Shown here: piece after piece, positions 1-64,000 of the stretch
Position numbering within the stretch: the first letter of the stretch is position 1
Layout of the letters: the number at the start of each line of letters is the position of its first letter
Assembly (NCBI GenBank): GCA_903834185.1
Contig: CAILHX010000008.1
Coordinates: 1-64,000 of the forward strand
Reading direction: 5' to 3'
From: an uncultured Methylophilaceae bacterium
GTDB taxonomy: Bacteria; Pseudomonadota; Gammaproteobacteria; Burkholderiales; Methylophilaceae
DNA length: 64,000 nt
Position numbers and translations under genes: made by a program
The notes under the pieces: generated by a model
Told to the model about the DNA's origin: nothing
Seen by the model: only the letters and a program-made list of their open reading frames with translations
Databases searched by the model: none

Positions 1-240
1 CAGCAGACCGGTGTTTACTGCGCTTGCATCGCTACCACTGCTGGTCGCGCTCTTGGTATTGGCAAGACCGCCATTGACGGTATTGCTGTCGCTGCTGCTG
101 TTGTGGATGTAGAAAGCATTGACGTTACCATTGATATCAATGGTCCAATCACCAGCTGGAATCACGATACCAGCGTTTGCTGCGGAAGCGCCCATCGCCA
201 GAACAGCGGCGGCAACTGCCAGATTTAGTTTCTTATTCAT
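1..240 (-). CDS. Outer-membrane porin, N-terminal part (cut by window edge)
   Basis: An open frame on the minus strand begins with ATG at 240 and runs off the window after 80 codons. The first 23 residues look like a Sec signal peptide (MNKK, a hydrophobic Ala/Leu stretch, then ASAANA as the cleavage region). The mature part starts GIVIPAGDWTIDINGNVNAF, a first beta-strand typical of Gram-negative general porins, followed by a Ser/Asn/Thr-rich stretch that would be a loop. A GGAGG ribosome site sits 5 bases upstream. The family forms trimeric beta-barrels for small hydrophilic solutes. The C-terminus and substrate preference cannot be seen. It is a different gene from the porin at 13316. Confidence 0.75.
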   Translation of the reverse strand, partial: MNKKLNLAVAAAVLAMGASAANAGIVIPAGDWTIDINGNVNAFYIHNSSSDSNTVNGGLANTKSATSSGSDASAVNTGLL

Positions 241-270
241 AAAACCTCCAAAAAAGTTTCCAAAGTGTGT

Positions 271-288
271 GGCTCGATGCATCGAGCC
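271..288. promoter_or_regulatory. Perfect 18-bp palindrome in front of the porin gene
   Basis: GGCTCGATGCATCGAGCC is a perfect palindrome (two 9-bp arms, no spacer) 31 bp upstream of the porin start codon at 240. On the minus strand a TATATATA tract (289-296) that could be the -10 region lies directly before it, so the palindrome would overlap the transcription start. It could be an operator for a dimeric repressor or a hairpin in the 5' leader. No T-run follows, so it is not an intrinsic terminator. Confidence 0.45.
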
Positions 289-296
289 TATATATA

Positions 297-571
297 CCTA
301 CTTGCACTCTCTTTTACTCGCGTCCTTTAACAACTTAACGATAAAGTACATTCATAATCGAGAGAGTTCGCGAACTCCCCTTACGAGAAGTGATAGCAGT
401 ATGCCAAGCGGCGGCAACGCCTAGCAAGGTTTTTTTGTGGTTTTTGCTACAGAAAACAATAGCTGTTGCATTTTTACAACAGCAGTGAGCTAGCAAGCCC
501 GGGAAGTCATATGGAAAACACAAGAAAACAATGACTTTTGAGCGTATTTAAATGTGTCTTGTCACTTGCTA
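297..571. other. Intergenic region without a gene
   Basis: This gap between the porin start and the end of yjbQ contains no convincing coding frame. It must hold the porin promoter on the minus strand. The only other structure I see is an inverted repeat with arms GCTGTTG (462-468) and CAACAGC (477-483) and an 8-base T-rich loop, of unknown role. Confidence 0.5.
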
Positions 572-991
572 TCAATCGCCGATCAGCTTCACCAGCACCC
601 TCTTCCTGCGCCGACCATCAAACTCGCCATAGAATATCTGTTCCCACGGACCAAAATCCAATTGTCCGTCGGTGATCGCCACCACCACCTCTCGCCCCAT
701 CACCTGACGCTTCATATGGGCGTCGGCGTTGTCTTCACCGGTACGATTATGGTGATAGCCGCTCACAGGTTCGTGCGGAGCGAGTTTTTCCAGCCACACC
801 CCATAATCATGATGCAGGCCGGACTCATCGTCATTGATAAAGACGCTGGCAGTGATATGCATGGCATTAACCAATGCCAGACCTTCACGAATGCCGGACT
901 CACGCAGGCATTCTTCTATCTGCCCGGTAATGTTGATAAAGTACATGCGCTCCGGAGCGTTGAACCAGAGTTCCTTGCGATAGCTTTTCAT
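572..991 (-). CDS. yjbQ: YjbQ/UPF0047 family protein
   Basis: The 139-residue product is a full-length member of the UPF0047 (YjbQ) family of small alpha/beta proteins. Family hallmarks are visible: the [12 protein letters not shown] segment near residues 46-57, conserved His residues in [16 protein letters not shown], and [18 protein letters not shown] near the C-terminus. E. coli YjbQ has been linked to a secondary thiamine-phosphate synthase activity when overproduced; the physiological role is not settled. An AGGAAGGAG ribosome site lies 7 bases before the ATG at 991. It is transcribed divergently from the lipid-transport operon at 1079. Confidence 0.88.
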
Positions 992-1078
992 ACAGACTCC
1001 TTCCTGAGTGACGATAAGGAATTATAGCGCCGCGTGGCGACTGCGGATAAACTGCGGAAAACCAATCGGGAACACTTA

Positions 1079-2179
1079 ATGTCGGACGCAGTGTTTAAGA
1101 TAGATGAAGGGTCGCGCATAGTGCTGACAGGACAATGGTCTTTGCGTGCCGCCGGAAATCATTTCGCCGTATTGCAACAGCAGCTAGCCCCTTACTTTTC
1201 CCGGCCGCAAATGTTTTGGGATCTGACCACCATAGAGCAGTTGGATAGTGCAGCTGCAGCACTATTATTGACAGGATGGGGAGGCCAGCTCAGTCAGCGT
1301 GTCTCGCTACGCCCTGAACATGAGTCACTGTTCGACAGCCTGCAACATGCTCAATCCCCACGCCGCGCCTTGGACGAGGCTCTCATTGACGATGTCGTAA
1401 TACATCCCGGGATGCTGAAGTCTTTCGTATTACATCTGGCCGACTTTATTACTCTCACCGGCCTGCTCACGCTGGAGTTTCTTTACCTGTTCCGCCGTCC
1501 GCGCGACATTCCCTGGAAGGAGATCTCGGCCAATGTCTATAAAGGCGGAGTGCTGGCTCTGCCAGTGACGGGTCTGGTAGGCGGCATGATAGGTGTAGCG
1601 ATGAGCTATTTGATGGCGTTGCAATTGCGCAAATTCGGGGCGGACATTTTCATCGTCAACATCCTGGGGTTGGCGATTATTCGTGAACTGGGACCGATAT
1701 TGATGTCGGTGCTGGTAGCGGGGCGATCCGGCTCGGCGATGACCGCACAGATAGGCGTGATGCGCGTTACCGAAGAGATCGATGCGCTGGCAACCATGGG
1801 AGTTTCGCGCACGCTACGGCTTATTCTGCCCAAGGTAGTAGCCCTTACCCTGATCGCCCCTTTGTTGCTGTTCTGGACGTCGCTATGGGCACTGATCGGC
1901 GGCATGGTGGTCGCCTTTTTCCAATTAGGCATAGGCTTTGAATTCTTCATCGAACATCTGCCGCGCGTGGTAAAAGCGACCAATCTGGTGCTGGCTACGA
2001 TCAAAGGCTTCACTTTCGGCTTGACGGTGGCTTTGATTGCCTGCCATTTTGGCCTGCGCGTGCAACCCAATACCGAAAGCCTTTCCAACAGCACCACATC
2101 CTCGGTAGTCACTTCCATTACGGTCGTCATTTTGCTGGATGCACTATTCGCTATCGCCACGCGGAGCATAGGGATATGA
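1079..2179 (+). CDS. MlaE-family ABC permease with N-terminal STAS-like domain
   Basis: Inner-membrane permease of an Mla/MCE-type lipid transporter. Residues about 1-110 form a soluble domain resembling the STAS protein MlaB (WDLTTIEQLDSAAAALLLTGWG), and residues about 115-366 are the MlaE/YrbE permease with several membrane segments and the family-typical AGRSGSAMTAQIGVMRVTEEIDALATMG-type coupling region. MlaE of E. coli is about 260 residues with MlaB encoded separately, so this is a fusion of the two. The frame is open back to a GTG at 1034, but the ATG at 1079 with GGGA just upstream gives a better start. The next gene's ATG overlaps its stop, so the two are translationally coupled. Confidence 0.87.
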   Translation: MSDAVFKIDEGSRIVLTGQWSLRAAGNHFAVLQQQLAPYFSRPQMFWDLTTIEQLDSAAAALLLTGWGGQLSQRVSLRPEHESLFDSLQHAQSPRRALDEALIDDVVIHPGMLKSFVLHLADFITLTGLLTLEFLYLFRRPRDIPWKEISANVYKGGVLALPVTGLVGGMIGVAMSYLMALQLRKFGADIFIVNILGLAIIRELGPILMSVLVAGRSGSAMTAQIGVMRVTEEIDALATMGVSRTLRLILPKVVALTLIAPLLLFWTSLWALIGGMVVAFFQLGIGFEFFIEHLPRVVKATNLVLATIKGFTFGLTVALIACHFGLRVQPNTESLSNSTTSSVVTSITVVILLDALFAIATRSIGI

Positions 2180-2979
2180 CAGCGGATGCCACTACCCCGG
2201 TATGCGAAGCAATCAACATATGGACTCAATTCGGCAATACGGTTATCCATAAAAACCTGTCCATGCAAGTCAATTCGGGCGAAGTACTGGCACTGGTAGG
2301 CGGTTCCGGCAGCGGGAAAACCACACTGTTAAGGCATATTGTAGGATTGACGCAGCCGACTCGCGGCGAGATACGGTTGTTTGGCGAAAATCTGCAAACC
2401 CTGGATCGCGATGGTCAAAAACGGGTACGTAATCGTTTTGGCATGCTCTTTCAGCAAGGGGCATTATTTTCTGCGCTCTCCGTGTTCGAGAATATCGCTT
2501 TTCCGTTACGTGAGTTACGTCAGTTCGACGAAGCCACCATCCACCTGCTGGTGATGCATAAGCTGGCTTTGGTAGAACTGGAACCGCAACACGCAGATTT
2601 GCTACCTGCACAACTTTCCGGTGGCATGATCAAACGGGTCGGCCTGGCACGCGCACTTTCGCTGGAGCCGGAATTGCTGGTGCTGGATGAGCCTACCGCA
2701 GGACTGGATCCTGACCGTAGCGAAAATTTTGTGCGATTGATCAAGGATTTACGTATTCAATTGGGGCTGACGGTGGTCTTTGTCACGCACGATCTGGACA
2801 CACTTACCTCGTTGGCTGATAGAGTAGCGGTGCTGGCGGATCAACATATCGTTGCAAGTTGTACCATAGATGAGCTGGGCAGCATGACTCACCCTTTCGT
2901 ATGCAACTTTTTCAATGGCGTAAAAGAACGGCTGGAGCGGTTTAATAAACCAAACGAACTAATCAAACATGGAAAATAA
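2176..2979 (+). CDS. MlaF-like ABC ATPase
   Basis: ATPase subunit of the lipid ABC transporter, 267 residues. The Walker A motif GGSGSGKTT lies at residues 42-50. The signature is LSGGM, the variant usual for MlaF-type ATPases, and it is followed by ELLVLDEPTAGLDP (Walker B) and the switch histidine in VFVTHD. It should pair with the permease encoded just upstream and drive phospholipid movement between the inner and outer membranes. The start overlaps the permease stop by 4 bases, and its own end overlaps the mce gene by 11 bases, typical of one operon. Confidence 0.9.
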   Translation: MTADATTPVCEAINIWTQFGNTVIHKNLSMQVNSGEVLALVGGSGSGKTTLLRHIVGLTQPTRGEIRLFGENLQTLDRDGQKRVRNRFGMLFQQGALFSALSVFENIAFPLRELRQFDEATIHLLVMHKLALVELEPQHADLLPAQLSGGMIKRVGLARALSLEPELLVLDEPTAGLDPDRSENFVRLIKDLRIQLGLTVVFVTHDLDTLTSLADRVAVLADQHIVASCTIDELGSMTHPFVCNFFNGVKERLERFNKPNELIKHGK

Positions 2980-3931
2980 AGCCTACGCCGTTCTCTCAGG
3001 GATATTTGCCCTGCTGCTCACCTGTGCACTACTGACCGGGCTGTGGTGGTTGGCCGGCACGCATACCGAGCAAACAACCTACCATATCCTATCGAAAATT
3101 GCTGTTTCCGGCCTCAATCCGCAGGCTGCGGTGCGCTATCGGGGCGTGGATATCGGGCGAGTCAGCGACATTCGGCTCGACCCAGCGCAAGCTTCCAATA
3201 TCCTGATCGATGTTGATGTGGACAGCAGCGTGCGGCTGACCCGGGGCACGTTTGCTCAATTGGCCTCGCAAGGACTTACCGGGCTTGCATATATCGAACT
3301 GGATGATAGCGGTGCCAACCCTTCCCCGCTGGGCGAGTTGGTGATCCCGCTGCGACCATCCGCCATGAATGAGATCATGAGTTCGGGCAAGGCGATCATC
3401 ACGAAGACTGAACAGCTGGAAGATACCGCCGCACAACTATTGACCACACTGAACCAATTGCTGAATCAGAAGAATACGCAGAAGATCGCGCAACTGGTGG
3501 ACAACATGGAACGCTCCAGCGAAGCGTTGGACCCCTTATTGCGCTCTTCTCAACAAACCAGCGAGAAAGTTGGAAAGTTAATGGACGAGATACATCCGCA
3601 CGAGCTTTCAGCGGCACTGGATGCAGTCCGGCAAGCCTCCCTCAGCACCCAGGAGACCGCAGATGCTGCACGCCCTGCCCTGCTCAAGATGCAGGAATCG
3701 CTGGCGGAGTTTGAGCGCGTTTCGCGCCATATAGAACAAGTCACTGCCGATCTGGGGGATAACCTGAATAGCGAGACGTTACCCAGAGCGTACCAGCTCA
3801 CCGATCAATTGCATCGCGATGCGCAAAGTCTGAATAAATTGATGGATACGCTGGAGCAGAATCCGCAAAGCCCCATCTTCGGCAAACCACTATCCCAGCC
3901 AGGCCCGGGCGAGAAAGGCTTTCAACCATGA
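2969..3931 (+). CDS. MlaD-like MCE-domain protein
   Basis: Membrane-anchored periplasmic lipid-binding subunit, 320 residues. Residues 5-28 form one membrane anchor. Residues about 38-115 are a single MCE domain (AAVRYRGVDIGRVSDIRLD, then QGLTGLAYIEL). Residues about 145-290 are a long polar helical region, probably coiled coil, that could form a tunnel or needle; the tail is rich in Pro and Gly. MlaD in E. coli is about 180 residues and lacks such a helical tail, so this resembles the longer MCE proteins that work with a PqiC-type lipoprotein. The start lies inside the end of the ATPase gene. Confidence 0.88.
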   Translation: MENKAYAVLSGIFALLLTCALLTGLWWLAGTHTEQTTYHILSKIAVSGLNPQAAVRYRGVDIGRVSDIRLDPAQASNILIDVDVDSSVRLTRGTFAQLASQGLTGLAYIELDDSGANPSPLGELVIPLRPSAMNEIMSSGKAIITKTEQLEDTAAQLLTTLNQLLNQKNTQKIAQLVDNMERSSEALDPLLRSSQQTSEKVGKLMDEIHPHELSAALDAVRQASLSTQETADAARPALLKMQESLAEFERVSRHIEQVTADLGDNLNSETLPRAYQLTDQLHRDAQSLNKLMDTLEQNPQSPIFGKPLSQPGPGEKGFQP

Positions 3932-4515
3932 GTCAGCGTATTTACCTTCTGTTATTGCTAGCCCTACTCAGCGCCTGTAGCGGGTTACCTAAACCCGGTG
4001 CGCAACCTGCCTTGTATGACTTCGGCATGATTGCGAACACGAATATGAACAATCCGGATACGATCAGGATAAGGCTTGGCCATGTGGAAGCCAGCCCAGG
4101 GTTGGACGGTCATGAGATGCGTTATCGCCTGGCGTATCAGGATCCAGCCCGGGTGTTTGCCTACAATGAAAGCCGATGGGCTATCCTGCCCGCCGACCTG
4201 ATCGCGCAACGCGTACAGAACCGCTGGGCACCCAGCAGCGATGCCAAATGCAGCCTGAACATTACGCTGAATATATTCGATCAGGTATTTGACAGCCCGG
4301 GGAGCAGTCGTGGCGTGGTGCAACTTCGCGCAGAGTTGGTGAATGGCAACGGGCATAACTCACCGCGGATAAGCACCGTCATCACCGTAGAGAAAACCAG
4401 CGCCAGCGCAGATGCCAAAGGCGGAGTTGCTGCGCTGACATCAGCGACAGACGAAGCGATCACAAAGCTAAAAACCTGGGTTGACGCGCAGCAATGCGGC
4501 CAGCCTACTTCATAA
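3928..4515 (+). CDS. ABC-type transport auxiliary lipoprotein (PqiC-like)
   Basis: Predicted outer-membrane lipoprotein of 195 residues. A short signal peptide ends in the lipobox LLSAC with the acylated Cys at residue 17. The rest resembles the ABC_trans_aux (PqiC/DUF330) family: an early YDFG segment, RIRLGHVEASPGLDGHEMRYRLAY, and AILPADLIAQRVQNRW. Such lipoproteins receive lipids at the outer membrane from the MCE protein, which fits its place as last gene of the operon with a 4-base overlap. It converges with aspS, leaving only 13 bases between them. Confidence 0.82.
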   Translation: MSQRIYLLLLLALLSACSGLPKPGAQPALYDFGMIANTNMNNPDTIRIRLGHVEASPGLDGHEMRYRLAYQDPARVFAYNESRWAILPADLIAQRVQNRWAPSSDAKCSLNITLNIFDQVFDSPGSSRGVVQLRAELVNGNGHNSPRISTVITVEKTSASADAKGGVAALTSATDEAITKLKTWVDAQQCGQPTS

Positions 4516-4528
4516 CTACGCGTAGATT

Positions 4529-6313
4529 TTAGCTCGCGGTGTTTTGCTGACGGACGCGGATATGCAGCTCCCGCAGTTGTTTCTCATCAACCTCGCTCGG
4601 GGCCTTGGTCAGCAGGCATTGTGCACGCTGAGTCTTGGGGAAGGCGATCACATCGCGGATGGATTCGGCACCTGCCATCAGTGTGACCAAACGATCCAGA
4701 CCGAATGCCAGACCGCCATGCGGCGGTGCCCCATATTGCAGTGCCTCCAGCAGGAAGCCGAACTTTTCCTGTGCTTCCTCCTTGCTGATCTTGAGTGCAT
4801 CGAATACCTTGGATTGCACCACCTGACTGTGTATCCGCACTGAGCCGCCGCCCACTTCCCAACCGTTGATCACCATGTCATAGGCTTTGGAGAGCGCAGC
4901 ACCGGGGTTAGTGGTGAGCAGGTCTTCATGACCATCCTTGGGCGAAGTGAACGGGTGGTGCAAGGCTGCCCAGCGGTTATTTTCTTCGTCCTGCTCAAAC
5001 ATGGGGAAATCCACCACCCACAATGGGGCCCAGGTGCGACCATCAACGTGACCTTTTTCATGACCGACTTTGGCACGCAACGCACCCAACGCTTCGTTGA
5101 CCACTTTCGCCTTGTCTGCACCGAAGAACACCAGATCTCCATTCTGCGCTCCAGTCAGGTCTATTACCGCCTGTAGCGCCTTGACGTGGATATTCTTTAC
5201 GATGGGCGATTGCAGGCCTTCTTCATTGAGCTTGGTGATGTCGTTGATCTTGATGTAAGCCAAGCCTTTGGCACCGTAGATCTTGACGAACTCGGTATAG
5301 GCATCGATGTCGCCACGGCTGATCGCAGCCCCGCCAGGAATGCGCAAGCCCGCCACACGACCGCCTACCGCATTCGCAGCACCGGAGAAAACCTTGAAAT
5401 CCACATCCTTCATCACCTCGGTGAGTTCGGTGATTTCCAGTGTGACGCGCATATCCGGCTTGTCGGAACCGTACTTGTTCATTGCCTCGGCGAACGACAG
5501 CCGCGGGAATTGGGCAGGCAGATCGATATTCTGCACGCTCTTGAACATGCGACGGATCATCTCCTCAACGATATCCATGATCTCCTGCTCACCTAGGAAT
5601 GAGGTCTCGATATCCACCTGCGTGAATTCCGGCTGGCGGTCGGCGCGCAAGTCTTCATCGCGGAAGCATTTGGTGATCTGGAAGTAACGGTCGAAGCCGG
5701 CCACCATCAACAATTGCTTGAACAACTGCGGCGACTGCGGCAACGCGAAGAACATGCCGTGATGCACACGCGAAGGAACCAGATAATCGCGTGCGCCTTC
5801 TGGCGTGCTGCGCGTCAGCATCGGCGTCTCTATTTCGATGAAACCGTTTTCGTCCAGATAATCCCGCAGGGTCTTGGCCACACGGTAACGCAACATCATG
5901 TTCTTTTGCATCGCCGGACGGCGCAGGTCGAGATAGCGGTGCTCCAGGCGTACCGTCTCGCTGAGGGTGTCATCATCCAGCATGAAGGGCGGCGTGAGCG
6001 ACGGATTGAGGATCTCGATTTCAGAGGCCAGCATCTCGACTTCACCGGTAGGGATATTCAGGTTCACCGTGCCTTCAGGACGGGCACGCACTTTACACAC
6101 CACTCTCAGCACAAATTCATTGCGCACCGTCTCGGCGTTAGCAAATGCTGCCGGAGTATCCGGGTCAATCACGATCTGCGACATGCCGCTACGATCACGC
6201 AGATCAATAAAAATCACCCCGCCGTGGTCGCGACGACGATGCGCCCACCCACAAAGAGTCACGGTTTGGCCAATGTTTTGGCGATTCAGCTCGCCACAGT
6301 AATGAGTACGCAT
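4529..6313 (-). CDS. aspS: Aspartate--tRNA ligase
   Basis: Class II aminoacyl-tRNA synthetase that charges tRNA-Asp (and possibly tRNA-Asn, if the non-discriminating form). The 594 residues match the bacterial type: N-terminal OB-fold anticodon-binding domain ([19 protein letters not shown]), class II motif 2 ([20 protein letters not shown]), the inserted GAD domain at about 290-400, and motif 3 in [16 protein letters not shown]. It is the last gene of a minus-strand group with DUF502 and fmdB upstream, an arrangement common in Betaproteobacteria. Confidence 0.97.
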
Positions 6314-6366
6314 AATGATATTTTGTTGGAGTTAAACGGTTGAACGATGATTTTAGTTATGGCGAT

Positions 6367-7014
6367 TTAATGGTGAGAATCAGGCGTCACTACGCCCATG
6401 GAAATAATGTATTTGAGTGCGTCATCCACACTCATGTCGAGTTCGACGATGTCTTTTTTCGGCATCATCAGGAAGAAGCCCGAAGTAGGGTTGGGGGTAG
6501 TAGGTACGTATACGCTCACAAATTCACCCTTGAGATGATTGACCACATCGCCACCCGGCTGTCCGGTGAGGAAGGCAATGGTCCAGCTCCCCTCGCGCGG
6601 ATACTGCACCAGCAAAGCCTTGCGAAAAGCATTGCCGGAATCTGAAAACAGGGTATCGCTCACCTGTTTGACACTGTAGTAAATGGATTTCACCACCGGC
6701 ACTCTTGCCAGGATAGCTTCCCAGATCAGAAGCACACGCTTGCCAAGTATGTTGGTGGCGACCATGCCCGTCACCAGCACAATGAACACCGTTAGAATCA
6801 CACCAAAGCCAGGAATATGCACACCCAGAAAATTGTCCGGGCGCCATGCTGGTGGTAACAGAAACAAAGTCTGATCCATGACCCCTATCAGGGTATTCAA
6901 TACCCAGATGGTGATGACCAGCGGCACCAGAACCAACAGACCGGTCACCAGGTAACGCCTGAACATTTGTTTTCTGGACAAGGCTTTCGATCCGGTGAGG
7001 TTAATGGCTGGCAC
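6367..7014 (-). CDS. DUF502 family membrane protein
   Basis: A 215-residue inner-membrane protein of the DUF502 family, of unknown function. Two membrane segments are clear: YLVTGLLVLVPLVITIWVL at residues 21-39 and GFGVILTVFIVLVTGMVA around 72-89. The conserved soluble part follows (VPVVKSIYYSVKQVSDTLF, then VYVPTTPNPTSGFFLMMPKKDI). The start is GTG at 7014, 14 bases inside the end of fmdB; the ATG at 6966 lacks a ribosome site. Its position between fmdB and aspS is conserved in related bacteria, but this does not reveal a role. Confidence 0.85.
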   Translation of the reverse strand: MPAINLTGSKALSRKQMFRRYLVTGLLVLVPLVITIWVLNTLIGVMDQTLFLLPPAWRPDNFLGVHIPGFGVILTVFIVLVTGMVATNILGKRVLLIWEAILARVPVVKSIYYSVKQVSDTLFSDSGNAFRKALLVQYPREGSWTIAFLTGQPGGDVVNHLKGEFVSVYVPTTPNPTSGFFLMMPKKDIVELDMSVDDALKYIISMGVVTPDSHH

Positions 7015-7279
7015 AATCGCTCACACCAGAAACAGCTTTAGCTTCAGCGACAGACTCGGTCGCAGAAGCTGCGCTTTCGGTCTTGGGCTTGGAACCGCCC
7101 CCCTTGAAATCAGTGGCATACCAGCCGCTGCCCTTGAGTTGAAACCCTGCAGCAGTGAGCTGTTTGGCAAAAGTCTCCTTGCCGCACTCAGGGCAGGTCG
7201 TCAGCAGTGCATCGTTCATTTTCTGCATCACTTCTTTCTTAAAGCCGCAACTTGTGCAGCGATAATCATAAATGGGCAT
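7001..7279 (-). CDS. FmdB-type zinc-ribbon protein
   Basis: Small 92-residue protein with an FmdB/CxxC_CxxC_SSSS zinc ribbon: MPIYDYRCTSCG at the start, then TCPECG, giving two CxxC pairs (residues 8/11 and about 34/37) that bind one zinc. The conserved AAGFQLKGSGWYATDF stretch follows. The tail, about 30 residues, is Ala/Ser/Lys-rich and probably disordered. FmdB proteins are putative regulators, but the function of this group is not established. An AAGGAGG ribosome site lies 7 bases before the ATG at 7279. Confidence 0.88.
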   Translation of the reverse strand: MPIYDYRCTSCGFKKEVMQKMNDALLTTCPECGKETFAKQLTAAGFQLKGSGWYATDFKGGGSKPKTESAASATESVAEAKAVSGVSDCASH

Positions 7280-7302
7280 TACGAACCTCCTTAAAAAACA
7301 AG

Positions 7303-7331
7303 ATTATAACTTAATCAGCCGCATATTCTAA
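7303..7331 (-). promoter_or_regulatory. Sigma-70-type promoter of fmdB-DUF502-aspS
   Basis: On the minus strand TTAGAA (7331-7326) and TATAAT (7308-7303) are separated by 17 bp, with the fmdB start codon 24 bp further on. The -10 is a perfect consensus and the -35 matches 4 of 6. Confidence 0.6.
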
Positions 7332-7362
7332 ATAAGGGCCGAGGCTGCATAATCAAGTCTCA

Positions 7363-7389
7363 TGAAAACAAAACCGGCATTGCTGCCGG
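7363..7389 (-). terminator. Intrinsic terminator of ssb
   Basis: Reading the minus strand, CCGGCA, a GCAA tetraloop and TGCCGG (7389-7374) form a compact hairpin followed by TTTTGTTTT. It lies 26 bases past the ssb stop codon and before the fmdB promoter. Confidence 0.8.
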
Positions 7390-7415
7390 CCTTCGTCACC
7401 CCGGAAAAATCACAT

Positions 7416-7883
7416 TCAAAAGGGAATGTCGTCATCCATATCATTGATTGATCCACCGGCCGGGCGACTGGAACCTCCGCCAGCAGACGATGACGGAGGA
7501 GGCGCGCCTCTATCTCGATCACTTTCCACCACTTCAAAGCTGTTACTGCCGCCGCGCCCACCCAGCATTTGCATACGATCACCACGAATTTCGGTGGTGT
7601 ATTGATCCTGGCCTTCCTTGTTTTGCCATTTGCGGGTTTGCAAGCTGCCTTCGACATAAATGGCAGAACCTTTTTTCAGGTATTCACCGCAAATCTCGGC
7701 CTGACGCCCAAAGAATGAAACACGATGCCATTCTGTTTTTTCCTGCTTTTCGCCACCCTTGTCTTTCCAGTTTTCAGTGGTTGCGATGCGTAGATTAGCC
7801 ACTGCATCTCCGCTGGGCATGTAGCGTACTTCGGGGTCTGCCCCCAGATTACCGATAAGAATTACTTTGTTGACTGATGCCAT
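7416..7883 (-). CDS. ssb: Single-stranded DNA-binding protein
   Basis: 155-residue SSB that coats single-stranded DNA in replication, repair and recombination. The N-terminal OB-fold (about residues 1-110) starts [36 protein letters not shown], followed by a Gly/Ser-rich linker and the acidic tail MDDDIPF that binds partner proteins. An AGGAGTG ribosome site precedes the ATG. In many Betaproteobacteria ssb adjoins an MFS gene and uvrA; here those genes lie 18 kb away, beyond the urea island. Confidence 0.97.
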
Positions 7884-7914
7884 GTCACACTCCTTGTCCC
7901 TGCAAGTAAAAGCA

Positions 7915-7974
7915 GCTCGAAAATTGTAAGCGATTTACTGTTCGAGCCAAAAAAAATCAGAAGGGCTGATTATA
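7915..7974 (-). promoter_or_regulatory. ssb promoter (-10) and leader hairpin
   Basis: On the minus strand a TATAAT box (7974-7969) preceded by TG fits an extended -10. Downstream, within the predicted leader, arms GCTCGAA (7915-7921) and TTCGAGC (7941-7947) form a perfect 7-bp inverted repeat with a 19-base loop, about 30 bases before the ssb ribosome site. I see no LexA box of the CTGT-N8-ACAG type. Confidence 0.45.
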
Positions 7975-8020
7975 CAGAATATGCCTTCAATAGACGGATA
8001 ATGAGAATCTCCTATTCATA

Positions 8021-8036
8021 TACGTCAAATTACGTA
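8021..8036. promoter_or_regulatory. TACGT-N6-ACGTA inverted repeat (putative response-regulator operator, copy 1)
   Basis: TACGTCAAATTACGTA: perfect 5-bp arms around 6 bases. The same element occurs once more at 13167-13182 in front of the porin/urea operon. A candidate -10 box TATATT (8059-8064, preceded by TG) starts 38 bp from the start of the repeat, so the repeat is centred near -43, where LuxR-type activators bind to replace a weak -35. This suggests autoregulation of the kinase/regulator pair. Confidence 0.6.
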
Positions 8037-8058
8037 TTTACAGTCCAGACCTTGCTGT

Positions 8059-8064
8059 TATATT
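8059..8064 (+). promoter_or_regulatory. Putative -10 box of the sensor-kinase operon
   Basis: TATATT preceded by TGT (extended -10). No recognisable -35 exists 17 bp upstream; that place is taken by the edge of the TACGT inverted repeat, as expected for an activator-dependent promoter. Confidence 0.45.
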
Positions 8065-8100
8065 AATTTTTAGAACGAATGATCTGGTCTCGCTGTGTAC

Positions 8101-8116
8101 TGGCATGATTAATGCT
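8101..8116 (+). promoter_or_regulatory. Putative sigma-54 promoter upstream of the sensor kinase
   Basis: TGGCATGATTAATGCT matches the -24/-12 consensus TGGCACG-N4-TTGCW with GG and GC at the correct spacing and two mismatches. The A in place of the first T of the -12 half also occurs in the glnA promoter of this window. Transcription would start near 8127, downstream of the ATG at 8112 and upstream of the one at 8202. No GCAC-N7-GTGC box lies upstream, so the activator is unclear. Confidence 0.4.
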
Positions 8117-8201
8117 CGTTTCTAACTTAATACAAAAGCCTGGTGAACAGAATAAGAAATGGCTTGCTTGTAATGATACATCCTTAGAGAACTTTCCAAT
8201 C

Positions 8202-11200
8202 ATGAGCGCCAACGCACCGCAACGTATCGTCAAAATCCGGCGCGATTACAATACCTGGGTAGCCAACGAAAGTCTGGAAGACTATGCGTTGCGCTTTACC
8301 CCGCACTCATTTCGCAAATGGTCGGAATTCCGCGTCGCCAATACTGCATTCGGCGCGGTTTCTTTTCTGGTGATTGAGGCGGTCGGCGCTGCCATCACTA
8401 TCAATTATGGCTTTGTTAACGCGTTCTGGGCGATCATCACCATAGGCTTGTTCATCTTTCTCACCGGCCTGCCCATTAGCTACTATGCCTCACGCTATGG
8501 CGTGGACATGGATCTTCTGACTCGGGGTGCGGGGTTCGGTTATATCGGCTCTACCATCACCTCGCTGGTCTATGCGTCATTCACCTTCATTTTTATGGCG
8601 CTGGAAGCGGCCATTATGGCCTATGCGCTTGAGCTTTATTTCGGCATTCCTCCCTCACTGGGTTATCTGATCAGTGCCGTCGTGGTGATTCCGCTGGCAA
8701 CCCACGGCGTGACGCTGATCAGCCGCCTGCAAAGCTGGACACAACCGGTATGGCTGGTGATGCTGGCGCTACCTTATGTATTTGTGATCTATAAGAATCC
8801 GGGCGTGATCGCCGCATTGCTTAACTACGCGGGTAAATCAGGCACCGGAAACGAGTTCAATCTGCTGATGTTTGGTGCAGCGACTACAGTATGCTTCGGC
8901 ATGATCGCCCAGATCGGCGAACAAGTGGACTACTTGCGCTTTATGCCCGCGTTGACCAAAAACAATCGGTTCAAATGGTTCTCCTGTATGTTGCTCGCAG
9001 GCCCCGGCTGGATATTGCTGGGCATGATGAAAATGATGGGTGGTGCGTTGTTGGCGTTCATGCTGATTAAAAGCGGGGTTTCGCTGAATAAGGCGATAGA
9101 GCCCAACCAGATGTACTTTCTAGGTTATAAGGAAGTCTTCAATAACACGCAGTGGGCACTGGCAGCCAGTATGCTGTTCGTAGTGATTTCCCAGATCAAG
9201 ATCAATGTCACCAATGCCTATGCGGGTTCGCTGGCATGGTCCAATTTCTTTGCACGTTTGACGCACAGCCATCCGGGGCGTGTGGTGTGGATGGTATTCA
9301 ATGTACTGATCGCATTGCTGCTGATGGAACTGGGAGTGTTTCAGGTACTGGATCAGGTGTTGGGGCTGTATGGGAATGTCGCCATCTCCTGGATAGGCGC
9401 GGTAGTGGCTGACCTGGTAATTAACAAACCGCTGGGCTTGAGTCCCAAGGGCATCGAGTTCAAGCGCGCTTATCTGCACGATATCAATCCGGTCGGCGTA
9501 GGTGCGATGCTGATCGCGACGGCGTTCTCTGTCGCTGCATTCACCGGGGCTTTTGGCGAGATGTTGCAAGCATTCTCGGCATTCGTCGCCTTGCTCACTG
9601 CGTTTGTCACTGCGCCACTGATTGCCTGGTACACCAAAGGGAAATACTATCTTGCGCGCCCCCCGGAAACCCGCACTGACAAAATCAGCAAGCAGTGTTC
9701 CATCTGTGAAAAGTCTTATGAAACCGAAGATATGGCTTTTTGTCCGGCCTATCAGGGGTCTATCTGTTCCTTGTGCTGCTCGCTTGATGCGCGCTGTCAT
9801 GATGTTTGCAAGCCTAAAGCCAGTCTGGCCGACCAGTGGTCGGCGATGGTACGTGTGTTTTTGCCGAAGCCGCTACAGCCTTATGTGCAAACCGGGCTAG
9901 GGCATTATCTATTACTGATGTCGCTGATTCTTGCCTTGTTCGCCGCGCTGTTGAGCCTGATCTATTATCACGAAGGCTTGATACTGGGCGGAGTGACGCC
10001 TTTGGTATTGCCGCAAATGAAAATAGCCTTCATCAAGATATTCGCAGGGCTGCTCATCGTCAGTGCGATCGGCTCCTGGTGGCTGGTGCTCACCAGCAGA
10101 AGCCGTAAAGTAGCGCAAGAGGAATCAAATCGGCAAACCAGCCTGCTATTGCACGAAATCGAAGCGCACCGTTTGACCGATGCACAATTGCAAGCTGCAA
10201 AGCTGGCGGCAGACCGGGCCAACAGCGCTAAAAGTCGCTATATCAGCGGTATCAGCCATGAGCTGCGCACACCGTTGAATAGCATCCTAGGTTATGCCCA
10301 GATCCTGGGACAGGATGCGTCCATCCCCAAACATCGTAAAGAAGCAGTGAATGTAATCAGGCGCAGTGGTGAGCATTTACTTTCAGTGATCGATGGCACG
10401 CTGGACATCGCCAGCATTGAAACCGGCAAACTGACATTGGATGTGGATGAGATCAGATTTCCTGACTTTGTGAAGCAGATCGCAGGAATGTTTGAGTTGC
10501 AAGCCAGAAACAAGGGGATTGAGTTCAGTTACGAACCGACCAGCGAACTGCCCGAAGTGGTGCGCGCCGATAAAAAACGTTTGGGGCAAATACTGATTAA
10601 CATTCTGGGCAACGCTGTCAAATTCACGCAACGTGGCAAGGTGGCATTCCGGTTGAGCTATTTGCGCGAAATTGCGCTGTTTGAAGTGGAAGACACGGGT
10701 GCCGGCATCTTGCCGGAAGAACTCGAACTGATTTTTCAGCCGTTTGCGCGAGGTCGTGCCGCAGATAGAGTCGGTGTAGGGGGTACCGGTCTGGGGCTGA
10801 CCATCAGCAAAATGCTGACTGATCTGATGGGTGGTGAACTGAATATCAAGCCGGTTCCGACTGGCGGCAGCTTGTTTCTGATTCGTCTGTTTTTACCCCA
10901 TGTGCGTTCGCCACGCGGATTGACAGAAACCCCCATGATCATGATGTCGGGCTATACCGGGCCACGTCGAAAAATACTGATCGTTGATAACGAAGAAGTC
11001 GATCGGGAATTAATCTCCAATATGCTGGCGCCGCTGGGTTTCGACGTTGAACATGCTGCCACCGGCGTAGATTGCCTGGGCAAGTGCGCGAATCTCAAGC
11101 CGGACCTGATATTGATGGATCTAGCCATGCCTGGAATCGACGGCTGGGAGACCAGTCGGTTGCTGCGTCATAGTCGCATCTCCAATGCACCTATCATCAT

Positions 11201-11597
11201 CATCTCTGCCAATGCCTTTGATAAAGGTCGTGACAATGCAGCAGGCATCAGTAATGAAGATTTCTTACTCAAGCCGGTCAATGTATTTCAGCTATTGGAT
11301 CGCATCGGCAAGCGACTGCAACTGGAATGGGTTTATCCAGTCGCCGGAGAAACCATAGAACCGCAATCCGGCATCGAAACGGTCATCAACTTGCCGCCGC
11401 CGGAATATCTACAAGCACTGCGTGAATTGATCGTACTTGGATATGTGCGCGGCATACACGAAAAACTGGACGAAATTGAATTGCTGGATGCAGATTACGA
11501 GGAATTTATAGAAATTGTACGTACTTGTGCGCGTCAATTCCGGCTGGATTCTGCGATCGCATTCCTGCAGCGAATGGAACAACATGCCACCGATTAG
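8202..11597 (+). CDS. NCS1 transporter-fused hybrid histidine kinase
   Basis: A 1131-residue membrane sensor. Residues about 1-495 are a complete permease of the NCS1 family (nucleobase, hydantoin and allantoin symporters) with many membrane helices. Residues 499-536 hold eight cysteines spaced C-x2-C-x11-C-x7-C-x2-CC-x5-C-x3-C, probably a metal site. Two more membrane helices (about 559-582 and 607-632) and a coiled coil follow. The kinase core has His686 in GISHELRTPLNS, N-box NILGNAVKFT, DTGAGI and GTGLGLTI; a receiver follows with Asp973 in LILMDLAMPG, then a helical tail. The frame opens at 8112, but that ATG lies in a sigma-54-like element, so MSANAPQ at 8202 is preferred, although its ribosome site is weak. 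Transporter-kinase fusions such as CbrA sense or carry their ligand. Urea or a purine/allantoin breakdown product is my inference from the neighbours. Confidence 0.88.
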   Translation: MSANAPQRIVKIRRDYNTWVANESLEDYALRFTPHSFRKWSEFRVANTAFGAVSFLVIEAVGAAITINYGFVNAFWAIITIGLFIFLTGLPISYYASRYGVDMDLLTRGAGFGYIGSTITSLVYASFTFIFMALEAAIMAYALELYFGIPPSLGYLISAVVVIPLATHGVTLISRLQSWTQPVWLVMLALPYVFVIYKNPGVIAALLNYAGKSGTGNEFNLLMFGAATTVCFGMIAQIGEQVDYLRFMPALTKNNRFKWFSCMLLAGPGWILLGMMKMMGGALLAFMLIKSGVSLNKAIEPNQMYFLGYKEVFNNTQWALAASMLFVVISQIKINVTNAYAGSLAWSNFFARLTHSHPGRVVWMVFNVLIALLLMELGVFQVLDQVLGLYGNVAISWIGAVVADLVINKPLGLSPKGIEFKRAYLHDINPVGVGAMLIATAFSVAAFTGAFGEMLQAFSAFVALLTAFVTAPLIAWYTKGKYYLARPPETRTDKISKQCSICEKSYETEDMAFCPAYQGSICSLCCSLDARCHDVCKPKASLADQWSAMVRVFLPKPLQPYVQTGLGHYLLLMSLILALFAALLSLIYYHEGLILGGVTPLVLPQMKIAFIKIFAGLLIVSAIGSWWLVLTSRSRKVAQEESNRQTSLLLHEIEAHRLTDAQLQAAKLAADRANSAKSRYISGISHELRTPLNSILGYAQILGQDASIPKHRKEAVNVIRRSGEHLLSVIDGTLDIASIETGKLTLDVDEIRFPDFVKQIAGMFELQARNKGIEFSYEPTSELPEVVRADKKRLGQILINILGNAVKFTQRGKVAFRLSYLREIALFEVEDTGAGILPEELELIFQPFARGRAADRVGVGGTGLGLTISKMLTDLMGGELNIKPVPTGGSLFLIRLFLPHVRSPRGLTETPMIMMSGYTGPRRKILIVDNEEVDRELISNMLAPLGFDVEHAATGVDCLGKCANLKPDLILMDLAMPGIDGWETSRLLRHSRISNAPIIIISANAFDKGRDNAAGISNEDFLLKPVNVFQLLDRIGKRLQLEWVYPVAGETIEPQSGIETVINLPPPEYLQALRELIVLGYVRGIHEKLDEIELLDADYEEFIEIVRTCARQFRLDSAIAFLQRMEQHATD

Positions 11598-12528
11598 CCG
11601 AGCTGCCGATGTGATATTGATCGTGGATGATGTCCCGGAAAATCTGGCGGTGTTGCACGATGCGCTGGATGAAACGGGTTATACCGTGTTAATCGCGACA
11701 GATGGTGAAAGCGCCTTGCTGCGCGCACGCCAAAGCATGCCTGACGTGGTATTGCTGGATGCAAGCATGCCTGGCATGGATGGTTTTGAAGTCTGTCGAA
11801 GATTAAAAAACGATCATGTCACGCAACATATCCCGGTGATCTTCATGACCGGCCTCACTGAAGCCGAGCACGTAGTAGCCGGGTTCGAGGCTGGAGGAAC
11901 CGATTACGTCACCAAGCCTATTCGCCCCACAGAGGCGCTGGCGCGGATTGCCTCCCATCTACAGAACTCGAGAGTGATGACGCAGGCACGCAGCGCGCTG
12001 GATGCCTACGGCCAGGCGACTATGGCGATTACGTTGCATAACGGCAGCATCATCTGGCAGACACCTCTGGCAAGGCAATGGCTGGGGGCATATTTTGAGA
12101 TTGAACGCGAACAAGCACCGCCTCAACTACTGGCATGGGTCTCAACCGCCATGACGGCTAAGAAGGAAGGTCGGGAAAGCTTGCCTTTAGTAGTGACGAA
12201 AAGCACTAACCGCCTGAGTTTCTTTCTGCTTGATCTATCCAGTGACCCGCTCAATGACAACGAATGCCTGATCTTGCTGCGGGAAGATTCAGATGGGGCG
12301 CTGATTCAGGCACTGATGCTGTCGTTCAAACTCACCATGCGTGAATCAGAAGTACTTTATTGGATCATTAAAGGCAAAACCAATCGCGACATCGGTGATA
12401 TCCTGGGCTCCAGCCCGCGCACCGTAAACAAGCATCTGGAGCACGTGTTTTTCAAACTGGGCGTTGAAACACGAACTGCAGCTGCATCTATGGCTATGAA
12501 TAAAGTGCGCTCAATCCGTTCTGGCTGA
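11584..12528 (+). CDS. LuxR-type response regulator paired with the NCS1 kinase
   Basis: 314-residue response regulator: receiver domain about 10-125 with phospho-acceptor Asp59 (VVLLDASMPGMDG) and conserved Lys (YVTKPI); a middle region about 145-235 that looks PAS-like (AMAITLHNGSIIWQTPLARQWLG); and a C-terminal LuxR/GerE helix-turn-helix about 245-305 (LTMRESEVLYWIIKGKTNRDIGDIL). The ATG at 11584 overlaps the kinase stop by 14 bases, so the two are co-translated. The frame is open upstream, but that part lies inside the kinase gene. LuxR-type regulators bind short inverted repeats, which suits the TACGT-N6-ACGTA elements at 8021 and 13167. It ends 18 bases before the convergent lipoprotein gene. 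Confidence 0.9.
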   Translation: MPPISRAADVILIVDDVPENLAVLHDALDETGYTVLIATDGESALLRARQSMPDVVLLDASMPGMDGFEVCRRLKNDHVTQHIPVIFMTGLTEAEHVVAGFEAGGTDYVTKPIRPTEALARIASHLQNSRVMTQARSALDAYGQATMAITLHNGSIIWQTPLARQWLGAYFEIEREQAPPQLLAWVSTAMTAKKEGRESLPLVVTKSTNRLSFFLLDLSSDPLNDNECLILLREDSDGALIQALMLSFKLTMRESEVLYWIIKGKTNRDIGDILGSSPRTVNKHLEHVFFKLGVETRTAAASMAMNKVRSIRSG

Positions 12529-12546
12529 GTTGTACAATAAACGTAG

Positions 12547-13104
12547 CTACTTATTCTGCAATCCGTACCAGCCTTGTTGACGCAGGCATAGCAGCAGACC
12601 TCGTGTCACTGCGCGCGCGCCGTTTTGCGGATTCATCACCGGCTGGTTCGCTGCACCCAACGTAGTGACGCATGCGGCAATTGCATCGTCCAGCATGTCC
12701 GCATTACCTCCTCGTTTCCACCACGACCCGATCACGAATTTATCCATCATATCCGCCGGCTTCCTGGGCGCGCTCGATGCGACTGGAAACGCTTCTTGCT
12801 TTGCGCCGGATTCTGCTTTTACTGCAGGCTCAGCTTCAGGTTCAGTAAAGCCCCGGTTGTCGGTATTGGCAAAACTGGTGGCAACCGGGTCGACATCATC
12901 CATTTGCTGCACCACCCAGCCATTTTCCGACATGCATTTTTCGTAAACCGCCCTGTCTCCCCCCTTGCTTTTACATTCCTGCTGCACCTGTTGTAAATCT
13001 ACAACATTCGCACCCCGTTTAAAGGCTAATTCGCCACAGCCGGAAATCAAAATAACAAATAGTGAAATTACAGAAAGACCTGACAACTGTTTAGCAATGG
13101 GCAT
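12547..13104 (-). CDS. Small lipoprotein with duplicated Cys motif, function unknown
   Basis: I do not recognise a characterised family. The 185-residue product starts at ATG 13104 (GAGG 6 bases upstream; the in-frame ATG at 13146 has no ribosome site) with a signal peptide ending in lipobox LISGC. Two Cys-pair motifs stand out: C-x14-C-MSENGW near the N-terminus of the mature protein and C-x24-C-LRQQGW at the C-terminus, suggesting two copies of a disulphide-linked helical hairpin. The 50 or so residues between them are rich in Ala, Glu and Pro and probably disordered. It is transcribed divergently from the porin/urea operon, on the other side of the operator at 13167. Confidence 0.7.
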   Translation of the reverse strand: MPIAKQLSGLSVISLFVILISGCGELAFKRGANVVDLQQVQQECKSKGGDRAVYEKCMSENGWVVQQMDDVDPVATSFANTDNRGFTEPEAEPAVKAESGAKQEAFPVASSAPRKPADMMDKFVIGSWWKRGGNADMLDDAIAACVTTLGAANQPVMNPQNGARAVTRGLLLCLRQQGWYGLQNK

Positions 13105-13166
13105 GATGGCCTCGTAGTGACATGGAAGATGTGTAGATGTTTCCACTAATACACAAACGCCTGATA

Positions 13167-13182
13167 TACGTCATTTAACGTA
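13167..13182. promoter_or_regulatory. TACGT-N6-ACGTA inverted repeat (putative response-regulator operator, copy 2)
   Basis: TACGTCATTTAACGTA has the same perfect arms and spacing as 8021-8036; even the first two spacer bases (CA) agree. A candidate -10 box lies 39 bp from its start, against 38 bp in copy 1. It sits 134 bp before the porin start codon and would control the whole porin-urt-ure run. Confidence 0.6.
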
Positions 13183-13205
13183 TTCCGCAAGCCTCGTGCC
13201 CTCAC

Positions 13206-13211
13206 TAATCT
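13206..13211 (+). promoter_or_regulatory. Putative -10 box of the porin/urea operon
   Basis: TAATCT, 4 of 6 matches to TATAAT, without a consensus -35; its offset from the inverted repeat equals that seen at the sensor-kinase promoter. The leader to the porin start would be about 98 nt. Confidence 0.35.
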
Positions 13212-13315
13212 AGCCCCACTGCTTAAAGCGAGTATGTAAAAAGTCACAACGCAAGAGGTGATAACTGGAAACCTTGCTTTAGGCCAACACTTTTTATCCA
13301 TAAAGGAGTTTTACC

Positions 13316-14482
13316 ATGAAATTAGATGCCACAACATGCGGCGCTCAGATCAATAACGGGCAACGCAAGTGGATGCAGAAGTCCTTTGCAACAGCGGCTG
13401 TCATCTCGGCATGTGCACTTCCATCACTGAATGCCCATGCAGGCGCCACCATTTCATTTGGTGACGATAAGTCGATCAGCGTGGGGTTTGGCATGCGTAC
13501 CAGTTTTACCAGCACCGAAGACGCAGCACCAAATGGGACTTCCCGCTCCGAAAACTTTAGCCTGGACAGCGCACGTATCTTTTTATCCGGTTCGCTGAAC
13601 AAATATATCAAAGGCATGTTCAATACTGAAAAAAGTATTGCCGGGCAAGGGTTTCAAGTGATTGACGCCAACGTGCAATTCGACCTTATGCCTGAGTTCA
13701 ATATCTGGGTCGGCCGCTTCCTGTCACCGAGTGACCGTGCCAATCTGGCTGGACCATATTACTCGCTGGGCGGTGGTTACTGGTCCGGTATCGCCTCGCG
13801 TTACGGTTATAACGGCGGTTATATCGGCCGCGATGATGGCGTAGCAGCAGTGGGCTCTTTATTTGACGGCAAGATTAGCTATTCTGGCGGTGCATTTGAA
13901 GGCAACACCGAGTTCCAGATTGCTCCTGTTACGGTAGGCGTACGCAAGGGTTCTGACGATCTGATGTATGCAGGCAGATTACAGCTCGACTTATGGGATG
14001 CGGAACCAGGTTACTACGGTACAGGCAACTATCTGGGAGGGAAAGACATTCTGGCAGTCGGCGTCGCCGGAAGAACGCAAGGTGGTGGCAGCGTATCTGC
14101 CACCAAAACCGGTGACTACAATTCCTACAGTGTCGATTTTCTTCTGGAAAAGAAAGATATCGGCCCAGGCGCTGTATCAGTTGAAGCCGCTTACTATAAC
14201 TATGACACCGACAATGTGTTCCTGAGCGAACAAGGCAACGCCTGGTCCGCTGGTGCAGGTTATATATTCAATCAGCCAGTAGGTTGGGGCAAGGTACAGC
14301 CTTTTGTCCGCTATCAGGAATTTGATGCAGACAACGCCGTCGACACCAAAAAGTATGACCTGGGTGTTGCATACATCATTGATGGTTATAACGCCCAAGT
14401 CAGCGCCGTTTATTCCAACACTGAAACCACTAAAAAGAGCACCGTCGATGCATTTAACGTTGCTTTGCAGGTTCAGTTTTAA
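13316..14482 (+). CDS. Outer-membrane porin of the urea operon
   Basis: 388-residue beta-barrel protein. Residues 1-42 are a long-n-region signal peptide ending LNAHA; a shorter form could start at the Met at residue 20, but AAAGGAG 7 bases before the ATG at 13316 supports the longer one. The mature protein has alternating amphipathic strands (ISFGDDKSISVGFGMRTSF, FNIWVGRFLSPSDRANLAGPYY) and ends in FNVALQVQF with the terminal Phe recognised by the BAM machinery. It is not close in sequence to the porin at window start. As first gene before urtABCDE it probably passes urea or short amides across the outer membrane (inference from context). Confidence 0.85.
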   Translation: MKLDATTCGAQINNGQRKWMQKSFATAAVISACALPSLNAHAGATISFGDDKSISVGFGMRTSFTSTEDAAPNGTSRSENFSLDSARIFLSGSLNKYIKGMFNTEKSIAGQGFQVIDANVQFDLMPEFNIWVGRFLSPSDRANLAGPYYSLGGGYWSGIASRYGYNGGYIGRDDGVAAVGSLFDGKISYSGGAFEGNTEFQIAPVTVGVRKGSDDLMYAGRLQLDLWDAEPGYYGTGNYLGGKDILAVGVAGRTQGGGSVSATKTGDYNSYSVDFLLEKKDIGPGAVSVEAAYYNYDTDNVFLSEQGNAWSAGAGYIFNQPVGWGKVQPFVRYQEFDADNAVDTKKYDLGVAYIIDGYNAQVSAVYSNTETTKKSTVDAFNVALQVQF

Positions 14483-14514
14483 TGATCCAGTTCTGATTGA
14501 TGGAGCAAACCCGT

Positions 14515-14552
14515 CGCCACGACCTTTGATATAAATGCAATCGCTCGTGGCG
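14515..14552 (+). repeat. Hairpin between porin and urtA
   Basis: Arms CGCCACGA (14515-14522) and TCGTGGCG (14545-14552) are perfectly complementary with a 22-base loop, and the downstream sequence is T-rich but without a clean T-run. It may be a partial terminator or an mRNA 3'-end stabiliser that sets porin and urtA levels apart. Confidence 0.5.
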
Positions 14553-14582
14553 CTCATTAGTTAATTTTTATAGGAGTCACAA

Positions 14583-15848
14583 ATGCAAAACAGTCGTTTC
14601 ATTAAATCTATGACCGTAATTGCCGCCAGTATTGCAATTATGGGAACCAGCCAGATCGCCAATGCAGCTGATACCATCAAGGTAGGTGTGTTGCACTCGC
14701 TGTCCGGCACCATGGCAATATCCGAAACCGCGTTGAAAGAAATGGCCTTGATGACCATAGACGAAATCAACAAAAAAGGCGGCGTTCTCGGCAAGCAATT
14801 GGAGCCGGTGGTAGTCGACCCTGCTTCAGACTGGCCTCTGTTCGCTACCAAGGCTCGGCAATTACTGAGCCAGGATAAAGTTGCCGTCACTTTCGGCTGC
14901 TGGACTTCGGTATCGCGTAAATCGGTTTTGCCGGTATTCAAGGAATTGAACGGTCTGTTGTTCTATCCAGTGCAATATGAAGGTGAAGAGCTGGAAAAGA
15001 ACGTGTTCTACACCGGGGCAGCCCCTAACCAGCAGGCGATTCCGGCAGTGGAATACCTGATGAGCAAAAAAGGCGGTTCCGCCAAGCGTTTCGTGCTGCT
15101 GGGTACCGATTACGTATATCCACGTACCACCAACAAGATTCTGCGCGCCTTCCTGCACTCCAAGGGCATTACTGATGCCGACATCATGGAAGAGTACACT
15201 CCATTCGGTCATAGCGATTATCAAACCATCGTTGCCAACATCAAGAAATTCGCTGCTGAAGGCAAGAAAACCGCCGTGATCTCCACCATCAACGGCGACT
15301 CCAACGTGCCCTTCTACAAGGAACTTGGTAATGCCGGCCTGAAAGCTAAAGATGTGCCTGTCGTGGCATTCTCGGTAGGTGAAGAAGAACTACGCGGTGT
15401 TGACACCAAACCATTGGTAGGTGAGCTTGCTGCATGGAATTATTTCATGAGCGTGAAGAACCCGACCAACGCTGCCTGGATTAAGGAATGGTCCGAATAT
15501 GCCAAGGCTAAGAAATTGCCGACCGCAGACAAGCCTTTGACCAACGACCCGATGGAAGCAACTTACATTGGTATCCATATGTGGGCGCAAGCGGTTGAAA
15601 AAGCCAAAAGTACCGACACCGACAAAGTGATCGCTGCCATGGCGGGTCAGACCTTCAAGGCACCAGATGGTTTTGTCGTCGAAATGGATCCGAAGAATCA
15701 CCACTTGCATAAGCCGGTGATGGTGGGCGAAGTGAAGGCCGATGGTCAGTTCAATGTCGTTTGGAAGACCCCGGGCCCGATCAAGGCTCAACCATGGAGT
15801 CCATATATCGAAGGCGACGACAAGAAGCCTGATGAGCCTGTCATGTAA
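14583..15848 (+). CDS. urtA: Urea ABC transporter, substrate-binding protein
   Basis: Periplasmic binding protein of the high-affinity urea transporter, 421 residues. The signal peptide ends near ANAAD (residue 29), and the mature protein begins TIKVGVLHSLSGTMAISE, the standard start of the Peripla_BP_5 (branched-chain amino acid/urea) type I fold. Urea-type signatures include VTFGCWTSVSRKSVLPVFKELNGLLFYPVQYEG and the later NDPMEATYIGIHMWAQAVEKA. A TAGGAG ribosome site precedes the ATG. Length and order (urtA first of urtABCDE) fit the family. Confidence 0.95.
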   Translation: MQNSRFIKSMTVIAASIAIMGTSQIANAADTIKVGVLHSLSGTMAISETALKEMALMTIDEINKKGGVLGKQLEPVVVDPASDWPLFATKARQLLSQDKVAVTFGCWTSVSRKSVLPVFKELNGLLFYPVQYEGEELEKNVFYTGAAPNQQAIPAVEYLMSKKGGSAKRFVLLGTDYVYPRTTNKILRAFLHSKGITDADIMEEYTPFGHSDYQTIVANIKKFAAEGKKTAVISTINGDSNVPFYKELGNAGLKAKDVPVVAFSVGEEELRGVDTKPLVGELAAWNYFMSVKNPTNAAWIKEWSEYAKAKKLPTADKPLTNDPMEATYIGIHMWAQAVEKAKSTDTDKVIAAMAGQTFKAPDGFVVEMDPKNHHLHKPVMVGEVKADGQFNVVWKTPGPIKAQPWSPYIEGDDKKPDEPVM

Positions 15849-15890
15849 TTATTGTTTGCGGTTTATATCTTATAGACTGTAACTTGCACA

Positions 15891-15915
15891 CCGCTACGAA
15901 GACACTTCGTAGCGG
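15891..15915 (+). terminator. Strong hairpin between urtA and urtB (attenuator-like)
   Basis: CCGCTACGAAG, a 3-base loop ACA and CTTCGTAGCGG form a perfect 11-bp stem 42 bases after the urtA stop. The following bases are TTCCTTG, not a full U-run, so it is likely a leaky terminator or RNase barrier that keeps urtA message more abundant than the membrane subunits. It lies upstream of the preferred urtB start at 15980. Confidence 0.6.
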
Positions 15916-15979
15916 TTCCTTGAAAGAAGCTCTGAAAGAAATCGTGAAAGCTAACCGAATCATAAACAAGTTGAATTGC

Positions 15980-17584
15980 ATGATCATTTCGGATATCAGA
16001 ATCAAAAAATATTTAGTCTCGCTGCTATTGTTCGGCATAACATTCGCACAGCAGGCGATGGCACTTACCCCGGCACAGCAGATCAGTCTTGCCACAGGCG
16101 ATAACGACCCCAGAATCGCGGCATTGAGTCACGTCTCTGAATTGGGCGACGTGTCAGCCGTAAATTTTTTACAAGCCTTGCTGGATGACAAAGTCAAAAC
16201 CAAAGGCAATGCAATCTACATCGTTGATGACACCACAGTCACCGATGCCCTCACAGGCAAAGCAACCACTTTGCCTGATGCCGTAGACGACGTGGTCAAT
16301 AACAACCAGATGAGAGATGAGCTGAGCGCCACCATCGCCTCTCTCAATCTATTATCCAAAGACAGCAAAGTCCGGCTGGACGCTGCCAAATCGCTATTGG
16401 GTACAGACCCTAGCGCAGGCCGCTTGACCTTGATCAAGAAGGTTGAAAAAATCGAAACCGAATCCACCATCAAGGACATACTGGAACAGGTAAGCGCCAG
16501 TATCGAAATCACCGACAACGACAAGGCCGTGCGCATGGCTGCCGTCAAGGAATTGGGCGATAGTGCCAATCCCAATAACAAGGAAATCCTGTCCAGCCGC
16601 CTTGAGGCAGATGGCGAGGCCGACCCTGAAGTCAAGGCCGCTATCCGGCTGGCGCTGAGATCCATAGAAAGCAATATGGCGATCTACGACAAGATAGGGC
16701 AGGTATTTACCGGCTTGAGTCTGGGCAGCATCCTGTTACTGGCAGCGTTGGGACTCGCTGTCACCTACGGGCTGATGGGAGTCATCAACATGGCGCATGG
16801 CGAAATGATGATGATAGGGGCCTATGCCACCTATCTGGTGCAGGACATTTTCCAGCACTATATGCCCAACTATTTCCAGTGGTATCTGCTGCTTGCGGTT
16901 CCATTCGCCTTCCTTGTCACGGCGCTGGTCGGGGTGATACTGGAAAAGCTGGTGTTACGTCATCTATATGGACGTCCACTGGAAACCCTGCTGGCGACCT
17001 GGGGGGTCAGCCTGATGCTGATGCAAGGTGTACGCAGCCTATTTGGCGCGCAAAACGTGTCGGTAGAGAATCCCGCATGGATGTCCGGCAGCTTGCAGCT
17101 CACTGCGAATCTGATCCTGCCCTACAATCGAATTTTCATCATCGTGTTTGCGATGCTGGTGTTGATGATGCTGTGGCTGATGATCACCAAGACCCGTCTT
17201 GGATTATTCATCCGCGCCGTTACCCAGAATCGTGGTATGGCAAGTTGCACCGGCGTGAATACCAGCAAGGTGGATGCATTGGCTTTCGGCTTGGGTTCAG
17301 GCATCGCCGGTTTGGCAGGCGTCGCATTATCGCAGATCGGTAACGTCGGTCCGGCGCTTGGACAGAGCTATATCGTCGACTCATTCATGGTGGTAGTGCT
17401 GGGCGGTGTTGGTCAACTGGCTGGAGCGGTCTATGCAGCACTAGGCCTGGGCATAGTCAGCAAATTTCTGGAAGGCATCGCAGGCGCGGTGCTGGCCAAG
17501 ATATTCGTGCTGGTGATTATCATCATCTTTATCCAGAAGCGACCACAAGGCTTATTCGCTTTCAAAGGCAGGTCTCTTGATTAA
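15980..17584 (+). CDS. urtB: Urea ABC transporter, permease UrtB
   Basis: Inner-membrane permease, 534 residues from the ATG at 15980. The frame is open back to a TTG at 15884, but that region holds the attenuator hairpin and no conserved sequence. Residues 1-28 are a signal peptide (LVSLLLFGITFAQQAMA). About 28-225 is a periplasmic domain with helical repeats, typical of UrtB and absent from LivH. From about 230 the LivH-like permease begins (GLSLGSILLLAALGLAVTYGLMGVINMAHGEMMMIGAYATY), with the conserved EAA-like region VDALAFGLGSGIAGLAGV. It pairs with UrtC. Confidence 0.92.
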   Translation: MIISDIRIKKYLVSLLLFGITFAQQAMALTPAQQISLATGDNDPRIAALSHVSELGDVSAVNFLQALLDDKVKTKGNAIYIVDDTTVTDALTGKATTLPDAVDDVVNNNQMRDELSATIASLNLLSKDSKVRLDAAKSLLGTDPSAGRLTLIKKVEKIETESTIKDILEQVSASIEITDNDKAVRMAAVKELGDSANPNNKEILSSRLEADGEADPEVKAAIRLALRSIESNMAIYDKIGQVFTGLSLGSILLLAALGLAVTYGLMGVINMAHGEMMMIGAYATYLVQDIFQHYMPNYFQWYLLLAVPFAFLVTALVGVILEKLVLRHLYGRPLETLLATWGVSLMLMQGVRSLFGAQNVSVENPAWMSGSLQLTANLILPYNRIFIIVFAMLVLMMLWLMITKTRLGLFIRAVTQNRGMASCTGVNTSKVDALAFGLGSGIAGLAGVALSQIGNVGPALGQSYIVDSFMVVVLGGVGQLAGAVYAALGLGIVSKFLEGIAGAVLAKIFVLVIIIIFIQKRPQGLFAFKGRSLD

Positions 17585-17605
17585 GGCTAAGGAATTAAAT
17601 AAAGC

Positions 17606-18748
17606 ATGAAACTCACCTCTCTTTCCGGGCTGTATGATTCCAAATCCTGGATGTACCTGGCGTTAGCCACTTTTGTGCTTTGCATCGTGATCCCGGCATC
17701 CAACATGTTGCTGCCCAGCACCAGCATATTGCACATTTCGGACTACTCGGTCTCTCTGAGCGGCAAGATACTGTGTTACGCCATCGTCGCTCTTGCCATT
17801 GATCTAGTATGGGGCTACACAGGCATTCTCAGCCTGGGGCATGGGGTTTTCTTTGCCTTGGGAGGCTATGCTTTCGGTATGTATCTGATGCGTCAGATAG
17901 GCACCGACGGCAGTTATCACAGCAACCTGCCAGACTTCATGGTATTCCTGGACTGGAAAAAATTCCCGTGGTATTGGCAATTCACCGACCACTTCTGGTA
18001 TGCGATGTTGCTGGTGGTGCTGGTACCCGGCGTACTGGCGTTCATCTTCGGCTATTTCGCATTCCGTTCGCGCATCAAGGGGGTGTATTTCTCCATCATC
18101 ACCCAGGCCATGACCTATGCTTTCATGCTGCTGTTTTTCCGCAACGAGACCGGTTTCGGCGGCAATAACGGTTTCACCGATTTCAAACGTCTGTTGGGCA
18201 TCAATGTCACTACGCCGCAGATGCGTATGGTGTTGTTCGTCATCACCGGACTGACCTTGATCTCACTATTATTGGTGTCGCGTGCGATTGTCAGCTCAAA
18301 ATTCGGCCGGGTGCTGACTGCCATTCGCGATGCGGAATCACGTTTGATGTTTTCCGGCTACAACCCGTTGCACTACAAACTGGCGATCTGGACTTTCTCC
18401 GCCATGGTATGCGGTATTGCCGGTGCACTGTATGTGCCGCAAGTAGGCATCATCAACCCGAGCGAAATGTCGCCCGGCAACTCGATCGAAATTGCGATCT
18501 GGGCTGCGGTGGGCGGCCGAGGGACATTGATCGGACCATTGATCGGTGCTGGCGTAGTCAACGGTTTGAAAAGTTATTTCACCGAAGCCTTCCCAGAATA
18601 CTGGCTTTACTTTCTGGGCTTGATATTCATTTTAAGCACATTGTATTTACCACATGGCGTGGTGGGGTTGATCAACAAGATCAAAGCGAAAAAGCTGGCT
18701 AAATCTGCAACATCCGCCTCTGCATCAGTACCATCGGAGCCTGCATAA
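17606..18748 (+). CDS. urtC: Urea ABC transporter, permease UrtC
   Basis: Second membrane subunit, 380 residues, LivM family. About ten membrane segments are visible, with the family motif GYTGILSLGHGVFFALGGYAFGMYLM near residues 69-94 and the C-terminal coupling region KLAIWTFSAMVCGIAGALYVPQVGIINPSEMSP and AVGGRGTLIGPLIGAGVVN. The lysine/alanine/serine-rich tail is cytoplasmic. Its stop codon overlaps the urtD start (TAATG), so translation is coupled. Confidence 0.93.
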   Translation: MKLTSLSGLYDSKSWMYLALATFVLCIVIPASNMLLPSTSILHISDYSVSLSGKILCYAIVALAIDLVWGYTGILSLGHGVFFALGGYAFGMYLMRQIGTDGSYHSNLPDFMVFLDWKKFPWYWQFTDHFWYAMLLVVLVPGVLAFIFGYFAFRSRIKGVYFSIITQAMTYAFMLLFFRNETGFGGNNGFTDFKRLLGINVTTPQMRMVLFVITGLTLISLLLVSRAIVSSKFGRVLTAIRDAESRLMFSGYNPLHYKLAIWTFSAMVCGIAGALYVPQVGIINPSEMSPGNSIEIAIWAAVGGRGTLIGPLIGAGVVNGLKSYFTEAFPEYWLYFLGLIFILSTLYLPHGVVGLINKIKAKKLAKSATSASASVPSEPA

Positions 18749-19572
18749 TGACTGAGAATACAGGCCAGGCTTCAGCAGTCTCAACCGGAATGGCTACCGG
18801 GCATTTATTGCAGCCCGGAGTACTCGATACTTCGCATGGCGTAGTGTTGTATATGGAAGAGATTACCGTCAGCTTTGATGGCTTTCGCGCATTGAATAAA
18901 TTGTCGCTGTCGATTGATGTGGGCGAGTTACGCTGCATCATCGGTCCTAACGGTGCGGGAAAAACGACTTTACAAGACGTGATTACCGGCAAAACTCGCC
19001 CGGACAGCGGATCGGTGTATTTTGGTCAGACCCTGAATTGCGCCAAAATGACCGAGCCGGAGATCGCCCATGCAGGCATAGGCCGCAAATTTCAGAAACC
19101 AACGGTATTCGAGAACCATACTGTATTCGAAAATCTGGAGCTGGCGATCAAAGCGGACAAAGGAGTATGGAACTCGTTATTCGGCAAAATGACAGGCCAG
19201 CAACATGACCGCATTTCGGAAATACTGGAAACCATCAATCTTAAGGCCTTGTACCACACGCGCTCAGGTCTACTCTCTCATGGCCAGAAACAGTGGCTGG
19301 AAATCGGCATGCTGCTGGCGCAGGAACCCAGACTGCTATTGCTGGACGAACCAGTGGCAGGCATGACCGATCACGAAACCGAACGTACCGCAGAGTTGCT
19401 GAATAGTCTGGCAGGCAAGCACTCACTGATGGTGGTTGAGCACGACATGGACTTCGTGAATAGCATTGCGCGTAAAGTAACGGTGTTGCATCAGGGCAGC
19501 GTACTGGCAGAAGGCACCATGGATCAGGTGCAGAACAATGAGCAAGTCATAGAAGTTTATCTTGGCAGATAG
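18748..19572 (+). CDS. urtD: Urea ABC transporter, ATPase UrtD
   Basis: LivG-type ATPase, 274 residues. Walker A GPNGAGKTT lies near residue 68, the signature region is LLSHGQKQWLEIGMLLAQEP (SHGQ in place of SGGQ, normal for UrtD), and Walker B is LLLLDEPVAGMTDHE, with VVEHDMDFV as the H-loop. About 33 residues precede the ABC domain, more than in LivG. It forms a heterodimer with UrtE beneath UrtB/UrtC. Confidence 0.94.
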   Translation: MTENTGQASAVSTGMATGHLLQPGVLDTSHGVVLYMEEITVSFDGFRALNKLSLSIDVGELRCIIGPNGAGKTTLQDVITGKTRPDSGSVYFGQTLNCAKMTEPEIAHAGIGRKFQKPTVFENHTVFENLELAIKADKGVWNSLFGKMTGQQHDRISEILETINLKALYHTRSGLLSHGQKQWLEIGMLLAQEPRLLLLDEPVAGMTDHETERTAELLNSLAGKHSLMVVEHDMDFVNSIARKVTVLHQGSVLAEGTMDQVQNNEQVIEVYLGR

Positions 19573-19589
19573 GGCGCGCTAGGCATCAT

Positions 19590-20288
19590 ATGTTAGAAAT
19601 TAAGACGATCAATCAATTTTACGGCGGCAGCCAGATCCTGCGCGATGTATCGCTGTCAGTTCCAACTGGCGCATGCACTGTGTTACTCGGTCGCAACGGC
19701 GTAGGCAAAACTACGCTGATCAAATGCCTGATGGGGGTGCTGCCGGTCAAAACCGGACAGATCATCCTCGACGGCAAAGACATCACCACACTCAAACCCT
19801 ATGCCCGGGCCAGTCTGGGTATGGCATACGTCCCGCAAGGCCGAGAGATTTTTTCGCGGCTGACAGTGGAAGAGAATCTGTTGATGGGTTTGTCCGTGCT
19901 CAAAGGCAAAGCAGCCAGCAAGATTCCCGAGGATGTGTACGAGATGTTCCCGGTGCTCAAGGAGATGTTGCACAGACGCGGCGGTGACCTCTCAGGCGGT
20001 CAGCAACAGCAACTGGCAATCGCACGCGCTCTCGTGGCACGGCCCAAGGTATTGATACTGGATGAGCCTACCGAAGGCATACAACCCTCCATCATCAAGG
20101 ATATAGAACGTGTGATCAGAACCTTGTCCGAACGGGGCGATATGGCGATCTTTCTGGTGGAGCAGTATTACGATTTTGCGCAATCACTCGCCGACCACTA
20201 TCTGGTAATGTCGCGAGGCCAGGTGGTTAAAAGCGGTATGGGCGCGGATATGGAAAAGGACAATATACGTAATTTCGTGGCACTATGA
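19590..20288 (+). CDS. urtE: Urea ABC transporter, ATPase UrtE
   Basis: LivF-type ATPase, 232 residues. Walker A LGRNGVGKTTLIKCLMG near residue 33, signature LSGGQQQQLAIARALVARP, Walker B VLILDEPTEGIQPSI and H-loop FLVEQYYDF are intact. It is the fifth and last transporter subunit; ureD begins 4 bases after its stop, so transporter and urease genes appear to share one transcript. Confidence 0.95.
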   Translation: MLEIKTINQFYGGSQILRDVSLSVPTGACTVLLGRNGVGKTTLIKCLMGVLPVKTGQIILDGKDITTLKPYARASLGMAYVPQGREIFSRLTVEENLLMGLSVLKGKAASKIPEDVYEMFPVLKEMLHRRGGDLSGGQQQQLAIARALVARPKVLILDEPTEGIQPSIIKDIERVIRTLSERGDMAIFLVEQYYDFAQSLADHYLVMSRGQVVKSGMGADMEKDNIRNFVAL

Positions 20289-20292
20289 TGCC

Positions 20293-21186
20293 ATGCAATC
20301 GCTGCCTATAACCAAAACGGCTGACGCTGCCAATGACCCGTCGACCGACGCTGATATAGCAGGACGTAACGGCTGGTTAGCTCACCTTGAACTGGGGTTC
20401 GTGGCTGTCGATCAGCGTAGCGTTCTTGCGAGACGCCGCCACAAGGGCCCGCTCGTCGTGCAAAAATCGCTGTACCCTGAAGGCTCGGGCATTTGCCATG
20501 CCATTATCGTGCACCCGCCCGGAGGTATTGCCGGAGGCGACCGGCTGCAACTGGATGTGAATGTGGGTATGAATGCCCACGCGCTATTGACCACCCCAGG
20601 GGCAGGCAAGTGGTACAAAGCCAATCATGAACAGGCAAGTCAGCAACTGGGATTCAAGGTGGCACAGGATGCCGTGCTGGAATGGTTCCCGCAGGAAACC
20701 ATCCTGTTTGACGCTGCACGGGCCAAACTGGAAACGCGCATTGAACTCACAACGAATGCGGTGTATGCAGGATGGGAGATCACCTGTTTCGGGCGCCAGG
20801 CTGCAGGAGAGCGTTTTCAACAGGGGACATTGTTGCAACGCACGCAACTTTATCGCGATGGCAAAAGAATCTGGGCAGAGTTCGCCGATCTGCAGGCAGG
20901 AAACGCATTGATGGATTCGGCGGTTGGTTTGAATGGGGCAACGGTAAACGCTGGCATGCTCATTGCTGCTGGCATAGTACCTGCAGAAGTGCTGGAAGCC
21001 TGCCGTGCCATCAAGCCCGAAGACAGCGCAGCAATCGGCGTGACCGCACTTCCGGAGATATTCGCCGCACGCTATCTGGGCATGAGTCCAGAGCATGCAC
21101 GACATTATTTTGAGTCCATATGGTCTATCGTGCGTCCCTGGTATGCCGGAGTGCAATCTAAACGACCGCGCATATGGAATACTTAA
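20293..21186 (+). CDS. ureD: Urease accessory protein UreD
   Basis: 297-residue scaffold protein of the urease activation complex (UreD/UreF/UreG), which delivers nickel to apo-urease. Family features: GWLAHLELGFVAVDQRSVLARRRHKGPLVVQKSLYPEG at about 20-57, HPPGGIAGGDRLQL, TTPGAGKWYKA, and the C-terminal LGMSPEHARHYFESIWSIVRPWYAG. It starts the ureDABJCEFG set. Confidence 0.94.
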   Translation: MQSLPITKTADAANDPSTDADIAGRNGWLAHLELGFVAVDQRSVLARRRHKGPLVVQKSLYPEGSGICHAIIVHPPGGIAGGDRLQLDVNVGMNAHALLTTPGAGKWYKANHEQASQQLGFKVAQDAVLEWFPQETILFDAARAKLETRIELTTNAVYAGWEITCFGRQAAGERFQQGTLLQRTQLYRDGKRIWAEFADLQAGNALMDSAVGLNGATVNAGMLIAAGIVPAEVLEACRAIKPEDSAAIGVTALPEIFAARYLGMSPEHARHYFESIWSIVRPWYAGVQSKRPRIWNT

Positions 21187-21208
21187 GGGATATGCATAAA
21201 GGTAAAGC

Positions 21209-21511
21209 ATGGAACTGACACCTAGAGAAAAAGATAAGCTGTTGATCTTCACTGCCGGCCTGGTGGCCGAGCGACGCAAAGCACGCGGACTCAAGCTCAA
21301 TTATCCGGAAGCAATCGCTTACATTTCCGCCGCCATCATGGAAGGCGCACGCGACGGAAACACTGTGGCCGAGCTGATGGATTTCGGTACTACCTTGCTG
21401 ACGCGTGATGACGTGATGGAAGGCGTACCGGAAATGATCCCGGAAATACAGATCGAAGCGACATTCCCGGATGGCACCAAACTGGTCACCGTGCACCACC
21501 CTATTCCTTAA
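21209..21511 (+). CDS. ureA: Urease gamma subunit
   Basis: 100 residues, the usual length for Ure[41 protein letters not shown], then [48 protein letters not shown]. It is part of the (alpha-beta-gamma)3 urease that hydrolyses urea to ammonia and carbamate. AAAGG lies just upstream of the ATG. Confidence 0.97.
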
Positions 21512-21524
21512 GGACAACAAAACC

Positions 21525-21830
21525 ATGATTCCGGGCGAAATGCTGATAGAACCAGGCGAGATCGAATTGAACGCAGGCCGAGCCAAAGTGGAACTGCAAG
21601 TCTCCAATACCGGTGACCGCCCGATACAAGTCGGTTCGCATTACCACTTTTTTGAAACCAACGATGCGCTCAGTTTTGAGCGGCAAAAGGCCTACGGATA
21701 CCGTCTGGATATCGCAGCCGGAACCGCAGTTCGTTTCGAGCCGGGACAAACGCGCACAGTCAGGCTGGTCGATCTTGCCGGAGAACGCAAAGTCTATGGC
21801 TTTGCCGGCAAGGTGATGGGCCCATTATGA
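21525..21830 (+). CDS. ureB: Urease beta subunit
   Basis: 101-residue Ure[33 protein letters not shown], and [31 protein letters not shown]. The frame stays open upstream, but the ATG at 21525 with AAGGA before it gives the standard N-terminus. The stop overlaps an ATG of the next frame by 4 bases. Confidence 0.97.
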
Positions 21831-21853
21831 ATCATCTAAAACGGAGAATGAAT

Positions 21854-22414
21854 ATGAACAAACGAATACTACTGGCAACACTGCTGTTACTTCCAATCAC
21901 GGCGTTCGCGCATCCGGGTCACGGCGCGCACGGACTGATGGATGGCTTTATTCATCCGTTCAGCGGCTGGGATCACTGCATAGAGATGATGGCGGTCGGG
22001 TTGTGGGCTGCCATGGCAAAAGGCAAGAATCAGGTTGCGATAATGGGTGGATTTCTCGCTGGTATGCTGTTGGGCGGAGTACTGGGGATGAGTTACGCAG
22101 TGCCTGGATATATTGAAACTGCGGTAGCTGCCACCACTCTTGCTGCCGCATTGCTGGTGGTACTGGCCTTGCGCCTGCCGGTCATGGTGCAAGTCGGGCT
22201 GACGGTATTGTTTGCAGTCACGCACGGCCTCGCACATGGTGCGGAACTGCCACACGCAGCAAGTGCGCTTAGTTATGGCCTTGGCTTCATGCTGGCAAGC
22301 TCGATTTTATTAAGTACAGGCTGGGCCATCGGACGCAAGTTGGGCTCGGAGCCCCGTCAACGCAAGCTGGGGCTGTTGCTTGCAGTAGTTGCTGGCGGCT
22401 TTATCGCTTCCTGA
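21854..22414 (+). CDS. ureJ: HupE/UreJ family nickel-permease-like protein
   Basis: 186-residue membrane protein. The signal segment [24 protein letters not shown] is followed by [27 protein letters not shown], the HupE/UreJ hallmark with His-rich metal-binding positions ([15 protein letters not shown]), and five further hydrophobic helices including [12 protein letters not shown]. The family is thought to supply nickel to hydrogenase or urease. In-frame ATGs occur at 21827, 21848 and 21854; GGAG is best spaced for 21854. Placement between ureB and ureC is common in Betaproteobacteria. Confidence 0.88.
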
Positions 22415-22424
22415 GGCTATTCAA

Positions 22425-24128
22425 ATGGCGAACAAGATTTCACGACAAGCCTATGCCGAAATGTTCGGCCCCACCGTGGGTGACAGGGTCAGATTAGCCG
22501 ATACCGACCTGTGGGCGGAAGTAGAACGCGACTACACTGTTTACGGCGAAGAAGTGAAATTCGGCGGCGGCAAAGTGATACGCGACGGCATGGGCCAAGG
22601 GCAGTTATTGTCGGCTCAGGTCGCTGATACTGTGATCACCAACGCCCTGATCATAGACCACTGGGGCATCGTCAAAGCCGATATCGGCATCAAGAACGGC
22701 TACATTTCCGCCATAGGCAAAGCCGGCAACCCCGACATCCAGCCCGGAGTAACGATACCGATTGGTGCTGGCACCGAGATCATCGCCGGCGAAGGGATGA
22801 TCATTACTGCCGGCGGTATAGACACCCACATTCATTTTATCTGTCCGCAACAGATAGACGAAGCACTGATGTCCGGGGTGACTACCATGCTGGGTGGCGG
22901 CACCGGGCCAGCGACAGGCACTTTTGCCACCACCTGCACGCCGGGGCCGTGGCATATTCATCGCATGTTGCAAGCGGCTGATGCGTTCCCCATGAATCTG
23001 GGATTCCTGGGCAAGGGTAACGTCAGTTTGCCGGAACCGTTACGCGAACAGGTTGCTGCCGGAGCCATAGGTCTGAAACTGCATGAAGACTGGGGCACCA
23101 CCCCTGCTGCTATCGACAACTGCCTCAACGTGGCCGAAGAAACCGATGTGCAGGTCGCCATCCATAGCGATACTCTGAACGAATCCGGCTTTGTGGAAAC
23201 CACACTGGCCGCGTTCAAGGACAGAACCATCCATACCTTCCATACCGAAGGTGCAGGCGGCGGACATGCTCCTGACATTATCAAGGCTGCAGGTTATGCC
23301 AATGTGCTGCCGTCTTCCACCAACCCTACCCGGCCCTACACCGTCAACACCATAGACGAACATCTGGATATGCTGATGGTGTGTCACCATCTGGATCCTG
23401 CCATTGCTGAAGACATCGCTTTCGCCGAAAGCCGTATTCGCCGGGAAACCATCGCGGCCGAAGATATTCTGCATGACCTCGGCGCATTCTCCATGATGTC
23501 GTCGGACTCACAAGCGATGGGGCGTGTAGGCGAAGTGATCATTCGCACCTGGCAGACCGCACACAAAATGAAGAATCAGCGCGGCGCACTTGTGGGCGAC
23601 ACGGCACGCAATGACAATTTCCGTATCAAACGTTACATTGCCAAATACACGATTAACCCGGCACTGACGCATGGCATTGCGCATGTGGTGGGCTCGATTG
23701 AAGTCGGCAAGCTGGCCGATCTGGTGGTTTGGCGGCCTGCATTCTTCGGGGTAAAACCTTCGCTCATCATCAAAGGCGGCATGATCGCTGCCGCGGCGAT
23801 GGGCGACCCCAACGCATCCATCCCCACGCCGCAACCCGTACATTACCGCCCCATGTTCGGCGCTTTTGGTGGCGGACTGAAGACTTCGGTGACGTTCGTC
23901 TCGCAGCTGGCGCTGCACAACCCCGAAGTCGCTGCGCTCAATCTCGCCAAGCCGGTGATAGCAGTCAAAGGCACTCGCACAGTAAAAAAAGCCGACATGA
24001 TACACAACGATTACCAACCCAAAATCGACGTTGATCCGGAAACTTATCTGGTGAAGGCGGACGGCGTGTTATTAACCTGTGAGCCCGCTTCCATCCTGCC
24101 CATGGCACAACGCTACTTTTTATTCTGA
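22425..24128 (+). CDS. ureC: Urease alpha subunit (catalytic)
   Basis: 567 residues, exactly family length. The active site is complete: HIHFICPQQ provides nickel-binding His residues, Lys218 in GLKLHEDWG is the carbamylated bridge, and His321 in CHHLDP is the catalytic flap histidine. The start is [29 protein letters not shown]. The open frame extends upstream into ureJ, but the ATG at 22425 has GAGG at the right distance. It hydrolyses urea in the cytoplasm, releasing ammonia for glutamine synthetase. Confidence 0.98.
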
Positions 24129-24622
24129 TGCTTGCCATCTACCTCAAATTGGCTACGACCAGCCCCTGTCAGGACAAGCTGGTGCTGCCTTTTGACCGCC
24201 GACAGAAAAGTCGGCTTAGGGTACGTCTGGAATCGGGCGAGGAAGCTGGCTTGATGCTGGAACGCGGCACCATTCTGCGCGGCGGCGATTGCCTGCAGGC
24301 AGATGATGGTCGCGTGATTCTGGTGGTTGCCGCCGACGAGCCGGTGCTGCATGTCACTGCCGACACCCCCCAGCAACTGGCGCGTGCAGCCTATCATCTC
24401 GGCAACCGCCATGTGCCGTTGCAAGTGGGTGAAGACTGGTTACGCCTGGAGCAGGATCATGTACTCAAAGAGATGATCCTGGGTTTGGGCGTGAATGCAG
24501 TTGAACTCTCCAGTCCTTTTGAGCCGGAAGCCGGTGCCTACGGCGGTGGTCATCGCCATCAGCATGACGACGACGCCTCCGCGATACGCCCGCCTGCACA
24601 TTTGAGAAAACACCGTGCTTGA
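24128..24622 (+). CDS. ureE: Urease accessory protein UreE (nickel chaperone)
   Basis: 164-residue metallochaperone. N-terminal peptide-binding domain about 1-75 (DRRQKSRLRVRLESGEEAGLMLERGTILRGGDCLQADDGRVILVVAA), central metal-binding domain with AYHLGNRHVPLQV, and a His/Asp-rich tail (GGGHRHQHDDD near 140-150) that binds extra nickel. The ATG overlaps the ureC stop (TGATG), indicating coupling. Confidence 0.95.
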   Translation: MLAIYLKLATTSPCQDKLVLPFDRRQKSRLRVRLESGEEAGLMLERGTILRGGDCLQADDGRVILVVAADEPVLHVTADTPQQLARAAYHLGNRHVPLQVGEDWLRLEQDHVLKEMILGLGVNAVELSSPFEPEAGAYGGGHRHQHDDDASAIRPPAHLRKHRA

Positions 24623-25298
24623 ACAGGTAGCCCTGTCCCGTTTGTTGCAACTCGCCAGCCCCTTGCTGCCGGTGGGCGCTTACAGTTATTCGCAAGGCCT
24701 GGAATGGGCGATAGAAGACGGCACGGTACATGATGCCGCCACTGCCGAACGCTGGATCAGCGATGTACTGGATTTCTATCTGTGCCGTTTCGAATTACCT
24801 TTGCTATGGCGCATGCGGCAAGCCTGGGATGACAGTGATGACGCGGCACTCTCCGAATGGAACAGCCTGTTCTGCGCCGGGCGCGAAACCGCAGAAGCCA
24901 GAGCAGAAAGCTTACAGATGGGTTATTCGCTGGTGCGTCTGCTCAAAGACCTGGAGGGTTTTGATGATGGTGTGCTGCAACGCCTGACGAGTATCACACC
25001 CGCCAGCTTTCCGTTGGCCTATGCCTGTGCTGCCGGGGTGTGGCAAATCCCGGCAATCGCCAGTATGCAGGCCTACGCCTGGTCATGGGCGGAAAATCAA
25101 GCGAGCGCCGCAATGAAAACCATTCCACTGGGACAGGTTGCAGGGCAGCGCATGTTGCTGGCGCTAGGGCAGCATATTGCGACAGCGGTGCAAGCTGCCT
25201 GCGAGTTACACGACGACCAGCTATGCAACTTTGCGCCCGGCCTGACGCTGGCAGGCTGCCGGCATGAAACTCAATACAGTCGATTATTCAGGTCGTAA
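24615..25298 (+). CDS. ureF: Urease accessory protein UreF
   Basis: 227-residue helical protein that bridges UreD and UreG and gates GTP hydrolysis during nickel insertion. Typical segments: LLQLASPLLPVGAYSYSQGLEWAIEDGTV, ETAEARAESLQMGYSLVRLL and the C-terminal KTIPLGQVAGQRMLLALG. The start is GTG at 24615, overlapping the ureE end by 8 bases. Confidence 0.94.
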   Translation: MLEQVALSRLLQLASPLLPVGAYSYSQGLEWAIEDGTVHDAATAERWISDVLDFYLCRFELPLLWRMRQAWDDSDDAALSEWNSLFCAGRETAEARAESLQMGYSLVRLLKDLEGFDDGVLQRLTSITPASFPLAYACAAGVWQIPAIASMQAYAWSWAENQASAAMKTIPLGQVAGQRMLLALGQHIATAVQAACELHDDQLCNFAPGLTLAGCRHETQYSRLFRS

Positions 25299-25307
25299 AG
25301 GAATTTT

Positions 25308-25958
25308 ATGAACAACCTCACTATCAGCAGTTCCGCCAAAAACATTACCGATGAACCGTTACGAGTCGGCATAGGCGGTCCGGTCGGCTCGGGCAAGACT
25401 GCACTGACATTATCGCTATGCCGCCGCTTGCGTGATATCTACAACATTGCGGTGGTCACTAACGACATCTACACCAAGGAAGATGCCGAGTTCCTTACCC
25501 GTAACGAGGCATTAGTGCCTGAGCGCATTATCGGCGTTGAAACCGGCGGCTGCCCGCATACTGCGATACGCGAGGATGCTTCGATGAATCTGGAAGCAGT
25601 TTCACAGTTATGCGCCCGCTTTGAGAAACTCGACATCGTGTTTGTGGAAAGCGGTGGCGATAATCTTGCCGCAACCTTCAGCCCGGAACTGTCCGATCTG
25701 ACGATTTACGTGATTGACGTGGCTGCAGGCGAAAAGATCCCGCGTAAAGGCGGCCCCGGCATTACCAAGTCGGACTTGCTGATCATCAATAAAATAGACT
25801 TGGCACCCATGGTGGGAGCATCGCTGGAAGTCATGGAACGCGATGCAAAACGCATGCGCGGTGAACGGCCTTTCATCTTTACCAATCTGAAAACCGGACA
25901 AGGTCTGGAAACCATCGTCAGCTTTATTGAGACACAAGGTCTGGTAAAGCCACGCTAA
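25308..25958 (+). CDS. ureG: Urease accessory protein UreG (GTPase)
   Basis: 216-residue SIMIBI-class GTPase that powers nickel loading. P-loop [11 protein letters not shown] at about residues 24-34, the Ni-binding CPH motif in [30 protein letters not shown] and the GTP-specificity NKID motif are all present. It is the last gene of the urease operon; no terminator follows within about 200 bases, the next being at 26161. Confidence 0.97.
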
Positions 25959-25995
25959 TCACGGCAGCTCCTGACGCACGAATAAAATATCTCGC

Positions 25996-26010
25996 GCACT
26001 TGGTTTGTGC
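25996..26010. promoter_or_regulatory. Putative NtrC-binding box after ureG
   Basis: GCACTTGGTTTGTGC has the GCAC-N7-GTGC form seen twice upstream of glnA in this window. Its centre lies about 110 bp upstream of the start predicted from the sigma-54 element at 26087, the usual enhancer distance, and the DNA between them (26030-26086) is very AT-rich as at IHF-bent promoters. Confidence 0.5.
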
Positions 26011-26086
26011 GGCAGCCTGATCTTCCCCTATGATTCAATTGCCAATTAAATTAATAATAAATTGTTTATTAAAACAATTTAATAAC

Positions 26087-26102
26087 TGGCATAGCTATTG
26101 CT
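26087..26102 (+). promoter_or_regulatory. Putative sigma-54 promoter of an intergenic small RNA
   Basis: TGGCATAGCTATTGCT fits TGGCACR-N4-TTGCW with only C6 changed to T. GG and GC are at the -24/-12 spacing, placing +1 near 26113. It is downstream of ureG and points towards a terminator and a convergent gene, so it cannot serve a protein gene. Confidence 0.55.
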
Positions 26103-26112
26103 TTATAACAAT

Positions 26113-26183
26113 CAGTATTGTATCAACCGCAGTATCTTGTTCAAAAAACTCCAATCTCCACGAGCCTTCGGGCTCGTTTTTTT
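26113..26183 (+). ncRNA. Predicted nitrogen-regulated small RNA, about 71 nt
   Basis: The stretch from the predicted sigma-54 start to the end of a strong intrinsic terminator has no coding frame worth the name and no gene beyond it on this strand. The 5' 48 nt are largely unstructured, ending in CTCCAATCTCCA directly before the terminator stem. This CU-rich segment contains AUCUCC, complementary to GGAGAU ribosome sites such as those of glnA and fdsA. Existence and targets are predictions; the promoter, box and terminator are what the sequence shows. Confidence 0.45.
26161..26183 (+). terminator. Intrinsic terminator
   Basis: CGAGCC, TTCG tetraloop, GGCTCG, then seven T. A textbook terminator; it would end the predicted small RNA and any read-through from the urease operon. 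Confidence 0.9.
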
Positions 26184-26204
26184 ATGCCTGTTTTATCCCG
26201 GTTC

Positions 26205-27587
26205 TTATCCCTGAGTCTGAATCAGCAGCAAGGCTGCTTGTTCGTCCCAATCATGCAAATCAACCTTGAGCAGCACCACTGCTTCCTCAGCCAGCACTAC
26301 CGCTTCTCTGACACCCCGTACCATAGCCAGCTGCTGCGCCAGCGTCTGGGCAGCGCCAGCATTCAACTCACTATCCAGATGGAACATGCGGCTTTTAACC
26401 GCCATAGGCGCTTTCATACCCAGCGCCAGATATAGCCAATAAGCCATCAGCACGCTGCAGAACACAAACACCATAGAAGGACCAAAATAGTGCGACAACG
26501 ATCCGCCGATCAGGCCTCCCAGAGCAAGACCCAGCGACTGTGTGGTGTTATATACACCGATCGCCGTGCCTTTACTGGCGACGGGTGCTATCTTGGTAAT
26601 CAGAGAGGGCAGGCTGGCTTCCAGTACATTGAAGGCCACAAAATACAGCGTCAGGGAAGCGACGATGCCCCAGAAATGCTCGATGGAAGCTGCAAAAAAT
26701 AGTTGCGCCACCAGCATGACGACGATGGCGGCAACGAACACCTGCTTCAATTTTGCTTTTTTCTCCCCATATATGATTGCAGGGACCATCAGGATGAATG
26801 ATATGAACATGATCGGTAGATACACCTGCCAGTGGTGGTTCACATCCAGTCCTCCCGCCTTTTCCAGCGCGAACGGCACCACGATGAACATCGCTGTTTG
26901 AGCAGCATGCAGTGCGAAAATGCCGAAATTCAAACGTAGCAGTTGCGGGTTCTGCAGCACTTCTTTCAACTTGCCTGCACTGGCTTGCGCATCGGAATGA
27001 AAGTGACTGACGGCAGGATCCGGGATCACGAACCGAACCACCAGCATCGCCAGTAAAGCTAATATGCCGGTCAGCCCAAAAATTCCGGTCAGGCCTATCC
27101 ATTGCCCCAATGCAGGGCCTGCGACCAAAGACAGGGCGAAAGTCACGCCTATGGTGCCGCCTATCATCGCCATTGCTTTGGTACGGTGTTCTTCACGGGT
27201 CAGGTCGGCCACCAGTGCTGTGACAGCGGCTGAAATGGCGCCCGCACCCTGAATCGCGCGGCCGAGGATGATGATGTAGATATTATCTGCCGTCATCGCA
27301 ACAAAGCTGCCTAGGGCAAACAATAACAGCCCGAAATAGATCACGCGCTTGCGGCCATAGCGGTCGGAAGCAATGCCGAAGGGCAACTGCAGCAGCGCCT
27401 GCGTCAAGCCGTATGCGCCAAGAGCAAGGCCGATGAGTGTGTGGTCCGCCCCGCCTGGCATCTTTGCTGCATAGATAGCAAAAATGGGCAGAATCATGAA
27501 CATGCCCAACATGCGCAGGCCATAAATCGAGGCCAAACTCATGCTGGCACGAAGTTCCAGTGGGGTCATTTTTTCGGACAATTGCAT
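26205..27587 (-). CDS. MFS transporter, YajR-like
   Basis: 460-residue major facilitator with twelve membrane helices (GLRMLGMFMILPIFAIYA first) and the loop motif GIASDRYGRKRVIYFG (motif A). About 60 residues follow the last helix, ending in a small alpha/beta domain (TLAQQLAMVRGVREAVVLAEEAVVLLKVDLHDWDE) that resembles the ferredoxin-like C-terminal domain of E. coli YajR. The drug-efflux family suggests a proton-coupled exporter, substrate unknown. It is divergent from uvrA; together with ssb these genes form a conserved betaproteobacterial neighbourhood that is split here by the urea island. Confidence 0.85.
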   Translation of the reverse strand: MQLSEKMTPLELRASMSLASIYGLRMLGMFMILPIFAIYAAKMPGGADHTLIGLALGAYGLTQALLQLPFGIASDRYGRKRVIYFGLLLFALGSFVAMTADNIYIIILGRAIQGAGAISAAVTALVADLTREEHRTKAMAMIGGTIGVTFALSLVAGPALGQWIGLTGIFGLTGILALLAMLVVRFVIPDPAVSHFHSDAQASAGKLKEVLQNPQLLRLNFGIFALHAAQTAMFIVVPFALEKAGGLDVNHHWQVYLPIMFISFILMVPAIIYGEKKAKLKQVFVAAIVVMLVAQLFFAASIEHFWGIVASLTLYFVAFNVLEASLPSLITKIAPVASKGTAIGVYNTTQSLGLALGGLIGGSLSHYFGPSMVFVFCSVLMAYWLYLALGMKAPMAVKSRMFHLDSELNAGAAQTLAQQLAMVRGVREAVVLAEEAVVLLKVDLHDWDEQAALLLIQTQG

Positions 27588-27688
27588 GATGAAATAACTT
27601 TTGAAAAATCTAGTTGAGTATAGGCCTGAATATTGCGTATATTAGCAGGTTGACCACTCTCTCGTCAGACTACTGATAAGCACGATAC

Positions 27689-30502
27689 ATGGAATTTATA
27701 CGCATACGCGGCGCACGCACGCACAATCTTAAAAATGTTTCGTTGGATCTGCCCCGTGACAAAATGATTGTGATCACCGGCCTGTCCGGTTCTGGAAAAT
27801 CTTCGCTGGCGTTCGATACGCTGTATGCGGAAGGTCAGCGCCGCTATGTGGAGTCCCTCTCCGCTTATGCCAGGCAGTTTCTGGCACGCATAGACAAACC
27901 GGATGTGGACTTGATCGAGGGCTTGTCGCCGGCCATCTCCATCGAACAGAAATCCACCTCGCATAACCCGCGCTCTACCGTGGGCACGGTCACCGAGATC
28001 CACGATTATCTGCGCCTGCTGTTCGCACGTGCCGGCGACCCGGAATGCCCGGAGCATGGTATTAAATTAGAGGCACAGACCGTGTCGCAGATGGTGGATA
28101 GCGTATTAGCTCTACCGGAAGATACCAAACTGATGATACTCGCGCCGGTGGTAGCCAACCGCAAAGGCGAGCAGATCGAACTGTTCGACGAGCTGCGCGG
28201 CCAGGGCTTTGTGCGGGTGCGCGTTGACGGCAGCATCTATGAATTGGATAACCCGCCAAAGCTCGCCAAAACCACCAAGCATAATTTGGATGTGGTGATC
28301 GATAGAGTAAAAGTCAAAGCAGACCTGAAGCAGCGTTTGGCAGAGTCTTTTGAAACAGCATTACGCCTGGCAGATGGCCGCGCGCTGGCAGTGGAAATGG
28401 ATAGCAATGTGGAACATATCTTTTCCGCTAAATTCGCCTGCCCGATATGTACTTATGCACTGCAGGAACTGGAACCGCGCCTATTCTCTTTCAATAACCC
28501 GATGGGCGCCTGCCCCAAATGCGATGGTCTGGGAAATATCAGTTTTTTTGACCCCAAACGTGTGGTGGCTTTCCCTCATCTGTCGCTGGCTTCAGGTGCC
28601 ATCAAAAGCTGGGACAAGCGTAACCAGTTCTATTTCCAGATGTTGCAAAGTCTGGCCGCATATTACGGTTTCGATGTTGAAACACCGTTCGAGAAATTGT
28701 CTGATTCGGCTCAGGATGTCATTCTCAATGGTAGCGCACGCGAAGTGATCCCCTTCACCTATCTCAACGAACGCGGCAAGCCCAGCATACGCAGCCATAG
28801 CTTTGAGGGCATACTGCACAATCTGGAGCGCCGCTACCATGAGACCGATTCAGCGATGGTACGCGAAGAACTGGCTAAATACTTGAACTCCAAACCTTGC
28901 CCTGAATGCGGCGGCACACGTTTGCGCATCGAAGCGCGGCATGTAAAGGTCGGCGATAAAAATATCCATGAGATTTGCGAAGCGCCGTTGAAGCAGGCAC
29001 TCACTTTCTTTGGTAGGCTTAAGTTATCCGGACAAAAGCTCGCCATCGCCGACAAGATCGTCAAGGAAGTCATCAGTCGCTTGTTATTCCTCACCAATGT
29101 CGGACTGGATTACCTGTCGCTGTCGCGCTCGGCAGAAACACTTTCCGGCGGCGAAGCGCAACGCATCAGACTTGCTTCGCAAATCGGTTCAGGTCTTACC
29201 GGTGTCATGTACGTACTGGATGAACCGTCCATCGGCCTGCATCAACGCGATAATGACCGTCTGCTCGATACCTTGCGCCACCTGCGCGATATAGGCAACA
29301 CCGTGATCGTGGTTGAACATGATCAGGATGCCATTCTGTCTGCAGATTACGTCGTAGATATCGGCCCAGGGGCGGGTGAGCATGGTGGTCACATCGTGGC
29401 TCAGGGGACGCCTCAGGAAGTGATGGGAAATCCGGATTCCCTCACCGGACAGTATCTCTCAGGCACCAAAAAAATCAGCATCCCCAAAAAACGTCATGTG
29501 CCCGATGCCAAACGCATGCTGAAATTATTGGGCGCATCAGGCAACAACTTGAAAGATGTCACGCTCAACCTGCCGGTCGGGCTATTGGTATGTGTCACCG
29601 GTGTTTCCGGCTCAGGCAAATCAACGCTGGTAAACGATACCTTGTACCGCTCGGTAGCACAGCATCTCTATGGTTCAAGCACAGAACCCGCACCATTTCA
29701 GGCGATACACGGCATGGAATTTTTCGACAAAGTGGTGGATGTGGATCAGTCACCCATAGGCCGTACGCCGCGCTCCAATCCTGCCACTTACACCGGGCTG
29801 TTTACTCCTATCCGCGAGCTGTTTTCCGGAGTGCCCGAATCCAGGATGCGGGGTTACGGGCCCGGCAGATATTCATTCAATGTGAAAGGCGGACGCTGCG
29901 AAGCCTGCCAGGGCGATGGGGTGATCCGCGTGGAAATGCATTTCCTGCCGGATATCTATGTGCCCTGCGACGTATGTAAAGGCCATCGCTACAACCGTGA
30001 AACACTGGAGATTCAGTACAAGGGTAAAAACATCCACCAAGTGTTGGGTATGACGGTAGAACAAGCTCACGAGTTTTTCAATCCGGTGCCGGTGGTCGCA
30101 CGCAAATTGAAAACCCTGCTGGACGTGGGGCTGGGCTATATCACACTGGGGCAATCCGCCACCACGCTCTCCGGCGGCGAAGCGCAACGTGTCAAATTGG
30201 CACTGGAATTATCCAAACGCGATACCGGCCGCACCCTGTATATTCTGGATGAACCCACTACCGGACTGCATTTCGCCGACATTCAATTGCTATTGGACGT
30301 AATCCATCGTTTGCGCGACCACGGCAACACCTTGGTGGTGATTGAACACAATCTGGATGTGATCAAAACAGCAGACTGGGTGGTGGATATGGGGCCTGAA
30401 GGTGGTGAAGGCGGCGGATTGATCATTGCCGAAGGAACGCCGGAACAGGTGGCGAATAATCCGGCAAGCCATACCGGAGCATATTTAAAAACTATGCTTT
30501 AA
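27689..30502 (+). CDS. uvrA: Excinuclease ABC subunit A
   Basis: Damage-recognition ATPase of nucleotide excision repair, 937 residues. Two ABC modules are visible: first P-loop [20 protein letters not shown] near residue 31, zinc module CPIC...CPKCDGLG, signature [12 protein letters not shown]; second P-loop [16 protein letters not shown] near 640, zinc finger CEACQGDG...[10 protein letters not shown], signature [12 protein letters not shown]. No LexA-type SOS box is evident in the 101-bp gap to the MFS gene. Confidence 0.98.
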
Positions 30503-30539
30503 GCCGCTTTCGAATCAATCATTCCGGGTTATTGGCAGA

Positions 30540-30773
30540 TCACATCGTAAGCGAAGTCACGTTCTCCTTGATCGCCTCACCGACGATAGGATTCAGCCCG
30601 GCACCCTGTGCTTGATTACATTCAATATGTGCGACAAGTTGCTTACGCATGCTCAGAGCCCAGAATTTTTTCAAATGCCCGGCGATCTCTTTTTTTGCTT
30701 CTGCTGAATCAGGATTGGCCTGAAAAAAATCGCCGATCTGATTTGCCATAGTGACTAGACGTTCTGTACTCAT
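30540..30773 (-). CDS. fdsD: Formate dehydrogenase delta subunit
   Basis: 77-residue protein of the FdsD family: MSTERLVTMANQIGDFFQANPDSAEAKKEIAGHLKKFWALSMRKQLV. FdsD is a small subunit of the soluble NAD-dependent molybdenum formate dehydrogenase, needed for assembly or stability. It is the last gene of the operon and overlaps the fdhD stop by 4 bases. Confidence 0.93.
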   Translation of the reverse strand: MSTERLVTMANQIGDFFQANPDSAEAKKEIAGHLKKFWALSMRKQLVAHIECNQAQGAGLNPIVGEAIKENVTSLTM

Positions 30774-31612
30774 ACTAATGCCTTATGCAGGATCCTTTCA
30801 GGGTGACTATAAACCACATGTTGCTGATTGCGCGCAAAACCCACCAGGGTGACGCCGCAAGCCTCGGCGATCCTGATCGCCAGACCGGTCGGTGCCGAGA
30901 CAGCGACCAGAATGGAAATACCGGCGGTAGCGACTTTTTGCACCATTTCATAACTGGCTCGGCTGGTAGTTAGCACAAACCCTGGGCTGGTGCTGCGCGA
31001 CCTTGCTCTGGCACCTATCAGTTTATCCAGTGCATTATGCCTGCCCACATCCTCGCGTATCAACTCGATATCCCCATTAGGCTTGACCCATGCGCATGCA
31101 TGGGTGGCCCCGGTCATCGCCTCCAGCTTCTGCTCGTGCCTGATATTCTGGTGCGCCCTATAAATGGACTGACTGGAGATACGATCAGCGATATTGACGA
31201 CGTTGGATGGGATGCGCATCGCCTGATCCAGGCTCTCTGCACCGCATAATCCGCAACCGGTTCTTCCAGTAATGCTGCGGCGACGCTGCTTCAACATCTG
31301 AAAACGTTCCGGCGCCATGTCGATTTGCAATTCTATGCCGTTGGGCTGACTTACAAGCTCGATATCGTGTATTTCCTTGGGGCTGTTGATGATGCATTCC
31401 GATAACGAAAAACCGACTGCAAAATCTTCCAGGTCCTGGGGAGTCGCCAGCATCACGGCATGGGAAATGCCGTTATACACCATGGCGATCGGCACTTCCT
31501 CCGCCACACAATCATCCAGTGTTTGGATTTGGCCTTCTTTCCATTTAAGCACCTGATGACTACTGGATGTCGCTGCCGTCGCTATACGCTCACCGGGAGT
31601 TTTCACAGCCAT
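30770..31612 (-). CDS. fdhD: Formate dehydrogenase accessory sulfurtransferase FdhD
   Basis: 280-residue FdhD/FdsC protein that passes sulfur from a cysteine desulfurase to the molybdenum cofactor and inserts the cofactor. The conserved GRTGCGLCGAESLDQA segment near residue 115 carries the CxxC loop that holds the persulfide. Also visible are EVPIAMVYNGISHAVMLATPQDLEDFAVGFSLSE at the N-terminus and LTTSRASYEMVQKVATAGI. The start overlaps the fdsA stop by one base (TAATG). Confidence 0.95.
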   Translation of the reverse strand: MAVKTPGERIATAATSSSHQVLKWKEGQIQTLDDCVAEEVPIAMVYNGISHAVMLATPQDLEDFAVGFSLSECIINSPKEIHDIELVSQPNGIELQIDMAPERFQMLKQRRRSITGRTGCGLCGAESLDQAMRIPSNVVNIADRISSQSIYRAHQNIRHEQKLEAMTGATHACAWVKPNGDIELIREDVGRHNALDKLIGARARSRSTSPGFVLTTSRASYEMVQKVATAGISILVAVSAPTGLAIRIAEACGVTLVGFARNQQHVVYSHPERILHKALV

Positions 31613-34473
31613 TACCCAATTCGGATCTCATCCTGCTGGGTATTGGCAAACGCAATCTGTTCATCACTGAATTCCTGATACTGCTTCTGCCATTCCGATA
31701 ACTGATTGACCCGAGTAACCTGAACTGCAGTCACTTTGAATTCAGGGCAATTGGTGGCCCAGTCGGAATTGTCTGTGGTGATTACATTGGCACCTGACTC
31801 AGGATGGTGGAACGTGGTATAAACCACGCCCGGTTGCACACGTTCGCTGAGTAGAGCTCTGAGCACAGTGTCGCCTGCGCGGCTGGCAATGCCAACCCAG
31901 TCGCCTTGTTTGATACCGCGCTCTTCTGCGTCGTGCGGATGTATCTCGATCAGGTCTTCTTTATGCCAGGCGACATTCTGCGTGCGTCTGGTCTGCGCAC
32001 CGACGTTGTATTGGGACAGAATACGTCCGGTGGTCATGATCAATGGATATTTCTTGGTGACGCGTTCGTCCGTAGGCACATATTGCGTCAAGAAGAATTT
32101 GCCCTTGCCGCGCACGAACTCGTCCACGTGCATCACTGGCGTACCTTGCGGATGTTCGTCGTTGCACGGCCACTGAATACTGCCAAGTTCATCAAGCTTC
32201 TTGAAGCTGACACCCTTGAACGTCGGGGTCAGCCGCGCGATTTCATCCATGATGTCGGAAGCATGCTTATACTCCATCGGATAGCCCATGGCAGCAGATA
32301 GCATGGCTGTGACTTCCCAGTCTTCATAACCGTTCTTCGGGGTCATCACGCGGCGCACCGGGGAGATGCGGCGCTCTGCATTGGTAAACGTGCCGCTTTT
32401 CTCCAGGAAGGAAGCACCGGGGAAGAATATGTGTGCAAATTTTGCGGTCTCGTTGAGGAACAGATCCTGAACGATGACGCATTCCATTGATTCCAGGGCA
32501 TGCGTCACATGCTGCGTATCCGGGTCGGATTGCGCGATGTCTTCTCCGTTGCAATACAGCCCTTTGAATGTGCCTTCTGATGCCATATCCAGCATGTTGG
32601 GAATACGCAGGCCGGGGTCGTCGCTGAGCGGTCTACCCCATGCAGATTCAAATTGGGCGCGAGCTTCCACATCCGACACATGCCGGTAACCGGGATATTC
32701 ATGCGGCATGGATCCCATATCGCAAGAGCCCTGCACATTGTTCTGACCGCGCAGCGGATTGACGCCCACCCCTTCGCGCCCGATGTTGGCAGTCGCCATG
32801 GCCAGATTGGCGATACCCATCACCATGGTCGAACCCTGGCTATGTTCAGTCACGCCAAGGCCGTAATAGATCGCGGCGTTGCCGCCGGTTGCATACAATC
32901 TGGCGGCTGCACGTAATTGTGCAGCCGGAATGCTCAGCTCTTCTTCCAGTGCTTCCGGCGAATTTTCCGGTTTTGACACAAAATCCCGCCATGCCACATA
33001 AGAATCCCATTCGCAGCGCTCTTTTACAAATGCCTCATCTGCCAGACCTTCGGTCACGATCACATGTGCCATGGCAGAAATCAGCGCCACATTCGTGCCC
33101 GGACGCAGTTTGAGGTGATAGTCTGCTTTGATGTGTGGAGATGACACCAGATCAATGGCACGTGGATCAGCGATGATGAGTTTGGCACCTTGACGCAGCC
33201 TGCGCTTCATTTGCGATGCGAATACCGGATGACCATCAGTAGGATTGGCACCGATGACCATGATGACGTCCGATTGCATCACCGAATCAAAGGTCTGCGT
33301 ACCGGCCGATTCGCCCAGCGTCTGTTTCAGGCCATAACCGGTAGGTGAATGACAGACGCGAGCGCAAGTATCCACATTATTGGTGCCCCATACTGCACGC
33401 ACAAGTTTCTGTACTACGTACACTTCTTCGTTGGTGCAACGCGACGAGGTGATCGCGCCTATGGATTCCTTGCCGTATTTTTCCTTGATGCGGGTCAGTT
33501 CGCTTGCTGCGTAACTGATCGCTTCTTCCCAAGAGACTTCCTGCCATGGGTCTTTGATGCTCTTGCGTATCATGGGTTTGGTCATACGGTCGCTGTGCGT
33601 GGCATACCCCCATGCAAAACGGCCTTTCACACATGAGTGCCCATGGTTTGCGCCGCCGTTCTTATTGGGCACCATGCGGATCACTTGTTCGCCCTTCATC
33701 TCGGCATTGAATGAGCAACCAACGCCGCAATAGGCGCAGGTGGTGGTAACGCTATGTTCAGGCACACCGTGGTCGATCACTGACTTTTCCATCAGCGTCG
33801 CTGTCGGGCATGCCTGCACGCAAGCGCCACACGATACACATTCGGAATCTAGGAAGTTCTCGGTACCGGAAGCCACTTTGGATTCAAAACCGCGCCCCTG
33901 GATGGTCAGCGCAAAAGTACCCTGGGTCTCTTCGCAAGCACGTACACAACGGGAACAAACGATGCACTTGGAAGGGTCGAAGGTAAAGTATGGGTTGGAT
34001 TCGTCTTTTTCTGCCTTGAGATGGTTGTCGCCGTCATAGCCATAACGCACTTCACGCAAACCCACTGCACCGGCCATGTCCTGCAATTCGCAATCACCAT
34101 TGGCGGCACAGGTCAGGCAATCAAGCGGGTGATCCGAAATATACAGTTCCATCACGCCGCGCCTGATGTCGGCCAGTTTTGACGTTTGGGTATGGACTTT
34201 CAATCCATCGTCCACCAGTGTGGTGCATGATGCCGGGTAACCTTTCCGGCCTTCAATCTCCACCAGACACAGGCGACATGAACCAAACGGCTCCAGACTA
34301 TCGGTCGCACACAGCTTTGGTACGCTGACACCGGCAGCCATGGCTGCGCGCATGATGGAAGTGCCAGCAGGTACGGTGACCTGCTGCCCGTCTATGTTCA
34401 GCGTGACCTGCTTGTCGCTGGTCTTGGCCGGTGTGCCGTAATCGGTCTGGTCGTTCATGATGTGGTTATCCAT
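31612..34473 (-). CDS. fdsA: NAD-dependent formate dehydrogenase alpha subunit (molybdenum)
   Basis: 953-residue catalytic subunit oxidising formate to CO2. Order of domains: N-terminal [2Fe-2S] ferredoxin-like (residues about 25-100, CRLCLVEIEGRKGYPASC), NuoG-type His-ligated cluster (HPLDCLTCAANGDCELQ), two [4Fe-4S] clusters (CIVCSRCVRACEE, CVSCGACVQACPT), a further cluster (CAYCGVGCSF) and the molybdopterin domains. The molybdenum ligand is Cys374 in CARVCHSPTGYG, not selenocysteine, and the adjacent His and Arg are kept. AAGGAGATA precedes the ATG. Confidence 0.97.
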   Translation of the reverse strand: MDNHIMNDQTDYGTPAKTSDKQVTLNIDGQQVTVPAGTSIMRAAMAAGVSVPKLCATDSLEPFGSCRLCLVEIEGRKGYPASCTTLVDDGLKVHTQTSKLADIRRGVMELYISDHPLDCLTCAANGDCELQDMAGAVGLREVRYGYDGDNHLKAEKDESNPYFTFDPSKCIVCSRCVRACEETQGTFALTIQGRGFESKVASGTENFLDSECVSCGACVQACPTATLMEKSVIDHGVPEHSVTTTCAYCGVGCSFNAEMKGEQVIRMVPNKNGGANHGHSCVKGRFAWGYATHSDRMTKPMIRKSIKDPWQEVSWEEAISYAASELTRIKEKYGKESIGAITSSRCTNEEVYVVQKLVRAVWGTNNVDTCARVCHSPTGYGLKQTLGESAGTQTFDSVMQSDVIMVIGANPTDGHPVFASQMKRRLRQGAKLIIADPRAIDLVSSPHIKADYHLKLRPGTNVALISAMAHVIVTEGLADEAFVKERCEWDSYVAWRDFVSKPENSPEALEEELSIPAAQLRAAARLYATGGNAAIYYGLGVTEHSQGSTMVMGIANLAMATANIGREGVGVNPLRGQNNVQGSCDMGSMPHEYPGYRHVSDVEARAQFESAWGRPLSDDPGLRIPNMLDMASEGTFKGLYCNGEDIAQSDPDTQHVTHALESMECVIVQDLFLNETAKFAHIFFPGASFLEKSGTFTNAERRISPVRRVMTPKNGYEDWEVTAMLSAAMGYPMEYKHASDIMDEIARLTPTFKGVSFKKLDELGSIQWPCNDEHPQGTPVMHVDEFVRGKGKFFLTQYVPTDERVTKKYPLIMTTGRILSQYNVGAQTRRTQNVAWHKEDLIEIHPHDAEERGIKQGDWVGIASRAGDTVLRALLSERVQPGVVYTTFHHPESGANVITTDNSDWATNCPEFKVTAVQVTRVNQLSEWQKQYQEFSDEQIAFANTQQDEIRIG

Positions 34474-34506
34474 GATGCATATCTCCTTGATTTTTTGACC
34501 TGTCAG

Positions 34507-36051
34507 TTAGGCAGCAAGTTCATGCTGTTGCAGGCCAAAGTCTTCTGGAAAATGGTTGATCGCGCTCAGTACCGGGTATGGCGTCATGCCACCCAGTGCG
34601 CATAAAGAGCCATTGAGCATGGTATCGCTTAAGTCACGTACCAGTTTGGCGTTTTTTTCTGGCTGCGTGCCGGCAATGATCTTATCCATCACCTCGACAC
34701 CGCGCGTCGACCCTATTCTGCACGGAGTACACTTGCCGCAGGATTCTATGGCGCAGAATTCAAATGCATAGCGCGCCATCCTGGCCATGTCCACGGTATC
34801 GTCGAATGCAACGATACCGCCATGTCCCAGCACTGCCCAGATCTCGCTGAATTTCTCGTAATCCAGCGGGGTGTCGAATTGAGATTCCGGCAGATAGGCA
34901 CCCAGTGGGCCACCGACCTGCACTGCGCGGATAGGACGCCCGGATGCCGAACCGCCGCCGTAATCGTACAATAGCTCGCGTAGCGTAATGCCGAAAGCCT
35001 TCTCAACCAGGCCGCAATATTTTATATTGCCAGCAAGCTGGATAGGCAGCGTACCGCGCGAACGACCCATGCCGTAATCACGGTAAAAGGCAGCTCCTTT
35101 ATCCAGTATGATGGGCACGGTCGCCAACGAGATCACATTGTTGACCACGGTCGGTTTGCCGAACAGCCCTTCTATCGCTGGTAGTGGCGGTTTGAAGCGA
35201 ATCACGCCGCGCTTGCCTTCCAGACTTTCCAGCAATGAGGTCTCCTCGCCGCAGATATATGCACCGGCAGCGCGGCGGACTTCCAGATGAAAGCGATGAC
35301 CGCTACCAAGGATGTCGTCACCCAGATAGCCTGCCGCATAGGCGTTCTTTATCGCTTCATTCAGTACGACAAGCGCGTCCGGGTATTCCGACCTGAGATA
35401 GATATAGCCCTGATCTGCGCCGACTGCGAGACCGGCAATGGTCATCCCTTCAATCAGTACCAGCGGGTCGCCTTCCATGATCATGCGGTCGGAATAGGTA
35501 CCGGAATCGCCTTCGTCGGCATTGCATACGATGTACTTTTGCTGCGCAGTGCATCCCAGCACAGTCTTCCATTTAATGCCGGTGGGGAAAGCCGCTCCGC
35601 CCCGTCCTCGCAAACCGCTATCCGTGACTTCCTGCACGATGGCCGCAGGGGCAAGTTCCAGCGCCTTACACAAGCCGCGATATCCCTCATGCGCCACATA
35701 ATCACTCACTGAAACCGGGTCGGTAATACCAACGCGCGAAAAAGTTAGGCGCTCCTGCTTCTTCAGCCATGGCAGTTCATCCGTCACACCCAAACGTAGG
35801 GGGTGTTCCCCGCCATTCAGGAAATCATTGTCGAACAGCCCTTTGATATCTTCAGGCGCGACCGGCCCGTAAGCGATACGCCCTTTTGCGGTAACCACCT
35901 CTATCATGGGCTCCAGCCAGTACATGCCGCGAGAACCGTTACGGACAATGTCAACCGTAGTGCCTGCGTGGGCCTGAATTGCTGCAGCAATCTCGTCCGC
36001 GCCCAGGGAAAGTGCTGACGAGTCACGTGGTATGTATAGCCGGGTACTCAT
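34507..36051 (-). CDS. fdsB: NAD-dependent formate dehydrogenase beta subunit
   Basis: 514-residue flavoprotein (NuoF-like) that passes electrons to NAD. An N-terminal thioredoxin-like [2Fe-2S]-type domain (about 1-110) leads into the FMN/NAD domain: [71 protein letters not shown]-like region, and the [4Fe-4S] site [16 protein letters not shown]. Start ATG overlaps the fdsG stop by 4 bases. Confidence 0.97.
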
Positions 36052-36515
36052 TTGGGCTTCCTTGATGAAGTAAGCAGGGCATCCAGTCTGGCCTTGCTGA
36101 CCCGACCATATACTTTTTCGTCCAGCATGACTGCAGGTGAAAGCGCACAGTTACCCAGACAATAGACGGGCTCCATGGAAATTGCGCCATCTTTGGTGGT
36201 CTGGTGATATTCAACATTCAATACAGTTTTGGCATGAGCTTCCAGTTCCGTGGACCCCATCGCCTGACAGGATTCGGCTCTGCAGATATGCAGAACATGC
36301 TGACCGGGAGGAGTAGTTATGAAATGGTGATAAAAGCTCACCACACCATGCACCTCAGCAACCGAAATATTAAGTGCCTTGGAAATCAACTTATAACTGT
36401 GCTCTGGGATGTAGCCAATGTCATCCTGAATACTGTGAAGCAAGGGCAACAAGCCGCCGGGAGTAGCCTTATGGGCGTCTATATGTTTTTCTACAAGTAA
36501 GTCTTCGGATAACAA
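36048..36515 (-). CDS. fdsG: NAD-dependent formate dehydrogenase gamma subunit
   Basis: NuoE-like [2Fe-2S] subunit, about 155 residues. It has [46 protein letters not shown] and four ligand Cys in [11 protein letters not shown] and CLGNCALSP. The frame opens at a GTG at 36545 without a ribosome site. A TAGGAG lies 5 bases before a TTG at 36515, which I prefer as start. First gene of fdsGBA-fdhD-fdsD; the promoter must lie in the AT-rich 36516-36633. Confidence 0.92.
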
Positions 36516-36633
36516 AATAACTCCTACACAATCTAGACAAATCACGAGTCTAATATCTTACGATGGTTATATTTATATGTATATACCGATTTTAAGCCTT
36601 TTTCTCTGCTGAAATTCTTGTTGCAAGCCGCAT

Positions 36634-37335
36634 CTAAGGCACTTCTGCACTATTCATTCGGGCAAGAATAATCCCGGTTTTTTTTGCCAGCCCTCGCGCT
36701 ACACGATGGCTGTCGTAAAACCGGGGATTTGGAACCATAGCTGCCAGTTGCGCAGCTTGCTCGGTATCCAGTCCGGCAGCACTGACATGATAGTAGTGTC
36801 TAGCAGCAGCTTCAGCTCCGAAGACACCATTTCCCCATTCGATACTATTCAGATATATCTCAAGAATACGGCGTTTGCTCATCATATTCTCCAGCATCAC
36901 CGTGATCATCGCTTCTTCCAGCTTGCGCCAGGGAGTGCGGCGACCTGATAAGAACAGGTTTTTGGCAAGTTGCTGGCTGATAGTAGATCCACCTGCGATG
37001 ATTTTGCCTTTTTTCACATTCTTTTCGTAGGCCTTTTGCATGCCATCCCAGTCAAAACCTTCGTGGTCCACGAATTTCGCATCTTCTGCGGCAATCACGG
37101 CACGTTTGAGATTATTGGAAATACGGTTGTAAGGCACCCAACGATGCTGGATCTCGGCATCCGGATTTTTGGTTTGCAACACTTTTTCCTGTGCGACCAT
37201 GAAGGCACTGCTGTCAGGATTATGATCAACCCACCACCACACATGCAGAAAAAGCCAGACCTGATAGACAAGCAGCAACAGCGCCGCCCATAGCACCAGG
37301 CGCCAGAGCAAAGAAGGCGAAGTGCGACGTTTCAT
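36634..37335 (-). CDS. mtgA: Monofunctional peptidoglycan glycosyltransferase
   Basis: 233-residue GT51 enzyme polymerising lipid II into glycan strands. Membrane anchor at about 12-30 (LVLWAALLLLVYQVWLFL), catalytic Glu in AVIAAEDAKFVDHEGFDWDGM, the GGSTISQQLAKNLFLSGRRTPWRKLEEA motif and ILEIYLNSIEWGNGVFGAEAAARHYY. The stop overlaps nothing downstream; the start lies 4 bases inside the end of aroE, so the two genes are coupled. Confidence 0.95.
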   Translation of the reverse strand: MKRRTSPSLLWRLVLWAALLLLVYQVWLFLHVWWWVDHNPDSSAFMVAQEKVLQTKNPDAEIQHRWVPYNRISNNLKRAVIAAEDAKFVDHEGFDWDGMQKAYEKNVKKGKIIAGGSTISQQLAKNLFLSGRRTPWRKLEEAMITVMLENMMSKRRILEIYLNSIEWGNGVFGAEAAARHYYHVSAAGLDTEQAAQLAAMVPNPRFYDSHRVARGLAKKTGIILARMNSAEVP

Positions 37336-38174
37336 GCAGAACGAAGTTGAGCGATCACGGGAGCGGTATCGGGTCGCACACCTCGCCAGATAAAAAAGGC
37401 TTCGGCAGCCTGCTCCACCAGCATGCCCAAACCGTCTGCGACTTGAGCGCCGTGCGTGCGTGCGAATTTCATAAAAGGTGTTTCGCGACCATACATCATG
37501 TCATAAGCCAGTGCACCGGGGGCGAAAACGCTGTCAGGGATCGCTGGAAGTTCATCATTCAGGCTGCTTGAAGTAGCATTGATAACCAAATCGAAGCTGC
37601 AGCCATTTAACTCCTCAAAGCATTTGGCTAGCACCTCGGTATCATCAGCTCGAAGTTTAGCAAGCGGTGCCAGAATTTTTGCAGCTTCCTCAGCTTTGGC
37701 AAAGGTTCTATTGGAAATGATCAGTTGCATAGGTGACTGTTCCCGCAACGGTCCGAGTACGCCAAATGCGGCACCGCCTGCTCCAACCAATAACACCTTC
37801 TTACCCTTTATATCAAAGCCAAGATTTTTGCTGATGTCAGTTACCAATCCCACACCATCTGTATTGTCGCCAGAAATCTCGCCATTGCAAAAGCTGAGCG
37901 TATTGATAGCCCTCGCGAATTCTGCACGAGGGGTATCTCGTTTACTCGTTTTCAGGAAAGCGCTGTATTTGAAAGGCACGGTAACGTTCGCACCTTTATA
38001 ACCTTGCGCAATCAAACGGTCCACCGTTTTGGAAAAACCGTCCTCAGTATCTATTGGCGCAAGAACGCGCTCATAGCTTATATCCTGCCGGGTTTGCCTG
38101 GCAAAAGCCGCGTGGATCTCAGGTGACTTGCTGTGCTCAACGGGGTTACCGATGACAGCATATTTATCTGTCAC
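37332..38174 (-). CDS. aroE: Shikimate dehydrogenase (NADP+)
   Basis: 280-residue enzyme reducing 3-dehydroshikimate in aromatic amino-acid synthesis. Substrate-binding NPVEHSKSPEIHAAFA at about 8-23, catalytic Lys in GANVTVPFKYSAF, nucleotide motif VLLVGAGGAAFGVLGPL and the ISNRTFAKAEE NADP-selectivity loop are present. Confidence 0.96.
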   Translation of the reverse strand: MTDKYAVIGNPVEHSKSPEIHAAFARQTRQDISYERVLAPIDTEDGFSKTVDRLIAQGYKGANVTVPFKYSAFLKTSKRDTPRAEFARAINTLSFCNGEISGDNTDGVGLVTDISKNLGFDIKGKKVLLVGAGGAAFGVLGPLREQSPMQLIISNRTFAKAEEAAKILAPLAKLRADDTEVLAKCFEELNGCSFDLVINATSSSLNDELPAIPDSVFAPGALAYDMMYGRETPFMKFARTHGAQVADGLGMLVEQAAEAFFIWRGVRPDTAPVIAQLRSA

Positions 38175-38624
38175 TTAATTACTCCAAGGCAATCCCGCTG
38201 CTTTCCAGCCATTGGTTTTTCCTCGCTGCTTTTCGCGATTGGGCTCACCTTCGAATCCTTGCAGTACATTGTAGCTTTCGGTGTAGCCCGCCTGCTGAGC
38301 TGCTGTTGCTGCATTATGGGAGCGGCCGCCGCTGCGGCAGATAAACATGACCAGCGATTCCTTGTCCACCTGCATTGTCAGCTGAGCAAGAAAATCAGGA
38401 TTCGGCTTCCAGTCAGGATAATAAGACCATTCAATATGTTCCGCACCAGGTATACGCCCGACCAGATCCAGCTCCTGTCTGCTACGCACATCCACCAGCT
38501 TGGCATGCGGTGCTGATTGCAAAACCTCCTGTGCTTGCTGCGGCGTCAGTGCACCCGAGTAAGGCAAATCATTTGCCAATGCAACCTGCTTGGCTTCTTC
38601 CAAAGTTTTACTAAGTGAGTTCAT
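38175..38624 (-). CDS. Rhodanese-like domain protein
   Basis: 149-residue single rhodanese domain. The Cys in MFICRSGGRSHNAA (about residue 114) is at the active-site position, with LVDVRSRQELDLVGRIPGAEHIEWSYY upstream. The protein likely transfers sulfane sulfur in the cytoplasm; no signal peptide. It lies one base upstream of aroE in the same direction. Substrate unknown. Confidence 0.88.
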   Translation of the reverse strand: MNSLSKTLEEAKQVALANDLPYSGALTPQQAQEVLQSAPHAKLVDVRSRQELDLVGRIPGAEHIEWSYYPDWKPNPDFLAQLTMQVDKESLVMFICRSGGRSHNAATAAQQAGYTESYNVLQGFEGEPNREKQRGKTNGWKAAGLPWSN

Positions 38625-38686
38625 GATACTTTCCTAATCCAGATAATATTTGCATTATACCCTCGACAAACGGCATGCTTCAGCTG

Positions 38687-38701
38687 GCACGTGATTGGTG
38701 C
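38687..38701. promoter_or_regulatory. NtrC-binding box 1 upstream of glnA
   Basis: GCACGTGATTGGTGC: GCAC-N7-GTGC dyad, close to the NtrC consensus TGCACY-N5-GGTGCA. Centre about 126 bp upstream of the predicted sigma-54 start. Confidence 0.75.
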
Positions 38702-38716
38702 AGAAAAATTTTGGTT

Positions 38717-38731
38717 GCACTTTATTGGTGC
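38717..38731. promoter_or_regulatory. NtrC-binding box 2 upstream of glnA
   Basis: GCACTTTATTGGTGC, 30 bp centre-to-centre from box 1 (about three helical turns), so both face the same side of the DNA, like the paired enhancer sites of enterobacterial glnA. Confidence 0.75.
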
Positions 38732-38793
38732 GTCATGTTTTGGTTTTATTTCGTTTATGCCTGTGGGAAAATGGCATTTCATCGTAATTCGCG

Positions 38794-38809
38794 TGGCACG
38801 TTTTATGCT
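38794..38809 (+). promoter_or_regulatory. Sigma-54 promoter of glnA
   Basis: TGGCACGTTTTATGCT matches TGGCACG-N4-TTGCW with one mismatch and correct -24/-12 spacing. The start would be near 38820, giving a 40-nt leader. Confidence 0.8.
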
Positions 38810-38859
38810 ACCTCATAACCTAGTCTTACTTTTAACCACAACAAATTCAGGAGATACAA

Positions 38860-40269
38860 ATGGCAGTCGCTGACGTAATGAAAATGATCAAGGACAACGA
38901 TATTCGTTTCGTTGACTTTCGCTTCACTGACACTCGCGGTAAGGAGCAGCACGTGAGCGTGCCAGTTTCTGCCTTCGATGAAAAAAAGTTTACCGAAGGG
39001 CACGCATTTGACGGCTCTTCCATCGCCGGCTGGAAAGGCATCAACGCTTCTGACATGCAACTGATGCCTGACCCGGATACGGCCAACATCGATCCTTTTT
39101 TCGATGAACCAACGCTGATCCTGACTTGCGACGTGCTCGAACCGGAAACCGGTGAAGGCTATGACCGCGACCCACGCTCCATCGCCAAGCGCGCAGAGGC
39201 CTACCTCAAATCATCCGGCATTGGCGACACCGCCTACTTCGGCCCGGAACCAGAATTCTTTATTTTCGACTCCGTAACATGGAGTGCCGACATGTCCGGC
39301 AGTTCAGTCAAGATCAATGCCGATGAAGCTGCATGGGCTTCAGCCAACATAATAGAAGGTGGTAATATCGGTCACCGTCCTGCCGTCAAGGGCGGCTATT
39401 TCCCGGTTCCTCCTGTGGATTCACTGCAGGATATCCGTTCTGCCATGTGTATCGCACTTGAAGAAATGGGCGTACCCGTTGAAGTGCACCACCACGAAGT
39501 GGCAACTGCAGGACAGTGTGAAATCGGCACCCTGTTTTCTTCCCTCACCAAGCGTGCCGACTGGACGCAGATCCTGAAATATGTGGTATTGAACGTTGCA
39601 CATCAGTATGGCAAGACGGCTACTTTCATGCCTAAGCCTATCGTTGGCGACAACGGCTCCGGCATGCATGTGCACCAATCCATCTGGAAAGATGGCAAGA
39701 ATCTCTTTGCAGGCAATGGCTACGCAGGACTGAGTGACTTTGCACTATATTACATAGGCGGCATCATCAAGCACGCACGTGCACTGAATGCCATCACCAA
39801 TCCTGGCACCAACTCTTACAAGCGTCTTGTTCCAGGCTTCGAGGCTCCAGTGAAACTGGCCTACTCTGCCCGTAACCGTTCGGCTTCTATCCGCGTACCT
39901 TATGTACAGTCAGACAAGGCGCGTCGTATCGAAGCACGCTTCCCTGATCCTATCGCCAACCCATATCTGGCTTTCTCTGCATTGATGATGGCCGGTCTCG
40001 ATGGCGTGCAAAACAAGATACATCCTGGCGAACCAGCGACTAAAGACCTCTACCATTTGTCGCCTGAAGAAGATGCACAAATTCCAACCGTATGTTCCAG
40101 CCTTGAGCAGGCACTGGAATATCTGGACAAGGATCGCGAGTTCCTCACCCGTGGCGGCGTGTTCTCAAACGATATGCTTGATGCCTATATTGAGCTGAAA
40201 ATGCAGGAAGTTACGCGCTTCCGCATGACCACGCATCCAATTGAGTTTGATATGTACTACAGCTGCTAA
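38860..40269 (+). CDS. glnA: Glutamine synthetase type I
   Basis: 469-residue GSI-beta type enzyme condensing ammonia and glutamate to glutamine. [29 protein letters not shown], the ATP/Glu-binding [17 protein letters not shown]-type region and [11 protein letters not shown] are intact, and Tyr398 in KDLYHL is the adenylylation site used by GlnE. AGGAGATAC precedes the ATG. It is followed by its own terminator, so ntrB/ntrC need their own promoter or read-through. Confidence 0.98.
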
Positions 40270-40290
40270 TTTATAACGCGGCAAGATGAG

Positions 40291-40319
40291 GGCGGGGATG
40301 AAAATCTCCGCCTTTTTTA
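40291..40319 (+). terminator. Intrinsic terminator of glnA
   Basis: GGCGGGGA, loop TGAAAA, TCTCCGCC (one G-U pair) and six or more T, 21 bases past the stop codon. Confidence 0.88.
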
Positions 40320-40354
40320 TTGGCCTCAGCGTCAATCTCCACTAAACTGCATAT

Positions 40355-40753
40355 ATGAAAACACTATTGTTTTTTTTCGGACTTTGCTTTACCACTATCG
40401 CTGTTGCGCAAACCTGCTCTTATGGCAAGGTAGGTAATTCCGTCATGATTGCCAATGTACCTTTGCAGTCCACCCGAAATCATGCCCAAGGGGAATGCTT
40501 CGGGGAGGCAGAAGCAGAATCGTCAAAAACCACAAAATTCATTAAAAACAGCCCTACGCCAACAGACTTCCCCAAAGTTGATGCCGCCACGCAACAACAA
40601 CGCGATGGCACCCGTCGACAGATTTTGCAGGATGAATTGAATAGTGAGCACAAGGCGCTGGAAGAAGCACAAAAATCCAATAAGACCCCCGATATCACGC
40701 TACATCAGCAAAATATCAATATGCTGGAAAAAGAACTATCCAGTATCAAGTAG
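40355..40753 (+). CDS. Small secreted protein, function unknown
   Basis: 132-residue protein with a clear signal peptide (TLLFFFGLCFTTIAVAQ, cleavage near residue 19). The mature part has two Cys (QTCSY, GECFG) in a short region resembling DUF4124-type proteins, then a charged helical tail with coiled-coil character (QDELNSEHKALEEAQKSNK). Small proteins of this sort often lie between glnA and ntrB in Betaproteobacteria. No function can be given. Confidence 0.72.
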   Translation: MKTLLFFFGLCFTTIAVAQTCSYGKVGNSVMIANVPLQSTRNHAQGECFGEAEAESSKTTKFIKNSPTPTDFPKVDAATQQQRDGTRRQILQDELNSEHKALEEAQKSNKTPDITLHQQNINMLEKELSSIK

Positions 40754-40779
40754 TGTTTTTTTACGCGCATCGCAAATTC

Positions 40780-40795
40780 TGGCGCGGCTCTTGCT
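40780..40795 (+). promoter_or_regulatory. Putative sigma-54 promoter of ntrBC
   Basis: TGGCGCGGCTCTTGCT matches TGGCACG-N4-TTGCW with one mismatch. The -12 C is at 40794, which puts +1 at 40806, exactly on the ntrB start codon; no ribosome site precedes that ATG. If real, the ntrB message would be leaderless. No NtrC box is visible upstream. Confidence 0.4.
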
Positions 40796-40805
40796 AATCT
40801 AACTT

Positions 40806-41891
40806 ATGGTTTATCTTACCCCTCCCGATTTCTCCGGTCTCGAGTACCTCGCCACTGCCACATTATTGCTGGACAGTGAGCAGCGTATCTCCTATGTCAA
40901 CCCCGCTGCCGAAGTGATGTTCGCTGTCAGTCGCAGTCAAATTGTGGGGATGACGGTGAGACAATTATTTCTTGATGCAGAGGTGCTGACACTTGCTGTC
41001 AATAACGCTCTGGCAAAACAAAGCCCGTATCGTGAACACGAATTCCTGATCACCACCTACCGCCACCTCACCTTGTCAGTCACCTGCATCGTGACGCCGA
41101 TGGAGGCTTCTTCCGCCAGTCTGGTACTCGAATTCCTGCAAATGGATCAGCAGCTACGAATAGCGCGTGAAGAGCGTATGCTGATACAGCAGCAAGCCAA
41201 TGCCGAACTGTTGCGCAACCTCGCGCACGAAATACGTAATCCCTTGGGAGGCCTGCGGGGAGCGGCGCAATTGCTGGAAGGAGAACTGCCCCAGCCCGGA
41301 TTGCGCGAATACACGCAAGTCATCATCAAAGAAGCTGATAGGCTACAAAAACTGATGGATAGACTGCTTGCACCACACCAGATCCCCAAGTACGAACTGA
41401 CCAATATACATGAAGTATTGGAACGCGTACGCAGCCTGCTGCTGGCCGAATCCTCTCAAAATATTGTAGTCAAGCGTGATTACGATCTTAGCCTGCCCGA
41501 TATTGTGGGCGATAAGGAAAAGCTTATCCAGGCAGTGCTCAATATCACGCGTAATGCTGTGCAGGCAATGCCGGAAAAAGGCGAGATTACGCTCCGAACG
41601 CGCTCCGAACGTCAGGTAACTCTCGCTAAAAAACGCTATCGCGTCGCAATCAAACTGCAAATCATAGATAACGGTCCCGGTATTCCCGAAGCCATACGCG
41701 AACGCATTTTCTATCCTCTGGTATCGGGCCGTGAAGGTGGTACTGGCCTGGGATTAACTCTGGCACAAAATTTCATTACGCAGCACCATGGCATGATCGA
41801 GTGTGAAAGCGCGCCGGGGCGCACTTGCTTTACCATTCTTCTGCCAATTGAAACAAATACAAAATCAACTAAATATCAGGAAAAAAAATGA
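40806..41891 (+). CDS. ntrB: Nitrogen regulation sensor kinase NtrB
   Basis: 361-residue cytoplasmic kinase/phosphatase for NtrC, controlled by PII. PAS domain about 8-110 (ATATLLLDSEQRISYVNPAAEVMFAVSRSQIVGM), phospho-acceptor His141 in LRNLAHEIRNPLGGLRGAAQLLEGELP, N-box NITRNAVQAMPE, and IIDNGPGIP and GGTGLGLTLAQNFI in the ATPase domain. There is no Shine-Dalgarno sequence. Its end overlaps the ntrC start by 4 bases. Confidence 0.96.
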   Translation: MVYLTPPDFSGLEYLATATLLLDSEQRISYVNPAAEVMFAVSRSQIVGMTVRQLFLDAEVLTLAVNNALAKQSPYREHEFLITTYRHLTLSVTCIVTPMEASSASLVLEFLQMDQQLRIAREERMLIQQQANAELLRNLAHEIRNPLGGLRGAAQLLEGELPQPGLREYTQVIIKEADRLQKLMDRLLAPHQIPKYELTNIHEVLERVRSLLLAESSQNIVVKRDYDLSLPDIVGDKEKLIQAVLNITRNAVQAMPEKGEITLRTRSERQVTLAKKRYRVAIKLQIIDNGPGIPEAIRERIFYPLVSGREGGTGLGLTLAQNFITQHHGMIECESAPGRTCFTILLPIETNTKSTKYQEKK

Positions 41892-43282
41892 AGCCAATCT
41901 GGATCATTGACGACGACAAATCCATCCGCTGGGTATTCGAAAAAGCGCTCGGACGTACGGACATGCCTTTCAAATCTTTCACTTCTGTTCCAGAAGCTTT
42001 GGCCGAGCTGGAAATATCGGAGCCACAAGTCGTGGTCAGCGATATACGCATGCCGGGAGGCTCGGGGCTTGATCTGCTGCAGGCAATCAAGCAAAAGTTT
42101 GCCGATGTGCCGTTCATTATCATGACCGCCTATTCCGACCTTGAAAGCGCAGTTTCCGCTTTTCAGGGTGGTGCATTCGAATACCTGGCCAAGCCATTTG
42201 ATGTGGATCAGGCAATAGACATCATCCGCCGCGCCGTCGAGGAAAGTGAGCGCGAAAGCGTGGAAACGCAGGTGATGGAAGCAACCCCGGAAATCATCGG
42301 TCAGGCTCCCACCATGCAGGAAGTGTTTCGCGCCATTGGTCGTTTATCGCGCTCCAATGCCACCGTGCTCATCAACGGCGAATCAGGCACAGGCAAAGAG
42401 TTGGTGGCGATGGCGTTGCATCGCCACAGCCCGCGCGCCAGCAATCCTTTTATCGCCATCAACACTGCAGCCATTCCCAAAGACTTGCTGGAATCTGAAT
42501 TATTCGGTCATGAGCGCGGTGCATTTACCGGGGCACAGGCAATGCGTCGGGGTCGCTTCGAGCAGGCTGATACCGGCACGTTGTTTCTGGATGAGATCGG
42601 AGACATGCCGCCTGACCTGCAGACCCGGCTTTTGCGTGTGCTGAGCGATGGGCAGTTCTATCGCGTAGGCGGACATCAGCCCGTCAAAGTGAATGTGCGC
42701 ATTATCACAGCGACCCATCAGGATCTGGAAGAACGGGTAAGACAAGGATTATTCCGCGACGATTTGTTCCATCGCTTGAATGTGATTCGCTTAAGGTTGC
42801 CCCCGTTGCGTGAAAGAAGAGAAGATATCACGCCGCTGACGCGGCACTTTTTACAGCAAAGCGCACTGTCATTAGGAGTAGAGCCCAAACAGCCGACTGC
42901 AGCCGCGCTACGCTATCTGACTTCGCTCAATTGGGGAGGCAATGTACGACAGTTGGAAAACGTATGCCACTGGCTGACCGTTATGGCACCCGGGCAAAAC
43001 GTGGACGTTGCGGATCTGCCGCCTGAATTACGCGAAACCAGTAACACAGATGTCACTGCGACGACTGACTGGCACACTGGCTTGGAGCAGGAGCTGACCG
43101 CCATGCTTAATCGCGGCGATGCCAACATTCTGGAAACGCTGACGCATCAGTTCGAGCGTACCTTGATCACAAAAACATTGGCCCATACCGGCGGCAGGCG
43201 CATAGAGGCATCTCAACTGTTAGGGATGGGACGTAATACTCTGACGCGTAAAGTGCAGGAGTTGGGCATAGAAGAACAGTAG
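41888..43282 (+). CDS. ntrC: Nitrogen regulation response regulator NtrC
   Basis: 464-residue sigma-54 activator. Receiver with Asp52 ([13 protein letters not shown]), AAA+ domain with [11 protein letters not shown], the sigma-54-contacting GAFTGA loop ([19 protein letters not shown]), [10 protein letters not shown], and a C-terminal Fis-type helix-turn-helix ([28 protein letters not shown]). It is the natural ligand for the GCAC-N7-GTGC boxes upstream of glnA and after ureG. Confidence 0.98.
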
Positions 43283-43319
43283 GCCCGATAGGCCGAAGAA
43301 AACAATTGCCCGGCGATTT

Positions 43320-43922
43320 TTAGCAGTTGATGATGCCGCGCTGTTGCAGGAGCGCAAGGACTTTATCCACGCATTCATCCAGCGACTGCAAAGAAGTATT
43401 CAACAGCAATTCCGGCGACGCCGGGGATTCATAGGGGGATGAAATGCCGGTAAATTCCTCTATTTCCCCGCTACGGGCTTTTACGTAAAGCCCTTTTACG
43501 TCACGTTGTTCGCATACCTCCAGAGGGCAATGACAATAGATTTCCAGAAAATCTTCCGCCTCCACCAGAGCACGCACCTTGTTTCTATCATCCTGATACG
43601 GTGAAATAAACGCCGTTAAAGTGATCACACCGGCCTCGATAAACAGCTTTGACATTTCACCTATGCGTCGTACATTTTCACTGCGGTCGGCTTTAGCAAA
43701 CCCGAGGTCGGAACATAAGCCGTGCCGTACATTGTCACCATCCAGCACAAAAGTGCGGCAGCCCAGCTTATGCAAACGCCCTTCCACTGCGTGTGCGAGC
43801 GTTGATTTTCCCGCGCCGGAGAGGCCGGTGAACCAAACAATCACGCTGCGGTGACCGTTTTGTTTTGCTCTATCGGAACGGCTTACAAGCGGTGGATACC
43901 CTTTGATGTTTGGTGTCGCCAT
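43320..43922 (-). CDS. cysC: Adenylyl-sulfate kinase
   Basis: 200-residue APS kinase making PAPS. P-loop GLSGAGKST near residue 34, VLDGDNVRHGLCSDLGF and RRIGEMSKLFIEAGVITLTAFISPY are the family signatures, and FLEIYCHCPLEVCEQRDVKGLY follows. It stands alone here: no cysD, cysN, cysH or sulfotransferase gene in the window. The gene is convergent with ntrC, 37 bases apart. Confidence 0.94.
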   Translation of the reverse strand: MATPNIKGYPPLVSRSDRAKQNGHRSVIVWFTGLSGAGKSTLAHAVEGRLHKLGCRTFVLDGDNVRHGLCSDLGFAKADRSENVRRIGEMSKLFIEAGVITLTAFISPYQDDRNKVRALVEAEDFLEIYCHCPLEVCEQRDVKGLYVKARSGEIEEFTGISSPYESPASPELLLNTSLQSLDECVDKVLALLQQRGIINC

Positions 43923-43935
43923 GAGTAACCCTGCA

Positions 43936-43952
43936 ACAATAATGCTTATTGT
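43936..43952. repeat. Short perfect inverted repeat upstream of cysC
   Basis: ACAATAA, TGC, TTATTGT: 7-bp arms with a 3-base centre, 14 bp before the cysC start codon and within 40 bp of the prpD stop. Possible operator or weak hairpin; no T-run. Confidence 0.35.
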
Positions 43953-43973
43953 ATCAGGCGCGATTCGACGCCA

Positions 43974-45437
43974 TCAATTTACCATCATGTCCACAAATAC
44001 ATGCACCGGTGTAGCTTCCAGCTTTTTCTGATCCAGACATAGCTGCAGGATCATCCCCTGCTGTGCCGTAGAAAATCGCCGGGCAAGGTTGGTCTTGAAC
44101 TTATTCACCAATTGCGGAATTCCTTCGCTGCGCCGGCGGCGATGTCCTATAGGATATTCCACGGCGACACGATCAGACTTGCTCCCATCCTTGAAAAACA
44201 ATTGTATGGCATTGGCAATGGAACGCTTTTCCGGATCAAGATAATCCTGTGTATATTCCAGCCATTCTTCGCACACCATCTTGTCACGCAAGGCGTCTAT
44301 GCGCGGGTCGGCAGCAACATCATCTTCGTAATCGGCTGCGGTAAGGCCACCTTTGAGCAAGCCAATGGCGACCATGTACTGAATACAATGGTCACGGTCA
44401 GCAGGATTCGCCAGCGGGCCTTGTTTGTCTATGATGCGGATGGCCGACTCATGCGTAGTGATGACGATCTTGTCTATGCTGGCGATTTTTTCCAACGTAT
44501 CCAACTTGCCGCCGACATCAGGGAATAGCTGGATTGCACACTCCACAGCAGTTTGCGCATGGAACTCAGCAGGAAAGGATATTTTGAACAATACCTGCTC
44601 CATGACATACGAGCCATAGGCGCGCTGGAACTTGAACGCATTACCCTTGAACAACACATCGTAGAACCCCCAGCCTTTGGCCGTCAACGCAGAGGGGTAA
44701 CCCATTTCGCCTTGCATGGTCATCAAACTCAAACGTACAGCGCGACTGGTAGCATCACCCGCCGCCCATGATTTGCGGGAGCCGGTGTTCGGGCTATGGC
44801 GATAGGTACGCAGGCTTTGGCCATCTATCCAGGCATTGGAAACTGCATTAATGATGTCCTGCTTGCTGCCTCCCAGCATACCGGTGACCACAGCGGTTGA
44901 GGCGATTTTGACCAGCACCACGTGATCGAGTCCCACACGATTAAAGCTGTTCTCCAGTGCCAGTACGCCCTGGATCTCATGCGCCTTGATCATGGCAGTA
45001 AGCACGTCCTTTACCGTGAGCGGTGATTTTCCTTGTGCTACACACGTACGTGAAAGCCAGTCAGCGGTTGCCAGAATGCCGCCCAGATTGTCGGAAGGGT
45101 GTCCCCATTCGGCAGCAAGCCATGTATCGTTGAAATCCAGCCAGCGAATCATGGCGCCGATATTGAAAGCGGCAAGCACAGGGTCAAGTTGGAACTGCGT
45201 ACCGGGTACTTTTGCGCCATTAGGCACCACGGTTCCAGGCACTATCGGCCCCAGCAGTTTGGTACAAGCCGGATAATCCAAAGCCTCAAAACCGCAACCC
45301 AGGGTATCCATCAGGCAGTTGCGCGCAGTATCGAATGCTTCGCTACTGGTGATCTGGTAATCGTAAATATAATCGGCAATATCAACCAGTTCCTGATCAG
45401 GCTCGGGGCGGATATTGGAAATGTGTGTAGTCATCAT
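43974..45437 (-). CDS. prpD: 2-Methylcitrate dehydratase
   Basis: 487-residue MmgE/PrpD family protein that dehydrates 2-methylcitrate to 2-methyl-cis-aconitate. Recognisable parts: [56 protein letters not shown] (substrate-site Asp/His), [18 protein letters not shown] and [16 protein letters not shown]. Length matches PrpD rather than the AcnD/PrpF route, for which no genes are seen here; rehydration must use an aconitase encoded elsewhere. It is the last gene of the minus-strand methylcitrate operon. Confidence 0.95.
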
Positions 45438-45468
45438 GAGGCTTTCATCAATGTTTATCGCTGGCAGT

Positions 45469-46617
45469 CTAGCGATTTGCGATAGGTACGAACGGGCGAT
45501 TCGCCGGACCGTTGTACTCGGCGTTGGGACGAATGATCTTGTTGTCTATGCGCTGTTCAATGACGTGCGCCACCCAGCCGCTGGTTCGCGAAATCACGAA
45601 TATCGGCGTGAACATGCCGGTCGGAATGCCCATCAGGTGGTAGCTAGAGGCGCTGTACCAGTCCAGATTGGGAAACATTTTTTTCTCGCGCCACATCACG
45701 GACTCTATTCGTGAAGACACATCGAAAAGCGTCATATTTCCGCTATCTTCGCTTAATTTTCTGCTAACTTCCTTGATTGCCTCATTTCTTGGGTCAGCGA
45801 TGGTATACACCGGATGGCCGAAGCCGATGATGATCTCTTTTGCTGCCATGCGGCTTATGATGTCAACCTCCGCTTCTTCGGCATTGCCATAGCGTTGAAT
45901 GATTCCCATCGCCGCCTCATTGGCACCACCATGCTTGGAACCCCGCAATGCGCCTATGGCTGCGGTGATGCACGAATACATATCCGACAACGTCCCCGCC
46001 ACCACCCGCGCCGCGAAAGTCGAAGCGTTGAACTCATGCTCTGCATACAGCACCAACGAAGCATTCATGGCAGCAATATGCAAATCTGTAGGGCCGCGAC
46101 CATGCAGCACGTGTAAAAAGTGCGCAGCGATGGAATCATCGTCTGTTTCCACCTCTACACGCTTGCCATTGTGGCTGTAGTGATACCAGTACAGCAGAAT
46201 GGAGCCGAAACAGGCGATCAGTCGATCACCCAGATCCTTGGCCGCCGGGGTATTACGGTCCGCCGCTTCCGGCTGCAAGCTGCCCAGCATGGAGCAGCCG
46301 GTGCGCATCACATCCATAGGGTGCGCCGAAGCAGGGATTTGCTCCAACACTATCCTCAACTTCTCCGGCAGGCCGCGCAACGCCTTCAACCTTTGGTGAT
46401 AAGCCGCAAGTTCGCTTGAGGTGGGTAACTCACCATGTATCAGCAGATGGGCAACTTCTTCAAAGGTTGCGCTTTTGGCTAATTCGATAATATCGTAACC
46501 GCGGTAATGCAAATCGTTACCGGTATGCCCCACAGTACAGATGGCAGTAGTGCCGGCTGTCACTCCTGCCAGTGCCACGCCTTTTTTCTTTTTGGGTTCT
46601 GCTGCAAGCGTATTCAC
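45469..46617 (-). CDS. prpC: 2-Methylcitrate synthase
   Basis: 382-residue citrate-synthase fold enzyme condensing propionyl-CoA with oxaloacetate. [30 protein letters not shown] at the N-terminus is typical of PrpC; catalytic His residues lie in [12 protein letters not shown] and [14 protein letters not shown], and the Asp in [27 protein letters not shown] region follows. Starts with GTG at 46617, overlapping the prpB stop by 4 bases. Confidence 0.95.
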
Positions 46618-47495
46618 GACTTTCCCTCCTTGAACAACTGATCAAGTTTTGCTTCAAAAGCGTAGTAGTCCAGAAATCCATACAATTCAGCGCGAGTTTG
46701 CATGGTACTCAGCACATTCTGCTGTGTTCCATCATTGCGTACCGCCTCATAAACCTTTAGTGCCGCCTGGTTCATGGCACGAAATGCCGATAACGGATAA
46801 AGCACCATGCTGACATCGGCACCCGCCAATTCTCGGACGGTAAACATTGGCGTGGTCCCGAATTCAGTAATATTCGCCAGCACAGGCACTTTAGCCGCAG
46901 TGGAAAACTGCTGATACATGCCGAGCTCGATAATCGCTTCTGGAAATATCATGTCGGCACCAGCTTCTACGTATGCACAAGCACGGTCTATCGCGGACTG
47001 CAGGCCTTCCATCGCCAGCGCATCGGTACGTGCCATGATGACAAAGTCCTTGTCTGTCCTGGCATCTACGGCAGCCTTGACCCTGTCCACCATTTCGCCC
47101 TGACTGACGACAGCTTTATTCGGACGATGCCCGCAGCGTTTGGTCTGCACCTGGTCTTCGATATGCACGGCAGCAACTCCCGCATTGATCATGGATTTGA
47201 TAGTGCGTGCTATATTGAATGCCCCGCCGAACCCGGTATCTATATCCACCAGCAACGGCACATCTGTAGCATCAGTGATACGCCGTGCATCTATCAGCAC
47301 ATCTTCCATGGTGGTGATGCCGAGATCAGGCACACCGAGCGATGCGGCAGCGACACCGCTGCCGGAAAGATAGAGCGCCTGATAACCGGTTTTGGTCGCC
47401 ATCATTGCCTGATAAGCATTGATAGTACCGATGATCTGTAACGGCTTTTCAGCCGCTAGTGCCGCACGAAAATGCGCCCCTGCAGATTGCTTCAT
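46614..47495 (-). CDS. prpB: 2-Methylisocitrate lyase
   Basis: 293-residue isocitrate-lyase superfamily enzyme splitting 2-methylisocitrate into pyruvate and succinate. Signature KRCGHRPNK (catalytic Cys) in [20 protein letters not shown], Mg-binding [12 protein letters not shown] and [19 protein letters not shown]. Length separates it from isocitrate lyase (over 420 residues). Succinate produced here feeds the succinate dehydrogenase encoded at 52589-55832. Confidence 0.96.
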
Positions 47496-47520
47496 CTATG
47501 ATCCTTAACTGAAATGACCC

Positions 47521-48513
47521 TTAACTAAAAAATGCTGCGGCTGCGCGAACAGGAATATCAACACCGGTAAGTTTGGCTTTTTGCAATACTTCCCAGAAAT
47601 AACGGTACGTAGCCCTATCATGCAATTCACCCTCGTATTGGATAGGCCCCCATGCTGCGGCCTGAGCGGCCAACAGGATATTGGCGCCCGCCTCCACTTC
47701 GCTGTAATCGGGCTTCATCGCATCCACGATGGCCTGTATCTGCGTCGGATAGATGCTCCACATGCGCATGAAACCGAATTCATTGCGTGCACGACTGGCA
47801 TCGGCAAATGTAGTCTCTGCATTTTTCAGATCCAATGTCACGTTATGCGCCGGAACGACGCCGTGCGCCAGCGCCGCAGCCACAACTTTAGTCTTTGCAC
47901 GGGCAAGCAGACGATGCTCGAACTGTCCGGGGCTGCGCATTGCGGATGCCGGGATCGCGCCGTGATGTGCGCTGACGAAATCCATCAAGCCGAAGTCCAG
48001 CACTTGCACCCAAGGTAGCGCTGCGAGCTGATGCACTTCGTGCAACGCACCATGAGTCTCGATCAATAAATGTACAGGAATGGCAGAGCTCACCCCGTGA
48101 AACATCGCAGCCTTTTGAATATATGCGATAATTTCAGCGCCCTGAGCTGCACTGGTGGATTTGGGGATAGTGATATACGCCAGCACGCTACCCAGGCCAC
48201 CGACCAGAATATCCACGTCCTTCTTCCAGGAAGGGTGTGTGTAATCGTGTATACGCGCGCCTGCCATCCTGTGTTTGTTAGCATCGCTGTTAAGTACACG
48301 GACGATCATCTCGGCGTGTGCCTGCTCTTGCCCTGCGGCAGCCCCATCCTCGCAATCGCAAGTAATATCGAAGATAGCTCCCAGACTGTCTTGCAACGAT
48401 AGCGCCTTGAGTATGAGCTTTTCACTTCCGGCGAAATGCTCACAGCTTGGAATCAGTGGGAATGGCTTTTCACCGCTGAACAAGGCCTGGCTTGGATGTA
48501 AATTTTGTGTCAT
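47521..48513 (-). CDS. CitE/HpcH-family CoA-ester lyase (paralogue A)
   Basis: 330-residue TIM-barrel protein of the citrate lyase beta/malyl-CoA lyase family. Conserved acidic motif FDITCDCEDGAAAG (residues about 48-60), metal-ligand Glu in LLIETHGALHEV and Asp in DFGLMDFVSAHHGAIP. Proteins with these particular variants often sit beside TCA-cycle genes in Betaproteobacteria. Likely reaction types are reversible cleavage of malyl-CoA, beta-methylmalyl-CoA or citramalyl-CoA; which one cannot be decided from sequence. Lies 25 bases upstream of prpB in the same operon. Confidence 0.85.
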   Translation of the reverse strand: MTQNLHPSQALFSGEKPFPLIPSCEHFAGSEKLILKALSLQDSLGAIFDITCDCEDGAAAGQEQAHAEMIVRVLNSDANKHRMAGARIHDYTHPSWKKDVDILVGGLGSVLAYITIPKSTSAAQGAEIIAYIQKAAMFHGVSSAIPVHLLIETHGALHEVHQLAALPWVQVLDFGLMDFVSAHHGAIPASAMRSPGQFEHRLLARAKTKVVAAALAHGVVPAHNVTLDLKNAETTFADASRARNEFGFMRMWSIYPTQIQAIVDAMKPDYSEVEAGANILLAAQAAAWGPIQYEGELHDRATYRYFWEVLQKAKLTGVDIPVRAAAAFFS

Positions 48514-48521
48514 AGATTTCC

Positions 48522-49586
48522 TTATTTACGTGGCATAAGCACGGTGTAATCCAGGTCAAGCACCACGTCAGGGTGATACAGCTGTTTACCATCCTGCGTT
48601 ATATGCGTTTGCTGCAATGCCTCAGCGACCTGATTCTTCAGGCCAATCAAACGCAGGCGCAACGCGGCTAAATCAGTGCGTCCGGGTATTTCCCATTTTT
48701 CCAGCACTTCCGTCCATGCATAAAACGTGTCGCCTCCGAAGCTGGGATTGCAGTGAATCCCGGCATTGATCGCGGCGATGGAGATCACATTCTCCAAACC
48801 CTCATAACTCATCGCACGGCATACGGAAATGACGTGCCCCCCGTACATCAGACGCTTGCCGAAGGAGGACGTACTCATCATGTGACTATCGAAGTGCAAT
48901 CGCGCATTGTTCTGGTAAAGCTTGGTAGCCAGTGTGTGGTCACTTTCGTCCACGGTCACACCTGACGGATGATTGATGCGCTCTCCCACCTGGTAGTCAT
49001 CCCACAAGTTAGCGCTCCCGCTTGCAGCCGTGTTCCAATGTTTGGCATCCATAAACTCAGGCACCCATAGACGGTCAACCGACACCATGGCGGGCAACTG
49101 CGGAATTACTGTTTCAGGCGCAGGCGCGTTGATATTGTTCTTATGAACCATCACCCAGCGCACCCATGACAATACCTCCTGTCCATGCTGGTTTTTGCTG
49201 ACCGAGCGTACATAAACGACGCCGGACTTGCCGTTGGAGTTTTGCTTGAGACCGATGATAGTAGAACTGGTGGTGAGCGTATCTCCCGCATAAACAGGAT
49301 CGGTGAAGCGCACATCGGCGTAGCCGAGATTAGCCACCGCATTCACCGAGATATCCGGCACTGTTTTGCCAAAAGCGATATGGAAAACCAGCAGATCATC
49401 CATGGGCATGGCGCGATAACCCAGCGCTATCGCTACTGGCAGGTTGCAATGTGTCACATGGCGAGCACCGGTAAGTGCGATGTATAGTGCGCGCTCACCA
49501 TCGGTGATGGTGCGGGGTGTAGCGTGGTGTATTATCTGGCCGAGACGAAAATCCTCGAAAAAGTTACCTCCGGAAATTTTGCTCAT
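48522..49586 (-). CDS. Mesaconyl-CoA hydratase-like (double MaoC) protein
   Basis: 354-residue protein with two hot-dog (MaoC-like) halves. The opening GNFFEDFRLGQIIHHATPRTITDGERALYIALTGAR, the DDLLVFHIAFGKTVPDISVNAVANLGYADVRF stretch and YAGDTLTTSSTIIGLKQNSNGKSGVVYVRS closely resemble, from memory, mesaconyl-CoA hydratase (beta-methylmalyl-CoA dehydratase) of Rhodobacter. The C-terminal half keeps NNARLHFDSHMMSTSSFGKRLMYGGHV. It sits between two CitE-type genes, which would make or split its hydroxylated product. Itaconyl-CoA hydratase activity is an alternative. Start overlaps the stop of the upstream citE-like gene. Confidence 0.83.
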   Translation of the reverse strand: MSKISGGNFFEDFRLGQIIHHATPRTITDGERALYIALTGARHVTHCNLPVAIALGYRAMPMDDLLVFHIAFGKTVPDISVNAVANLGYADVRFTDPVYAGDTLTTSSTIIGLKQNSNGKSGVVYVRSVSKNQHGQEVLSWVRWVMVHKNNINAPAPETVIPQLPAMVSVDRLWVPEFMDAKHWNTAASGSANLWDDYQVGERINHPSGVTVDESDHTLATKLYQNNARLHFDSHMMSTSSFGKRLMYGGHVISVCRAMSYEGLENVISIAAINAGIHCNPSFGGDTFYAWTEVLEKWEIPGRTDLAALRLRLIGLKNQVAEALQQTHITQDGKQLYHPDVVLDLDYTVLMPRK

Positions 49587-50461
49587 AGCTGCTGTTCCAG
49601 TTTTTCTATCATGTCGCTCAGGTGCAACAGCCGGCGGGCGGCGGCAAGGTGGTGATGTTCCACCAACTTGTCGTTCACCAGCACGGTGCCACGACCTGCA
49701 GCATTAGCTTTGGTGAGCGCCTCGATCACCTCTTTTGCCCAACGCACTTCAGATGGCTTGGGCGTATAGGCATCGTTGCTGTAATCAAGCTGCGATGGAT
49801 GCACCAGTGACTTGCCGTCAAAACCCATATCACGTCCCATGCGACATGCATACTCAAACCCTGCAATGTCCTTAAGATCGCTATTGATTCCGTCTATCAC
49901 TGCTCTGTCATACGCACGTGCCGCCAGAACTACCAATGACAGACTAGTCAACAATGCAGTACGCTCATGAGTGGATCTTGCGTGTAGCTCGGATATCAAG
50001 TCGGAGGTGGCAATCACCAGGCAGGCGATGCGATCGGATGCGCTGGCAATCTCTTCTGCATGTAAAACCGCCAATGGAGTCTCTATGATGACCATGACCG
50101 GCAGATCTTTTCCACCCGCCGCGTCCAGCACCTCCAGACATTCCAGCAGATCTGCGCGACTTTCTATATTGGGGAATAATATGGCGTCCGCGCCAATATT
50201 GGCGACGGCCTTAATGTCGTCACGCCCCCACGGAGAATCAAGGTCATTCACACGCACCACGACTTCGCGCCCGCCATAACCGCCTTGCTTGATGGCTTGC
50301 ACCACATTCTTGCGTGAAATCTCTTTGGCATCGATCAGGATCGGTTGACCCAGATCCAGCAACAGCGAGTCCACGTGCAAGGTACGCGCCTTCTCCAGGT
50401 AGCGCGGATTGCAACCTGGCACATAAAGCATAGATCGACGTGGCCGGAAATGCTGATTCAT
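49583..50461 (-). CDS. CitE-family protein lacking the DLED motif (paralogue B)
   Basis: 292-residue CitE-fold protein: RRSMLYVPGCNPRYLEKARTLHVDSLLLD is standard, but the next residues read LGQPILIDAK where the family has LEDAV or LEDGV. The two acidic residues that lie in the active site of citrate/malyl-CoA lyases are thus Gly and Gln. The proposed metal ligands remain (Glu in VIIETPLAV, Asp in ATSDLISELHA), as does the later SLVHPSQL. It may have altered activity (for example thioesterase) or be a non-catalytic partner. First gene of the minus-strand operon. Confidence 0.83.
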   Translation of the reverse strand: MNQHFRPRRSMLYVPGCNPRYLEKARTLHVDSLLLDLGQPILIDAKEISRKNVVQAIKQGGYGGREVVVRVNDLDSPWGRDDIKAVANIGADAILFPNIESRADLLECLEVLDAAGGKDLPVMVIIETPLAVLHAEEIASASDRIACLVIATSDLISELHARSTHERTALLTSLSLVVLAARAYDRAVIDGINSDLKDIAGFEYACRMGRDMGFDGKSLVHPSQLDYSNDAYTPKPSEVRWAKEVIEALTKANAAGRGTVLVNDKLVEHHHLAAARRLLHLSDMIEKLEQQL

Positions 50462-50499
50462 AATTTAGAGTATGGTTAAATTCTGATTGATTTCCAGGC

Positions 50500-50529
50500 A
50501 TTCTATCGGCGCACCATCGACAGTGTCAA
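50500..50529 (-). promoter_or_regulatory. Sigma-70 promoter of the citE-maoC-citE-prpBCD operon
   Basis: On the minus strand TTGACA (50529-50524) and TAGAAT (50505-50500) are 18 bp apart; perfect -35 and 5 of 6 at -10. The first start codon is 39 bp downstream of the -10 box. Confidence 0.7.
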
Positions 50530-50535
50530 CATATA

Positions 50536-50562
50536 TCTTATGTCTTATATATTACATAAGAC
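50536..50562. promoter_or_regulatory. Overlapping inverted repeats, probable GntR operator
   Basis: Two overlapping perfect dyads: TCTTATGT (50536-50543) with ACATAAGA (50554-50561), and GTCTTAT (50542-50548) with ATAAGAC (50556-50562). They lie between the divergent promoters, 7 bp upstream of the -35 of the minus-strand operon and 24 bp upstream of the -10 of gntR, so one bound regulator could control both directions. Confidence 0.55.
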
Positions 50563-50585
50563 TATAGACTAAAATCCCATCATGA

Positions 50586-50591
50586 TATAAT
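50586..50591 (+). promoter_or_regulatory. -10 box of the gntR-malic enzyme-sdh operon
   Basis: TATAAT preceded by TGA (extended -10), 27 bp before the gntR start codon; no clear -35. Confidence 0.6.
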
Positions 50592-50617
50592 ATTCAAAAA
50601 TACCGTACGAGGACGCG

Positions 50618-51352
50618 ATGAATAAACAACTCAATCCACCGAGCTTCAGACCGCTATACGATCAGATAAAAGTCCTGATCACGCAGAGTCTGATCGCAGG
50701 CGAATGGAAACCGGGCGAAGCCATTCCCAGTGAAATCGAACTGGCGCATCGCTACAAGGTAAGCCAGGGCACTGTTCGCAAAGCAATAGACGGTCTGGCA
50801 GCCGAGAATATTGTAGTGAGGCGTCAGGGCAAGGGCACATATGTTGCGACCCATAATGAAGAAGCAAGCAAGTTGCGCTTTTTAAGATTGACCGCATCGA
50901 ATGGCAAAAAAGAGTTGCTGCAGCATCAGCTTATCAGCTGCGTCCGCAGCAAAGCACAGGGAGAAGTCGCCCGTATGCTCGCACTCAAGGCAGGGACTTC
51001 GGTGATTGAGGTAAAACGCCTGCTCAATTTTTCGGACCGGTCATTGATCCTGGATCACATCATCCTCCCCTCCGGGCCGTTCAAAGGTCTGGGGGCTGCG
51101 CGTATCGAGGAGAATAAAGGCTCGATGTACAGCATGTACGAAACGCAATACGGCATTCGCATGGTACGCGCCGAAGAACGGCTGAAAGCCATTGCCGCAG
51201 ATAAGTCCAGTGCAAAGGAACTTGGCATTGCGCCAGGATTCCCACTACTCAGTATCGAGCGAGTCTCCTACACCTATGGTGACAAACCCATGGAATGGCG
51301 CCTGGGACTGTGCGTGACGGACGATCACCATTATGTGAACGAGCTCGAATAA
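50618..51352 (+). CDS. GntR/HutC-family transcriptional regulator
   Basis: 244-residue regulator. N-terminal winged helix about 8-75 (YDQIKVLITQSLIAGEWKPGEAIPSEIELAHRYKVSQGTVRKAIDGL, RRQGKGTYVA) and a C-terminal UTRA effector domain about 95-240. The HutC subgroup usually senses small organic acids or sugars. Position between the methylcitrate/citE operon and malic enzyme-sdh genes suggests it controls both and senses an intermediate such as a C4 or C7 acid or CoA ester (inference). Preceded by its own promoter and a dyad. Confidence 0.9.
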   Translation: MNKQLNPPSFRPLYDQIKVLITQSLIAGEWKPGEAIPSEIELAHRYKVSQGTVRKAIDGLAAENIVVRRQGKGTYVATHNEEASKLRFLRLTASNGKKELLQHQLISCVRSKAQGEVARMLALKAGTSVIEVKRLLNFSDRSLILDHIILPSGPFKGLGAARIEENKGSMYSMYETQYGIRMVRAEERLKAIAADKSSAKELGIAPGFPLLSIERVSYTYGDKPMEWRLGLCVTDDHHYVNELE

Positions 51353-51383
51353 TTTAAATTTTATAAATCAAGAAAAACAGACT

Positions 51384-52571
51384 ATGACAGACCTTAAAAA
51401 ACGCGCTCTGGATTACCATGAGCTACCGAAACCCGGCAAACTATCGGTGGAGTCCTCCAAGCCGTGCACGACACAGGATGACTTATCCCTTGCCTACACC
51501 CCAGGCGTAGCCGAACCCGTGCGTGAGATCAACCGCGACCCGGCCAATGCCTATCGCTTTACCAATAAAGGCAATCTTGTCGCAGTGATTACCGATGGCA
51601 CAGCAGTGCTGGGTTTGGGCAACATGGGGGCCCTGGCAAGCAAACCCGTGATGGAAGGCAAGGCGGTGCTATTTAAACGTTTCGCCGGAATCGACGTTTT
51701 TGATATTGAAATCACCGCTCCGACCATAGAAGCTTTCATTGAAACGGTAGTCAATATCTCTCCTACGTTCGGTGGGATCAATCTGGAAGATATCGCGGCA
51801 CCGCATTGCTTCAGAATCGAAAAGGAATTACGGGAGCGACTGGATATTCCGGTATTTCACGATGATCAGCACGGCACGGCAGTGATCGTCTGTGCTGCAT
51901 TGCTGAATGCCCTCGAGCTGCAAGGAAAGCGACTTGAATCCGTGCGCATCGTTTTTCTGGGAGCGGGCGCAGCGGGATGTGCCTGCGCAAGACTGCTCAA
52001 AGTGATGGGTGCCAACGACATCACCATGGTCGATAAAACCGGTGTTCTGCATGATGGCAGAACAGACAAGGATGTACTCCCTGCCGATCTGTTGCGCAAC
52101 ACCACAGCACGCAGCTTAAGCGACGTGATGCCTGGCGCCGATGTTTTCATCGGTGTTTCTGCCGCCAATGCGCTGCCGCCCGAGCTGGTCAAAGCCATGG
52201 CCGATAAACCGGTGATCTTTGCTCTTGCCAACCCCGATCCCGAGATTCTTCCCTCGGTTGCCCATGCCATACGCGATGACATCATCATGGCTACTGGCCG
52301 TTCAGACTTTCCCAACCAGGTTAACAATGCTTTGTGCTTTCCTTATCTGTTCCGTGGCGCACTTGACGCAAAAGCCAAACAAATCACTGAAGCGATGCAG
52401 ATCGCTGCAGCCAGAGCACTCGCAGAAATAGCGAGAGAACCGGTGCCGCAAGTGGTGCTGAATGCGTACAAGCTGAAGGAACTGCATTTCGGTAAGGAAT
52501 ATTTCATCCCCAAACCCTTTGACCCGCGCCTGCTGGAACGTGTAGCACCCGCCGTCGCCAATGCAGTCTAG
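51384..52571 (+). CDS. Malic enzyme (oxaloacetate-decarboxylating), short form
   Basis: 395-residue NAD(P)-dependent malic enzyme converting malate to pyruvate and CO2. Catalytic Tyr/Lys regions LAYTPGVAEP and GNMGALASKPVMEGKAVLFKRFAGID, metal site NLEDIAAPHCF and FHDDQHGTAVI, nucleotide loop VFLGAGAAGCACARLL, and NPDPEI. The phosphotransacetylase-like domain of MaeB-type enzymes is absent. It can supply pyruvate and NADPH from the malate made by fumarase at 58900. Same direction as gntR, 31 bases downstream. Confidence 0.93.
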   Translation: MTDLKKRALDYHELPKPGKLSVESSKPCTTQDDLSLAYTPGVAEPVREINRDPANAYRFTNKGNLVAVITDGTAVLGLGNMGALASKPVMEGKAVLFKRFAGIDVFDIEITAPTIEAFIETVVNISPTFGGINLEDIAAPHCFRIEKELRERLDIPVFHDDQHGTAVIVCAALLNALELQGKRLESVRIVFLGAGAAGCACARLLKVMGANDITMVDKTGVLHDGRTDKDVLPADLLRNTTARSLSDVMPGADVFIGVSAANALPPELVKAMADKPVIFALANPDPEILPSVAHAIRDDIIMATGRSDFPNQVNNALCFPYLFRGALDAKAKQITEAMQIAAARALAEIAREPVPQVVLNAYKLKELHFGKEYFIPKPFDPRLLERVAPAVANAV

Positions 52572-52588
52572 CGCAGGATCACCCGCAA

Positions 52589-52963
52589 ATGAAAAATGCC
52601 AGGCCGAAAAACCTTAATCTGCTCAGCATCCGACTGCCGCTGCCTGCTTTGGTATCCATCCTGCATAGAGCCAGCGGGTTCCTGCTTTTTCTTGCGCTAC
52701 CCTTTTTATTGCTCGCCCTGCAAAGTTCGCTAAAGTCGGCAATACAATTCCAGCATATCGCCGACCTGCTTTCCCAACCTGCTGCCAAATTAATGTTGGT
52801 GATTCTGGGCTGGGCAGCCATTCATCATCTTCTTGCCGGAATACGACACCTTTTGATGGATATGCATTGGGCAATAACACTACCTAAGGCACGAACCTCT
52901 GCGCGTATGGTATTGCTGTCGAGCGCGATCCTGACTTTTCTCGTCGCGAGATGGTTATGGTAG
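52589..52963 (+). CDS. sdhC: Succinate dehydrogenase cytochrome b556 subunit
   Basis: 124-residue membrane anchor with three helices. RPKNLNLLSIRLPLPALVSILHRASGFLLFLALP contains the Ser and Arg of the quinone site (SILHRASG), and HHLLAGIRHLLMDM carries the haem-ligand His. Ends 13 bases inside sdhD. Confidence 0.93.
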   Translation: MKNARPKNLNLLSIRLPLPALVSILHRASGFLLFLALPFLLLALQSSLKSAIQFQHIADLLSQPAAKLMLVILGWAAIHHLLAGIRHLLMDMHWAITLPKARTSARMVLLSSAILTFLVARWLW

Positions 52964-53307
52964 ACAGGCTATTCAGCCGGAAGTATTCCGGCATGCGCCA
53001 CTGGCTTTTGCAGCGCCTCACCGCGGTGCTCATGACCTTATATCTAATGCTTCTGGGCGCACTACTCTTTGCACAACATCCCACTCAATACACCGCCTGG
53101 AAAGCCCTGCTTAGTCCATTGTGGCTGCGTGGTGCGACCTTGTTGTTTTTGTTAAGCCTGTTTTTTCATGCCTGGTTAGGTGTGCGTGATATTTTTAACG
53201 ATTATGTGCATCCACTTGTTTTAAGAAGCTTTTTACATGGCGCTGTTGCGATTACGCTTATCGCATATTCAGTATGGTCAGTGAATATCTTATGGAGCGT
53301 GCGATAG
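52951..53307 (+). CDS. sdhD: Succinate dehydrogenase membrane anchor subunit
   Basis: 118 residues, three membrane helices; [27 protein letters not shown] at the N-terminus and [18 protein letters not shown], where His and Asp-Tyr pairs contribute to haem and quinone binding. A second in-frame ATG at 52957 is an equally plausible start. Confidence 0.92.
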
Positions 53308-53308
53308 C

Positions 53309-55072
53309 ATGCCTATGGACACACTTCAATTCGATGCGGTAATCGTTGGTGGAGGTGGAGCCGGCCTGCGCGCAGCGCTACAACTTGCCGAGAGCGGGCA
53401 GACCGTCGCGGTGCTCTCCAAGGTATTCCCTACACGTTCGCATACCGTGGCAGCACAGGGAGGCATTGCCGCTGCATTGGGTAATGTTTCTGAAGATAAC
53501 TGGCTGTGGCATATGTACGACACCATCAAAGGTTCGGACTTTCTGGGTGATCAGGATGCCATCGAATTCATGTGCCGCAATGCCGCCAAAGCGATCTATG
53601 AACTGGAGCATTTCGGCATGCCGTTTGATCGCCTGGAAAGCGGCAAAATCTTTCAGCGGCCTTTCGGCGGCATGACACAGGACTTCGGTGGAAAACCGAT
53701 TTCGCGTACCTGTGCCGTTGCGGATAGAACAGGTCATGCCATGCTGCATACCTTGTACCAGCGTAACGTCAAATCCAACACCCGATTCTTTATCGAATGG
53801 CTGGCGCTGGATCTGGTGCGGGATGAAGCAGGCACCGTGCTTGGCGTGACGGCACTGGAAATTGAAACCGGCGAAGTTCGGTTATTCCAGGCTAAAACCA
53901 CGATGCTGGCCACCGGCGGCGCAGCCCGCATATTCCAGGCCAGTACCAATGCATTCATCAATACCGGCGATGGGCTGGGGATGGCGGCAAGAGCCGGCAT
54001 TCCATTACAGGACATGGAGTTCTGGCAATTCCACCCCACCGGCGTGTTGTATGCAGGTGTGTTGATTACCGAAGGCGTACGCGGCGAAGGCGGTTATCTG
54101 GTCAATAGCGAAGGCGAGCGTTTTATGGAACGCTACGCGCCCAAAGCCAAGGACCTTGCAAGCCGCGATGTGATCGCGCGCGCTGTCGCCACAGAAATAA
54201 GAGAGGGGCGCGGTGTTGGTGAGAACAAGGATGCGATATACCTGAAGATGGATCATTTAGGCGCAGATGTGATCAACACCCGCCTGCCGGGAATACGCGA
54301 GATCGCCGTGACTTTTGCCAATATCGACCCCTACCGCGAACCCATACCAGTGGTACCAACAGCCCATTACATGATGGGCGGCATCCCCACCAATCTGAAT
54401 GGTCAGGTCATCATCCCGGGACAGAACGGTGACGATGAAGTCATCGCAGGACTTTATGCCGTAGGCGAATGCGCTTGCGTTTCAGTTCACGGCGCCAACC
54501 GGCTGGGTTCCAACTCACTGCTGGATCTGGTGGTATTTGGACGAGCAGCGGGAGACAAGATGGTCAGTGACATTCAATTGCAGCCTCACCACAAACCACT
54601 ACCCGCGGACGCAGGAGAATTTACCCAGGCACGCCTGACCAGACTGGATCTGCAACGTAACGGCGAATCGGTGAGCGAGGTCGGCAAAGCGATGCGTAAC
54701 ACCATGCAAACTCATTGCGGCGTATTCCGCTTCCCGGATCTTCTCGCACAAGGCGTTACGGAAATCACCAAGGTCAGTCAGCGGCTCGCTCATACCGAGA
54801 TCAAGGACAAAAGCAAAGTATTCAACACGGCGCGGGTCGAGGCGCTGGAACTGGACAATCTGATGCAAGTCGCGTTGGCCACCATGACGGCTGCCCAGGC
54901 CCGCGAGGAAAGCCGCGGGGCGCACTGCCGCGAAGATTTTCCGGCACGTGACGACGAGCGCTGGCTGAAACATTCGCTGTATTTTTCCCGGGAAAATCAA
55001 CTTGGCTATAAGCCTGTCCGGATGAAACCGCTTACCGTAGACAGTTTTCCTCTCAAAGCCAGAATCTATTGA
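53309..55072 (+). CDS. sdhA: Succinate dehydrogenase flavoprotein subunit
   Basis: 587-residue catalytic subunit of complex II. FAD motif [20 protein letters not shown] at about 10-29, the His that carries covalent FAD in [17 protein letters not shown], substrate-site FWQFHPTGV and [19 protein letters not shown], and [26 protein letters not shown] near the end. Confidence 0.97.
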
Positions 55073-55091
55073 AGCAATAGGGATAAAAATC

Positions 55092-55832
55092 ATGCATTTT
55101 TCTATTTATCGCTACAACCCGGATATTGATTCTGCGCCTTATATGCAGAATTACGAGATCGAGCTGGAGAGCAGCGACAAGATGTTGCTTGACGCCCTGG
55201 TGCGTATCAAGGAAGTGGATGACACTTTAAGCTTGCGTAAATCCTGCAGGGAAGGGGTATGCGGCTCGGATGCCATGAACATCAATGGCAAAAACGGCCT
55301 GGCCTGCATTACCAAAATCTCCGATCTCACTCAGCCGGTGGTACTTCGCCCTTTGCCCGGATTACCGGTGATTCGAGACCTGGTGGTAGACATGACGCAG
55401 TTTTTCGAACACTACAACTCCATCAAACCTTATTTGATCAACAACGACCCGCTACCCGAAAAAGAGCGCCTGCAGTCTCCCGCAGACCGGGCTAAACTGG
55501 ATGGGCTTTATGAGTGCGTGCTGTGCGGAGCCTGCACTACCTCTTGCCCTTCTTTCTGGTGGAATCCGGATAAATTCGTTGGCCCGGCCAGTCTGTTACA
55601 GGCCTACCGCTTTATCGCCGATAGCCGCGATCAGGCAACCGAAGAAAGACTGGATAACCTGGAAGACCCTTATCGCCTTTACCGCTGCCACAACATCATG
55701 AATTGTGCCGATGTATGTCCGAAAAAACTGAACCCGTCTTTGGCCATCAGCAACATCAAGGACATGAAACTCAACGATATAAAAAACAGAATATCCGACC
55801 GTACTGTATCGATAAAGGTACATTCAAAATGA
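55092..55832 (+). CDS. sdhB: Succinate dehydrogenase iron-sulfur subunit
   Basis: 246 residues. [2Fe-2S] ligands in CREGVCGSDAMNINGKNGLAC, [4Fe-4S] and [3Fe-4S] ligands in CVLCGACTTSCPSFWWNPDKFVGPA and CHNIMNCADVCPKKLNP. Slightly longer than E. coli SdhB. Stop overlaps the sdhE start (ATGA). Confidence 0.97.
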   Translation: MHFSIYRYNPDIDSAPYMQNYEIELESSDKMLLDALVRIKEVDDTLSLRKSCREGVCGSDAMNINGKNGLACITKISDLTQPVVLRPLPGLPVIRDLVVDMTQFFEHYNSIKPYLINNDPLPEKERLQSPADRAKLDGLYECVLCGACTTSCPSFWWNPDKFVGPASLLQAYRFIADSRDQATEERLDNLEDPYRLYRCHNIMNCADVCPKKLNPSLAISNIKDMKLNDIKNRISDRTVSIKVHSK

Positions 55833-56098
55833 CTATAGAAACACAACGCATGCAATGGCGATGCCGCCGCGGATTGCTGGAACTTGATATCGTTCTTGAA
55901 CGCTTTGTATCCCGCTGCTATGAACACCTGGCTGCAGAACAACTGCGCATATTCGATGACTTGCTGAACTATACAGATAATGAACTACTGGATCTGATTA
56001 TCAACCGCAGCCAAAGTCCGAACCGTGAAGTACAGGAACTCGTGCTATTGATGCGAAATCCCCCGGTTGATTTTGCGCAGCAGGAGTCGATTACATGA
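55829..56098 (+). CDS. sdhE: FAD assembly factor SdhE
   Basis: 89-residue SdhE that promotes covalent flavinylation of SdhA. The conserved RGLLELDIVLERF motif (RGxxE) at about 14-26 is the SdhA contact. The open frame extends upstream inside sdhB, but the ATG at 55829 gives the normal length. Overlaps the next gene by 4 bases. Confidence 0.93.
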   Translation: MTIETQRMQWRCRRGLLELDIVLERFVSRCYEHLAAEQLRIFDDLLNYTDNELLDLIINRSQSPNREVQELVLLMRNPPVDFAQQESIT

Positions 56099-57249
56099 CA
56101 GAAAACCGTTCCATCATCCATAAACAAAACGGCGATGCAGAATACTGCCGTGTATTCAACTCCAGCATTCTGGGCGATGCCTGGCCAGGCATACAACTCT
56201 ATTACCCACCGGTGAAGTACGCACCCTCGCTGGGCATATATGAGGATATAGAAGCCGCCTCGCTACGGATGAAAAAGCATGCGCACGCAACCAATGCGCA
56301 TACTTTGATATTCGATCTGGAAGATGGCTGCCATCTGAAAGAGCTCAGCCGTACCCTGCTCAGGCAGGAATTACCTCACTTGCAACATAGAAAAGACGTC
56401 ACGATTGCGTTGCGGGTGAATCCGTTCCGCACCGATGAATATGAACGTGACATCGAACTGATCAAGGATATGGCGGATTTCATTGATGTGGTAATGCTAT
56501 CCAAGGCCGGGGAAGCCTACGGTGCGGCGGAAGTCCGCGACCTTTCCAACCTGCTTGTCGGCTGGAATAGCAAAATGACCATACAACCGATCATTGAGCA
56601 TCCCAAATCGCTCAAGATCGCGCCTGATCTCATGCAGTACAACACGGTCAAGCATGTGGTGTTCGGTATCCATGACTTTTCCAAAGCCATGGGCATCCAT
56701 ATCACCCCTGAACACTGGCCGGAGGAGCTTAATTACTTTCTCAACCAGATCATGTTCGAAGCGCGTATCGCAGGTAAGGGCGTCATCGGCGGCGTGGAAA
56801 CGCTGATCGGCTCCAGCAGCATGCCGGATAAATATGTCGAACCGCACGATGTGCGCCGCTGGCTGGATCTGCATGGTGAACATGAATCGCGCGTGGTTTA
56901 TAAGCATGCCTGCCAGGAAGCGGCGATGGGCCTGACCGGCAAGCAGGTGATACACCCCAGCCATATTCATTTATGCAAAGTCGCCTATACGCCTTCGCCC
57001 ACCGAGATCGCAGTAAAAGTACGCATCCTCAAGGCCGCGATCGAAGCAGATGCCTTACTCGGCGGTGCAATCAAATTCGAAGGCGAGATGCTGGATCCAC
57101 CCATGTTCGGCAAGGCATTGCAAACCTTGCTGCGTGCGCATGCTTTACGCGCGCTGAGCGCAAGAGATGTGGAATTTGCCATGACCGTACTGCAATTGAT
57201 GCCTACGCAAGTGATCCGTGAAAACTGGCCATACGGTTCCATCCTATAG
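56095..57249 (+). CDS. CitE/HpcH-family CoA-ester lyase (paralogue C)
   Basis: 384-residue CitE-fold protein, longer than paralogues A and B. Motif LIFDLEDGCHLKELSR is intact, as are the metal-site Glu in IIEHPKSL and the Asp in FGIHDFSKAMG; the second half contains a long insert (ETLIGSSSMPDKYVEPHDVRRWLDLHGEHESRVVYKHACQEA) before KQVIHPSHIHLCKVAYTPS. Substrate unknown: a malyl-, methylmalyl- or citramalyl-CoA type ester is likely. It is translationally coupled to sdhE and is followed directly by an acyl-CoA ligase that could make its substrate. Confidence 0.82.
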   Translation: MTENRSIIHKQNGDAEYCRVFNSSILGDAWPGIQLYYPPVKYAPSLGIYEDIEAASLRMKKHAHATNAHTLIFDLEDGCHLKELSRTLLRQELPHLQHRKDVTIALRVNPFRTDEYERDIELIKDMADFIDVVMLSKAGEAYGAAEVRDLSNLLVGWNSKMTIQPIIEHPKSLKIAPDLMQYNTVKHVVFGIHDFSKAMGIHITPEHWPEELNYFLNQIMFEARIAGKGVIGGVETLIGSSSMPDKYVEPHDVRRWLDLHGEHESRVVYKHACQEAAMGLTGKQVIHPSHIHLCKVAYTPSPTEIAVKVRILKAAIEADALLGGAIKFEGEMLDPPMFGKALQTLLRAHALRALSARDVEFAMTVLQLMPTQVIRENWPYGSIL

Positions 57250-57259
57250 GGAGATCATG

Positions 57260-58897
57260 ATGAATGCCCCACAACGTTTTGAGCCATTCGATCCATGGAT
57301 ATGGAATGTCCCGCAATATCTTAATATCGGCGTAGCCTGTACTGACGCCCACCTGAACACACCTGTCGCGTCCGGCATTGCCATGATCGTGGAAGATGAC
57401 ACTTTAGGAACCGCCCAACTCTCCTTCGCGGAACTGGCCGACCGCACCAGCCGTTTTGCACAGTTGCTCAGGCAGATGAACGTGGCTGTGGGCGATCGTG
57501 TATTGATCCGGCTGCCCAACTGCCTGGATTACCCGACCGCATTTCTGGGAGCGATGAAACGAGGCGCAGTGTCGGTTCCCACTTCAACGCTACTCACTGC
57601 CGAAGAGGTGGCCTATCTGGCGAAAGACTCCGGCGCTTCGGTGCTGGTCACTGACAAAGCCGCATGGGCACAGTTGAAAAGCCAGTTGCAAGATGCCCCC
57701 AATCTGCGTCATGTACTGCTTTCCGGTAAGGGTGAGATTGCGCCAAGCCCGAACTTGAATGTGCTTGACCTGGAAAATGCGTTAGCTGCGATCAGCGCAT
57801 GGGAACCACCCCATCCCACATTAGCCAACGACCCCGCCTATCTGGTTTATACATCCGGCACCACCGGCTATCCCAAGGGAGTATTGCACGCCCACCGCGC
57901 ACTGATAGGCCGTACCCCTGCTTCGCGCTACTGGTTCGATTTTGCCAGGGAAGGCGACCGCATCATGCATTCCGGAAAATTCAACTGGACCTACGTGCTG
58001 GGATCAGGGCTGATGGATCCGCTATACCTGGGCAAAACAGTGATTGTGCACGAAGGCAAGAACGACGCACAAACCTGGCTGCAGCTTATCGCCAAACATC
58101 AAGCGACAATCTTCGTCGGCGTACCCACCATTTACCGTCAGATATTACAGAAGACGCAGATGACAGCCAAGGATGTGCCTACCTTGCGTCACTGCATGAG
58201 TGCAGGCGAGCATTTATCTGACGAGGTGCTACAGCAATGGCACCAACGCTTCGGCATGGACATCTATGAAGCCGTAGGGATGTCAGAATTCTCCTATTAT
58301 TTAAGTCAGAGCAAAGCGCGTCCCATACGTCCTGGATCTGCAGGATTTCCGCAACCCGGTCATGGCATCAAGTTACTGGATCCGGAGTCCATGCAGGAAG
58401 TACCGGTTGGCACGGAAGGCATGATTTGTGTACCCGACGACGACCCCGGACTTTTTCTGGATTACTGGAACCTTCCGGAAGAGTCTGCGAAACTAAGGCA
58501 CGATGGCTGGTTCTTCACCGGAGATTTTGCACGCTACGATACCGATGGATACATCTGGTTCCTGGGGCGCAAGGACGACATCATCAAAAGCTTTGGCTAC
58601 CGCGTGTCGCCTTACGAGATTGAGCGTGTGCTCAAAACCCACCCTGCTGTAGCAGATTGCGCAGCGGTGGGAGAGGAGCTTGAAAAAGACAAGGTACTGG
58701 TGGTGGCCTATATCATCCTGCAACCTGACAGCAACGCAGTCGCTGACGATTTCATCGCATTTGGCCGCGAACATCTTGCCGCCTACAAAGCACCGAAAAC
58801 GGTATATCTGGCGACGGAATTCCCGCGTACCAAAAATGGTAAAATCCTGCGCAAAGACCTGAAACCGATCATGGCAACAGCGCGTTCCAATAGATAA
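57260..58897 (+). CDS. Acyl-CoA synthetase (AMP-forming)
   Basis: 545-residue ANL-superfamily ligase. ATP motif LVYTSGTTGYPKGVLHAHRA near residue 205, GMSEFSYYLSQS, FTGDFARYDTDGYIWFLGRKDDIIKSFGYRVSPYEIE and the catalytic Lys in KNGKILRKDL. It resembles medium-size acid/benzoate-type ligases; given its neighbours a C3-C5 acid such as propionate, mesaconate or itaconate is plausible but unproven. The frame extends to 57218; GGGAG suits the ATGs at 57257 or 57260. Confidence 0.87.
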   Translation: MNAPQRFEPFDPWIWNVPQYLNIGVACTDAHLNTPVASGIAMIVEDDTLGTAQLSFAELADRTSRFAQLLRQMNVAVGDRVLIRLPNCLDYPTAFLGAMKRGAVSVPTSTLLTAEEVAYLAKDSGASVLVTDKAAWAQLKSQLQDAPNLRHVLLSGKGEIAPSPNLNVLDLENALAAISAWEPPHPTLANDPAYLVYTSGTTGYPKGVLHAHRALIGRTPASRYWFDFAREGDRIMHSGKFNWTYVLGSGLMDPLYLGKTVIVHEGKNDAQTWLQLIAKHQATIFVGVPTIYRQILQKTQMTAKDVPTLRHCMSAGEHLSDEVLQQWHQRFGMDIYEAVGMSEFSYYLSQSKARPIRPGSAGFPQPGHGIKLLDPESMQEVPVGTEGMICVPDDDPGLFLDYWNLPEESAKLRHDGWFFTGDFARYDTDGYIWFLGRKDDIIKSFGYRVSPYEIERVLKTHPAVADCAAVGEELEKDKVLVVAYIILQPDSNAVADDFIAFGREHLAAYKAPKTVYLATEFPRTKNGKILRKDLKPIMATARSNR

Positions 58898-58899
58898 TC

Positions 58900-60408
58900 A
58901 TGACCATTATTCGCGAACAGGATTTCGTGCAAAGCATCGCCGATGCTTTGCAGTTCATTTCCTACTATCACTCTGCCGATTTCATTGGTGCACTGGGTGA
59001 GGCTTATCAGCGTGAGCAGGCACCTGCTGCCAAAGACGCCATCGCCCAGATACTCACCAATTCACGCATGTGCGCAGAAGGCCATCGTCCGATCTGTCAG
59101 GATACCGGCATCGTCGTTGCCTTTATCAAGGTAGGCATGGGGGTCCGCTGGGAAACAGATAAAAGTCTGGAACAGATGGTGAACCTGGGCGTACATCAGG
59201 CTTATACCGATCCCGATAATACATTGCGTGCCTCCATCGTCGACGACCCTGCAGGCAGCCGTAAAAATACGCGTGACAACACCCCCGCCGTGGTACACGT
59301 GGAACTGGTGCCAGGGAATACAGTGGAGATCAGCATCGCGGCCAAAGGTGGCGGCTCGGAAAATAAAGCCAAATTCGTCATGCTCAATCCATCCGACAGC
59401 ATCGTCGATTGGGTGCTGAAAACCGTGCCCGACATGGGCGCAGGCTGGTGCCCACCAGGCATGCTGGGCATAGGAATAGGTGGTACCGCAGAAAAAGCCA
59501 TGGTACTCGCCAAGCAATCGCTGATGGCGCCGATAGACATACAGGAGCTGCGGCAACGAGGCGCGGCAAACAAGATCGAGGAGTTGCGGCTCGAACTTTA
59601 CGACAAGGTGAACGCCCTGGGAATCGGCGCACAGGGACTGGGTGGATTGACCACGGTACTGGATGTGAAGATACTCGATTACCCCACCCATTCGGCCTCG
59701 CTACCGGTCGCCATAATCCCCAATTGCGCGGCAACCCGCCACGTACATTTCGTACTGGATGGCAATGGTGCCGCCACATTCGAGCGGCCTGACCTGAATC
59801 TATGGCCCAAAGTCGACTGGGTACCCAGCCCGCAGGCGAGACGGGTGAATCTCGATACCATTACGCGTGAGCAGATCGCGGAATGGGAACCGGGTGAAGT
59901 ACTGTTGCTCAGCGGAAAATTGCTTACCGGCCGTGACGCCGCGCACAAACGCATCGCAGACTTATTGGCAAAAAGCGAGCCGTTACCGGTGGATTTCACC
60001 AACCGCTTCATTTATTACGTCGGCCCGGTTGATCCGGTGCGTGACGAAGTAGTCGGCCCCGCAGGGCCGACAACCGCCACGCGCATGGATAAATATACCG
60101 ACATGATGCTGGCAAAAACCGGCTTGTTGGGCATGATAGGCAAGGCTGAACGCGGCGAGACAGCGTTGCAAGCCATCCGCAAATACCGCTCCACCTACCT
60201 TATTGCGGTCGGCGGCGCGGCCTATCTGGTCGCCAAGGCGATCAAATCATCGCGCGTGCTGGCATTCGCCGACATGGGCATGGAAGCGATCTACGAATTC
60301 GAGATCAAGGATATGCCGGTGACTGTAGCGGTTGATACGCAGGGAAATTCAGTGCATCAGACCGGGCCGGAACTATGGCGTAAAAAGATTGCGATGATGC
60401 CTGTATAG
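58900..60408 (+). CDS. fumA: Fumarate hydratase, class I
   Basis: 502-residue oxygen-sensitive [4Fe-4S] fumarase that hydrates fumarate to malate. Fe-S ligand Cys occur in ICQDTGIVVAFIKVG, GWCPPGMLGIGIGG and IPNCAATRHVHF; the C-terminal catalytic part has YVGPVDPVRDEVVGPAGPTTATRMDKYTDMML. It completes succinate to malate with SdhCDABE and malic enzyme in the same run. No stable fumarase C is seen here. Confidence 0.95.
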   Translation: MTIIREQDFVQSIADALQFISYYHSADFIGALGEAYQREQAPAAKDAIAQILTNSRMCAEGHRPICQDTGIVVAFIKVGMGVRWETDKSLEQMVNLGVHQAYTDPDNTLRASIVDDPAGSRKNTRDNTPAVVHVELVPGNTVEISIAAKGGGSENKAKFVMLNPSDSIVDWVLKTVPDMGAGWCPPGMLGIGIGGTAEKAMVLAKQSLMAPIDIQELRQRGAANKIEELRLELYDKVNALGIGAQGLGGLTTVLDVKILDYPTHSASLPVAIIPNCAATRHVHFVLDGNGAATFERPDLNLWPKVDWVPSPQARRVNLDTITREQIAEWEPGEVLLLSGKLLTGRDAAHKRIADLLAKSEPLPVDFTNRFIYYVGPVDPVRDEVVGPAGPTTATRMDKYTDMMLAKTGLLGMIGKAERGETALQAIRKYRSTYLIAVGGAAYLVAKAIKSSRVLAFADMGMEAIYEFEIKDMPVTVAVDTQGNSVHQTGPELWRKKIAMMPV

Positions 60409-60442
60409 AAAAGCAAGGCTTGTCACACGCTATAATTGAGGT

Positions 60443-60976
60443 GTGAAATTACAAAATAAAAGACTGCATGCGGATATCTACTGGCTGGCGCACCCTCCAT
60501 GCAGCGGGGCATTCCATCAATGGCTGGTTGACACCGGCTCGCTGACAGCCCGGCTGATGAGCCGCTGCAGCAATTTTGCGGTCAAACATGTGTATCAATA
60601 CTGGGCAAAGCCCACACCGGATGAAGCGGCTTTGCTTGGGCTGCAGGATGGGCAAACGGCCTTGATACGTGAAGTATGGCTGCAGAATGGCGAGGTTCCA
60701 CTGGTATTTGCCCGTAGTATCCTTCCCCGCCACAGCCTGCGCGGCGTATGGTGCAAACTCGGGCGGCTGGGCAATCGGCCACTTGGCGCAGCCTTGTTTG
60801 CAGATGCTGGCGTGCTGCGCAGGCCGTTGGCTTTTCGCAAACTATCGGCACATCACCCGCTACGTGCACATGCGCCGCAAGCCAAATGGGCGCGCCGCTC
60901 GGTGTTCATGCGCGATGGCCGCTCTATTCTGGTGACCGAGGCATTCCTGCCCGCGGTACTGGATCTCCCCGCATGA
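60443..60976 (+). CDS. ubiC: Chorismate--pyruvate lyase
   Basis: 177-residue UbiC, producing 4-hydroxybenzoate for ubiquinone. Conserved [21 protein letters not shown] at about 27-47, VREVWLQ-like [21 protein letters not shown] and the C-terminal [23 protein letters not shown]. Start is GTG at 60443. A TATAAT box at 60431-60436 ends only 6 bases before it, so a transcript from that box would be leaderless. Confidence 0.9.
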
Positions 60977-61821
60977 AATTATCGCTTTATATACGACTGA
61001 TGCGGCTGGACAAGCCTATCGGCATCCTTTTGCTGCTATGGCCTACGCTATGGGCATTGTGGATCGCAAGCGCCGGTCACCCGGATACCAAAGTTTTTGC
61101 GATATTGGTGCTGGGCACGATACTGATGCGTTCAGCGGGTTGCGTGATGAATGATTACGCCGATCGTGATTTCGATCTGCATGTAGAGCGCACCAAAAAC
61201 CGGCCGCTGACCGCAAAGCTGGTGACGGCGCGAGAGGCATTGTTATTGGCAGCAGGTCTATCATTGCTGGCTTTTGCACTGGTAATGCAGTTAAACCGTT
61301 TGACGGTGTTACTGTCCGTTCCTGCCTTATTGCTGGCAGCGAGCTATCCTTTCAGCAAACGTTTTTTTGTTGTGCCGCAGGCATATCTGGGCATCGCGTT
61401 CGGCTTCGGCATGCCCATGGCTTTTGCCGCGCAGACCGGTGCAGTGCCAACGCTGGCCTGGTGGATGCTGTTGGCGAATGTGTGCTGGTCGCTAGCCTAC
61501 GACACGGAATATGCAATGGTAGATAGGGATGACGACATTCGCATAGGCATTCATTCATCTGCACTGTTTTTCGGGCGTTTCGAAGTGTTGGCGATCATGC
61601 TGTTTTATACGGGCATGCTGATTATTCTTGCCGTAGCTGGCTTATTGGCCAAATTGCATTGGCCTTATTATGCAGGGCTGCTGACAGCAGCGTTGATAGC
61701 GCTTTATCATTACACGCTGATACGCGAACGTAAGCGTAGCGCCTGTTTCAAGGCATTTCTACACAATAATTGGCTGGGCGCAGCGATTTTTGCAGGTTTA
61801 GTATTTAATTTTGCTGCTTAA
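60973..61821 (+). CDS. ubiA: 4-Hydroxybenzoate octaprenyltransferase
   Basis: 282-residue membrane prenyltransferase attaching the polyprenyl tail in ubiquinone synthesis. Asp-rich motifs [20 protein letters not shown] (near 60-80) and [20 protein letters not shown] (near 175-195) bind Mg-diphosphate; 8-9 hydrophobic helices. The start overlaps the ubiC stop by 4 bases; the frame is open upstream inside ubiC but that part is not conserved. Confidence 0.95.
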
Positions 61822-61880
61822 GCAATACTAGAGGCAGCGCATGGCATATGCGTTTCATTGGAATTTAGTCACAATTTCGT

Positions 61881-61910
61881 TTGACATGGCGAGCAACTAT
61901 GCCATACAAT
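61881..61910 (+). promoter_or_regulatory. Sigma-70 promoter of rplM-rpsI
   Basis: TTGACA (61881-61886) and TACAAT (61905-61910) with an 18-bp spacer; perfect -35 and 5 of 6 at -10. Start near 61917, leader about 33 nt. Confidence 0.78.
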
Positions 61911-61949
61911 CGCCCCCTTCATTTTTGTAGCAAGCGTAGTTGGAAATAT

Positions 61950-62393
61950 ATGAAAACCTTAACTGCCAAAACTTTTTCTGCCAAGTCGCACGAAGTGCAA
62001 CGCGACTGGTTCGTAGTAGATGCCGCCGACCTGGTACTAGGCCGTCTGGCGAGCGAAATCGCACGCCGTCTGCGCGGTAAGCATAAAACCATTTATACGC
62101 CACACGTGGATACGGGTGACTATATTATTGTCGTGAACGCTGAAAAGATCCGTGTCACCGGCAATAAAGCGGAAGGCAAGATTTACCATCGTCACTCCGG
62201 CTTCCCTGGCGGCATTTATAGCAGCACTTTTGCACAGATGCAAAATCGTTTTCCAGGCCGTGCGCTGGAAAAAGCGGTGAAGGGCATGTTGCCAAAAGGC
62301 CCACTGGGTTACGCCATGTTCAAAAAACTCAAGGTGTATGCAGGTGCTACCCATGAGCATGCAGCTCAGCAACCAAAAGCATTAGTGATCTAA
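61950..62393 (+). CDS. rplM: 50S ribosomal protein L13
   Basis: 147 residues: [65 protein letters not shown] and [24 protein letters not shown] are the L13 signature. The open frame extends to 61881, but the ATG at 61950 matches the family start and lies downstream of the promoter. Confidence 0.98.
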
Positions 62394-62403
62394 GGATATT
62401 CCC

Positions 62404-62796
62404 ATGATAGGCAATTACAATTACGGTACCGGCCGACGCAAAAGCTCAGTAGCTCGTGTCTTTATTAAATCGGGCAAAGGCAACATTGTCGTTAACGATA
62501 AACCAGCTGATGAATACTTCTCGCGTGAAACTTCACGTATGGTATTGCGCCAGCCTTTAGAGTTGACCGACAACCTGAACACTTTCGACATTCTGGTGAA
62601 CGTGGTTGGCGGTGGCGAATCCGGTCAAGCAGGTGCGGTACGACATGGCATTACCCGTGCGCTGATTGAGTATGATGCAGCGCTGAAATCAACACTGAGC
62701 AAAGCCGGATTTGTTACCCGCGATGCTCGTGAGGTAGAGCGTAAGAAAGTTGGCTTGCACAAGGCTCGTCGTCGCAAACAATTCTCCAAACGCTAA
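62404..62796 (+). CDS. rpsI: 30S ribosomal protein S9
   Basis: 130 residues: [49 protein letters not shown] and the basic tail [14 protein letters not shown] whose last Lys-Arg reaches the P-site tRNA. Standard rplM-rpsI pair. Confidence 0.98.
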
Positions 62797-62817
62797 TTTC
62801 AGCGTCGTTCAGAAAAA

Positions 62818-62848
62818 GCCGCATGGGTTAAACCATAGCGGCTTTTTT
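62818..62848 (+). terminator. Intrinsic terminator of rplM-rpsI
   Basis: GCCGCATGG and CCATAGCGGC pair with a one-base bulge around the loop GTTAAA and are followed by six T, about 20 bases after the rpsI stop. Confidence 0.85.
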
Positions 62849-62949
62849 GTTGTCCTTGTTTTTTATTGTCTTGGCCTTTTTATTGCCTTTATGGGAGCCC
62901 GTGCTTTAACATGCGCGCAGGTAAAAAATTTAGATAAGTGAGTATGCAC

Positions 62950-63984
62950 ATGAATAAAGTCAAAATAGGAATCGTAGGCGGTACCGGATATACCGGCGTG
63001 GAATTGCTGCGCTTGCTGGTTCAGCATCCCCATGCCGAAATCACCGCGATCACTTCGCGCGGCGAAGCCGGGCAAAAAGTGAGCGCCATGTTTCCCAGCT
63101 TACGCGGCCATGTAGACCTGCCGTTTACCGACCCCGCAAAGGCTAATCTCAAGGAATGCGACGTGGTGTTCTTCGCCACACCGAATGGTATAGCCATGCA
63201 GCAGACACAAGAGTTGCTGGATGCAGGCGTAAGAGTCATCGACCTGGCCGCCGACTTCCGTATCAAGGATATCGCCACCTGGGAAAAATGGTACGGCATG
63301 AGCCATGCCAGCCCGAAGCTGGTGGCTGAAGCAGTGTACGGTTTACCGGAGATCAACCGCGCTCGGATTAAAACCGCGCGCCTCGTCGCCAACCCCGGCT
63401 GCTACCCAACCGCTGTGCAGTTGGGTTTTTTACCGTTGCTTAAAGCGGGTCTGGTGGATACCTCCCATCTTATCGCCGATGCCAAATCAGGCGTAAGCGG
63501 TGCAGGGCGCAAGATGGAAACCAGCATTATGTTTGCCGAAGCCGGTGACAATTTCAAGGCTTATGGTGTGCCCGGTCACAGACATCTGCCCGAAATCAGC
63601 CAGGGACTTGCGAGCATGTCGGCCAGCCCCATCAATCTCACATTTGTACCGCACCTGACGCCGATGATAAGGGGCATACACGCCACCCTGTATGCCACAT
63701 TGAAAACATCAGCCGATTTGCAGGCTCTATTCGAGCAGACCTATGCAGATGAGCCTTTCGTAGACGTGCTGGCAGCAGGCGCTCACCCCGAGACGCGCTC
63801 GGTGCGTGGTTCCAATCACTGCCGCATCGCTGTACACAGGCCACAGGATGGTGATACTGTGGTGGTGTTATCAGTGATTGATAATCTGGTGAAAGGCGCT
63901 GCAGGCCAGGCCGTACAAAACATGAATCTGATGCTGGGTTACCCTGAAACCACCGGACTGGAAAGTGTACCTCTGATGCCATGA
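62950..63984 (+). CDS. argC: N-acetyl-gamma-glutamyl-phosphate reductase
   Basis: 344-residue NADPH-dependent enzyme of arginine synthesis. Nucleotide motif [18 protein letters not shown] at the start, catalytic Cys in [26 protein letters not shown] and the [11 protein letters not shown] region. In-frame starts at 62938 (GTG), 62944 and 62950; a GTGAG sequence is spaced for 62950. rpsI-argC adjacency is common in Betaproteobacteria. Confidence 0.96.
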
Positions 63985-64000
63985 AGCGACTTTTCCGCAG
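63981..64000 (+). CDS. Possible start of a downstream gene (cut by window edge)
   Basis: An ATG at 63981 overlaps the argC stop (ATGA) and opens a frame MKRLFR that leaves the window. Only six codons are visible, so this is no more than a likely coupled start. Confidence 0.3.

Follow-up and report, generated by a model that had tools for sequence, protein, structure and literature searches.

The 246-bp gap at 25959-26204 between ureG (plus strand) and a convergent MFS transporter gene (minus strand) of an uncultured Methylophilaceae bacterium contains an NtrC-type box, a near-consensus sigma-54 promoter and an intrinsic terminator, and the likeliest reading of this arrangement, which we favor on balance, is a free-standing small RNA (sRNA) gene of the NtrC regulon that responds to nitrogen limitation. 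To our knowledge, few sRNAs controlled by NtrC and sigma-54 have been described, and in the open-access literature searched we found none at a urease locus or in the Methylophilaceae. Coordinates refer to the window, the whole stretch of DNA that was analyzed (bases 1-64000 of contig 8; the genome comprises 2.18 Mb in 56 contigs), and the features considered here are:

25308-25958, plus strand: ureG, last gene of the urt/ure cluster (Pfam cobW/UreG domain)
25996-26010, no strand: NtrC-type box GCACTTGGTTTGTGC (GCAC-N7-GTGC), an exact dyad
26011-26086, no strand: AT-rich spacer between box and promoter (74% A+T; fold)
26087-26102, plus strand: sigma-54 promoter TGGCATAGCTATTGCT (strict pattern match)
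26113-26183, plus strand: predicted sRNA of ~71 nt, inferred from promoter and terminator
26115-26135, plus strand: 5' hairpin of the predicted RNA, 7 pairs and a 7-nt loop (fold)
26136-26159, plus strand: single-stranded stretch with A6 and CUCCAAUCUCC, candidate pairing region (unpaired in the fold)
26160-26183, plus strand: intrinsic terminator ACGAGCC-TTCG-GGCTCGT with T run, presumably shared with the ureG operon
26205-27587, minus strand: convergent MFS transporter gene (Pfam MFS_1), which closes the gap
38687-38731 (38687-38701 and 38717-38731), no strand: two NtrC boxes of glnA, the in-genome comparator
38860-40269, plus strand: glnA (TIGR00653, above cut-off)
40806-41891, plus strand: ntrB (NF008293, above cut-off)
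41888-43282, plus strand: ntrC (TIGR01818, above cut-off)

An earlier, sequence-only reading of this DNA had reported a box, a sigma-54 promoter and an intrinsic terminator in this order in the gap between ureG and the MFS gene, and our analysis confirms that all three are present where it placed them. The promoter is a top-scoring sigma-54 site, the terminator consists of a stem-loop followed by a T run, and the two glnA boxes to which the gap box had been likened are real (starting at 38687 and 38717) and of the same form. The proposed distance of ~110 bp from box to start also holds when measured from the center of the box to the predicted start at 26113. The spacer is AT-rich over its 76 bp, as had been observed, but the suggestion of an IHF-assisted promoter is not supported, as the spacer contains a single one-mismatch IHF site, at chance frequency, and none above chance. 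A 10-bp inverted repeat (26058-26067 and 26072-26081) is also found in the spacer.

Across the genome, few boxes pair with a strong sigma-54 site, and since these pairs include glnA and an AmtB-like gene, the gap promoter is, judged from its sequence and its company, very likely a genuine NtrC/sigma-54 promoter. Genome-wide, 19 sites match the strict sigma-54 pattern, roughly half of them intergenic, whereas the reversed control pattern is matched once, and the GCAC-N7-GTGC box occurs at 37 places versus 17 in the control, which indicates that about half of the box matches are background. When a box-promoter pair is defined as a sigma-54 site with a score of 14 or more at 40-220 bp from a box, seven of the 37 boxes have a partner, where ~0.85 would be expected from random window positions (2.3% of which reach this score); at a score of 14.5 or more, there are 3 of 37 against 0.2 expected. 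The non-coding pairs comprise both glnA boxes, the AmtB-like gene, a porin-like gene, one uncharacterized gene and the ureG gap, with the names AmtB-like and porin-like read from translated sequences and glnA, ntrB and ntrC assigned by NCBIfam. Box and promoter are spaced 91 bp start to start in the ureG gap, within the 69-123 bp of the intergenic set, and at glnA 77 bp separate the second box, counted from its start, from the sigma-54 site TGGCACGTTTTATGCT. A point against the sRNA reading is that only one box is visible in the ureG gap, where glnA has two. The gap thus has two features expected of an NtrC/sigma-54-dependent sRNA, a sigma-54 promoter before a noncoding stretch and an NtrC-type enhancer in the range of about -100 to -150 (here centered at about -110). 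The genome encodes rpoN and five strong sigma-54 activators, one of which is the NtrC of the window. Elsewhere in the genome, the box and sigma-54 pairs at contig 13:5093-5231 (uncharacterized ORF) and contig 15:10109-10233 (porin-like ORF) are likely NtrC targets. Urea uptake is often under NtrC control, and the stretch directly before the urt operon start at 14583 (14380-14583) has neither an NtrC-type box nor a good sigma-54 site.

With the convergent neighbors, the gap promoter has no protein to serve. The predicted start at 26113 follows from the -12 rule, counted from the -12 GC at 26100-26101, and the predicted RNA has neither an ATG nor a GTG; its two TTG codons are followed by no stop before the terminator, and a hidden peptide was rejected, as both TTG frames stay open through the terminator. 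Because no usable frame lies between promoter and terminator, the only product would be a noncoding RNA of ~71 nt; the corresponding claim of the sequence-only reading thus follows from the anatomy of the gap, with transcription itself a prediction. The RNA is predicted to be laid out as a 5' hairpin, an unpaired stretch with A6 and CUCCAAUCUCC (the latter at 26149-26159), and the terminator. Its fold (26113-26185) reaches -16 kcal/mol (z -3.6) and is more stable than 200 of 200 shuffles; most of this energy is contributed by the terminator, and the 5' hairpin without it has -3.8 kcal/mol (z -2.3).

The unpaired segment had been proposed to pair with GGAGAU ribosome-binding sites. This motif does precede the start codon of glnA and of the gene starting at 34473 (minus strand), and the complementarity exists, but it is unspecific, with 86 of 200 shuffled segments equally good. 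Over 60 predicted starts in the window, the mean pairing of the segment does not exceed that of its own shuffled versions; among these starts glnA ranks 5th and the gene at 34473 ranks 7th. Specific targets in the window were rejected on these grounds, and CUCCAAUCUCC is a generic anti-Shine-Dalgarno segment, so that target claims are suggestive only.

Comparison with known systems reveals likenesses in design. NrsZ of Pseudomonas is an intergenic sRNA produced under nitrogen limitation in dependence on NtrB/NtrC and RpoN (review PMC8395346), and the ureG RNA resembles it as an intergenic sRNA predicted to be made by NtrC and RpoN. NrsZ, however, is ~226 nt long and processed, lies behind ntrC and is conserved among pseudomonads, whereas the ureG RNA would be ~71 nt long, lies behind ureG and occurs in one genome. 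A search of Rfam with 25940-26220 at E-values up to 5 matched no relevant family, and homology to NrsZ was found neither by locus nor in this search. GlnZ of enterobacteria is an NtrC-regulon sRNA that RNase E releases from the 3' UTR of the glnA mRNA (PMC9731577); the likeness here is a noncoding arm of the NtrC regulon that ends in an intrinsic terminator downstream of a gene for nitrogen metabolism, but GlnZ is cut from the glnA mRNA and the ureG RNA is preceded by its own sigma-54 promoter. As far as these comparisons reach, the ureG RNA is a homologue of neither. Similarly, the RF02278 "toxic small RNA" family consists of double-hairpin sRNAs whose CU-rich parts cover ribosome-binding sites (PMC5688073; PMC11722255), and its members in Burkholderia, as well as S17 of Bordetella, are likewise short and betaproteobacterial, with a CU-rich single-stranded stretch and a terminator hairpin. 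The fold of 26113-26185 has the two hairpins and CU-rich unpaired stretch of this family, which is a likeness in general architecture only, and the RF02278 model does not match the ureG RNA (25940-26220, up to E 5). S17 has a housekeeping-sigma promoter and undergoes RNase E processing (PMC11722255), in contrast to the sigma-54 promoter of the ureG RNA.

The arrangement behind ureG is absent from 30 ureG loci in the family, of which those in forward orientation, such as L004, L005, L015, L021, L026, L027, L030 and L031, are the informative ones. Box, promoter and terminator are likewise not combined at any of 80 named ureG loci. DNA searches with the gap in 187 genomes of the family and 399 of the order, which are independent of locus orientation, returned promoter or terminator snippets only, with the promoter 16-mer TGGCATAGCTATTGCT recurring centrally in family matches that lie before other genes. 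The ureG of this genome is 87-92% identical to that of other family members, in which it is mostly followed by a hupE/ureJ-like gene and otherwise by other genes. The check for conservation in relatives that keep ureG, as proposed by the sequence-only reading, is therefore negative where applicable, but it is not decisive, as the gene behind ureG is different there. From the genomes searched, the putative ureG-gap RNA is known from one genome only.

In two genomes of the same genus no ureG was found, and ssb directly follows the MFS gene. In the window, the ssb-like gene is at 7416-7883, ~18 kb from the MFS gene across the urt/ure block, so that compared with the same-genus genomes the stretch 7416-26204 places ~18 kb with the urt/ure cluster between the two. 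This split of the ssb-MFS adjacency marks the gap as a rearrangement junction. Within the cluster, Rfam RF02514 (5' ureB sRNA of Helicobacter) matches 22580-22861 (minus strand) with 119.9 bits, antisense to a urease subunit gene; as the family is itself antisense to a urease gene, this match probably reflects conserved coding sequence.

To assess how readily such a gap arises by chance, we used 5000 dinucleotide shuffles of its 246 bp as a null model. An equally good sigma-54 site appeared in 2 of the 5000, a GCAC-N7-GTGC box in 14, a comparable terminator in 1, and box and promoter together in none; multiplying the two motif frequencies gives a joint chance of ~1e-6 per such gap. In the 64-kb window, neither the sigma-54 pattern nor the box is significantly over-represented by itself, and what gives them weight is therefore their joint occurrence. 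The terminator speaks only weakly for an sRNA, since one would be expected in any case where the ureG operon ends. An ordinary operon end that happens to carry promoter-like and box-like letters would fit the lack of enrichment of either motif, the background-like half of the genome's box matches and the absence of conservation of the element, but it has to contend with the joint probability and with the fact that boxes paired with promoters elsewhere in the genome are found at NtrC-type genes, and we consider it highly improbable.

A weightier alternative, though in our estimation rather unlikely, is that the promoter is or once was functional and yields a short transcript without a role, left behind by insertion of the urt/ure block or by loss of a downstream gene, with transcription ending at the operon terminator. 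The rearrangement junction and the lack of conservation are consistent with such a relict, as is a locus elsewhere in the family (L036) where the same promoter 16-mer, with a box GCACTCAATTTGTGC similarly far upstream, serves a response-regulator-like gene. Aligned to the gap with the promoter masked, this locus scores 135, where the best of 100 shuffles reaches 121, a marginal result for AT-rich DNA, and descent of the gap from the promoter of this gene was rejected, the alignment being marginal only. Against a relict, every element from box and promoter to structured RNA and terminator is intact and near consensus, a quality that would have been lost in an old relict. Less probable still is that the RNA is cut from the mRNA of the ureG operon, as the NtrC-regulon sRNA GlnZ is released by RNase E from the 3' UTR of the glnA mRNA (PMC9731577), with the sigma-54 promoter as a second, nitrogen-controlled source. 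As the ureG stop is followed by no terminator before 26160, the operon mRNA probably does include the sequence of the predicted RNA, but the near-perfect promoter of its own makes processing unnecessary for expression, and the gap has no known processing site. Finally, the stop of the MFS gene lies on the opposite strand 22 bp past the terminator, where readthrough would give an NtrC-induced RNA antisense to the 3' end of that gene; given a strong terminator with a 7-bp GC-rich stem, tetraloop and T run, we rate this lowest among the explanations considered.

Under the favored reading of a free-standing sRNA gene, we infer that during nitrogen limitation phosphorylated NtrC would bind the box at 25996-26010, loop across the AT-rich spacer and activate sigma-54 RNA polymerase at 26087-26102. 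Transcription would begin near 26113 and end at 26183, and the resulting RNA of ~71 nt would most likely act in trans, its single-stranded CUCCAAUCUCC covering ribosome-binding sites so that a set of mRNAs would be repressed.

That such a design is in use in the lineage is indicated by a second sigma-54 promoter in this genome, which has nothing but a short CUCC RNA and a terminator downstream of it. It belongs to a family found by looking for CUCC..UCUCC downstream of a sigma-54 promoter, a search that returned the ureG locus and one other family member. The motif of the latter, TCTCCAA-N-TCTCCTCC, occurs in 72 of 187 genomes of the family and 13 of 24 genera, compared with a handful of matches for its reversed control. 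In 66 of 68 loci it is preceded at 31-37 nt by TGGCA(C/T)-N6-TGC(T/A), with TGGCA and TGC invariant, and in 68 of 68 it is followed by a T run; a control stretch upstream of the 68 loci has no such sigma-54 promoter. The neighbor is glgA at 67 of 69 loci and glyA at the other 2. Moreover, the terminator stem shows compensatory changes in 8 of 8 pairs, with the CUCC core invariant. The conserved sRNA (loci L080/L206, L203-L231 and L284-L323) is ~55-60 nt long, with a sigma-54 promoter, the core UCUCCAA...UCUCCUCC and a terminator, and its only copy in this genome lies in a convergent gap at contig 35:73339-73401 (locus L080/L206, taken as 73316-73401). Nine members, including this copy, matched no Rfam 15 family at threshold, and the nearest were sub-threshold matches of RF02278 and RF02837 to a glyA-linked copy.

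An NtrC-type box is mostly absent before this sRNA family. The glyA-linked variant of one genus (L208 and L209) has one-mismatch boxes (GCAC-N7-ATGC) ~97 bp before the promoter and is a candidate for a second NtrC/sigma-54 CUCC sRNA. For the glgA-linked sRNA in one genus (L213-L216), a dyad AAACTGTT-N10-AACAGTTT lies ~100 bp upstream of the sigma-54 promoter and is a candidate site for the activator of that sRNA.

The ureG RNA shares with the glgA-linked sRNA the genome, a sigma-54 promoter, CUCC next to the terminator and a convergent gap, but the UCUCCAA/UCUCCUCC core and 5' hairpin of the latter are absent from it. A covariance model of the family (R1) scores the ureG region at 8.2 bits, which is chance level in 64 kb, compared with 59.8 for the glgA copy, and membership of the ureG RNA in the glgA-linked family was rejected on this score and the missing core. 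A match of the model at 62773, at the end of an rpsU-like coding frame, was likewise dismissed as chance. In other families of the class, R1 matches short CUCC RNAs (L237, L238, L241, L250 and L252). At several of these loci a sigma-54 site of the form TGGCAC-N6-TGCA is located 75-85 nt away from the center; these RNAs are possibly convergent or related.

The glgA-linked sigma-54 sRNA, common to at least 13 genera, is the stronger discovery of the two. We tentatively raise the idea, for which we would claim no better than limited plausibility, that this genome, and perhaps the family, has dedicated sigma-54 to switching short anti-Shine-Dalgarno (CUCC) RNAs, a conserved one behind glgA and lineage-specific ones under NtrC, the ureG RNA among them. 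If this is true, nitrogen starvation would lower the translation of chosen mRNAs through such a switch, and the ureG RNA, if real, would tie the urea and nitrogen response of this methylotroph lineage to translational control.
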